Shown here one piece after another: positions 1 to 39,436 of a stretch of 39,436 nt of DNA. Each line of letters opens with the position of its first letter. The stretch's first letter is position 1. The notes beneath the pieces were generated by a model. It ran no database searches and was not told the origin of the DNA. It saw nothing but the letters and a program-made list of their open reading frames with translations. The translations under genes and the position numbers were made by a program. The stretch is taken from positions 1-39,436 of the forward strand of contig NZ_JAMWZS010000029.1 in the NCBI RefSeq assembly GCF_024282095.1, in the 5' to 3' direction. The stretch comes from Nitrosomonas sp. Lineage in GTDB: Bacteria; Pseudomonadota; Gammaproteobacteria; Burkholderiales; Nitrosomonadaceae.

Positions 1-1
1 C

Positions 2-442
2 AAACGAAATGATATTAAAATCAAGCGATTGGCCGGAAAAATAGACCGGGTACTGGTGGATGCCCCTTGCAGTGGGCTCGGAACATTGCGGCGCAATCCG
101 GATTTAAAATGGCGTCAATCCCCGCAAAGCATCGAAGAACTCAAAATAAAACAGGCGCCATTCTTTCAGCAGCGGCTGTTCGCTCAAACCTGCGGACTAT
201 TGGTGTATGCGACGTGCAGTTTTCTACCAGAAGTAAACCAAACCATCATCAGCGATTTTCCGGCCGCACACCTCATTACCTTGTTAAACTGCACAGAATT
301 ATTGTCACAACAGAAAATACCACTGGATACCGGTGAGCGATCCCTGAAATTGCAAAACTATCTCCCAAATCGCATCAAACTGATGGTTTCAACTTCGCAA
401 ACTGGAGCTTTAACGCGTACCGTTGTCACAAAACCGGAATAA
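2..442 (+). CDS. rsmB: 16S rRNA (cytosine-C5) methyltransferase RsmB, C-terminal part (cut by window start)
   Basis: This is the last 146 codons of an RsmB/Sun-type enzyme, which methylates C5 of one cytosine in 16S rRNA (C967 in E. coli) using S-adenosylmethionine. The frame is open from base 2, so the gene begins outside the window. Visible motifs are DAPCSGLGTLRRNPDLKW (motif IV, with its conserved Pro-Cys) and YATCS (motif VI, with the second conserved cysteine); this two-cysteine arrangement is typical of RNA m5C methyltransferases. The TAA stop lies 17 bp inside the 3' end of the convergent hpnN, so the two transcripts overlap tail to tail and there is no room for a separate terminator. 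Family assignment is confident; the choice of RsmB over other m5C methyltransferases rests on remembered similarity. Confidence 0.88.
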   Translation, partial: KRNDIKIKRLAGKIDRVLVDAPCSGLGTLRRNPDLKWRQSPQSIEELKIKQAPFFQQRLFAQTCGLLVYATCSFLPEVNQTIISDFPAAHLITLLNCTELLSQQKIPLDTGERSLKLQNYLPNRIKLMVSTSQTGALTRTVVTKPE

Positions 443-3110
443 ACGGATCAAGTAGCACCAGCTTTCTTTTACTAGTCGATTGTAATAACACCGGCAGAAT
501 AATCAACACACAAACCAGCGTAAGAAACAATCCGACTGTCAACAGCAGCCCCATACCGGCGGTGCCTTGGTGTGTGGAAAATACCAGACTGCCAAACCCC
601 ACCAATGTTGTTAATGCACTGTAGTAAATTGCGCGTGCTGTACTGGTATGCAATAAATTCTCGTACACCACGCCGGTATTACGACTCCTGTGCACCATGT
701 GCAAGCTGCTGTCGATGCCGATACCCAGTAATAATGGTAAGGCGATAATATTGGCGAAATTGAACGGTAGGCCAAGCAAAACGGTGCAAGCGCCCGTGAA
801 TAAAGTCGCCAGTAAAAGCGGTATTAATACCAGCGCGGTAGCGGTGACACTTCTGAGCATTAACCATAACGTCAGGATGACACCCAGCAGCGCCAATGAG
901 AAAGCATGTATAAACGCATCCACCACCGCTTCACCGGCTTCCAGGCTAATGACCGGTGCCCCGGTTGCATTGGGTACCACACGCTGCACCGCATGAACAA
1001 ATCTGCGTAGTGCATCATTGTCATTAATATTTTCCGATGGATAGACCGCGATGCGATAAGCATCATCGTGACTATGCCAGTGCGCACTGATCGTTGTCGG
1101 CAATGTGTCTTGCGTAAAGGGTTTTGCTTCCAGTGCCAGCTGCAGCCGTTTGATCGAATCAGGCAGCAGGCCGATCAGATCTTTGCTGAGGGTATTTAAT
1201 AATTGCTCCGCTGCCTGCGCATTTTCTATCGCACCTTTATCCAACCGTGCCAGTAAATCAGACAATGAAGAACGCAGTACGTGAGCGGCAGCGATAGCAG
1301 AATGACCTGGCTGCTCGGCTATAAACCGGGTTAATGCATGATTTAATTTTTCCAATGCCATGCGTTGCTGCGCAACCGTATAGCGATCCGTTTGCTGAAA
1401 TGCTGCCGGGGAAAAAGAAATCGGTCCAAGCGTCATTGCCATTTCCTCGATCAAAAGACTTTTTGCTTCTTGTTCCTGCGGCACCAGATCAAGAATACTG
1501 ATCACTTTATCCACTTCCGGCAAGGCTTTAAGTCGTTGCACCACGGATTCCGTTTCCTGAAATTGATCAACGAGTATATCGATATGCCAAGGCGAATCTT
1601 CCGTGTTCTTGAGTAATTCCTGAAAAGTCAGCACCGACTCAGCACGTGGGTTATTCAGATTCAGCAAATTATAATCAAACCTGATATGTGGTAATGTCAC
1701 GGCAGAAGCCAGAATAGCAATCGTTGTGAGTGCATATACCGATTTACGAAAGTGTCTGGGTAGGTCCAGCATGCGGTTGATCGATGTAATGGAAGTGGAT
1801 GAACTTCTGATGCGCATGGGAAAAAATCTTTGCAAGGCAGGAATCAGTGTCATGGTAATCAAAAAACTGATCATCATTCCTGTCCCCGATATCAGCCCCA
1901 GTTCTGCAACACCTCTGTAAGTCGTTGGCATGAATGCATAAAAACCGATTGCGGTGGTGATTGCACAAATCAACAATGATTGCCCCATATCTCCGCCGGT
2001 TTTATGTAAAGTCTCGGCAACGGATTGGCTATGCTTCCTTAATTCTTCATACCGCAGCAAAAAATGAATGGCATAATCAACCCCGAGACCGATGTATAGC
2101 ACAGCAAATGCGATCGAAATCAGATTCAAATATCCCACAGCAACGGTAGCAAATGCTGCTGTCAGCAACAGGCCAAGAATCAGACTCAGTATTACTGTTA
2201 ACATCGCTCCGGCAGAACGCAGCGCAATGAACAACACGCCGGCCACCATGACGAGCGCCAGTAATCCAGCATCCTGCGCACCATGCATGGCACTATTCAG
2301 TTCGTCATGAGCCAGCGCCACTTCACCGGTTATACGCAATTTCTCCACGGCATCCGCAGTCAAACCCATATCTTGAGCGGCTGTACGAATTAATTTGATC
2401 GGTTCTTCAGCAGCAAATATTTGAGAATAATCAAGCTTCGGCTTGACTACAACGAATTCCTGGTAGCTCGCTTTTTGCGCTTCACCGCTCAAGAGTGCCT
2501 GCCATGATAATGCGCGGGACTTACCAGCCAATTGCGCATCGATCGTTGCACTGACCCCATTCATTACCGGCTCCAACTCTAACGTGCGGCCAGTCCTTAA
2601 CTCATCGATGGCTTCAGTGAGTATGGAAGAAAAGGTATACAGCGTAGGATTTTCCGCGATGCGCGCAACCAGGGGTTGTGCTGTCGCCAAGTGATCGGTA
2701 ATACGACCTAATTCCGATATGCTCTTGAAAAGTAGACCATTCTGTTCAAAGAAAGAATCCCCGCTTAAATAATAAGTGTTCGGAAATTGAGCGTTATTTT
2801 CTTGCAGGTAAGTAGTGATACGTTTTGCCGCGGCGTGCGCTTGCTCCGGTGTGGGTGCGTCCAGTACCAGCAATAATGTGTCTTCGTATTGGGAAAATGA
2901 TTGTTTATAGCGGATATGATTGGCACGAAAAGGAACATCCTCGGAGAGCATGTCTGTCGTATCGGTGTGCACTCCAAGATTATTGGCTGTATAAATCGCA
3001 CTCAGTGCAGTCAATGCCAGTACGAACAGAATGACTCCAATGGCATGCTGATAGCAAAATTCGGCCCACCGTGCAAAAATCCGATAACTACGACTGTGTG
3101 ATTTTTCCAC
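426..3110 (-). CDS. hpnN: Hopanoid-associated RND transporter HpnN (MMPL family)
   Basis: An 894-residue inner-membrane transporter of the RND/MMPL superfamily. It has the usual duplicated plan: one helix near residues 23-41, a long periplasmic loop, a helix bundle near 280-440, then a second helix, a second periplasmic loop and a final bundle near 735-880. The conserved GLGVDYAIHFLLRY in the first half and LGIGIDSSLHMVHR in the second are the MMPL motifs on the fourth helix of each repeat. HpnN is known from other bacteria to move hopanoids to the outer membrane. It is the last gene of the hpnH-hpnB-hpnM-hpnN operon. The start codon is GTG. Its 3' end overlaps rsmB by 17 bp on the opposite strand. 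The hopanoid assignment rests on neighbours as much as on sequence. Confidence 0.88.
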   Translation of the reverse strand: MEKSHSRSYRIFARWAEFCYQHAIGVILFVLALTALSAIYTANNLGVHTDTTDMLSEDVPFRANHIRYKQSFSQYEDTLLLVLDAPTPEQAHAAAKRITTYLQENNAQFPNTYYLSGDSFFEQNGLLFKSISELGRITDHLATAQPLVARIAENPTLYTFSSILTEAIDELRTGRTLELEPVMNGVSATIDAQLAGKSRALSWQALLSGEAQKASYQEFVVVKPKLDYSQIFAAEEPIKLIRTAAQDMGLTADAVEKLRITGEVALAHDELNSAMHGAQDAGLLALVMVAGVLFIALRSAGAMLTVILSLILGLLLTAAFATVAVGYLNLISIAFAVLYIGLGVDYAIHFLLRYEELRKHSQSVAETLHKTGGDMGQSLLICAITTAIGFYAFMPTTYRGVAELGLISGTGMMISFLITMTLIPALQRFFPMRIRSSSTSITSINRMLDLPRHFRKSVYALTTIAILASAVTLPHIRFDYNLLNLNNPRAESVLTFQELLKNTEDSPWHIDILVDQFQETESVVQRLKALPEVDKVISILDLVPQEQEAKSLLIEEMAMTLGPISFSPAAFQQTDRYTVAQQRMALEKLNHALTRFIAEQPGHSAIAAAHVLRSSLSDLLARLDKGAIENAQAAEQLLNTLSKDLIGLLPDSIKRLQLALEAKPFTQDTLPTTISAHWHSHDDAYRIAVYPSENINDNDALRRFVHAVQRVVPNATGAPVISLEAGEAVVDAFIHAFSLALLGVILTLWLMLRSVTATALVLIPLLLATLFTGACTVLLGLPFNFANIIALPLLLGIGIDSSLHMVHRSRNTGVVYENLLHTSTARAIYYSALTTLVGFGSLVFSTHQGTAGMGLLLTVGLFLTLVCVLIILPVLLQSTSKRKLVLLDPFIPVL

Positions 3111-3164
3111 GCTTAGAAAAATCCTTTAACGGGCCTGTTAGGAGAAAGTGCAATCATCCTATTG

Positions 3165-3809
3165 TTAATTCTGCCGCGTCTGAATAATCTTTTCCTTCAG
3201 CAATTCAATTAGTGCTTGAAAGCCATCCCGCTGCATAATTGCGCGATACTCTCCGCGTTTGATGGCAAGATCACTCACGCCATCAAATAAGATATTGACA
3301 ATACGCCAGCGTCCTTCTGTTTGCTGTAGAACATAGTCAAAATTCACCGTACCGCCATCTGATTTAGTTAATTGGCTTCGCACCAGTGTTTGTTCGTGCG
3401 GCAAAGCTCGCTGCTCAATCACTTCGAATTGTTCCCCTTCATATTGATTGAATCGCCCTGCATAGGTAGCAATACTCAGTTGGCGGAATGTATCAATAAC
3501 CAGGTTTTTTTGTTCTTTATCCAATTGCGCCCAATAGGTTGCACCCAGTATCGTTTTAATAATCAATTCAAGATCATGAGATTGCTCAATGACAGGTTCC
3601 AAGAATTTAAATCGCCCTTCGTAACCCAGTTGCTCACTTTCACGCATTACCTGAAGTAAGGAAGATTGTAATTTTTGTATCACCTGCTCCGGACTCTCGG
3701 GTACTGAATCGGATGCGCTGAATACCATCGAATTAGCTGACAACAGCCACATCCCTATTAGGCACCACGCCATTAATCTAATTGATTTAATTGTTAATTC
3801 TACTTTCAT
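3165..3809 (-). CDS. hpnM: Periplasmic hopanoid-transport auxiliary protein HpnM (MlaC/Ttg2D family)
   Basis: A 214-residue exported protein of the toluene-tolerance Ttg2D/MlaC family, which carries lipids through the periplasm. In hopanoid gene clusters the member beside the RND pump is called HpnM. The start at 3809 is preferred over an upstream in-frame start at 3842 because it gives a clean signal peptide (basic n-region, hydrophobic stretch to about residue 30, cleavage near VFSA) and has GGAAAG about 9 bases upstream. The mature part has the family pattern: the Pro-Glu-x-Val-Ile-Gln start, then RFKFLEPVIEQSHDLELIIKT, and a C-terminal WRIVNILFDGVSDL segment. It overlaps the end of hpnB by 23 bp, which points to translational coupling, and sits 54 bp before hpnN. 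Confidence 0.85.
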   Translation of the reverse strand: MKVELTIKSIRLMAWCLIGMWLLSANSMVFSASDSVPESPEQVIQKLQSSLLQVMRESEQLGYEGRFKFLEPVIEQSHDLELIIKTILGATYWAQLDKEQKNLVIDTFRQLSIATYAGRFNQYEGEQFEVIEQRALPHEQTLVRSQLTKSDGGTVNFDYVLQQTEGRWRIVNILFDGVSDLAIKRGEYRAIMQRDGFQALIELLKEKIIQTRQN

Positions 3810-4920
3810 ATCGACGATCTTTCCAACAAGCACGTTCTCCACGCCAGTATCGTAGTGCTGATGTCCAAGTCATAGCAAGGTACAATGTACCGATGATAGG
3901 CAATGCGAGTCCCCAAAGTGGAGAACGTTGATAATAAATTAAAGTTGGCATATAGGTAATAAACATAGCCACCCATGCCAGTAAACTTACCATATAAATT
4001 TCTTGAGCCAACAGCAGCAAAAAAGCCAGCGGTGCCGCCCAGAACATCGACACCATGATCAATGTACAGACAGCAAGCAAAATAAACGAATACCTTAACT
4101 GCGTATAAGCCGTTCGAGTCACCATTTCCCAGATGGGCTTTAACGCTTGGTAACTACGATGACTACGTGCCGCATGACTCAATCCTATCCAGGTACGGTA
4201 ACCTGCGCGCTTAATATGCGCCGCTAACGTGCAATCATCGATCAATGCATCATGCAAATTGGCAAAAGCACCTACTGTGCGCAATGCTTGTGTTTCCACC
4301 AAAATACATCCCCCTGCAGCTGCGGCAACTCGTGAAGTTGGCCTATTTGCTAGCCCAAAAGGATATAACAATTTGAAGAAAAAAATGAACGCCGGCATGA
4401 GTAAGCGCTCTATAAAATTCTTCATGGAAGGTTTAGCCATCAATGAAATAAATGCGAGATTCTCATCCTGCGCTTTTCGCCGCAGCTCAGTAACAATTCC
4501 AGGCGTCAACTCAATATCAGCATCCAGCAACAGTGTATAAGGCGTCCTAACTGCCTTGAGTCCCTGTTCAAGCGCCCAGAGCTTTCCGCTCCATCCCGCA
4601 GGGGGTGCGCTACCGGATATGACCTGCGCACCACACTGCCTAGCTTGTTGCGCCGTATCATCATCTGACTGATCATCTATTACGATGATACACGCCCCCT
4701 CTCCCTGCGCTTTCACTCCATTCAGTGTATGTTGAATATAGGGGCCTTCATTGCGCGCGGGAATCAAGACTGTAATATCACTCAGTAAGGTATCAGAATT
4801 TTCAGAAACTCCAACTTCTACCTTTTCACGGGTACTCCAAGGACACCACGGAAACAGTATTAATGACCACCAACATAAGACACCGAAAATAGACAGATAT
4901 AATACGAATTCCATCATCAT
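3787..4920 (-). CDS. hpnB: Hopene-associated glycosyltransferase HpnB (GT2 family)
   Basis: A 377-residue membrane-bound family 2 glycosyltransferase. It has an N-terminal membrane helix, then a GT-A catalytic domain with VLIPARNEG, IDDQSDDDT, LDADIEL (the DxD-type metal/nucleotide-binding motif) and LIDDCTLAAHIKRAG, and a C-terminal block of about three helices. This matches the layout of HpnB, found in hopanoid clusters; its exact sugar donor and acceptor are not settled. A TTG at 4935 could extend the protein by five residues; ATG 4920, first of three consecutive ATG codons, is used here. It lies 49 bp after hpnH and its end overlaps hpnM. A different GT2 acting on an isoprenoid lipid is possible, but the neighbours argue against it. 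Confidence 0.82.
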   Translation of the reverse strand: MMMEFVLYLSIFGVLCWWSLILFPWCPWSTREKVEVGVSENSDTLLSDITVLIPARNEGPYIQHTLNGVKAQGEGACIIVIDDQSDDDTAQQARQCGAQVISGSAPPAGWSGKLWALEQGLKAVRTPYTLLLDADIELTPGIVTELRRKAQDENLAFISLMAKPSMKNFIERLLMPAFIFFFKLLYPFGLANRPTSRVAAAAGGCILVETQALRTVGAFANLHDALIDDCTLAAHIKRAGYRTWIGLSHAARSHRSYQALKPIWEMVTRTAYTQLRYSFILLAVCTLIMVSMFWAAPLAFLLLLAQEIYMVSLLAWVAMFITYMPTLIYYQRSPLWGLALPIIGTLYLAMTWTSALRYWRGERACWKDRRYESRINN

Positions 4921-4969
4921 TCTTACTTGTAGCAAATGCTATCAACCAGTGCCGATACCCTGTATCTGC

Positions 4970-6088
4970 TTATTTGTTAACCAGTGTTACCGGTATATCA
5001 GAAAGTTTCTTCGGCATTTTATTTTCTCCCGCTGCCCATTTGGGGGCAGGCTCAGCCACCATCGGGCCTGTCGTTCTCGGTCCTTTTAGCGATGCAATCA
5101 GTGCCTTCCATGGATGTTGGAGTGTATCTTCAACCGCGGTTGCTTCATATCCACAGTGCGCCATACATTGTGCGCATTTCGGATTATTTGCCGTACCATA
5201 CTTTTCCCACGGCGTATCATCAAGAAGTTCTTTGAAGGTTTTTGCATAACCCTCATCCGATAACAAGTAGCAAGGCTTTTGCCAGCCAAACACATTGCGT
5301 GTCGGATTACCCCATGGTGTACATTCATAATCCTGATTTCCCGCCAGATAATCCAAATAAAGCGCTGAGTGGTTCAATCTCCATTTCCGCTTTAGTTGCT
5401 TACCTAACTCAAAAATGCCACGGAACAATATTTTTGTATCCTGGCTTTTGATAAACACATCTTGCTGAGGTGCCTTTTCATAGCTAAACCCAGGAGCAAT
5501 CGTTGCTGCCTCAACACCCAACTCCATCGCATAGTCCAGAAACTCGGCGACATCCTTCGGTGTTTCGCCTTGAAACAGCGTACAGTTCACAGTAACTCTG
5601 AAGCCTTTATCCAGAGCCAGCTTTATCGCCTCAACCGCACGATCGAAAACACCATCCTGACAAACCGACGCATCATGACGCTCTTTCATACCATCCAAAT
5701 GGATTGAGAATGTTAAATACGGTGACGGGGTATAGTCATCAATCCTTTTCTTTAACAATAATGCGTTGGTACACAAGTAAACATATTTTTTGCGCTGAAT
5801 GATGCCCGCAACAATCTGCGGCATCTCTTTATGTAGCAGTGGCTCCCCGCCTGGAATTGATACCATCGGAGCGCCGCATTCATCGACTGCCTGCATACAC
5901 TCTTCGTATGAGAGACGTTGATCGAGAACATCTTCCGGATGTGCAATCTTTCCACACCCCGCACATGCGAGATTACAGCGAAACAAAGGCTCCAGCATGA
6001 GCACTAAGGGATATTTTTTTACTCCCTTCAGTTTTTGTTTGATTAGATAACTGCCAACTGCAATCTGTTGACGTAAAGGAACTCCCAT
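4970..6088 (-). CDS. hpnH: Adenosyl-hopene transferase HpnH (radical SAM)
   Basis: A 372-residue radical SAM enzyme that joins the 5'-deoxyadenosyl group to hopene (diploptene) to make adenosylhopane, the first committed step toward extended C35 hopanoids. The cluster-binding motif is CNLACAGC, with cysteines at residues 38, 42 and 45 (CxxxCxxC), followed by SIPGGEPLLHKE, the Gly-Gly-Glu SAM-binding motif. The C-terminal CAQCMAHCGYE carries further cysteines seen in this family. The start is well supported: ATG at 6088 has GGAGG about eight bases upstream. It is the first gene of the hopanoid operon, with about 420 bp of AT-rich DNA upstream in which the promoter should lie. The hopane cyclase and hpnCDE genes are not in the window. 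Confidence 0.93.
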   Translation of the reverse strand: MGVPLRQQIAVGSYLIKQKLKGVKKYPLVLMLEPLFRCNLACAGCGKIAHPEDVLDQRLSYEECMQAVDECGAPMVSIPGGEPLLHKEMPQIVAGIIQRKKYVYLCTNALLLKKRIDDYTPSPYLTFSIHLDGMKERHDASVCQDGVFDRAVEAIKLALDKGFRVTVNCTLFQGETPKDVAEFLDYAMELGVEAATIAPGFSYEKAPQQDVFIKSQDTKILFRGIFELGKQLKRKWRLNHSALYLDYLAGNQDYECTPWGNPTRNVFGWQKPCYLLSDEGYAKTFKELLDDTPWEKYGTANNPKCAQCMAHCGYEATAVEDTLQHPWKALIASLKGPRTTGPMVAEPAPKWAAGENKMPKKLSDIPVTLVNK

Positions 6089-6442
6089 GAGAAAACCTCC
6101 AAAAGTACTTCAAAAGCAAGTAATGACTTACACTACTAAGAATTATATAAACAGAGCCCGTGATGTTGAAACTAACTAAAAGCTCATATGGATAAATAAA
6201 AATTCCAAAGAAATCCAGATACTAAGAAAATAGAAGCTCGCAACAAACAATATCCACTATTGCTAACCTCTGCACATTTCCACAATTATCTGAATAAACT
6301 CTGAAACCGGTTTTTATTTGAGCGCTCAACTATAGAACATGACTTCTTCTATAGCAAATTTTTTTAAATCGCCTCAACACCTATAACCATCCGACAAATC
6401 AAATACATCATTTTACTTACTTAAGAGATTCTTATGTACAAA
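6089..6442. other. AT-rich intergenic region upstream of hpnH
   Basis: About 350 bp without a convincing gene. Besides the candidate hpnH promoter it holds an 8-bp inverted repeat, CTATAGAA (6330-6337) and TTCTATAG (6347-6354), followed four bases later by seven T on the plus strand (6359-6365). This resembles a weak rho-independent terminator for plus-strand RNA, although no plus-strand gene ends here. No small ORF with a ribosome site was seen. Confidence 0.4.
6142..6169 (-). promoter_or_regulatory. Candidate sigma-70 promoter for the hopanoid operon
   Basis: Read on the minus strand, a perfect TATAAT (6147-6142) lies 16 bases after TCAACA (6169-6164), which matches the -35 consensus TTGACA at 4 of 6 positions. 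It would start transcription about 45 bases before the hpnH ATG. The -10 box is good and the -35 weak. In AT-rich DNA such matches arise by chance, so this is a candidate only. Confidence 0.35.
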
Positions 6443-6479
6443 TAAATACACCAAGAACTGCAAGCTCTTGGTGTATTTA
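6443..6479 (-). terminator. Hairpin terminator after the lipoprotein gene
   Basis: A perfect 14-bp inverted repeat (6443-6456 and 6466-6479) with a 9-base loop lies 27 bases downstream of the lipoprotein stop codon. Read on the minus strand, the hairpin is followed by a T-rich but interrupted tract. It probably ends the lipoprotein transcript and separates it from the hopanoid operon. Confidence 0.7.
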
Positions 6480-6506
6480 AATACTGACAAATCTATTTTT
6501 TTATTC

Positions 6507-7034
6507 TTAGAAATCAACACCCAGTGCACGCAGTGTTCTTTTATTCAGCTTACCTGCCGGGATGTTATTTTGTTTTTGGAAGCTCTCAATAGCAGAAACT
6601 GTTTTAGCGCCACTGACACCATCCACCGGGCCAGGATTAAGCCCTGCATTCACAAGCGCTTGCTGTACTTTGCGCATAATCACAGGTGTGATTTTTACAA
6701 CATCGTCCCCATCATCAGCCACCAGTACTTGGGCGGGAGCTGCAGCACCTTTACTGGTTGCATCAGGCATCTCAGCAGCGGACTCTAGACTCTGTATACT
6801 TTGAACTTCTTCAATTTTGGTAGCTGGTTCAGCGGGTGCAGGCGCACTTGCTGCAGGTGCTGGTGCTGGTGCTGGTGCTGGTGCCGGTGCAGCAGGTGCT
6901 GCCGCCACTTCTTTGCTTCCTTCCTTACCGGGCAGCGGCTTTTTCTCAAAGATCGGCTTACATGCGAATAACAGACCTGTTACTAACAAAAGAATAGCAT
7001 AAGCTGCTAATGTACTGATCTTGCTAGATTTCAT
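6507..7034 (-). CDS. Outer-membrane lipoprotein with Ala/Pro linker and peptidoglycan-binding domain
   Basis: A 175-residue predicted lipoprotein. The start at 7034 is chosen because GGAGGGG lies six bases upstream and it gives a lipoprotein signal with lipobox LFAC, the acylated cysteine being residue 25. Lysine, not aspartate, follows the cysteine, so outer-membrane sorting is expected. Next comes an Ala-Pro-rich linker (about residues 48-70) encoded by a GGTGCT hexanucleotide array. The C-terminal 60 residues form a PG_binding_1 domain (VQQALVNAGLNPGPVDGVSG, then TVSAIESFQKQNNIP), a three-helix fold that binds peptidoglycan. The likely role is to tether the outer membrane to the wall. It is monocistronic, with its own hairpin terminator and a divergent gene upstream. 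No specific name is recognised. Confidence 0.8.
   Translation of the reverse strand: MKSSKISTLAAYAILLLVTGLLFACKPIFEKKPLPGKEGSKEVAAAPAAPAPAPAPAPAPAASAPAPAEPATKIEEVQSIQSLESAAEMPDATSKGAAAPAQVLVADDGDDVVKITPVIMRKVQQALVNAGLNPGPVDGVSGAKTVSAIESFQKQNNIPAGKLNKRTLRALGVDF
6856..6891. repeat. GGTGCT hexanucleotide tandem repeat in the lipoprotein linker
   Basis: Four exact copies of GGTGCT (6856-6879) are followed by GGTGCC and GGTGCA. On the coding strand each unit adds one Pro-Ala pair. The array is in-frame, so slippage by whole units would change linker length without breaking the gene. Confidence 0.85.
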
Positions 7035-7245
7035 TATTCCCCTCCGTGAGTAAATAAATTTAAAAATCATTAATCGTGAAAAATATACCGTAATGATAAA
7101 ATGAAATACTTTCAATACCTTACTTAATTAGTCCTAGAAGCCATAGAAATACATTTGATTTTATTTGTAGTAGCATGGACTAACCAATGATGTTGCGATG
7201 TGAACTATCACACTTTTCTGAAAATAACGCAATCTGAATACGTTA

Positions 7246-8391
7246 ATGAACGCGCTAACACCTCATAAAAAGTATTTATTTCTAATTGGTTGTGGTCACA
7301 GCCACATTTCCATTATCAAAAAACTGGGCATGTGTCCTCCCCCAGATACCACAGTCACACTCATCAGCACTGATGCGCTCATACCTTATTCTGGAATGCT
7401 GCCAGGGTTAATTGCTGGCCACTATACTTTTGAAGACTGCCATATCGATTTACAGAAACTTTGTCAATGGGCCGGTGTTCAGTTTATTCGCGGCAAAGTT
7501 CAGCGCATTGATCCGCTGAACAAGAAAATCTACTGCCATCAACATCCATCTTTGCAGTACGATGTGTTGTCGATTAATATCGGTTCTCAGCCAGCAGTGA
7601 ATGATATTGAAGGTGCCAATGAACATGGCTGCCCCATTAAACCATTTCAGCAATTTCTTGATCATTGGCAGCACTGGCTTAAAACAGCTCAGACTATGAA
7701 TACCAGTACATTACATCGAATTGTAATGATTGGAGGCGGGGCTGCCAGTATTGAGATATTGCTGGCAATGCATTATAAACTTCGCCATACCACTTCTATT
7801 CATGCAAGCTTTACTTTAGTTTGCGCCAATCAAAATATCCTAAGCTCATACAATGAACGCGTGCAGGCGTTTTTCAAGCGCCACCTAAAAACACTCGGCA
7901 TCACTATCCTCAGCGGAAAACATGTCACTGCCATCAATCAACATCAACTGACGCTGGATGATGGCACGATCCTGGATTATGATTTTTCTGCCTGGGCTAC
8001 TCATGCCGGTGCGCAATCCTGGCCGGCAGAAAGCGGATTAAAGTGCGATGACAAAGGGTTTATTCAGATTGACCAATATCTCCGCAGCGTCTCACATCCG
8101 AACATATTTGCTGTGGGCGATATCGCTGCTTTCATGCCCACACCCTTGCCTAAAGCCGGTGTTTATGCAGTTCGTCAAGGACCGATACTGGCAAACAATA
8201 TTGCCGCCACGCTTAAAAAGCACCCGCTACTGGCTTTTAAACCGCAAAAACGTTTTCTGAGCTTATTAACTACAGGCGACCGTCATGCCGTCGCTTCATG
8301 GGGCCCGCTATTTGGGCATGGAAAATGGGTCTGGTGGTGGAAAAATCATATTGATCGTGCGTTTATGGCACATTCTAGCCAAAACCGATGA
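7246..8391 (+). CDS. FAD-dependent pyridine nucleotide-disulfide oxidoreductase (family found fused to SelD)
   Basis: A 381-residue flavoprotein related to type II NADH dehydrogenases. The N-terminal FAD motif is LIGCGHSHISII, the Gly-x-Gly-His-Ser-His variant typical of the family that is also found fused to the N-terminus of selenide, water dikinase (SelD). The second nucleotide-binding site is IVMIGGGAASIEILLAM, and FAVGDIAAF is the second FAD motif. The C-terminus (GDRHAVASWG, GKWVWWWKNHIDRAFM) also fits this family. No selD gene is present here and the protein ends at the normal end of the oxidoreductase domain, so it is a stand-alone version. The substrate is unknown. The start ATG lacks a clear ribosome site. 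It is divergent from the lipoprotein gene and convergent with the 8488-9156 gene. Confidence 0.8.
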   Translation: MNALTPHKKYLFLIGCGHSHISIIKKLGMCPPPDTTVTLISTDALIPYSGMLPGLIAGHYTFEDCHIDLQKLCQWAGVQFIRGKVQRIDPLNKKIYCHQHPSLQYDVLSINIGSQPAVNDIEGANEHGCPIKPFQQFLDHWQHWLKTAQTMNTSTLHRIVMIGGGAASIEILLAMHYKLRHTTSIHASFTLVCANQNILSSYNERVQAFFKRHLKTLGITILSGKHVTAINQHQLTLDDGTILDYDFSAWATHAGAQSWPAESGLKCDDKGFIQIDQYLRSVSHPNIFAVGDIAAFMPTPLPKAGVYAVRQGPILANNIAATLKKHPLLAFKPQKRFLSLLTTGDRHAVASWGPLFGHGKWVWWWKNHIDRAFMAHSSQNR

Positions 8392-8487
8392 TAAGCAAAA
8401 TAATCGCCAAGCATCCATTAGAACTTACGTAACGCAACAATGGCACAAAAATCAGGATTTAACTAATTGCTAAGATTAGAGATATTG

Positions 8488-9156
8488 CTATTCCAGACGA
8501 TATTCGATACTGGATGTTGGCGTCAGTATCAGAGGCTTGCCTTGCGAAACACCGTTAAATGATGGCAGCACTGTTTCCAGAAATGGAATGGAATTTGCCG
8601 ATCCGGTTTCAGTATGGGTAAAACCTGCGTTGCGTATCACTTTCTTTAAATTGAATGACGATACTTGAGGATCGAATACAAAGATCAAGGTATTTGTAAT
8701 CGCTAATATATTACTTGTACTGAATGATGAGAACGCCCCTCTCCTAGCACTTAAATCAGTGAACATCGAATTGACCACAATCACCAATTCTTGCCCGCCA
8801 AAATAGGCTGTTGCATCAATCGACTCTAGCAATCCAGGCAAGCCATCCACCTGCGGAACCCCAGAATATCCAATGGCCGTCACGCTATCGATACACACGT
8901 TACGATCACTATTGACAATGCGAGGAATACCGCCGGTTAGACTCAGTCGAAATATCCCACCACCAACATCTTCCACCACCTCAAATCTACTCTCGATTGG
9001 AATACCGCTCGGTGTAATGTCATTAATATCTATTGTATTCAGGCAGGTAAATCCACTGTATGCAATGGATATTCCAAAGACATTGCCCTGAAGCAGGAAA
9101 GATAATACTGTGAGCACCAGTATCCGCAGCATTTTCATCAATTCACCATTTGTCAT
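8488..9156 (-). CDS. Exported protein of unknown function, last gene of the sphingolipid-type operon
   Basis: A 222-residue protein (204 or so after the signal) that I do not recognise. The N-terminus has a signal peptide (KMLRILVLTVLSFLLQ, probable cleavage after VFG); translation may start at 9156 or at an internal Met at 9138, which gives a tidier signal. The mature part looks beta-rich, with many Ser, Thr, Val and Ile residues, and has two cysteines (FTCLN and RNVCID) that could pair in the periplasm. There is no lipobox and no further membrane helix. Its ATG overlaps the stop codon of the serine palmitoyltransferase-like gene (ATGA, 9153-9156), so it is probably co-translated with the lipid enzymes and works with them or their product in the envelope. 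That role is inference from position. Confidence 0.75.
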   Translation of the reverse strand: MTNGELMKMLRILVLTVLSFLLQGNVFGISIAYSGFTCLNTIDINDITPSGIPIESRFEVVEDVGGGIFRLSLTGGIPRIVNSDRNVCIDSVTAIGYSGVPQVDGLPGLLESIDATAYFGGQELVIVVNSMFTDLSARRGAFSSFSTSNILAITNTLIFVFDPQVSSFNLKKVIRNAGFTHTETGSANSIPFLETVLPSFNGVSQGKPLILTPTSSIEYRLE

Positions 9157-10340
9157 TCACATACCAAACTGTGCAGTTTGGCAAAGGTATCGCCGACATA
9201 TTGAATCTGTTCTGTCGTGTGAGCGGCGTTTACACTGCAGCGTACAAGTGATTTACCTTCGGGAGCGGCCGGAGGCAATATCAAATTGACATAAATATTA
9301 TGTTCAAGCAAATTTTGCCAAAGCAGGAGTGCTTGTTGCGGTGTATCAAGCATGGCGGCAATGACCGGTCCAGGGTCCGGACCGAGCGTATAACCTGCTT
9401 CTTTAAGCTGTGCATAGAGTTGCGTACAGTTACGCCACAATTGTTTACGCAAATGACTGCCTTTACGCAATAATTCCAATGCTGCACGGGTGGAAGCAAT
9501 GGTTGCGGGCGATGGTGATGCGGTAAAAATATAAGGATGGCTCACATAACGCAACTGTTCAAGTTGCGGGTGATTACTGACACAATATCCCCCGATACTG
9601 CACAGGCTTTTGCTGAATGTCCCCGTAATAAAATCGACTTCTTGCAATAATCCGGTTTTTTCTACCAGACCTTGCCCAGTTTCACCCAGTACCCCCAGTG
9701 AATGCGCTTCATCGAGAAGCAAAGTACCGCCATAGGTATTCTTTAATTTAACAATTTCGGCGAGTGGTGCCTGATCACCTAACATGCTGTATATGCCTTC
9801 AGCAATAATCAGCGTCGTTTCAACACGATCACCTAAGCGGCGCAGGCGTTTCTCCATATCAGCCATATCATTGTGCTTGAAGCGAATGATATCTGCGCCA
9901 CTTAAAATACAACCGTCATAGATACTTGCATGAGAATCACCGTCAATCAATACGGTATCTCCAGGACCTACCAGGCCTGAAATAGTCCCTAAGTTAGCTT
10001 GATAACCCGTAGTAAAGACGATACTGGAACTACATTGATAAAAGTCAGCGAACTCTCTTTCTAATGCGCGATGGCCAAAATAACTGCCATTTGCCATCCG
10101 AGACCCCGTAGTACCGGTGCCTTCTTTATCAATTGCTTCATGCGCTGCACGAATACATTCAGGCGCGAAGGTCAATCCCAGATAGTTGTTAGTGCCGAGC
10201 AGCAATACACGGCGATCGCCAATCCGCGCTTCTGTAGCCGAATAAACTTCTTCTATCGGGATACCAAAAGCACCCACACCATCGGGCAAAAGCGCTTTTC
10301 TTGCAGCCGCAGCTGCGTCTAGTTTTTCAAGTAAATTCAT
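9153..10340 (-). CDS. spt: Serine palmitoyltransferase-like alpha-oxoamine synthase
   Basis: A 395-residue soluble PLP enzyme of the alpha-oxoamine synthase family, which joins an amino acid to an acyl thioester with loss of CO2. Visible residues are DGDSHASIYDG (His137, which stacks on PLP), LLLDEAHSLG (Asp210 and His213) and TFSKSL (Lys244, the PLP lysine). The family includes serine palmitoyltransferase, 8-amino-7-oxononanoate synthase (BioF) and 2-amino-3-ketobutyrate ligase. The GTNNYLGLTF segment, the absence of biotin genes, and the neighbouring acyl carrier protein, acyl-AMP ligase and reductase favour serine palmitoyltransferase making 3-ketosphinganine. Its ATG overlaps the acyl carrier protein stop by one base (TAATG). 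Substrate assignment is inference from context. Confidence 0.82.
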   Translation of the reverse strand: MNLLEKLDAAAAARKALLPDGVGAFGIPIEEVYSATEARIGDRRVLLLGTNNYLGLTFAPECIRAAHEAIDKEGTGTTGSRMANGSYFGHRALEREFADFYQCSSSIVFTTGYQANLGTISGLVGPGDTVLIDGDSHASIYDGCILSGADIIRFKHNDMADMEKRLRRLGDRVETTLIIAEGIYSMLGDQAPLAEIVKLKNTYGGTLLLDEAHSLGVLGETGQGLVEKTGLLQEVDFITGTFSKSLCSIGGYCVSNHPQLEQLRYVSHPYIFTASPSPATIASTRAALELLRKGSHLRKQLWRNCTQLYAQLKEAGYTLGPDPGPVIAAMLDTPQQALLLWQNLLEHNIYVNLILPPAAPEGKSLVRCSVNAAHTTEQIQYVGDTFAKLHSLVCE

Positions 10341-10594
10341 TATGATGCTGATTTAATTTTGTGTACTAAGTCGGCCAGTTCGCGCACAGTCTGAATATCT
10401 GTTAATGCATTAATAGGAATTGAGACATCGAAAGTATCTTCAATCTCCATAATTAAATTGAGTAGCTTAATGGAGTCGATCGATAATTGACTAATCAGGT
10501 TCGTTTCGGAAGTAATCTGAACATTAGAATTCGTTAAACTACTTAGGCGATCACAGAGTAACGTCATGATCTCATCGTAATTACTTTCAGTCAT
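10340..10594 (-). CDS. Acyl carrier protein of the sphingolipid-type operon
   Basis: An 84-residue acidic acyl carrier protein. Ser41 in LSIDSIKLL is the expected attachment site for 4'-phosphopantetheine, followed by the usual helix (MEIEDTFDVSIP). It is not the fatty-acid-synthesis AcpP, which has DSLDTVEL and a different neighbourhood. Lying between a fatty acyl-AMP ligase and a serine palmitoyltransferase-like enzyme, it probably carries the activated acyl chain from one to the other. The stop codon overlaps the next start (TAATG) and the gene starts 30 bases after the reductase gene ends. Confidence 0.85.
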   Translation of the reverse strand: MTESNYDEIMTLLCDRLSSLTNSNVQITSETNLISQLSIDSIKLLNLIMEIEDTFDVSIPINALTDIQTVRELADLVHKIKSAS

Positions 10595-10624
10595 AGGTTA
10601 ATTCAGCGTGGTTAAATTTTAGAG

Positions 10625-11545
10625 TTAGATTACTTCAGATAATACATCTTGTAAACGGATACTCGGTTGCCACGCGGGAAGCGCATGGCGTAGGGGAGTA
10701 TTATCACATACCCAGTCGTTATGTTGTAACTCATTAACTTTTCCTGGAGTCAGCATGGGAGAATAATGAAGTAGACGAGCAAGCCAAAGATTGGATGAAG
10801 CGATACCCCGGATAAGCAGATCCGGTATGGCAACACAATGAACAGGGCTCTTCCATACTTGCTGCGCTATGGCAACTAGACTCTGATAACTGTATCCGCC
10901 TGGTATACCGTCATCAAGTTCAAAGATCCCATTGATGGCTTGGTCGGATTCAAGCCAAGCTTGAATAGCCGCAACCAGATCATCGACATGTATTAATCCG
11001 AATCGATTATGAATTTTTCCAACGACCGGCAATATTCCGCGGCGCATTGCTTGAAAAAGTGGCTTTAATTCCTTATCCCCCGGACCATAAACAGCCGTAG
11101 GTCGAAATATTGCCCACCGCAATTTCTCTGAATATTCCATGAGCGCTTGCTCAGCCAAATATTTGCTTTGTGCATACCATGATAGCTCTGGCTGCCGTGC
11201 CGCTAAGGATGAGATTAACAAGAAACGGGAAGATTGTGTTTGCTTAGCCTGAGTAAGAGCGCATAAAATATTTTTAGTACCTTCAATATTTGTATGCGCG
11301 AATTCTTGAAAGGAACTCCCTCTTACCGTTGCTGCACAGTGGATAACGAACGCTACACCATCAACTAAATGATGCAACGCCGCTAGGTTATTGAGATCGC
11401 CTTGAATCCATTGAATAGATTCATTGGTTGAATAATGGCCAGTTCGCGTAAGTGCACGAACTGTCCATCCATTCTGAATCAATTTCTGTATCAGTACATT
11501 GCCAATGAAGCCAGTAGCACCTGTTACGGCTACTAATTTTGGCAT
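10625..11545 (-). CDS. cerR: NAD(P)-dependent epimerase/reductase, probable 3-ketosphinganine reductase (CerR-like)
   Basis: A 306-residue extended short-chain dehydrogenase. It has the Rossmann motif VTGATGFIG at the N-terminus, a catalytic Ser in LISSLAA (about residue 112) and the Tyr124-x-x-x-Lys128 pair in YAQSK. The fold is shared by sugar epimerases and by reductases of 3-keto groups. In Caulobacter a gene of this type, cerR, sits next to spt, acp and an acyl-ACP synthetase and encodes the 3-ketosphinganine reductase; the same gene set is present here. It starts six bases after the acyl-AMP ligase stop. I infer that it reduces the product of the synthase. A sugar-nucleotide epimerase is the alternative, but no sugar genes are nearby. 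Confidence 0.72.
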   Translation of the reverse strand: MPKLVAVTGATGFIGNVLIQKLIQNGWTVRALTRTGHYSTNESIQWIQGDLNNLAALHHLVDGVAFVIHCAATVRGSSFQEFAHTNIEGTKNILCALTQAKQTQSSRFLLISSLAARQPELSWYAQSKYLAEQALMEYSEKLRWAIFRPTAVYGPGDKELKPLFQAMRRGILPVVGKIHNRFGLIHVDDLVAAIQAWLESDQAINGIFELDDGIPGGYSYQSLVAIAQQVWKSPVHCVAIPDLLIRGIASSNLWLARLLHYSPMLTPGKVNELQHNDWVCDNTPLRHALPAWQPSIRLQDVLSEVI

Positions 11546-11550
11546 GCGCT

Positions 11551-13377
11551 TTATCTGTCACCTGATTCTACAAAAGACAATTGACCTACTGCCAAGCTTG
11601 TTCTTTGAATATAACCTTGTCGCGCTGCAAAACGTGAAAGTTTCCCAGAAGAAGTCCGCGGCAAGGTATGCGGTGGAACCAATTCAACAACGCAATTGAC
11701 TCCAAATGCCATATATACAAGCTGCTGCAATCTAACCGTTAGTGATTGTCGCTCTGTCACTGCTGTCAACCTGCACTCGATGACGAGTACGATAGTCGTT
11801 GTTCCATCTTCATCATTGACGCCGAATGCAGAAGCCTCGCGTGATCTGACTTCAGGCTGCTGCTCAGCCAGCTCTTCTATATCTTGTGCACGGATATTGC
11901 GACCATTAACAATAATGACATCAGTACGACGCCCGGTGATAAATAGATCGCCCTCAAGCAGGAATCCAATATCGCCAGTATCTAACCAGTTGCCGGATTT
12001 AAGCGCTTTGTTAGTTTCTTCAGGATTGTTATAGTAACCCGTCATCACACTATCGCCATGAACCAGAACACTGCCAACCATCATTTCTGATAATTGTTGG
12101 CCATCCTCATCGACTATCTTAACGATATGTCCAGGCAATGGACGTCCACAATTTACAAATTCATTTTGCTTACGTCCCTCAGTCTGCAACCGGGCAGCCA
12201 TTCTCTTATCGATCAGCGTCTTGCTATCTACTTGTATACTTTTGCATCCTTCACCAATTTTTGAGAAAGTGACTGCCAACGTTGATTCTGCAAGACCATA
12301 GCATGGCAAGAAAGCGTTCTCATCAAAACCGGCTGATGCAAATTTTTCCGCGAAGTTTCTCAAAGTTTCCGGCCGAATCATTTCGGCCCCAATACCTGCA
12401 GCCCGCCAACAACTGAGATCCAATTCCTTGAGATCAGATTCCCTAACACGTAAAGTACAAAGCTTAAGGCCAAACGGCTGACTGAATGCCACGGTACAAC
12501 GGTTGCGACTAATTAAGCGCAGCCACTGCAAAGGCCGAATTGCAAAATCCCGCGTTGCCAAATAATCAACAGAGATTTGTGTAACCATCGGCGCCAAAAC
12601 TAAACCAACCAATCCCATATCATGGTAAAAAGGCAACCATGATGCAGAACGATCACCAGGCCTTATCTCCAGTCCATTCCTTACAATACCTTGCAAGTTA
12701 CACATCAAGGCTCGTTCGGTAATAACCACACCCCTAGGAGTACGTGTACTACCCGATGTAAACTGTAAATAAGCAGTCTCGTCAGGATGATTAGGCTGTA
12801 ATTCTATCTCTCTAGCAGAGAGCTCATTTAATTTCCCTGGTGTTCCCACCCACTGTATACCGGTTGCCCCTTCCACAGCTTCTTCCAGGAAATTAATATA
12901 ATCAATATTCGCCAGCGCAATACTCGCTTGACTGCTTTCAAGCATACCTCTTAATTGCTGAACATATATTGCATGGCTGCCAAGATTGACCGGAATCGGC
13001 ATCGCAAAAGGCACTAAACCAGCATAGCGACATGCAAAAAACAACTCGACAAATTCTGGGGAAGTATCAGCAATAATTGCTACTCGACTTCCACGGGGCA
13101 AATCAAAACCAGATAAACGCTGAGCTAGTGTACGAGCGTTCTGCCTAAGCATGCTGTAAGGCAGAATCGAACGTAAGTTACCCCTTGCGTCATAAAAGTT
13201 ATACCCTGTCGTCCCCTCCGCCGCATATTCTAAAGCGCTCGTTAGGGTATCAAAACCTGCTAACCGCTGAGCTAGTGTATTGAGCGTCGGTGTCGGTGTT
13301 AAATGTAATTCGCTTGAAGGTTGAGAATCAAACGCTTGCGTTAGCGGAGCGTTCAACTTGGTTATTGTCGAACTCAA
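11551..13377 (-). CDS. Fatty acyl-AMP ligase / acyl-ACP synthetase
   Basis: A 608-residue member of the adenylate-forming (ANL) family. The phosphate-binding loop is FTSGSTRTPRG, followed by LPFYHDMGLVG, CYGLAESTLAV (A5) and WLDTGDIGFL (A7), with RRTDVIIVNGRNI at the hinge. The YHDMGL motif and the sequence around CYGLAES resemble fatty acyl-AMP ligases, which load acyl groups on a carrier protein rather than CoA. The C-terminal PRTSSGKLSR contains the catalytic lysine of the small domain. The start is TTG at 13377, supported by GAGGGG a few bases upstream. As first gene of the operon it probably supplies the acyl chain to the 84-residue carrier protein. The chain length used cannot be seen. 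Confidence 0.82.
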   Translation of the reverse strand: MSSTITKLNAPLTQAFDSQPSSELHLTPTPTLNTLAQRLAGFDTLTSALEYAAEGTTGYNFYDARGNLRSILPYSMLRQNARTLAQRLSGFDLPRGSRVAIIADTSPEFVELFFACRYAGLVPFAMPIPVNLGSHAIYVQQLRGMLESSQASIALANIDYINFLEEAVEGATGIQWVGTPGKLNELSAREIELQPNHPDETAYLQFTSGSTRTPRGVVITERALMCNLQGIVRNGLEIRPGDRSASWLPFYHDMGLVGLVLAPMVTQISVDYLATRDFAIRPLQWLRLISRNRCTVAFSQPFGLKLCTLRVRESDLKELDLSCWRAAGIGAEMIRPETLRNFAEKFASAGFDENAFLPCYGLAESTLAVTFSKIGEGCKSIQVDSKTLIDKRMAARLQTEGRKQNEFVNCGRPLPGHIVKIVDEDGQQLSEMMVGSVLVHGDSVMTGYYNNPEETNKALKSGNWLDTGDIGFLLEGDLFITGRRTDVIIVNGRNIRAQDIEELAEQQPEVRSREASAFGVNDEDGTTTIVLVIECRLTAVTERQSLTVRLQQLVYMAFGVNCVVELVPPHTLPRTSSGKLSRFAARQGYIQRTSLAVGQLSFVESGDR

Positions 13378-13738
13378 GATCTTCCCCTCGAAGTAATAGT
13401 ACTTGTCATCTTACTCTCCTGAGCAAGAAATTCTGGTTGAGCGTGCCAACTCCGATTATTAATCTTTAATAACGCACTTTTTGTTGGCTGGAAAATTTTC
13501 ATTCAAACGCTTACCGCTGACATTGCTTAATAAATATAAGTGTGTCATATTTGACCACACCGCAGCTTATATAAGGTGCTTTTCCCTGTCAAGGCAATAT
13601 TAAATTGATGTTGCACAAAAACAACAATCGCTTTATTGAACTATTTCCAGCCTTCCCAGCAAAAGCCAAATTGTACTCGATAGCCTATCTGAAAGACATT
13701 TTTACACCGATTTCGTATCTTAGAAAACCCAATACGTC
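13378..13738. other. Divergent intergenic region between acyl-AMP ligase and ABC-F genes
   Basis: A 361-bp AT-rich spacer that must hold the promoters of both diverging genes. No perfect -35/-10 pair was seen: TTGACC (13551) is too close to TATAAG (13570). No small ORF, repeat or RNA gene was recognised. Confidence 0.5.
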
Positions 13739-15592
13739 ATGTTAAAAATTCAATCCCTAACCTTTCTGCAGGGCGGAACTCCGCTACTCGAAAATAGTAA
13801 TCTGCAAGTTTTTGTTAATCAGCGCATTGGTCTGGTTGGTAAAAATGGTTGCGGCAAATCCACCTTATTTCGTTTGATTCGCGGCGCAATCAAACCGGAT
13901 AGCGGAGAAGTCAGCTTACAACCCGGCAAAACCATTGCTTTCGTTGAACAAGAAATCATTAGTTCAGACCAGACCGCCATTGAGTTTGTGCTGGACGGCG
14001 ATGTCGAGTTACGACAATTGGAGAAGATTTTGGCGCAGGCCGAACATGATGCCACCTGGTTTGAAGCACAACAACGTTATGAAACCATCAATGGTTATAC
14101 GGCCCGAGCACGGGCGGCGCAATTATTGAATGGATTGGGTTTCGCCAATCATGCATTGGAGCAACCTGTCAGTCATTTTTCCGGCGGCTGGCGCATGCGC
14201 TTAAATTTGGCGCGCGCCCTGATGCATCGTGCTGATTTGTTGTTGCTGGATGAACCGACCAATCACTTGGATCTGGAAGCCATTCTCTGGCTGGAACAAT
14301 ATCTGGCCCGCTATCCGGGCAGCCTGATGGTAGTTTCACACGATAGGGAGTTTCTCAATGCCTGCGTCAATCGCATCGCGCATATCAATAATCGGCAAAT
14401 TGATGACTATAGTGGCAATTATGATGATTTCGAGCGTGCGCGCGCTGAACGTCTTATGCAACACGCCCAGGCTTTTCAGCAACAACAGAAAAAGATCGCG
14501 CACATGGAAGATTTTGTGCGGCGTTTTCGTGCCAAGGCAACCAAAGCCAAGCAGGCACAAAGCCGCATCAAGGCTTTGGAGCGCTTGACGCGTCTTGCGC
14601 CGATGCATATCGAAGACGGGCATTTTGAATTGCAGATTGAAGCGCCTGAGCGCAGCCCTGATGTCTTATTGCGCGCGAAAGATATGAGCTTTGGCTATGA
14701 TGATCACCTGCTGTTTCAGCATGTGCATCTCATTTTGCAAGCAGGCGCTCGAATTGCCTTGCTGGGTCCGAATGGAGCGGGAAAATCCACATTGATAAAA
14801 CTTCTGGTTGGAGAAGTCGAACCCACCTCAGGTATATTAGAATGGACACCGAATATACGTATCGGCTACTTCGCACAGCATCAACTGGAAAATCTGGATA
14901 GCCATGCAACACCTCTGCAGCATATGGTGCGATTGGCACCCACACAAACAGAGCTGGACTTGCGAAAATTCCTGGGACGATTCGGTCTGGGTGGCAATAG
15001 CGAAGATCGTCCGGTAGCCAGTTTTTCCGGAGGCGAAAAAAGCCGTCTGGCACTTGCCTTGCTGGCATGGAAAAAGCCACATTTACTGTTGCTGGATGAA
15101 CCGACCAACCATTTGGATTTGGATATGCGCGACGCATTGACTTTGGCATTGGAAGCTTATAGCGGAGCGGTGGTACTGGTATCACATGATCGCAGCCTGA
15201 TACGCGCCGTAGCCGATGAATTGTGGCTGGTAGCTGATGGCAAAGCACAACTGCTGGATGGTGATCTGGAAGATTATAAAAATTGGATAGAAGCCCGTCG
15301 CTCTAATGAAGCTGCTGCATCACGCCCACCCTCACAAAAAGCGCAACCTAACACATCTGCGAAACCGAACAAAAAAGTACTGCTTTCCAAGCAATCAAAG
15401 CTTGAAGCTGCCTTAACGATTGCACAAAGAGAATTAACGGAAGCAAACCGCCGATTAGCCGATCCGGCTACTTATGCAAACTGTTCCCGTGATGAAATTG
15501 ATCAACTGAGTACAACTCACGCAACACTCGAGAAAAAGGTGACTGAACTGGAGGAAGACTGGTTGCAACTGGAAATGGCGCTGGAGGAGTAA
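13739..15592 (+). CDS. yheS: ABC-F family ATPase (YheS-like), ribosome-associated
   Basis: A 617-residue soluble protein with two ABC ATPase domains and no membrane segment, the plan of ABC-F proteins, which act on stalled ribosomes rather than in transport. The first domain has VGKNGCGKST, HFSGGWRMRL and LLLLDEPTNHLDLEA; the second has LLGPNGAGKST, SFSGGEKSRL and LLLLDEPTNHLDLDM. Between them is the basic linker (about residues 235-290, rich in Lys, Arg and Gln) that reaches the peptidyl-transferase centre in family members. The C-terminal region (about 530-617) is a charged coiled coil. Length and opening sequence fit the YheS group better than Uup or EttA. It is convergent with fliE and probably unrelated to the flagellar cluster. 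Confidence 0.85.
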   Translation: MLKIQSLTFLQGGTPLLENSNLQVFVNQRIGLVGKNGCGKSTLFRLIRGAIKPDSGEVSLQPGKTIAFVEQEIISSDQTAIEFVLDGDVELRQLEKILAQAEHDATWFEAQQRYETINGYTARARAAQLLNGLGFANHALEQPVSHFSGGWRMRLNLARALMHRADLLLLDEPTNHLDLEAILWLEQYLARYPGSLMVVSHDREFLNACVNRIAHINNRQIDDYSGNYDDFERARAERLMQHAQAFQQQQKKIAHMEDFVRRFRAKATKAKQAQSRIKALERLTRLAPMHIEDGHFELQIEAPERSPDVLLRAKDMSFGYDDHLLFQHVHLILQAGARIALLGPNGAGKSTLIKLLVGEVEPTSGILEWTPNIRIGYFAQHQLENLDSHATPLQHMVRLAPTQTELDLRKFLGRFGLGGNSEDRPVASFSGGEKSRLALALLAWKKPHLLLLDEPTNHLDLDMRDALTLALEAYSGAVVLVSHDRSLIRAVADELWLVADGKAQLLDGDLEDYKNWIEARRSNEAAASRPPSQKAQPNTSAKPNKKVLLSKQSKLEAALTIAQRELTEANRRLADPATYANCSRDEIDQLSTTHATLEKKVTELEEDWLQLEMALEE

Positions 15593-15627
15593 GAAATACG
15601 ACTTTGATCAGTTTATTTGATCGAATC

Positions 15628-15643
15628 TGGGCCAATGCGCCCA
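15628..15643. terminator. Possible short bidirectional terminator between the ABC-F gene and fliE
   Basis: TGGGC (15628-15632) and GCCCA (15639-15643) can pair around a six-base loop in the 60-bp gap between two convergent genes. A second hairpin, GATCA with TGATC, lies just before it at about 15606-15622. Stems are short and no long T-tract follows, so this is a weak call. Confidence 0.3.
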
Positions 15644-15652
15644 ATAGTCTTC

Positions 15653-15979
15653 TTAAACTTGCATGTTCATGATTTCTTGATAGGCTGTTACCAATTTGTT
15701 TCGGACTTGTATCATCGATTGAAATGATACATTGGCCTTTTGCAGTGAAATCATCACTTCATGCAAATCGACGTTGGACTCACCGCCGACAAATTGCATG
15801 CTGAGCTTATCCGCTGCTTGCTGTACATTATTGACCTGATCCACTGCAGCTTTAAGCTTCTCACTGAAATCCACACTCGCAACTTCATCAGCGCCCGATT
15901 GTTTTTTTACACCGGAAGCAAGCGCCGAAGTTGCTTGCAGTTGCTGCAGAATACTATCAATTCCGGATTTATCCATCAT
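15653..15979 (-). CDS. fliE: Flagellar hook-basal body protein FliE
   Basis: A 108-residue protein that joins the MS ring to the proximal rod. The C-terminal half ([19 protein letters not shown], then [15 protein letters not shown]) is the diagnostic FliE sequence. There are two adjacent ATG codons; the second (15976) sits six bases from GGGAG and may be the true start. It is the last gene of the fleS-fleR-fliE group, 94 bp after fleR. In many gamma- and beta-proteobacteria fliE precedes fliF on the same strand; here it is on the opposite strand, separated from fliF by the regulator pair. An 8-bp tandem repeat (CTTAGAAA twice, 16011-16026) lies in its leader. Confidence 0.92.
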
Positions 15980-16073
15980 CTACTCCCACATAATTAGTTT
16001 TCAAGTATCACTTAGAAACTTAGAAACTTCAAATAATTTTTACAAATCAATTCCATACAAACATGACAGACAC

Positions 16074-17390
16074 TCACTCACTCATCATACGATATTGTTG
16101 CAACTTATAGCGTAAAGTTCGTTCAGAGATCCCTAGTTTTTTTACGGCCAGTTTCCGGGAACCATTAACGGCTGCAAGCGTTTCCAGAATATGTTTACGT
16201 TCGAGCGTTTTCATATCGGTTGTAGGTGATTCCGAATTTCTCTCATCAACCGCTTGATCAAAAATCACTTCCGGCAAGCTGATATGCTCGGCTTCGATAA
16301 TATTATCTGCTGCCAGGATCATGGCACGCTGCATCACATTCTCCAGCTCCCTGACATTGCCTGGCCAAGTATACTGAGTCAACTTATCGATTGCGGCCCG
16401 GGTCATTTTGCAGAATGGCTGTCCTGATCCGACGGCGGCTGTTTCGAGCACGCGTTGCGCCAGAGGTTCAATATCCAATGATCGTTCGCGCAGTGCCGGA
16501 ATTTCTATTGGAAACACATTGAGCCGATAATACAGATCCTCACGGAATTGACTATGCTTAACCATTGCCATCATGTCGCGATTAGAAGTCGCCAGCACGC
16601 GAATATCCAGTTTGATCGTCTTGTGTCCGCCAACTCTCTCAACTTCCCTTTCCTGCAATACTCGCAATAATTTTGCCTGTAATTCCAAAGGCATTTCCGA
16701 AATTTCATCCAGTAACAATGTGCCACCTTCCGCTTGCTCAAACTTTCCCGGTTGGGCTTGAGCCGCACCGGTAAAAGCGCCTTTCTCGTAACCAAACAGG
16801 GTAGCTTCCAGTAAATTCTCGGGAATAGCGGCACAATTAATGGCAACAAATGGTTTGGAAGAACGCAATGAATGGCGATGAATATAGCGCGCGATCACTT
16901 CCTTACCGCATCCGCTTTCACCTGTCAGCATCACCGTTGCGGGCGATTTCGCAACCCGTTTGGCAAGCGACAATAATGCGCGTGTCCGCGGATCTTTTGC
17001 AATTACCCGATCGTCCTGCTCGGATTCAGACACGGAATATTGTCTAATGTGCGCCAGCAAGCTATCCGGGTCAAATGGCTTCAGCAAATAATCGCACGCT
17101 CCAATGCGCATCGCAGTCACCGCTTTGTCGATTTCTCGATAAGCTGTCATTAATAACACGGGCAATTCCAAATCAAAGGCCTTGATTTTTTTTAACAACG
17201 TCAATCCATCCATGGGTTTCATCTGCACATCGCTCACGACAATACCTACTTGACGGTCTTGCAATATCGTCATGGCATCATGACCATTCGCTGCTGCAAG
17301 CGCTTGATAACCGGCCAACTTCAAAGTGGCGCAAATGGCTTCCAATAAATCCTGGTCATCTTCCACCACCAAAACAGGTAATGTCTTCAT
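16074..17390 (-). CDS. fleR: Sigma-54-dependent flagellar response regulator FleR/FlrC
   Basis: A 438-residue NtrC-family activator. The receiver domain has the acidic pair at residues 11-12 and phosphorylation site Asp54 in VVSDVQM. The AAA+ domain has Walker A (GESGCGKE), the GAFTGA loop that contacts sigma-54, and Walker B (GGTLLLDEISEMP). The C-terminal Fis-type helix-turn-helix is at the end (GSRKLAVKKLGISERTLRYKL). The start at 17390 is chosen because AAAGGAG lies ten bases upstream and the receiver begins directly; an upstream in-frame start would run into fleS. It follows fleS by four bases. It probably activates sigma-54 promoters of middle flagellar genes, such as the one found before fliK. 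Confidence 0.9.
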   Translation of the reverse strand: MKTLPVLVVEDDQDLLEAICATLKLAGYQALAAANGHDAMTILQDRQVGIVVSDVQMKPMDGLTLLKKIKAFDLELPVLLMTAYREIDKAVTAMRIGACDYLLKPFDPDSLLAHIRQYSVSESEQDDRVIAKDPRTRALLSLAKRVAKSPATVMLTGESGCGKEVIARYIHRHSLRSSKPFVAINCAAIPENLLEATLFGYEKGAFTGAAQAQPGKFEQAEGGTLLLDEISEMPLELQAKLLRVLQEREVERVGGHKTIKLDIRVLATSNRDMMAMVKHSQFREDLYYRLNVFPIEIPALRERSLDIEPLAQRVLETAAVGSGQPFCKMTRAAIDKLTQYTWPGNVRELENVMQRAMILAADNIIEAEHISLPEVIFDQAVDERNSESPTTDMKTLERKHILETLAAVNGSRKLAVKKLGISERTLRYKLQQYRMMSE

Positions 17391-17394
17391 CGCA

Positions 17395-18585
17395 TCAATC
17401 TCCTTTGTTCCTTGGCAAGCACACCACAAACTCACTCCCCGTATCAGGCAATGAATTAATTTGCACGGTACCGCCCATTGACTGAATCACCCCTCGCACA
17501 ATGGCCAGACCTAAGCCAGTACCCTCTGCACGCGTGGTAAAAAAAGGTTCGAATAGTCTTTCTTGCAACGCCGTCTCAATACCCGGCCCATCATCATGCA
17601 CACTCAAAACGATGCTTTCTCCTTCCACACGCCCCGTTAAAATGATCCGATCATTGGGTGAAGACACCTGCATTGCGTTCTCAAGTAAATTAATCATCGC
17701 TCCACACAACGCTTGATGATTCGTCATCAAACTCTCCGCTTGACTATAATCACGCACCATTAACTGTAAATTAAGCGGAATCAACTGAGGTTCAATGACT
17801 TGTTGCAATTCCGCTAACAAATCACTGACTAAAACTCTTTCGAGTTGCGTCGTTTCACCTTTGACAAAACGCAGCATATCTTTTGTTAAATGCTCCAAAT
17901 GATGCAAACGTTCAACGGTTTTGGTTGCAAATTTTTGGCGTTCATCGGAAGTCAGTGCATCGCTGCCGAGGTGATTCGCATAAAGCAATGCGGTTGCAAG
18001 CGGTGTGCGCAACTGGTGCGCAAGATTCGCCGCCATTTCACCCATAGCAGTCAAACGCTGATTCCGCCTTATCTTTTCCTGAATGACATAAGCTTCAGTA
18101 ATATCATTTACTAGCAAAATCCGTCTGCCGGTTGAGTCCAACGCACTACTTTCGATACGGATGCGACGCTGCTCTGCTGTTTCACGTTGTGCCACATACC
18201 ATTCATTGATAATCGCGGTTGGCGATAAGCGCTCTTGAACGACCTGATGCCATGACAACCCAAGTAACGGCTCTCCCAACATAGTAAGCGCGGCCGGATT
18301 CACTTGTTCTATGCATTCGTTTTCATTAAGTGCCAAAACGCCACCCGGCAACGCATTTAACAGAAAACTTAGTTGTCTGGACAAATCCTCTTTTGCGATC
18401 AGCTGTCTGTGCAGTTCACCATTGGCAAGCGCAAGTTCCCGGGTTAACTGTGTTACCTGGTGTTGTAATTCTTGATACACGCCCGAGAGCTGTTCAGATG
18501 CTTCATTAAACGCCGCAAACGCAAGCTGAAGCTGTTCCTGCTCTGCCGGAATTGTTCTGATTTCGCTGATTTTATTTGCTTGCAC
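17395..18585 (-). CDS. fleS: Flagellar sensor histidine kinase FleS/FlrB
   Basis: A 396-residue soluble histidine kinase with no membrane helix, as expected for FleS/FlrB. After an N-terminal coiled-coil stretch there is a PAS-like domain (about residues 70-155; LLNALPGGVLALNENECIEQ). The H-box is NLAHQLRTPL, with the phosphorylated His; the ATPase domain has the N-box (INLLENAMQ), HDDGPGIE and GTGLGLAIV. It is the first gene of the fleS-fleR-fliE group and its partner is the adjacent FleR. The start is GTG at 18585 without a strong ribosome site. It is divergent from fliF across 218 bp. Confidence 0.9.
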   Translation of the reverse strand: MQANKISEIRTIPAEQEQLQLAFAAFNEASEQLSGVYQELQHQVTQLTRELALANGELHRQLIAKEDLSRQLSFLLNALPGGVLALNENECIEQVNPAALTMLGEPLLGLSWHQVVQERLSPTAIINEWYVAQRETAEQRRIRIESSALDSTGRRILLVNDITEAYVIQEKIRRNQRLTAMGEMAANLAHQLRTPLATALLYANHLGSDALTSDERQKFATKTVERLHHLEHLTKDMLRFVKGETTQLERVLVSDLLAELQQVIEPQLIPLNLQLMVRDYSQAESLMTNHQALCGAMINLLENAMQVSSPNDRIILTGRVEGESIVLSVHDDGPGIETALQERLFEPFFTTRAEGTGLGLAIVRGVIQSMGGTVQINSLPDTGSEFVVCLPRNKGD

Positions 18586-18803
18586 TGGTTTAAATGACAG
18601 TTATTAAGAATTGCCTGTAGCTTACATTTATACCAGTCCTCTTCATGATCTGAATAAGGCGGACAAAGCTATTCTATTTGAGCATTCATATTGCGTAAAT
18701 TTATCGATAATCATCGCATCAATAAAATTTTACTCCGTGTAAAACGAGTACATACCAAGCGTTGATGCATTTAATTCGTGAGATTTCAGCAGGAGAATAG
18801 TAC

Positions 18804-20480
18804 GTGGCAACAGTACCAAGTGAATCCAATACGACACCACCAGCTAAAACATTTAAACTGGAGCAACTCAGCCAACTATCCAATCAAAAAAAATTGGGGT
18901 TGATACTGGCTGCTGCAGCCGTCATCGCCTTACTGGCAGGTGCTTTGATGTGGAGTCAGACGCCGGATTATCGTGTTCTCTATAGTAACGTATCGAATCA
19001 GGACGGTGCCGCCATCATCAGCTCCTTGCAGCAAATGAACATCCCCTACAAGTTTTCCGACAGTAGTGGTGCCATCTTAATTCCTGAAAAACAGATCCAT
19101 GAAGTACGTCTGCGCTTAGCGGGTCAAGGGTTGCCCAAAGGTGATCTGCCAGGATTTGAATTAATGGAGAATCAGAAGTTTGGCTCCAGCCAATTTCTCG
19201 AGCAGGTCAATTATCAACGGGCGTTAGAAGGCGAATTAGCACGCTCGGTTCAATCGTTATCAGCAGTGCAAAATGCACGCGTACACCTGGCAATTGCCAA
19301 ACCCTCCGTGTTCTCAAGAGAGAAACAGCAACCCAGCGTTTCTGTTTTACTGAATTTGTATCCAGGCAGAGTATTGAGTGTCGAACAAGTCAGTGCAATC
19401 GTACACTTGATGTCGAGTAGCGTACCCAATCTGCCGACAAAAAATGTAACCGTGGTTGATCAAAATGGCAACTTACTCAGCACACAGCATGAAAACAAGC
19501 AAGATAAGGGATTTGATGCCAAGCAATTACAATACATACAAGAGCTTGAAGAAAACTATATCCGTCGTATCGAAACCATACTGTCACCGATTACAGGCGC
19601 CGCCAATGTACGTGCTCAGGTAACTGCGGATTTGGATTTTTCCCGTATCGAGCGCGCTGAAGAAATCTATCGGCCAAACAATACCGAAGCGGATGCTGCC
19701 ACTATTCGCAGCCAGCAAACGCTTGAAGCGACTTCCACAGGTTCAAAAATTGATGGGGGCATTCCCGGAGCACTGACGAACCGTCCACCTGAGCCTGCTG
19801 TTGCGCCTATTGAAGCCGGTGGCGAAAACAAAGAGGCAGGTGATAAGGCGCCACCACCGTTACCGACCGACAAGAAAAAAGAATCCACGATCAATTATGA
19901 AGTGGACAAAACAGTACAACATACACAGCAATCCACTGGCGGTATCAAACGACTCACTGCAGCAGTTGTCGTGAATTATCGCAAGAAAATCAATGAAAAC
20001 GGTGACATTGCCTACGAGCCACTGACTGCCGAAGAAATCAAGGAAATCAATAGCCTTGTCAGAGAAGCCATGGGTTACAGCGAGAAACGCGGAGACTCGT
20101 TGACTGTCACCAACAGCTTGTTCACTGCTGAAAGCGAAACGATATTGGATGCTGCATTCTGGAAAGACCCCGATATCATGATGCTGGCAAAAGACATTGG
20201 CAAACAGCTGTTAATTGCAGCCATTGTTTTGTTTTTCTTGTTAAAAATCCTGCGGCCATTCTTAAAAAGCTTAACTCAACCCCCTCCTCCTGCACTGCCA
20301 GAGAAGGTGGCTGGCGAAGCAACATTGGATCAATTGCCAGGGCAGGTAGATGGAACAGCCATCCAGGCGATCCAGAAATCCATATTTGAGGACAATCTTA
20401 AAAAAGCCAAACAATTGGCGATGGATGAGCCGGCCATTGTCGCCAATGTTGTTAAAGATTGGGTGTCCAAAAATGGATGA
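18804..20480 (+). CDS. fliF: Flagellar MS-ring protein FliF
   Basis: A 558-residue membrane protein that forms the MS ring. It has a first membrane helix at about residues 32-49 (LGLILAAAAVIALLAGALM), the ring-building motifs in the periplasmic part (SNVSNQDGAAIISSLQQMNI and LEGELARSVQSLSAVQNARV), an extended Pro/Glu-rich segment near 320-355, a second membrane helix near 470-490 (LLIAAIVLFFLLKILRPFL) and a short cytoplasmic tail that binds FliG. Length is normal. GTG is the start, eight bases after AGGAG. It opens the plus-strand flagellar operon and overlaps fliG by eight bases. Confidence 0.95.
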   Translation: MATVPSESNTTPPAKTFKLEQLSQLSNQKKLGLILAAAAVIALLAGALMWSQTPDYRVLYSNVSNQDGAAIISSLQQMNIPYKFSDSSGAILIPEKQIHEVRLRLAGQGLPKGDLPGFELMENQKFGSSQFLEQVNYQRALEGELARSVQSLSAVQNARVHLAIAKPSVFSREKQQPSVSVLLNLYPGRVLSVEQVSAIVHLMSSSVPNLPTKNVTVVDQNGNLLSTQHENKQDKGFDAKQLQYIQELEENYIRRIETILSPITGAANVRAQVTADLDFSRIERAEEIYRPNNTEADAATIRSQQTLEATSTGSKIDGGIPGALTNRPPEPAVAPIEAGGENKEAGDKAPPPLPTDKKKESTINYEVDKTVQHTQQSTGGIKRLTAAVVVNYRKKINENGDIAYEPLTAEEIKEINSLVREAMGYSEKRGDSLTVTNSLFTAESETILDAAFWKDPDIMMLAKDIGKQLLIAAIVLFFLLKILRPFLKSLTQPPPPALPEKVAGEATLDQLPGQVDGTAIQAIQKSIFEDNLKKAKQLAMDEPAIVANVVKDWVSKNG

Positions 20481-21468
20481 CGAAGGAATCAAAAAGAGCG
20501 CCATCTTGCTGATGACGTTGGGCGAACAAGAAGCAGCATCCGTCATTAAATTATTAGGCCCCAAGGAAGTGCAGAAACTGGGCGAAACAATGTCCAGTTT
20601 GCAGAATATCTCACGCGCCGAGATTGAAAGCATACTCAAAGAATTCTGCGATGAAGCGGAAGGAAGGACCACGCTGGGCCAGGATTCTGCTGATTATATT
20701 CGCAAGGTTCTGACCAGTGCATTGGGTGATGAAAAAGCTGCCAATCTCATTGATCGTATTCTACATGGCGGCGACACCAGCGGTATTGAAGGACTGAAGT
20801 GGATGGATGCGCCATCGGTGGCCGAACTGATCAAGAATGAACATCCACAAATTATCGCAACCATCTTAGTCCACTTGGAACGCGACCAAGCGAGCGAGAT
20901 ATTAAGCTTATTCACTGAACGATTGCGCAACGATACCTTATTGCGCATCGCCACCTTGGACAGCATACAGCCGGATGCACTCCGCGAACTCAATGATGTA
21001 CTGACAAAATTGCTATCGGGCAGCAACAATATTCGCAAAACGGCTATGGGTGGAATACGCGCCGCAGCGGAAATTCTCAATTTTGTCCCAACTGCCCAAG
21101 AAACCAGTGTCATCGATAACATCAAGCAGTACGACGAAGAGCTGGCACAGAAAATCATGGATGAAATGTTCGTATTTGATAATCTGATTGATATTGATGA
21201 CCATGGTATCCAATTGCTCCTCAGAGAAGTCCAGTCGGAATCTCTGATTATCGCTTTGAAAGGCGCGCAAGAAGAACTGCGCAAGAAAATTTTCAAAAAT
21301 ATGTCGCAACGTGCTGCTGAAGCACTACGAGAAGATCTGGAAAGCAAAGGCCCGGTACGTGTATCCGAAGTCGAAGCCGAACAAAAAGAAATTCTCAAGG
21401 TGCTACGTCAACTGGCTGATGATGGACAAATCGCACTCGGCGGAAAAGGCGAAGATAACTTTATTTAA
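20473..21468 (+). CDS. fliG: Flagellar motor switch protein FliG
   Basis: A 331-residue C-ring protein that receives torque from the stator. The start at 20473 (MDDEGIKKSAILLMTLGEQE) gives the normal FliG length and overlaps the fliF stop by eight bases; an upstream in-frame start exists but would lie inside fliF. The middle domain has the EHPQ motif (LIKNEHPQIIATILVHL), and the C-terminal domain carries the charged torque helix (DLIDIDDHGIQLLLREV) with its alternating charged residues. It probably cannot be expressed without fliF translation. Confidence 0.95.
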   Translation: MDDEGIKKSAILLMTLGEQEAASVIKLLGPKEVQKLGETMSSLQNISRAEIESILKEFCDEAEGRTTLGQDSADYIRKVLTSALGDEKAANLIDRILHGGDTSGIEGLKWMDAPSVAELIKNEHPQIIATILVHLERDQASEILSLFTERLRNDTLLRIATLDSIQPDALRELNDVLTKLLSGSNNIRKTAMGGIRAAAEILNFVPTAQETSVIDNIKQYDEELAQKIMDEMFVFDNLIDIDDHGIQLLLREVQSESLIIALKGAQEELRKKIFKNMSQRAAEALREDLESKGPVRVSEVEAEQKEILKVLRQLADDGQIALGGKGEDNFI

Positions 21469-21489
21469 CAAATATACCCCCTACTAAAC

Positions 21490-21510
21490 TTATTCAATCA
21501 GCTTGAATAA
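21490..21510. other. AT-rich hairpin between fliG and fliH
   Basis: TTATTCAA and TTGAATAA pair perfectly around a five-base loop in the 64-bp gap between fliG and fliH. There is no following T-tract, so it is more likely a stabiliser or attenuator within the operon transcript than a terminator. It may be chance. Confidence 0.3.
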
Positions 21511-21532
21511 ATAGGTTAATAAAGGTTTACAA

Positions 21533-22246
21533 ATGGCAACAAGCAGCTTCATTCCCAAAGCAGAACTCAATGCCTATCAGCGATGGGAAATGAACGCTTT
21601 GGATGCACCCGATCCAATTCCGGAAGAACATGATCAGCAACTCAACACTGAAGATAATACCCTGGTAGACGAGCAAAATAAGATCACCTTGCCCACTGAA
21701 GAAGAAATTTCAGCAATTCTTCAGCATGCCAAAACAGAAGGCTATGCGGCAGGCTATCAAGAAGGAAACGCAGCGGGATACGCAGCAGGCAGGAAAGCGG
21801 CAGAAATAGAGGTTACCACCGAGGTAGCCCGTCTCCAAACACTGTTATCCAATCTCGACCAAGATCTGCATACAATTGATCAGCACGTTGCGGATGATTT
21901 ATTGGGTCTGGCCATTGCGCTTACTAAAAAAATGGTTACCCAGGCATTACAGCTAAAACCTGAGCTCATCGCGCCCATTGTGCAAGAGGCGATTCGAAAT
22001 TTACCCAGTGCGATGCAACATCCGCGACTTTATTTGCATCCTGATGATGCCAAAATAGTCCATGCACACTTGGGTGATCAGTTAGCGCAAGACAGCTGGT
22101 CTATCCGTGAAGATGAACAATTATCCCAAGGCGGCTGCCGCATCGAAGCCAATGGCAGTGAAATCGACGCAAGTCTGGAGGTGCGCTGGCAGCGGGTATT
22201 ATCGGCGATCGGCCAGAATGACAGCTGGTTGGAAAAAAATGACTAA
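21533..22246 (+). CDS. fliH: Flagellar export ATPase regulator FliH
   Basis: A 237-residue protein that binds and restrains the FliI ATPase and links it to the C ring. Residues 74-92 have a run of Gly-x-x-x-Gly and Ala-x-x-x-Ala spacings ([17 protein letters not shown]), the glycine-repeat helix known in FliH. The C-terminal half has the FliH/YscL fold features, including the helix around [17 protein letters not shown] and the final strand ([18 protein letters not shown]). Its stop overlaps the fliI start by eight bases (ATGACTAA). Confidence 0.9.
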
Positions 22247-23654
22247 TATGAATCGCCATGAACAATGGGGCAGCTTCTTGAAAAATTGCACCCAGCTGAT
22301 TACCCCCGCCAATCCACTGTTATCAAGCGGCACGATTACACGCGTTGCCGGGTTAGTGATGGAAGCGGTAGGACTCCGGTTGGCCGTTGGCAGTAGTTGT
22401 ACTATTTTTCTATCGAATGGCTACAGCGTCTCGGCCGAAGTCGTTGGATTCTCCGGAGATCGCCTATTCTTAATGCCGTCCAGCGATGTGTATGGATTAT
22501 CTCCAGGTGCCAAAGTAGTTCCTACCGAATGTGTTGCCGACCCCCTCAAGATCGGTAATTTTCAACATCCCCGCAGACGTGCAGCAGATCGCGCCAAGCA
22601 TATCAGCGTTGGCCCCGAACTACTGGGGCGCGTGATAAATGGATTGGGTGAACCGCTGGATCGCCTTGGCCCCACGCGCGCGGAACACAACGTACCGCTA
22701 TACAGCCGCCCTTATAACCCGCTGGAAAGAATTCCCGTCACTCAGCCGCTTGACGTTGGGGTACGTGCAATTAACACGCTGTTGACTGTCGGACGGGGAC
22801 AACGCATGGGATTGTTTGCCGGCAGTGGTGTGGGCAAAAGCGTATTGCTTGGCATGATGGCACGCTATACCAGCGCTGATGTGATTGTTGTGGGACTCAT
22901 CGGTGAACGGGGGCGTGAGGTTAAAGAATTCATAGAACATATTCTCGGTGCCGAAGGGCTCGCACGCTCGGTAGTTGTCGCAGCGCCTGCTGACACTTCA
23001 CCGTTGCTGCGCTTGCAAGGCGCAGCGTATGCGACAGCCATTGCCGAATATTTTCGCGATAGCGGCAAACATGTTCTACTGATTATGGATTCACTGACCC
23101 GCTATGCCATGGCGCAGCGGGAAATAGCCCTGGCTATCGGCGAACCTCCTGCGACCAAAGGTTATCCGCCCTCCGTATTTGCCAAACTACCGCAACTGGT
23201 AGAACGCGCCGGTAACGGCAACCAAGAGAATGGATCGATTACAGCCTTTTATACAGTATTGACTGAAGGGGATGATCAGAATGATCCCATCGCCGATAGC
23301 GCGCGCGCCATTCTTGATGGACATATCGTGCTATCGCGCCGATTAGCCGAAGCAGGACATTACCCGGCAATTGATATCGAAGCTTCGATCAGCCGCATCA
23401 TGACCAGCGTGGTACCACAAAAGCAAATTGACATGGCCAGACAATTCAAGAGCCTCTATTCACGCTACCAACGCAGCCATGACTTGATCAGTGTAGGTGC
23501 GTATGTCGCCGGTACAGATCCGGAACTGGATCGGGCCATTAAGCTGTATCCCGCATTCGAAAAATTTTTAAATCAAAACATGTCGCAACAAGAGAATTTT
23601 GCCAATAGTCTTGAGAAACTGACCAAGTTATTTGATAGCGACGCAACCCGATAA
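22239..23654 (+). CDS. fliI: Flagellum-specific export ATPase FliI
   Basis: A 471-residue hexameric ATPase related to the F1 beta subunit. It has Walker [12 protein letters not shown], the catalytic glutamate in [11 protein letters not shown], Walker [13 protein letters not shown], and the family motif [20 protein letters not shown]. The start at 22239 overlaps fliH; a second ATG at 22248 would shorten it by three residues. An upstream in-frame start lies inside fliH and is rejected. It drives unfolding and loading of flagellar export substrates. Confidence 0.95.
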
Positions 23655-23672
23655 TCAGAAACAAACGCTCTT

Positions 23673-24131
23673 ATGTCCACATCGTCATCGCTAAAACTAC
23701 TTCTGGAATTAGCTCAGCAACAAACGGATGCGTCATCCAAGAAACTGGGGAAATTAAATTTTCAGCAGCAGGAAGCGGAAAAGAAATTAAATTTACTGTT
23801 GCAATATCGCCAGAGTTACCAAGCACACCTGCAGAACGCCATAGCAACGGGCATTGACCAAATGGAATGGCTTAATTTCATTGCATTCATGAATAAGCTC
23901 GATGCCGCTATCAATGAACAGCGCCAAGCAGTTCTGCATGCCCAGAATAAGCGGATTGCCGGAAGCAATGAATTTTTGTTCCATCAGCGCAAACTAAAAT
24001 CCTACGACACGCTGTCGCAACGCCAACAAGCCGCAGAGAATCTGCGGCAATCAAAGTATGAACAGAAATTGCAAGATGAGTTTGCTTCGAATGCTTTCAA
24101 CCGTCACTCATTTCCTAAGAACGACAACTAG
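23673..24131 (+). CDS. fliJ: Flagellar export chaperone FliJ
   Basis: A 152-residue protein, almost wholly alpha-helical coiled coil and rich in Gln, Lys and Leu, in the position of FliJ directly after fliI. FliJ sits in the FliI hexamer like the gamma subunit of F1 and couples it to the export gate. Sequence identity in this family is low, so the call leans on length, helical pattern (residues 1-60 and 75-145) and gene order. It is the last gene before the sigma-54 promoter of fliK. Confidence 0.85.
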   Translation: MSTSSSLKLLLELAQQQTDASSKKLGKLNFQQQEAEKKLNLLLQYRQSYQAHLQNAIATGIDQMEWLNFIAFMNKLDAAINEQRQAVLHAQNKRIAGSNEFLFHQRKLKSYDTLSQRQQAAENLRQSKYEQKLQDEFASNAFNRHSFPKNDN

Positions 24132-24154
24132 CAACCTCTCACAATCGCCGAAAC

Positions 24155-24170
24155 TGGCATAGAGATTGCA
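24155..24170 (+). promoter_or_regulatory. Sigma-54 promoter for fliK
   Basis: TGGCAT, five bases, then TTGCA: the invariant GG and GC of the -24/-12 elements are exactly ten bases apart, and 10 of the 11 bases of TGGCAC plus TTGCA match. Transcription would start near 24182, about 34 bases before the fliK ATG. It lies in the 84-bp fliJ-fliK gap, and a sigma-54 activator (FleR) is encoded in the same cluster. Confidence 0.78.
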
Positions 24171-24215
24171 TATATTACTGGCAACGCTATCACCCTTATT
24201 TGAGATCGAAAACTT

Positions 24216-25370
24216 ATGCTAAATATATCTGCCGCGCCTCAAATCAAATCGTCCACTGACAATCCAATACTGGCTGGCAACCCTGAGCCGGGCACTACAC
24301 AAGAACCCGCGACAGAGGAGTTTTCTAAAGTATTGGAGCGTGAAGTATCCGGAACAGCCAACAAACGGGAAACAAATAACGCTACCACGACATCAGAACC
24401 CTCAGAAAAAACAACCTTACCGAAAGATGACGATACAGCTTCGGTTGCGACAACGGACATATCCGGTACAAACAACCTGATCAGCAGGTTATTTTTTGAG
24501 GCTACAAATAGTACATATGCAGCAGATCAACTGTTACCTCCATTTGATCCAACGAACCCGAATATACTGACGGCCACGCCGATCATGCCGATGGCATTAT
24601 CCACATCACTTCAAAATTCATTCATTCCGCAAGATAACAAACTGGCGACAAGCTCGTCACTTCTCGCTGGTCAAATGCTGCAACAAAAATTGGCGCAAGC
24701 TACTGCGGCTGAAAGTAATCTTACTTATGCATTGGATGCCTTTTGGCAATCAGTGGGGGCGGCAGATTCTGCCATTGACGGCAAACTTTTACCATTCTCT
24801 TCAGAAATGAGCGACGCTATCCAGGCCAGCACAGGAGAAAGTCTATTTTCAGTATCCAATGAACCTGCTTCGACACAACCGTTTGGCTTAAGCAGTACCA
24901 CGGCTACCACTTCCCTCAATACAACGCCACAGAGTGTTCAAGTCGATCTCCCTGTGGGTCAACCCAAATGGGGTAACGAGTTTGCACAAAAAATCATCTG
25001 GTTAACTTCACAACAAAACCAGGTAGCCGAAATCCATTTAAACCCAGCTCACTTGGGTCCTGTTGAAGTGATGCTCAGCATTACGCAAGATCAAGCCACT
25101 GCACAATTCTTATCTCCGCATTTAGCAGTACGCGAAGCCATTGAAGAAGCCTTGCCAAGATTAAGAGAGATGATGGCTGAAAATGGCATTCAGTTGGGTA
25201 ATGTCATGGTAGGTGCCGAATCATTCCAACAAGACAATAAACAACAGCAAGCATATAGTCCAGCAAAGGGCATCCCCCATACAACTGGCACAAGAACGGA
25301 GGCTATTGGTCAAATTGAAACAACCGTTTCGTCCAGCAAACATAATGGTATGGTCAATACCTATGCTTGA
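24216..25370 (+). CDS. fliK: Flagellar hook-length control protein FliK
   Basis: A 384-residue secreted ruler protein. The N-terminal two thirds is low-complexity (Thr, Ser, Ala, Asn, Gln), as usual in FliK. The conserved C-terminal domain spans about residues 248-335, with WLTSQQNQVAEIHLNPAHLG and VEVMLSITQDQATAQF, then AIEEALPRLREMMAENGI, which switches export specificity from hook to filament. A sigma-54 promoter lies 46 bases upstream and a hairpin terminator candidate downstream, so fliK may be a separate transcription unit within the cluster. Confidence 0.9.
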   Translation: MLNISAAPQIKSSTDNPILAGNPEPGTTQEPATEEFSKVLEREVSGTANKRETNNATTTSEPSEKTTLPKDDDTASVATTDISGTNNLISRLFFEATNSTYAADQLLPPFDPTNPNILTATPIMPMALSTSLQNSFIPQDNKLATSSSLLAGQMLQQKLAQATAAESNLTYALDAFWQSVGAADSAIDGKLLPFSSEMSDAIQASTGESLFSVSNEPASTQPFGLSSTTATTSLNTTPQSVQVDLPVGQPKWGNEFAQKIIWLTSQQNQVAEIHLNPAHLGPVEVMLSITQDQATAQFLSPHLAVREAIEEALPRLREMMAENGIQLGNVMVGAESFQQDNKQQQAYSPAKGIPHTTGTRTEAIGQIETTVSSSKHNGMVNTYA

Positions 25371-25692
25371 CCATTTAATAATCAAACCTATTGCATCGAT
25401 CGCATCGGTCTTTTATCCCTGAGCTGTCACACCATCGGATTCAATGAGTGACAGCAGATTATGTTTTCTTAACACCGATCCGAATTCTGAATTTTTACTC
25501 ATTTTCTGAAATTAACCTTAAAAAACCTGTATCACAAACATTTTCAAATCAAAGAAATTTACAGGAATGCTGGTTAGATTCTTGACTTACTCTCGTACTT
25601 GAAAATAGCGACGTTATTTCATTGTTATTTGTCATATCAGTTTATTGCTCCGTCTAAGATAATTGAGCTCATCCAATAAGGAGTTGAGCAAA
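25371..25692. other. Intergenic region between fliK and fliL
   Basis: A 322-bp gap holding the hairpin above and, near its end, AAGGAG (25678-25683), the ribosome site of fliL. A TTGACT at 25582 could be a -35 element but no good -10 follows at the right distance. The gap suggests that fliL-M-N-O-P-Q-R form a separate transcription unit. No gene is seen here. Confidence 0.5.
25423..25455 (+). terminator. Candidate terminator after fliK
   Basis: GCTGTCAC (25423-25430) and GTGACAGC (25448-25455) form a perfect 8-bp stem with a 17-base loop, 52 bases after the fliK stop. A T-rich stretch follows nine bases later but not directly, so efficiency is uncertain. Confidence 0.5.
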
Positions 25693-26181
25693 ATGTCAAA
25701 AGCTATTGAAGCACCAGCCGGATCAGACGGCAAAAAAAATAAAAAAGGACTAATCATCATAATCTTGATAGCAATCATTGCTATCGGTGCAGGTGCCGGC
25801 GGTACATGGTATGCGATGAAGATGTTAGGTGGCGGAGAATCAGAACCTGAGAAACCCAAGGAAAAGCCGACTACATTTGTAGATCTTGATACTTTTACGG
25901 TGAATCTTCAGCCGGAAGGAAATGGTCAATATTTGCAGGTTGGATTAACGGCAAAAACCAGAGAAACACCTGTCGTCGCTGAAATTAAGAAACAAATGCC
26001 AGAAATCCGCAATCGCATTTTAATGTTACTTTCCAGCAAAAAAGCCACAGACGTCGCAGTTATTGCAGGAAAACAACAACTCAGTCAGGAGATTGTTGAT
26101 GAAATCAAACAATCATTAGGCCCAGTAGAACTGCAAGAAGATGTACTGGAAGTATTATTTACATCATTCGTGATTCAGTAA
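25693..26181 (+). CDS. fliL: Flagellar stator-associated protein FliL
   Basis: A 162-residue single-span inner-membrane protein. The start at 25693 is set by AAGGAG nine bases upstream; an in-frame start ten codons earlier lacks a ribosome site. A short basic N-terminus (GKKNKKG) precedes the membrane helix (LIIIILIAIIAIGAGAGGTWYAM, residues about 20-42). The periplasmic part has the family features: TFVDLDTFTVNLQ, VAEIKKQMPEIRNRILMLLS and a C-terminal VLFTSFVIQ. FliL surrounds the stator units and supports torque. It starts the fliLMNOPQR block. Confidence 0.93.
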   Translation: MSKAIEAPAGSDGKKNKKGLIIIILIAIIAIGAGAGGTWYAMKMLGGGESEPEKPKEKPTTFVDLDTFTVNLQPEGNGQYLQVGLTAKTRETPVVAEIKKQMPEIRNRILMLLSSKKATDVAVIAGKQQLSQEIVDEIKQSLGPVELQEDVLEVLFTSFVIQ

Positions 26182-26188
26182 ATCTCAA

Positions 26189-27166
26189 ATGGCTGAAGAC
26201 TTTCTCTCACAAGACGAGGTTGACGCACTTCTCAAAGGCGCCACCGGCGAAAGCGATGAAGTGCAGAATGAAGAAGAGAAGGGAGGCGTTCGAGCCTATA
26301 ACATTGCTACGCAAGAACGCATTGTTCGTGGACGGATGCCTACGTATGAAATTATCAATGAACGATTTGCACGTTTATTGCGTATCGGTTTATTCAATTT
26401 CATGCGCCGTACAGTGGATATTTCAGTGAGTCCCGTTAAAGTCATCAAGTTCAGTGAATTCGTACGCAATCTGGTGGTACCAACCAATCTGAACATGGTT
26501 CATATGAAACCGCTTCGAGGTACCGCATTACTGGTTTTTGATCCTAATCTGATTTTTCTGATTGTAGATAACTTGTTCGGCGGCGATGGCCGGTATCACA
26601 CCCGCGTTGAAGGCAGAGATTTTACGCAAACCGAACAACGTATTATTCAGCGCTTGCTCAATGTGGTATTTGAAGATTACGAGAAATCGTGGAAGTCGGT
26701 TTATCCCGTTAAATTTGAGTATGTCAGATCCGAGATGAATCCACAGTTTGCAACGATCGCCACCCCCAATGAAGTCGTCGTTACGGTTACTTTCGATATT
26801 GATATGGGCAACAAAGGCGGCGCATTACATGTCTGCATTCCGTATTCCATGATCGAGCCCATCCGGGATACTTTATACAGCTCCTTGCAAGGCGACCATC
26901 TGGAAGTTGATAAGCGCTGGATCAAGCTGCTGTCACAACAGGTACAAGGCGCCGAAGTGGAGTTGGTTGCCAACTTTGGGCATACGAAAGTTACCTTTGA
27001 TCAGATTCTCAGCATGCAAGCAGGAGATATCATCCCACTGGACATCCCCAAAACTGTTACCGCACATGTCGACGGCATACCCGTTATGGATTGTCACTAT
27101 GGCACCATGAATGGGCAGTATGCACTTAGGGTCAATGCGATGATCTCCTCGTCAGAAACCGAATAA
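26189..27166 (+). CDS. fliM: Flagellar motor switch protein FliM
   Basis: A 325-residue C-ring protein. The N-terminal LSQDEVDALLKG is the peptide that binds phosphorylated CheY. The middle domain (about residues 45-230) contains RIGLFNFMRRTVDISVSPV and LVFDPNLIFLIVDNLFGGDG, which bind FliG, and the C-terminal SpoA/FliN-like domain (about 250-320) has LGHTKV-type sequence (FGHTKVTFDQILSMQAGDII). It lies seven bases after fliL and 16 bases before fliN. Length is normal. Confidence 0.95.
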   Translation: MAEDFLSQDEVDALLKGATGESDEVQNEEEKGGVRAYNIATQERIVRGRMPTYEIINERFARLLRIGLFNFMRRTVDISVSPVKVIKFSEFVRNLVVPTNLNMVHMKPLRGTALLVFDPNLIFLIVDNLFGGDGRYHTRVEGRDFTQTEQRIIQRLLNVVFEDYEKSWKSVYPVKFEYVRSEMNPQFATIATPNEVVVTVTFDIDMGNKGGALHVCIPYSMIEPIRDTLYSSLQGDHLEVDKRWIKLLSQQVQGAEVELVANFGHTKVTFDQILSMQAGDIIPLDIPKTVTAHVDGIPVMDCHYGTMNGQYALRVNAMISSSETE

Positions 27167-27182
27167 TCTATTGGAGACTAAT

Positions 27183-27698
27183 ATGTCAGAATCCACAGCA
27201 AATAATCAGACCGACACCGACGATTGGGCCGCAGCGATGGCCGAACAAGCGGCATCCACTCAAAATGGCTCGGCCGAGAAAGAAACAGAAGTTGATGATT
27301 GGGCCGCCGCTATGGCCGAGCAAACAGCGTCTACCAGTATGAAAGGAAACACTTTGGCATCGACCGATACAGGGAAAAACAGCAATACAATGCCTGGCGC
27401 GCAAGCAGCCTCAGTATTCGAAGAATTCTCAAAAGATAGCGCAATGCACAGTACCCGTCACGACATCGACATGATTCTCGATATCCCCGTGCAACTGACG
27501 GTTGAATTAGGGCGCACTAAAATTGCCATCAAGAATTTGCTGCAATTGGCACAAGGCTCGGTTGTTGAGCTGGACGGCATGGCTGGCGAACCGATGGACG
27601 TACTGGTCAACGGTTGCTTGATTGCGCAAGGTGAAGTGGTGGTCGTCAATGATAAATTCGGTATCCGCTTGACGGATATCATCACAACGGTTGCTTGA
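27183..27698 (+). CDS. fliN: Flagellar motor switch protein FliN, with altered C-terminus
   Basis: A 171-residue C-ring/SpoA-domain protein. The start at 27183 has GGAG six bases upstream; an earlier TTG at 27171 is less likely. The N-terminal extension has the motif DDWAAAMAEQ twice (residues 13-22 and 38-47). The SpoA domain (about 95-168) has DIPVQLTVELGRTKIAIKN, VVELDGMAGEPMDVLVNG and VVVVNDKFGIRLTDII. The end is abnormal: after DIIT the protein reads T-V-A and stops, because a 77-bp tandem duplication shifts the frame. Without it the protein would end PSERIRKLNR, which matches the usual FliN C-terminus, at 178 residues. The gene may still work, since the fold core is intact, but the last helix residues are lost. 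Confidence 0.9.
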   Translation: MSESTANNQTDTDDWAAAMAEQAASTQNGSAEKETEVDDWAAAMAEQTASTSMKGNTLASTDTGKNSNTMPGAQAASVFEEFSKDSAMHSTRHDIDMILDIPVQLTVELGRTKIAIKNLLQLAQGSVVELDGMAGEPMDVLVNGCLIAQGEVVVVNDKFGIRLTDIITTVA

Positions 27699-27763
27699 TT
27701 GCGCAAGGTGAAGTGGTGGTCGTCAATGATAAATTCGGTATCCGCTTGACGGATATCATCACA
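27608..27763. repeat. Exact 77-bp tandem duplication at the 3' end of fliN
   Basis: Bases 27608-27684 are repeated without a mismatch from 27685 to 27761, and the match continues two more bases (CA, 27685-27686 against 27762-27763). The two-base microhomology at the junction fits replication slippage or a misjoined assembly. Because 77 is not a multiple of three, reading from the first copy into the second changes frame and meets TGA at 27696-27698. Confidence 0.97.
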
Positions 27764-27796
27764 CCCAGCGAACGTATTCGCAAACTTAATCGCTAG
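27699..27796 (+). pseudogene. fliN: Orphaned original 3' end of fliN
   Basis: After the premature stop, the second repeat copy continues in a different frame into the ancestral end of fliN, which encodes PSERIRKLNR and the TAG at 27794-27796, nine bases before the fliO start. No start codon with a ribosome site opens this frame, so the tail is presumably untranslated. It increases the distance from the fliN stop to the fliO start to about 106 bases and could weaken coupling. Confidence 0.8.
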
Positions 27797-27804
27797 AGTC
27801 ATCT

Positions 27805-28242
27805 ATGTTAAATCGTTATTGGATATTTTTAGGCTGGATGCTCCCGCTCCATGCTCTTGCTGAAACGGCAAAATCAGGCTATGTACCTCCTCCTTCCGTG
27901 GTATCCACTGAAAGTACGCTGCAAATGATGGGCGGATTAATACTGGTGTTGGCAGTCATAGCGGGTATTACATGGCTTCTCAAACGCTTTGCACTCATTC
28001 CTACTACCGCCACAGGCACACTTAAAGTGGTTGCGGCAACCGGAGTAGGCCAAAGAGAACGTGTGGTGGTCGTTGAAATTGACAATACTTGGTTAGTCTT
28101 GGGTGTAGCGCCAGGTCGCGTCAACAAGCTGCATACAATGGACAAGCCCGCACTCGGTACTACCGATAAAACGCAAAATAGCCAGCCCACTGAGACATTT
28201 GCTGTGCAACTTAACGAGAGTATTCAGAAAAACAATGCCTAA
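27805..28242 (+). CDS. fliO: Flagellar export apparatus protein FliO
   Basis: A 145-residue membrane protein that helps assemble the FliPQR gate. It has a hydrophobic N-terminus ending near ALAETA that may be a signal, a membrane helix at about residues 40-62 ([22 protein letters not shown]) and the FliO domain that follows ([21 protein letters not shown], then [19 protein letters not shown]). Its stop overlaps the fliP start by eight bases. Sequence is variable in this family, but position and the [11 protein letters not shown] motif are clear. Confidence 0.9.
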
Positions 28243-29017
28243 CAATTGTACGTCCACCATTCGAAACGCTAGACTGAGCGTGCTCAAGATACTATTTTTC
28301 CTGGCAGGCTGCATCGCGCTGCCGGCATTTGCACAAAAATCCGGTTTTCCCGCCTTCACCAGTTCACCCGGCGCGGGTGGCAGTACAACGTATGCGCTGA
28401 ACTTACAGACATTGCTGTTGTTGACTTCACTGACATTTTTACCTGCGATGGTACTCATGATGTCAAGTTTCACCCGCATCATCATTGTTTTGTCATTACT
28501 AAGATTGGCGTTAGGCACACAATCTTCCCCGCCTAACCAGGTATTGCTCGGATTGGCGTTATTTTTGACCTTTTTTATTATGTCACCGGTTATTGACCGG
28601 GTTTACACAGAAGCGTATGTGCCTTTTTCTGAAGACAAAATAAGTATCATGGAAGCGGCGGATAAAGCCAGTGTGCCGTTAAAATCATTTATGCTGCACC
28701 AAACCCGGGAAACAGATTTAGCACTATTCGTGCAAATCTCAGGCAGCGAGAAAATCGAAAGCCGCGACAATGTACCGCTGAAAATACTGGTTCCGGCGTA
28801 TATCACCAGTGAGCTAAAGACTGCATTCCAGATTGGCTTTGTGATATTTATTCCATTCTTAATCATTGACCTGGTTGTATCCAGTGTATTGATGGCCATG
28901 GGTATGATGATGCTGTCACCGATGATCATTTCATTGCCCTTTAAATTAATGCTGTTTGTTTTGGTCGATGGCTGGCATCTCATCATCGGTTCATTGACAC
29001 AAAGCTTCTATACCTGA
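28235..29017 (+). CDS. fliP: Flagellar export gate protein FliP
   Basis: A 260-residue membrane protein of the type III export gate, starting at 28235 inside the end of fliO. A cleavable signal peptide (hydrophobic [18 protein letters not shown]) is usual for FliP. Diagnostic sequences are [46 protein letters not shown] and, near the end, [23 protein letters not shown] with [17 protein letters not shown]. Five copies form the channel with FliQ and FliR. Confidence 0.95.
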
Positions 29018-29030
29018 AAGGAAATCCATC

Positions 29031-29303
29031 ATGACTCCAGAAAGTGCAATGACAATCGGCCGGCAAGCGCTTGAAATCACCTTTATGGTTTCCGCCCCTC
29101 TGTTGCTCTCAGCTTTAGCGACCGGCTTATTAGTCAGTATCTTCCAAGCCGCGACGCAGATCAATGAAATGACCTTGTCATTCATACCCAAATTATTAGT
29201 CATGTTTCTGGTTATCGTACTGGCCGGACCTTGGATGATCAATCTGATGACGGATTATATGCAGCGCCTGTTTACCAGCATCCCTTGGCTGGCAATTGGT
29301 TAA
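29031..29303 (+). CDS. fliQ: Flagellar export gate protein FliQ
   Basis: A 90-residue protein with two membrane helices (about residues 14-38 and 52-75). MTPESAMTIGRQALEI and ATQINEMTLSFIPKL are diagnostic of FliQ. A good ribosome site (AAGGAAA) precedes the ATG, 13 bases after fliP. It wraps around the FliP-FliR core in the export gate. Confidence 0.95.
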   Translation: MTPESAMTIGRQALEITFMVSAPLLLSALATGLLVSIFQAATQINEMTLSFIPKLLVMFLVIVLAGPWMINLMTDYMQRLFTSIPWLAIG

Positions 29304-29398
29304 TATTGCCAGCCATAATAAGACCAGGCCGGAATGAGCAATGTTAATCATCAATATGCCGTCAATCCATAGCTCGCTGAGCAACTGAATTTAGCATC

Positions 29399-30196
29399 AT
29401 GATCAGTATAACCACTGCAGAATTAAACACATTGCTGGCAACCTTCATTTGGCCGCTCAGCAGAATTCTGGCGCTGATTGCAACAGCCCCTATCCTGGGT
29501 AATCCAAGTATCCCGATCAGGGTAAAACTGGGACTGGCATTGATGATCACCATTCTGGTCGCACCTACCGTTGAAAAATCATTACCGCAAATTGATCCAT
29601 CCACAGGCATAGGCTTAATCATCCTGTTGCAGCAAATACTGATTGGTGTTGCGATTGGATTTGTCATGCGTATTGTTTTCGTTGCGGTAGAAATGGCCGG
29701 TGAGCTCATTGGTCTACAAATGGGGCTTGGTTTTGCAATTTTCTTTGATCCGCAAAACTCCGGTCAGATAGATATTATCGGTCGCTTCCTGGGCATCATC
29801 GCCAGCCTGGCATTTTTGGCAATTGACGGCCATTTGATGATGATCGCCCTGATCTCACAAAGTTTTAGCACATTACCGGTCAGCCCTGACGGCGTCACAG
29901 AGGCCACATTCACCACACTTGCAAACTGGGGGAGTGAGATTTTCAAATCGGGTTTGCAGTTATCACTGCCCGTTTTAACCGCGCTACTTATCACCAACCT
30001 TGCCTTGGGCATTCTGACACGCGCCGCGCCGCAATTAAATATTTTTGCAGTGGGTTTTCCGCTGACACTTTCCATCGGTCTTCTCGTACTGGCACTCAGC
30101 ATGCCTTTTTACGCACCGATTCTGGAGCAGCTCATGCATGACAGTTTACGTTTAATGATGGGAATTCTGAATGTCAGCAAAATCGATATGCCATAA
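29399..30196 (+). CDS. fliR: Flagellar export gate protein FliR
   Basis: A 265-residue membrane protein with about six helices, the single-copy part of the export gate. Typical segments are IWPLSRILALIATAPILGNP, RVKLGLALMITILVAP, GLQMGLGFAIFFDPQ-like sequence and RAAPQLNIFAVGFPLTLSIGLL. It follows fliQ by 95 bases, a gap in which no gene was seen. flhB and flhA, which often come next, are absent from the window. Confidence 0.94.
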   Translation: MISITTAELNTLLATFIWPLSRILALIATAPILGNPSIPIRVKLGLALMITILVAPTVEKSLPQIDPSTGIGLIILLQQILIGVAIGFVMRIVFVAVEMAGELIGLQMGLGFAIFFDPQNSGQIDIIGRFLGIIASLAFLAIDGHLMMIALISQSFSTLPVSPDGVTEATFTTLANWGSEIFKSGLQLSLPVLTALLITNLALGILTRAAPQLNIFAVGFPLTLSIGLLVLALSMPFYAPILEQLMHDSLRLMMGILNVSKIDMP

Positions 30197-30360
30197 CTCT
30201 GTTTTTAAAACTACGACGGCCATTAATACATAAACAGATGCTATTTCCCCGCTTTTTCAACATAAGCCTTTTATCCAAAAGTTGTTACAGTATTCACTTA
30301 CTTACCCAAGCTATTTTTAGCATGATCAGTTCAAGTACTCGTTAGTTTGATTAATAACTT

Positions 30361-32205
30361 ATGACCTTTAAGTCGCGCTTACTCAGTTCACTACGCAAAA
30401 TTTCATCGTCGGAGTCTCACGATGACAAGGAAGCGGCTACGTTTAATAGCGAACCACAATCCGGCGACGCATTTGATTCTGACCAGCAATCTTCGCTCAT
30501 CCATGATCTCAAACAGCAACTTGAAAGCGCTTATCGTGATCGTCTGAGCGCGGAAGATCAGGCTATCAAGGAAGCACAGAAACGCATTGAAGCAGAAAGC
30601 ATTGCACGCGTGGCGGCTGAAGCAAGAGCACGGGCTGAGGCCAATGCCAGAATTGCAGCCGAGACTAGAATTCAGGCTGAAACAACTGCAACCGAGCAAG
30701 CCCGGGCCCGAGCAAAAGCGGAAGCGCTTGCAGTTCAAGAAGCCCATGTCTGCTATGAACTGGAAATCAAAACCAAGCAACTCGCGGACGAAAAGTACAA
30801 AGCGGAAAAAGCTTTAAGTGCGCTATTGGAAGCCAAACTCAAAACCGAGGCTTCTATCGTCGAGAAAATGCAAAAACGTGTTGAACAAGAAATTGCAGCT
30901 CTAGATCAGGCTCATGCCACTGCATTGAAAGAACATGAAGCGGCTGAGGCAGCCATGCGCAGCGCCAAACTAGCCGAAGAAGCCCGACTGATTGCATTGG
31001 CCGCCATTGCAGCCGAAACCAATGCACTGATGCTGGCACAGGCAAAAATTCAGGAATCGCAACGAATCATCGCCTTGGCACAAGCACGTGAAGAAGCCGA
31101 GAAACAAGCGCTGGAAGAAGCACAAACCCGTTCCCGATTGGAAGCACAAGCCTTGGAACAAGCTACCCGGCGCCTGGATATTGAAAGGCAAGCAAGAGCG
31201 GCAGAAGACCATAGAATGCAGGCTGAAATCGCCGCTGTACAGGCCGCAATGGAAAAAGCCGAAGCTGAAACGATGGCTGCCGAGCAAGCCAGAAAAAGAG
31301 CGGAATTGGATGCTCAGGCAACCATCGCAGCACGCGACAGAACCGATGCTGAACAGGTTGCCATGGAAATTGCCGAATCCATCATTGCCAAAGAAAATGC
31401 AGCCGCCGATGCCATCAAAACCCGCCTTATCGCGGAATCCGAATTGCTTGAAGAAGTCAATCAACGCATGCAAATCGAGGCTGAGGCATCAATTGCTGCT
31501 GAAGCAGCTTTACGCGCTGAGAAAGAAGCGACAGCCATCGCCAACGACAGGAAAAAAGCTGAAAGTACCGCGGCAAAAGAATATCAAAAACGCATCAAAG
31601 CAGAAGAAAAAGCCATTAAGGAAGCTGAAGCACGGACAGAAGCTGAAGTAGCCGCCAAGAATGCGGCCAAAAACAGAGCGGATGCAGAAATACGATTAAA
31701 AACCACAGCAGAAGCAAAAGCGCAGATGGATACGCTCACCGCACAAGAAGCGAACACTAAAGCCGAATTGGAACAACGTTTATTAGAAGATGCCGAAATT
31801 CGCGCCAAGGCAATGATTGATGCAAAGCAAGCTGTGGCCGAGCGTCTTGAAATTGAGCAAAAAATTACCGGCCTGGCGATAACCAGAGCACAGGCTAAAA
31901 TTATTGCCACCAACAAGGCCAAAGCTCAGCTTGAAGCAGAAAAAGCAGCAACCAAAATCGCTTTAGAAAAAGCCAGAACTGAATCAGCGGCACTCGTCGC
32001 CATGCAGGAACGCCTGGCGCTGGAATCAAAAGCACTAGAAGCTGCCACGGAACGAGAAGCCGTTGAAGTCATGGCAAAAGAAGCCCTATTCGCGCGCTCT
32101 CAGGCTGACAAGGAAGCAACTGCCGCGGCCGCCGCAAGAATACGCGCTGAGATTGCCGCCGCAACACACTCCCGGAATAGAGCTGTCGCAGGCACTAAAT
32201 ATTAA
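30361..32205 (+). CDS. Giant regular-repeat helical protein: 39 tandem 14-residue units
   Basis: A 614-residue protein I do not recognise. Residues 1-60 are polar, Ser/Asp-rich and begin with a short basic stretch (MTFKSRLLSSLRKISS). From residue 61 to 606 the chain is 39 consecutive units of exactly 14 residues with consensus [RK]xxAExxAxxxAxx; only RAVAGTKY follows. By eye, position 1 is Arg or Lys in 32 units and position 5 is Glu or Asp in 35. There is no Pro or Trp and almost no Gly in the repeats. Fourteen residues are two heptads, so a continuous coiled coil or long single helix is expected, with Arg1-Glu5 salt bridges on each unit. No signal peptide or membrane helix is present. It follows fliR by 164 bp on the same strand. 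A cytoplasmic scaffold or filament is a guess. Confidence 0.9.
   Translation: MTFKSRLLSSLRKISSSESHDDKEAATFNSEPQSGDAFDSDQQSSLIHDLKQQLESAYRDRLSAEDQAIKEAQKRIEAESIARVAAEARARAEANARIAAETRIQAETTATEQARARAKAEALAVQEAHVCYELEIKTKQLADEKYKAEKALSALLEAKLKTEASIVEKMQKRVEQEIAALDQAHATALKEHEAAEAAMRSAKLAEEARLIALAAIAAETNALMLAQAKIQESQRIIALAQAREEAEKQALEEAQTRSRLEAQALEQATRRLDIERQARAAEDHRMQAEIAAVQAAMEKAEAETMAAEQARKRAELDAQATIAARDRTDAEQVAMEIAESIIAKENAAADAIKTRLIAESELLEEVNQRMQIEAEASIAAEAALRAEKEATAIANDRKKAESTAAKEYQKRIKAEEKAIKEAEARTEAEVAAKNAAKNRADAEIRLKTTAEAKAQMDTLTAQEANTKAELEQRLLEDAEIRAKAMIDAKQAVAERLEIEQKITGLAITRAQAKIIATNKAKAQLEAEKAATKIALEKARTESAALVAMQERLALESKALEAATEREAVEVMAKEALFARSQADKEATAAAAARIRAEIAAATHSRNRAVAGTKY
30541..32178 (+). 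repeat. Coding array of 39 x 42-bp units
   Basis: The 39 14-residue units occupy 1638 bp without any indel. Units differ strongly in DNA sequence, so the array is old and its length has been kept by selection on the protein; recent slippage would leave near-identical neighbours. Units at residues 131-144 and 187-214 are the most degenerate. Confidence 0.88.
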
Positions 32206-32420
32206 TTCTTGAAAAAGAATAAGATTGAATGTTTAACCTCTCACCCCTGATTTCAATAAAGATTGCTTGTAATTTGTTATATTCATACACACATTCTTTA
32301 CAATCCACTCAATATTTTTTCCTTGACACTTTAAACAATCCACAGTTTAGATAAGATATAAATGTTGTTTTAAATATATTTGCACAATCTTCATCAGAAA
32401 ACACAACCGATTGATAAAAA

Positions 32421-32437
32421 ACACCTAAATTAGGTGT
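32421..32437. promoter_or_regulatory. 8-1-8 palindrome, operator-like
   Basis: ACACCTAA and TTAGGTGT are perfect inverted arms around one central A. The compact symmetry suits a dimeric regulator. No T-tract follows, so it is not a terminator. The binding protein cannot be named. Confidence 0.5.
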
Positions 32438-32502
32438 CGAATAATTAATCAACCTAAGAAAAATCCTTAGAAATATACAAGTTAGCTGCTCAAACACAAA
32501 CG

Positions 32503-32537
32503 TTATTCACAAAGTTATCCACAGAAATTGTGGATAA
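32503..32537. promoter_or_regulatory. Cluster of three consensus DnaA boxes
   Basis: TTATTCACA (32503-32511), TTATCCACA (32515-32523) and, on the other strand, TTATCCACA (32537-32529) all match the DnaA consensus TTATNCACA perfectly. The first two point the same way; the second and third form a 9-bp inverted repeat with a 5-base spacer. AT-rich DNA flanks both sides. No dnaA, dnaN, gyrB or rpmH is in the window. Confidence 0.75.
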
Positions 32538-32662
32538 TAATAAAAATCTTATGACAAATAAGGTGATACGTCGATCTTCTGCAATCCAGTTTATAAGTTG
32601 TGTGATGTGATTTCTAAGAAATACAGTTAAAATGACCATCCACCGAATGACACCTTGTACCC

Positions 32663-33820
32663 ATGACCCTCGTATATTTCGACCACAACGCCACCACCCG
32701 CATTGATGATGCGGTGCTGGCAGCCATGCTGCCGTTTTTTCAGCAGGAATTCGGCAATGCATCCAGCCGCCATACTTATGGCATAACTGCCCGGCGGGCA
32801 ATCGATAAGGCGCGCAAACAAGTCGCTGATGCAGTGGGTGTACAGCCGGTGCAGGTAATTTTCACCAGCGGTGGCTCGGAAGCCAACAACCTGTTTATTC
32901 GCGGTGCGGCGGATAGTTTGAAACCGGGGAATCTACTGATCAGTGCGATTGAGCATCCTTGTGTTTTAAAACCGGCACAAGCGCTGGCACGTCGCAGCTG
33001 TGACCAATGGACAATGCAGCAGTTAGCCGTGAATACTCAGGGACAAGTGGATTTGGATGCTGCGAATGCAGCAATGTGCATAAACAAACCGGGGCTGGTT
33101 TCCGTCATGCTTGCCAACAATGAAACCGGCGTCATTCAAAATGTCGCCGACATTGCTGACATGGCGCGATCGCACGGCGCTTATGTGCATACCGATGCCA
33201 TCCAGGGACTGGGAAAAATCCCTGTGGATTTTTCGTCGCTTAAGGTACATGCACTGACATTGTCCGCGCACAAGATCTATGGCCCGAAAGGCGCTGCGGC
33301 GCTAATCGTAGACAAGCGGTTGTTATTAAAACCGCTGATTTACGGTGGCGGACATGAAAACGGGCTACGTTCCGGCACCGAGAATGTGCCTGCGATTGTC
33401 GGCTTTGGCGCAGCCTGTGAGTTAGCACAAACACGCATGACGGAAACAGCACGGTATGTCGCGCAATTGCGCGATCATCTGGAAAAAGGATTGGTTGCAA
33501 TGGGTGCGATAATTTTTGGCGCAAATGCTGCGCGCATACCGAACACCTGTTATTTTGCATTACCGGACATTGAAGGCGATACTTTGGTGGTTAAACTGGA
33601 CAAAGCCGGTTTTGCCGTCGCTGCGGGTGCCGCCTGTTCCAGCGTGAATCCGGGACAAAGCCATGTGCTGGCTGCCATGCAGGTTGATCCGATGCTGGCA
33701 CGTAGTGCCGTGCGTGTCAGCCTGGGCGGCGACAACACCTTGGCGCAAGTCGAGGATTTCTTGCACGCAACGCAACGCATCGTTGCAACATTGAAGCAAA
33801 TCAGCAGTCTTTCCAGCTAA
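32663..33820 (+). CDS. Cysteine desulfurase (NifS/IscS-like)
   Basis: A 385-residue PLP enzyme that takes sulfur from cysteine as a persulfide for FeS clusters or other sulfur-containing products. Visible residues are His98 (SAIEHPCVL), the PLP Lys204 in SAHKIYGPKG, and Cys325 in GAACSSVNPG, the persulfide-forming cysteine in the longer loop typical of NifS/IscS (class I). FDHNATT at the N-terminus and ENGLRSGTEN are family signatures. No iscR, iscU, hscAB or nif gene is adjacent, so it is probably not the housekeeping IscS, and its acceptor is unknown. It is followed after 13 bases by the nucleotidyltransferase gene. Confidence 0.87.
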   Translation: MTLVYFDHNATTRIDDAVLAAMLPFFQQEFGNASSRHTYGITARRAIDKARKQVADAVGVQPVQVIFTSGGSEANNLFIRGAADSLKPGNLLISAIEHPCVLKPAQALARRSCDQWTMQQLAVNTQGQVDLDAANAAMCINKPGLVSVMLANNETGVIQNVADIADMARSHGAYVHTDAIQGLGKIPVDFSSLKVHALTLSAHKIYGPKGAAALIVDKRLLLKPLIYGGGHENGLRSGTENVPAIVGFGAACELAQTRMTETARYVAQLRDHLEKGLVAMGAIIFGANAARIPNTCYFALPDIEGDTLVVKLDKAGFAVAAGAACSSVNPGQSHVLAAMQVDPMLARSAVRVSLGGDNTLAQVEDFLHATQRIVATLKQISSLSS

Positions 33821-33833
33821 AATCAATTCATTT

Positions 33834-34601
33834 ATGATGAAAAACAACAACACGACACCGCCCAAAGCCATCATTCTCAGCGCCGGGCAAGGACGGCGGC
33901 TGCTGCCATTAACCGAAAGCACGCCCAAATGCTTGTTGCCGGTTTCTGATAAACCCGTGCTGGCATGGCAGATTGACGCGCTGCTTGCGGTTGGCATCGA
34001 AGAAATCACGATTATCGCAGGCTTTCAGGTAAGCCTTATCGAAGCGCTGTTACAACAGCAATACGCCAATCACCCCGCAATCAAAATACTGTTCAACCCT
34101 TTTTACGAAGTGGCGGATAATCTTGCCAGCTGCTGGATTGCACGCACCATGATGGACAGTGATTTTCTGCTGCTAAACGGCGATACCGTGATCGAATCCG
34201 CGCTGCTGAACAAAGTCTTGAATTCGGAATCCGCGCCCATTACACTCAGTGTGGATTATAAAAACGCGTATGACGCCGACGATATGAAAGTGCAACTGGA
34301 CACGGATGGATGGGTGCAACAGGTGAGCAAAATCGTGCCGCCGCATCAGGTTGACGCGGAATCGATCGGTCTGATTTACTTTCGTGAACAGGGCCCGCAA
34401 ATTTTCAGACAAGCCGTGGAATCGGCACTGCGTCATCCGGCGGAATTAAAATCGTGGTATCTGTCGATTATTGATACACTGGCCAAGCAACACTTGGTCA
34501 ATTCTTGTTCAGTCAAAGGGTATCGCTGGTGTGAAATTGATTTTATTGAAGACTTGGCAAAAGCCGGCATGATTTTTAGTGACTCATTCCATCATGAATA
34601 A
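33834..34601 (+). CDS. Sugar-phosphate/phosphocholine-type nucleotidyltransferase
   Basis: A 255-residue GT-A fold NTP transferase. The nucleotide-binding motif is ILSAGQGRRLLPLTESTPKCLLPV, in which Gly-x-Gly-x-Arg and the later Lys bind the NTP, followed by FLLLNGDTV with the metal-binding Asp. The C-terminal WCEIDFIEDLAKA resembles the end of LicC-like phosphocholine cytidylyltransferases and related enzymes (W-x-E-I-D). So it activates a phosphorylated sugar or amino alcohol with CTP or another NTP; the substrate cannot be read. Its stop overlaps the HIT gene by eight bases. Confidence 0.75.
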   Translation: MMKNNNTTPPKAIILSAGQGRRLLPLTESTPKCLLPVSDKPVLAWQIDALLAVGIEEITIIAGFQVSLIEALLQQQYANHPAIKILFNPFYEVADNLASCWIARTMMDSDFLLLNGDTVIESALLNKVLNSESAPITLSVDYKNAYDADDMKVQLDTDGWVQQVSKIVPPHQVDAESIGLIYFREQGPQIFRQAVESALRHPAELKSWYLSIIDTLAKQHLVNSCSVKGYRWCEIDFIEDLAKAGMIFSDSFHHE

Positions 34602-35058
34602 ACCTGCAGCATCCCCGGAGCCCCACAGCCTGAATGCCACCATGCGCAAATTTGGTGCGCCGCAAACCATTATCCGGCAATACCAATATTGGTCTGTGAT
34701 GCTGCGCCCGGCGCAAGCGACGCTTGGTGCACTGGTCTTAGCCGCCCACGAGCCCGCTCAAGCCTTCTCAGAATTGAGTCCGGCAAGTTTTACCGAACTA
34801 CACGAAATTACCCGGCATATTGAAGCTACGCTGGCAAAAGCCTTTCAAAACGACAAAATCAACTATTTGATGTTGATGATGGTTGATCCGGATGTGCATT
34901 TCCATGTGCTGCCGCGTTATGCGCAAACCAAGCAGTTTGCCGGTCTGGAATTCATCGATGCGGGCTGGCCGGCTATGCCTGACTTGAGTCAAATCAATAA
35001 AACCGATGCGGCGACCAATCAGTTGCTAGTGACACATATTCTATCCTGCTGGTCGTAA
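34594..35058 (+). CDS. HIT family nucleotide hydrolase/transferase
   Basis: A 154-residue histidine-triad protein. The start ATG at 34594 overlaps the nucleotidyltransferase stop (ATGAATAA); a GTG at 34579 is also in frame. The triad region reads DVHFHVLPRY: the second and third positions of the His-x-His-x-His pattern are His, but the first is Asp, as seen in some HIT branches. HIT proteins hydrolyse or transfer nucleoside monophosphate groups. The tight coupling to a nucleotidyltransferase suggests the two act on related nucleotides, which is inference. Confidence 0.78.
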   Translation: MNKPAASPEPHSLNATMRKFGAPQTIIRQYQYWSVMLRPAQATLGALVLAAHEPAQAFSELSPASFTELHEITRHIEATLAKAFQNDKINYLMLMMVDPDVHFHVLPRYAQTKQFAGLEFIDAGWPAMPDLSQINKTDAATNQLLVTHILSCWS

Positions 35059-35090
35059 GCGAAAAACCGCGAAACAATGCGAGATAACAA

Positions 35091-36167
35091 GTGAGCGAAG
35101 AAAAACCACCCTACGTCAAAGAATTCCCACTGCGCGAGGCCCATCATCTGGTACGCGACCTGATGACGCCGAATCCGTGGATCTATTGGACTGATTTTCT
35201 GTTTCACATCACGCTGGGCTGGGCGGCTTTTTTCACGGCATTGGTTTCGCCGCTGTTTTCTCTGTGGCAATTGGCGGGATTTATAGTCGCGGTACTGGCT
35301 CTGTATCGTTCGGCTATTTTTGTACATGAATTAGCGCACTTAAAAAAAGGCTCATTCAAAAACTTCCGCCTGGCGTGGAACGCCCTGTGCGGCATTCCGT
35401 TCATGATCCCGTCGTTTACTTATGACGGCGTGCATAATGACCACCACAAGCCGGATGTCTACGGCACCAGTGCAGACGGCGAATATCTGCCGTTTGCAAC
35501 GCGTAGGCCTGCAGAAATGGTGGTTTATGTATTACTGTCTTTCCTCATACCCATTTTTCTGGCCGTGCGATTCGTGTTGCTGACACCGTTGTCGTACTTG
35601 ATTCCGCCGCTACGCAAGATTGTCTGGGAACGCGCCTCGTCACTGACGATCGATCCCACTTACCGACGCGCGGAAAATGCCATCCGCAACGATCTCAACT
35701 GGCGCCAACAGGAAATCGCCGCTTGCCTGTTTGGCGCAAGCACCATCGCTTTGGTCGTGCTGGGCGTGTTTCCTTATTCGCTATTGGTGCTCTGGTACCT
35801 GATTGCAGTGACCGTTTTCATCCTCAATTCACTGCGCACGCTAGCTGCCCACGCCTACCGCAATCCCGGCGAGCACAAAATGACGCTGGCGGAACAATAT
35901 CTGGATTCCATCAACATACCGGGCAATTTCCTCATCACGCCGCTCTGGGCGCCGGTCGGGTTGCGGTACCATGCCACTCATCATCTGTTCATGAGCATGC
36001 CTTACCATAACCTGGGCAAAGCGCAGCGCCGCCTGGTGAATGGTTTGACCGACAATACCCAATATCTGAAAACGCTGCGCAGTGGTTTATGGGATGCACT
36101 GACACACATCTGGCGCGAATCCTCTCAAGCTGCCAGCGCCTCTCAACAACACGACAACCAATGCTGA
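35091..36167 (+). CDS. Membrane fatty acid desaturase
   Basis: A 358-residue di-iron membrane enzyme. The three histidine boxes are present: HELAH (HxxxH), HNDHH (HxxHH) and HATHH (HxxHH, in [10 protein letters not shown]). Hydrophobic segments lie at about residues 40-75, 140-170 and 210-250, the last two as hairpins. Such enzymes introduce double bonds or hydroxyl groups in acyl chains, carotenoids or related lipids; the exact substrate is open. The start is GTG at 35091. The end overlaps the next gene by seven bases. The lipid may be linked to the sphingolipid or hopanoid pathways in the same window, but no direct evidence shows this. Confidence 0.83.
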
Positions 36168-36898
36168 AAGCCATCCCATCGGCAGAAAATTCCCAGCGGC
36201 GCATTACCAAACTTGTGTTGCTGCGGCACGGGCAAAGCATCTGGAATCGCGACAAGAAATTCACCGGCTGGAGCGATGTCCCGTTGAGCCCAAAAGGTGA
36301 AAAGGAAGCGCAACAAGCCGCATATTTACTGAAGCAGGCGGGTTTCACATTCGACCTATGCTTCTGCTCCGCATTACAGCGCGCCAGAACCACGGCACAG
36401 ACCGTATTGTCCGCCATGTCTTTGGATATACCGGTAGTTGAGAGCTGGCGTTTGAATGAGCGTCATTATGGCGCACTGGAAGGCATGGAGCGCTGGCCGG
36501 CCATCAAGAAATTCGGCATCTGGCCTATCCTGGGTTGCCAGATCAAGTTTGATGCAGCCCCTCCCCGCCTGGCTAGTGAAGATCCCCGCTTTCCCGGCAA
36601 TCAATCCGGTTACGCCGGTATCGATAAAAATGAGCTGCCGACCGGAGAGAGCATGCAGCAAACCCTCGCACGCGTCAGACCCTATTGGCAGGAAGCCATA
36701 CAGCCGGAAATACAACAAGGGAAACACGTGCTCATCGTATCTCACCGCAATACCCTGCGCGTCCTGATGATGCTGCTGGATCAGCTCACCCCCGCACAAG
36801 TCATGCAATTAAAATTCGCTACTGGCCGGCCATTGGTATACGAATTGGATCAGCAATTCAATCCCATCCGGCATTATTACGTCGATAATCTGCGATAG
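36161..36898 (+). CDS. Histidine phosphatase/phosphoglycerate-mutase homologue, divergent GpmA
   Basis: A 245-residue protein of the histidine phosphatase superfamily, closest in layout to 2,3-bisphosphoglycerate-dependent phosphoglycerate mutase. [12 protein letters not shown] has the phosphorylated His23; [29 protein letters not shown] (Glu100) and the second His195 in IVSHRNTLR are all present. It departs from standard GpmA: the block normally reading like LNKAETAxKYGxEQVxxWRRSYDxPPP is replaced after LEG by a segment with only APP left, and AHGNSLR has become SHRNTLR. It may be a phosphatase or mutase with another substrate. The start at 36161 overlaps the desaturase stop (ATGCTGA). Confidence 0.72.
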
Positions 36899-36914
36899 TC
36901 TGTTCTGATTCAGC

Positions 36915-37424
36915 ATGACAACCCTCTATAGTTTTGCACCCGTTGCAGGCAATCATGCGAAAATTTTGATTCTCGGCAGCATGCCTGGCGCGGCCTCGCT
37001 GGCCGCCAACCAGTATTACGCCCATTCCCGCAATGCCTTCTGGCCGATCATCGCACAACTGCTGCAAATCCACTCGGACGCTCCCTACGAGGAAAAAATA
37101 ACAACGCTGAAATCGTCACCCATCGCGCTTTGGGATGTGCTCAAATCCTGTAAACGCTCAGGCAGCCTGGATTCCAGCATTGAAACAGATACCCAGATCA
37201 GCAACGATTTTCAATCTTTTTTCGCCACGCATAACAAAATTACGCATGTATTTTTTAACGGCGGAAAAGCGGAAGCCTGCTTTAAGCGCTATGTGTTACC
37301 GGAAAATGATCTGCGCCTGATGAAGCTTGCACGGCTGCCTTCGACCAGCCCGGCCAATGCGCGACTGTCATTGGATGACAAATGCAGAATTTGGCATGAG
37401 GCGATTCGCTTGGCGCTAAAATAA
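36915..37424 (+). CDS. DNA-deoxyinosine glycosylase / uracil-DNA glycosylase superfamily
   Basis: A 169-residue single-domain DNA repair glycosylase. The motif ILILGSMPGAASLAANQYYA followed by HSRNAFWPII is typical of the hypoxanthine-DNA glycosylase (family 6) branch of the uracil-DNA glycosylase superfamily, which removes deaminated adenine from DNA. The later VFFNGGKAE and LPSTSPANA fit the second active-site loop. It lies 16 bases after the mutase-like gene and is probably co-transcribed but functionally unrelated. It is the last gene of the series. Confidence 0.82.
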   Translation: MTTLYSFAPVAGNHAKILILGSMPGAASLAANQYYAHSRNAFWPIIAQLLQIHSDAPYEEKITTLKSSPIALWDVLKSCKRSGSLDSSIETDTQISNDFQSFFATHNKITHVFFNGGKAEACFKRYVLPENDLRLMKLARLPSTSPANARLSLDDKCRIWHEAIRLALK

Positions 37425-37952
37425 CCAAGATCTCTGCACAACGCTAACAAACAAGCTGAATAGAGAAGACTCAAGATTTCTTGCCACCTTGCTGCATATT
37501 TGCCGATTTCCGTAACCCATAGCCCGCCGCGCTGAAAATCAGCCTGTCGCATTTACAGCCTCCCCACGAAAAATAGAGAATTTCGCAAAGACCTCAGCCA
37601 ATCTAAGTTAAATCTTAGTCAAAAACAAGCATCTCTTTATATATTAATTAGTTACATGTCCTTAGTATATACAAGGGAACTGAGCGAAGCGCCGAGTGGA
37701 GTTTTGAGTAAACCCGTAGAGCCAGCGAAAAAGAGAAATGCTGTTAAACGCTGACAGTGCGTCTGTTGCTTTGGTTAATCGGTATAGCCAATAAAAATGG
37801 GCGATCATCTTTAAACAATTAACAATTTCCAGACAATTCAAATGGCAAATTTCAGCAGAAACGGACTCGGTTCTCTATGACAGAAAATCTTTATCTTTGA
37901 AAGCGATTCTGCTACGCAGATTTAAATACATCGCAAGTCGATAAATAAAATA
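37425..37952. other. Intergenic region before the multicopper oxidase gene
   Basis: 528 bp without a convincing gene on either strand. Short hairpins are visible: CTAAG/CTTAG near 37604-37619 and TCTGC-TAC-GCAGA near 37909-37922. The middle part (about 37675-37730) is GC-richer than its flanks and could be a remnant of something, but nothing was recognised. No clear promoter was found. Confidence 0.45.
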
Positions 37953-39436
37953 ATGGGGGTAAATAAATTGGACGGAAAACAATCAAGAAAAGCGCTATTT
38001 GGCTGCATGGCCTTGGCGTTCTCGCTTACAGGACTGTGGGTACCCGCTTACGGAGCCGCGTTACCGGGCGGATCACTGAATCCGACTAAGATTCCTAAAT
38101 ATATCAAGCCGCTTACTATCCTGCCTGCAATGCCGAAATCAACCAACCCCAATAATTTCAGTGGGGATTATTATGAGATCGCTGTGCGGCAGTTTCAGCA
38201 AGAAATAGTACCTGGCCTGGGCACCACTGTTTGGGGTTATGGTTCAGTCACCAATAAGAAGAGCTTCAGCTATCCGGCTTACCCTATTGAAGCTACCCAG
38301 GACAAACCGGTGCGCATCAAATGGATAAACGATCTGAAGCAAGAAAATGGCAAATACTTGCCGCACCTTCTGCCCGTTGACCAGACCGTGCACTGGGCCA
38401 ATCCACAGATGGCCGATACCATGGGTCAGGATCCTACCCCCTATACCGGACCGGTACCGATGGTGCCACATCTTCATGGCGCACATGTCACGCAGGACAG
38501 TGACGGCTATCCTGAAGCCTGGTTTCTGCCGAATGCCACGAATATCCCGGCCAGCTATGCTAAATTTGGTACGAAGTATGCACAATTTAAGGGTGAGGCA
38601 GAAGCGGCTTACGGCCAGACATGGGAACCGGGCACCGCCGTTTTTCAGTACCCCAACGATCAAAGGGCGGCTGCGCTTTGGTATCATGATCACTCCCTGG
38701 GCATGACCCGTGCTAACGTTTACGCAGGTCCCGCCGGATTCTATTTCATTCGCGGTGGCAGCAGCGACCTAACATCCGGTCTTCCTTCCGGCGCCTACGA
38801 AATTCCTTTGCTCATTCAGGATCGATCCTTTAACAAGGACGGATCGTTGTTCTATCCGGACAACCGCGCCTTTTTTGAGGGATTAAGAAAGGATAAACTG
38901 AAGATACCATTCATTCCGGATCTGACACTCGATGGCGAACAAAGCGATGTATCGCCCATGTGGAATCCGGAATTCTTCGGCAATACCATGGTGGTCAACG
39001 GCAAGACCTGGCCCTACCTCAACGTGGAAAAACGGCGCTATCGTTTTCGCGTGTTGAACGCTTCGGATACTCGCTTTCTGATCCTCAAGATGAGCAATGG
39101 ACAAAAATTCTGGGTGATCGGCAACGATGGCGGCTTCTTGCCAGCGCCGGCTCAGCTTGAGACACTGCTCGTGGCGCCAGCCGAACGACTGGACGTCATC
39201 ATCGATTTTACCAACGTTGCAGCAGGTACCAAGATTACGTTACAAAACATCGGCCCGGATTCACCTTTTGGTGGCGGAACTCCCGGGGTAGATTTCGATC
39301 CGGCTGACCCCGACACCACTGGTCAGGTAATGCAGTTTCGTGTTGCACCGATTAAGGGCGCCGACAGCAGCATCGCGCCAAGCAGCTTACAACTGCCTGC
39401 GATCACGCGCATTTCCGGTAACCCGGTTGTTCGCCA
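37953..39436 (+). CDS. Exported multicopper oxidase (CotA/bilirubin-oxidase-like), cut by window end
   Basis: The first 494 codons of a multicopper oxidase; the C-terminal part with the type 1 copper site lies outside the window. A signal peptide (basic SRKALF, hydrophobic core, AYGAA cleavage) sends it to the periplasm. Copper-binding sequences seen are HLHGAH (His173, His175) and WYHDH (His244, His246), which hold two of the trinuclear copper ligand pairs. DQTVHWANP and EIPLLIQDRSF fit the CotA/bilirubin oxidase/PhsA branch. The start is uncertain: ATG 37953 has no ribosome site, while TTG 37968 has GGGGG about seven bases upstream. The substrate could be phenolics, metal ions or a nitrogen-oxide-linked donor; sequence alone does not decide. 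Confidence 0.88.
   Translation, partial: MGVNKLDGKQSRKALFGCMALAFSLTGLWVPAYGAALPGGSLNPTKIPKYIKPLTILPAMPKSTNPNNFSGDYYEIAVRQFQQEIVPGLGTTVWGYGSVTNKKSFSYPAYPIEATQDKPVRIKWINDLKQENGKYLPHLLPVDQTVHWANPQMADTMGQDPTPYTGPVPMVPHLHGAHVTQDSDGYPEAWFLPNATNIPASYAKFGTKYAQFKGEAEAAYGQTWEPGTAVFQYPNDQRAAALWYHDHSLGMTRANVYAGPAGFYFIRGGSSDLTSGLPSGAYEIPLLIQDRSFNKDGSLFYPDNRAFFEGLRKDKLKIPFIPDLTLDGEQSDVSPMWNPEFFGNTMVVNGKTWPYLNVEKRRYRFRVLNASDTRFLILKMSNGQKFWVIGNDGGFLPAPAQLETLLVAPAERLDVIIDFTNVAAGTKITLQNIGPDSPFGGGTPGVDFDPADPDTTGQVMQFRVAPIKGADSSIAPSSLQLPAITRISGNPVVR

Follow-up and report, generated by a model that had tools for sequence, protein, structure and literature searches.

A 14-Residue Repeat Rod Protein Encoded behind fliR in Nitrosomonas and Its Link to Flagellar Genes

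Introduction

Nitrosomonas is an ammonia oxidizer that nitrifies soils and wastewater. In the stretch of Nitrosomonas sp. DNA analyzed here (39,436 nt, contig NZ_JAMWZS010000029.1; the whole stretch is referred to below as the window), a run of flagellar genes, fliF-G-H-I-J-K-L-M-N-O-P-(Q)-R (18804..30196, forward strand; Pfam assignments, with fliQ placed by position only), precedes an open reading frame at 30361-32205 on the same strand, which encodes a 614-aa protein with the head-rod-tail layout of a coiled-coil protein and with 70 homologues in the fetched genomes of the genus. What does such a protein do behind the flagellar genes, and is its place there more than an accident of gene order? 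The original prediction, made from the sequence of the window, described it as a rigid uninterrupted rod and proposed a scaffold, ruler, or filament with a possible link to flagellar placement or cell shape. The evidence presented below suggests a probable role as a structural component of the swimming machinery or as a scaffold for it.

Results

Gene and Flagellar Neighborhood

The gene directly 5' of the rod gene is fliR (29399..30196, forward strand; TIGR01400, 242 bits), whereas the genes downstream encode a NifS-like aminotransferase, a nucleotidyltransferase, and other proteins (Pfam/NCBIfam). The closest named public record belongs to Nitrosomonas sp. Nm84 (93% identity). The genome of the window encodes FlhF, FliA, and FlhC as well as a MinD-like ATPase at the usual place of flhG, and thus the rod protein adds to an ordinary flagellar system and replaces no part of it. 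A direct role in flagellar placement or cell shape, which the original prediction had raised, found no support. Its interpretation as a replacement for FliK or FlhF was rejected, both being present and ordinary, as was its interpretation as the FliK hook-length ruler, since it lacks the Flg_hook C-terminal domain and the true FliK, separate and canonical, is encoded at 24216-25370. A plasmid or phage origin was likewise set aside, as the rod protein has no protein match in either collection (low-complexity filter on). At the other end of the window (426-6088), genes for an MMPL transporter, an MlaC-like protein, a glycosyltransferase, and a radical-SAM/DUF3463 protein stand in series, forming a row that we take to resemble a hopanoid cluster.

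The 14-Residue Repeat

The rod spans residues 61-606 (30541..32178, forward strand), as delimited by unit cutting, by alignment of relatives, and by a Viterbi scan. Cut every 14 residues, it yields 39 units with zero indels, in which position 1 is Arg or Lys in 32/39 and position 5 is Asp or Glu in 35/39 units; the unit count and both tallies of the original prediction were thereby reproduced exactly. Sequence identity at lag 14 is 0.271; over 500 shuffled sequences, identity at the best lag averaged 0.169 and reached at most 0.197. The Viterbi scan holds one phase across residues 57-614, which for the window protein is a consistency check, its unit profile having been built from the same units that were scanned. 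The consensus is broken at position 1 or 5 in units 6, 10-13, 21, 24, 31, 33, and 34, with the register kept throughout.

Alanine has a periodicity peak at 3.50 residues, that is, seven residues per two helical turns, and charge has peaks at 2.8, 7.0, and 14.0, whereas I, L, V, M, and F alone produce no dominant 3.5-residue peak. The seam of the rod is therefore alanine, not leucine. With respect to the heptad slots, Ala is commonest at slots 1, 4, and 5 and large hydrophobic residues are densest at slot 2, adjoining the alanine seam, which together make a wide non-polar face. Each 14-residue unit carries Arg/Lys and Glu on this face in one heptad and alanines in the other, and the helix may be made for packing against more than one neighbor. 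When staggers were scored electrostatically, shifts of 4 and 10 modulo 14 were preferred on average, by a modest margin and without a shuffle control.

The 3.5-residue period suggests that the rod helices form a coiled coil, which would differ from the canonical type with a Leu/Ile core, as it is alanine rather than large hydrophobics at a and d that carries the period. Single alpha-helix (ER/K) domains are characterized by very high charge and by E-to-K (i, i+4) bridges; the charged fraction of the rod, 0.35, falls below the usual threshold for such domains, and its 546 residues contain 30 E/D-to-K/R and 45 K/R-to-E/D pairs at i+4. At ~0.149 nm per residue, 546 helical residues correspond to ~80 nm.

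Searches with the window protein found no Pfam or NCBIfam family at a threshold of E 0.001 and, with that sequence alone as the query, nothing in the PDB at E <=0.01; 16 aligned relatives gave no Pfam match better than E 0.14. These searches bear out the earlier statement that the protein falls into no named family. Within the open PMC literature, in which Nitrosomonas motility papers are covered in part, we found no description of the rod protein, and also no paper on 14-residue (tetradecad) coiled coils or on alanine-rich coiled coils of bacteria; the fliR of PMC10781756 is a Comamonas gene.

Head, Tail, and Predicted Structure

The head opens with a basic, hydrophobic motif, MTFKSRLLSSLRKIS (residues 1-15; 30361..30405, forward strand), that is its best-kept part: F3 is found in 70/70, K4 in 69/70, L7 in 68/70, and L11 in 67/70 homologues, and the structural model places a helix at residues 3-10. 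The mean net charge of residues 2-15 is ~+3.5, and the amphipathic moment is unremarkable, being equaled by 17.5% of shuffles. The linker that follows (residues 16-60; 30406..30540, forward strand) is variable and, as predicted, mostly disordered, with 15 different head lengths among relatives and pLDDT of 37-42 over residues 11-40. The tail of the window protein is short (residues 607-614; 32179..32202, forward strand), compared with a maximum of ~155 residues in relatives.

The invariant F3 and the L7 kept in 68/70 fit an FxxxL-type motif, which is a flagellar export motif. Combined with the low model confidence for residues 11-40 and with the position of the gene behind those of the export gate, this fit raises the question of whether the protein is a substrate of the flagellar type III export apparatus, e.g., a surface or filament-associated rod. 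Such a substrate appears quite unlikely, given that FliK is already there as a separate, canonical protein, that no sigma-28 promoter consensus precedes the gene, and that a relative from another genus (g20, described below) has a membrane-span-like stretch after its rod, which better suits an anchored protein.

The preferred assignment of the N-terminal motif is that of an anchor, proposed by analogy with crescentin of Caulobacter crescentus. Crescentin requires its first 27 residues, which are positively charged, to attach to the membrane, although direct lipid binding of this segment was not demonstrated (PMC3087291, PMC10873595).

AlphaFold2, run for the monomer only with 16 sequences, returned a model of modest confidence (mean pLDDT 72, pTM 0.22), in which the rod consists of two helices, 46-347 and 362-603, separated by a low-confidence break at residues 348-361 (31402..31443, forward strand). 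The predicted break lies just before the sites of +4 and +84 insertions in relatives (366-372), which together make a hinge near residues 350-370 plausible; a second group of indels in relatives is at residues 298-310. Of the "rigid uninterrupted rod" initially proposed, the unbroken register thus stands, whereas a single rigid body is called into question by the model.

Rod Length and Register among Relatives

Rod length was compared in an alignment of 69 full-length proteins of the genus, with two proteins cut by contig ends left out, and was measured over residues 71-594. Sixty-one of the 69 have the same rod length as the window protein with zero gaps, at identities to it as low as 40%. 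The eight exceptions comprise one protein with +224 residues (16 units), two with +112 (8 units), three with +4, one with -69, and one with +78, so that the change is by whole units in three of the eight. Phase changes within the rod were detected by the Viterbi scan only in the +4, -69, and +78 proteins. The +4 change, which has the size of a classical stutter, is found in 3/69 relatives, while the window protein has no stutter; the -69 protein is read by the scan as a shift of one, the alignment of the +78 protein is uncertain, and neither fits simply. The same 69 proteins have 15 different head lengths and 29 different tail lengths. The flanks thus carry many indels and the rod few, and the 14-residue phase, conservation of which had been named as support for a structural role, is fixed in most of the genus, as is the unit number.

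These data bear on the view that the protein is a generic low-complexity, alanine-rich helix without a defined role. Its lack of a family match and a monomer model that is just helix would agree with that view, which is contradicted by the exact length and register in 61/69 proteins, down to 40% identity and between variable flanks; we consider it highly improbable. Strong sequence evidence instead points to a conserved structural role. The notion of a universal ruler fared worse, as the number of units varies from about 34 to 55 in five genomes of the genus. Four of these five fall, in the rpoB tree, within one supported clade of seven, the other three members of which have 39 units.

Conservation is strongest towards the rod ends (units 1-4, 32, 33, and 37 rank among the top ones), a pattern that would be expected of a rod whose ends contact partners and whose middle serves mainly to maintain spacing and register. 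Well-kept ends, along with the tight genetic link to fli genes, would also suit a protein that assists the export ATPase or the C-ring, or a regulator for which the helix serves as a long arm. Neither a globular domain nor a known binding motif was found in the window protein by Pfam and NCBIfam searches, and FliH, FliI, and FliJ are all present in the window cluster and ordinary, which renders an accessory or regulator improbable.

Co-occurrence with Flagellar Genes

The distribution of the rod protein was surveyed in 85 genomes of the genus, 72 of which gave a match; one of the 72 (G021) holds a remnant only, leaving 71 carriers, the window included. Two of the 71 copies are cut by contig ends and another (G081) lacks the last residues only. 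Genomic regions were fetched for the 70 carriers other than the genome of the window, as well as for G096 and G021. Among 70 genomes of good quality (completeness >=90%, contamination <=5%), 59 have both fliR and the rod protein, and from the other 11 both fliR and an intact copy are absent.

In the full set of 85, fliR is present in 72 genomes and flhA in 74. The rod protein accompanies fliR in 71 of the 72, the exception being G096, whose sequence ends 83 bases past the fliR match. Three genomes (G010, G004, and G014) lack fliR and retain flhA; G004 and G014 are incomplete, and the flhA of G014 is partial. Conversely, the 83% complete G073 has fliR and the rod protein without flhA. G010 is 100% complete and has a full flhA, with neither fliR nor the rod protein, perhaps because its flagellar system is in decay.

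We mapped these patterns onto a quickly built rpoB tree that covers 40 of the 85 genomes, including 12 of the 13 fliR-negative ones (G014 was omitted because of a split rpoB), in which 11 of 37 inner branches are open. The rpoB of G064 (L198) sits on a very long branch and is probably a contaminant contig of the assembly. The tree implies five changes for fliR and five for the rod protein, all concordant, with G096 uncounted for the protein; four changes for fliR remain when G004, G010, and G096 are dropped. Independent pairs agree in five of five cases (sign test, p 0.0625, the best value attainable with five pairs), and one of the five concordant events hangs on the flhA-positive G010. Since the rod gene usually touches fliR, one deletion can take both, and the co-absence is weaker evidence than it appears.

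Gene Position, Relocated Copies, and a Remnant

In 65 of the 71 carriers (window included), the rod gene comes next after fliR in the same orientation, in agreement with the expectation of a conserved fliR neighborhood. In one more genome (G048), the rod gene and fliR are both at contig ends. The remaining five copies, all in flagellates that have fliR, are clearly away from it, in three kinds of place: near gmk (G024, G078, and G080), beside valS (G057), and beside the atp operon (G074). Neighbors of relocated copies were named by reading translations, and the fliR regions were inspected for four of the five. The three copies near gmk may stem from a single move, as they are alike in sequence.

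G021, which lacks both fliR and flhA, retains a remnant ORF of 167 codons (L136:5806-6309, reverse strand) in which the head and some three units run straight into the tail, the rest of the rod being missing in frame. Its residues 1-98 align to sister proteins with at most one small gap. Beyond residue 100, it scores better against sister tails than 300/300 shuffles for two of the three sisters; for the third, the score was reached by 2/300. The genes downstream of the remnant match those in the flagellate sister G001. By this sequence comparison, the rod was removed in frame, while the head, the part nearest the lost fli genes, stayed.

The retention of relocated copies in genomes with fliR, together with the loss of the rod in G021, speaks against adjacency as the sole explanation. 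The flagellar link, which the original prediction had raised from position next to fliR, now extends beyond neighborhood to a presence and absence that track fliR across the genus; it is well supported, with adjacency as a confounder.

Upstream Region

A conserved non-coding block, TAAACAGnnnnnATTTnCCnnnCTTTTTC (30231..30259, forward strand), precedes the start codon by ~130 nt and is shared with the upstream regions of relatives. It was matched within 4 substitutions in 47/71 upstream regions, a count made without a shuffle control, and occurs as a single copy within 3 mismatches in the genome of the window. Four of the five relocated copies are among the 47: the block is kept in G024, G078, and G080, and G057 has a loose match, whereas G074 has none.

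A sigma-28 promoter was rejected, as matches within 4 mismatches were found in only 6/71 upstream regions and matches to the shorter core within 2 mismatches in 1/71. The sigma-54 pattern was found within 2 mismatches in 15/71, and the ten matches listed fall between -285 and -228, for the most part within the terminal stretch of fliR. At 2 mismatches, an FlhDC half-box occurs once before the rod gene and once before fliF, and not before flhB and fliE. The half-box upstream of the rod gene is a hint at most, because the background in the window is 0.46 such matches per kb (3.9 per kb at 3 mismatches). In N. ureae, flagellin was reportedly unexpressed under the growth conditions of a proteomics study (PMC5960693), and expression of the rod gene may accordingly need motile cultures.

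Relatives beyond the Genus

Matches in a family survey of 125 genomes were confined to two of four genera, namely Nitrosomonas and one 51%-complete genome of genus g20 (G140). The g20 relative is a protein of 986 aa (L062:10001-12961), also encoded behind fliR, with about 53 units and with residues 65-804 (740 residues) in one phase; a hydrophobic stretch resembling a membrane span, recognized by eye, follows the rod and is itself followed by a tail. Genus g19, which its lineage suggests is probably Nitrosospira, gave no rod-protein match, though 22 of its genomes have fliR, and no such coil was seen among the ORFs after fliR in six g19 genomes. Flagella in general therefore do not need the rod protein.

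In a sample of 399 genomes of the order, full-length matches were found only in Nitrosomonas, and the seven others are partial (E 3e-15 or weaker). We read six of the seven partial-match regions and the region L064, the coil of which lies at L064:9947-13654. The coils L064, L221, L223, L224, and L225 have autocorrelation peaks at multiples of 14 and phase shifts inside the coil; L222 and L226 are below the composition filter and hence unprofiled, and L222 begins like L064. As a group, L064 and L221-L225 (from Gallionellaceae and other Burkholderiales families) resemble the window rod in being Ala-rich with a 14-residue periodicity, and the rod starts of L064 and L224 look much like it by eye. 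They differ from the window protein in their internal phase shifts, their other N-termini, and their mostly non-flagellar neighbors (guaA, an RND pump, and a response regulator, as read from translations). A coil near a guaA-like gene is present in two genomes of one family (L222 and L224). At L226:4980-5732 (reverse strand; G319), a 250-aa ORF has a partial match to the rod profile, and nearby translations resemble fliD, fliA, motAB-type, and ParA proteins. In our reading, these proteins make up a broader and loosely related class of 14-residue alanine coils, and the Nitrosomonas protein would be a regular, flagellum-linked branch of it. The original prediction had warned of homologues scattered away from flagellar genes; copies within the genus are mostly in phase and linked to fliR, whereas the coils of other Betaproteobacteria have phase breaks and are mostly non-flagellar.

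The neighbors of these coils also speak for a general cytoskeletal or cell-envelope rod that serves cell shape or intracytoplasmic membranes and is tied to the flagellar cluster passively, by position. An architecture like that of shape filaments such as crescentin agrees with such a rod, and adjacency accounts for part of the co-loss. Passive linkage is harder to reconcile with the absence of an intact copy from 11/11 good-quality genomes without fliR, with the retention of five relocated copies, every one in a genome with fliR, and with G021, which lost the rod and kept its downstream neighbors. We consider a general rod rather unlikely.

Discussion

Of the known systems, crescentin (CreS) is the most instructive for comparison. 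Both proteins have a head-rod-tail layout with a short basic N-terminus, a long coiled-coil rod, and a very short tail, the coiled coil of the Nitrosomonas protein being deduced from its 3.5-residue period. They differ in that the Nitrosomonas rod has an alanine-rich seam, a strict 14-residue unit and, in the window protein, no stutter, and in that it is linked to flagellar genes, whereas crescentin is linked to cell curvature. A single-sequence PDB search detected no sequence relation to crescentin or another solved member of its type at E 0.01. The rod protein looks as if it works like bacterial intermediate-filament-like proteins, and we claim likeness, not membership.

The domain II of TolA is likewise a long helix rich in Ala, Glu, and Lys. 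In TolA, this helix is accompanied by a membrane span at the N-terminus and by a C-terminal domain in the periplasm; inspection by eye revealed neither in the window protein, which has no Pfam match.

FilP, CcrP, CfpA, and other bacterial filament proteins rich in coiled coils, which we compared by description, share long coiled coils and a restricted distribution with the rod protein, which has no Pfam or NCBIfam match. The CcrP of H. pylori is reportedly required for shape and motility (PMC3296230).

We regard the chances as about even that the rod protein is a flagellum-dedicated structural protein of Nitrosomonas, with a build of the bacterial intermediate-filament type, that assembles by itself into a scaffold. 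In the mechanism that we propose, the basic, hydrophobic N-terminal motif would anchor the protein to the inner membrane or the flagellar base, and would be followed by the variable linker and by an alanine-rich coiled coil built from 39 units of 14 residues, which would measure ~80 nm if straight. As each 14-residue unit offers an Arg/Lys-Glu patch and an Ala patch, rods could pack side by side in register, and the packed rods might yield a bundle, filament, or plate by which the flagellar base is anchored, spaced, or organized. Oligomerization as a coiled coil, cytoplasmic location, attachment to the membrane or basal body, self-assembly, and the cellular role itself are all points that we infer.

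A bolder version of the scaffold, which we offer only tentatively, is a dedicated flagellar cytoskeleton, i.e., a cytoplasmic strut or filament whose 14-residue lock would set both side-by-side assembly and a fixed length of ~80 nm, and which would connect the base of the flagellum with the membrane or with some other structure at the pole. The protein would then represent one specialized offshoot of a broader and as yet undescribed class of 14-residue alanine coils in Betaproteobacteria.

It is difficult to connect a long bacterial coiled coil with a process from its sequence alone. In the present protein, an exact register that is deeply conserved comes together with a clean pattern of presence and absence that follows a single organelle. 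Its 14-residue unit represents a simple natural design for a long rod with an alanine seam, and the copies of about 34 to 55 units provide a ready series for studying the effects of rod length. If the protein is indeed a flagellar scaffold, it would add a cytoskeletal part to a machine whose parts were thought to be well listed.
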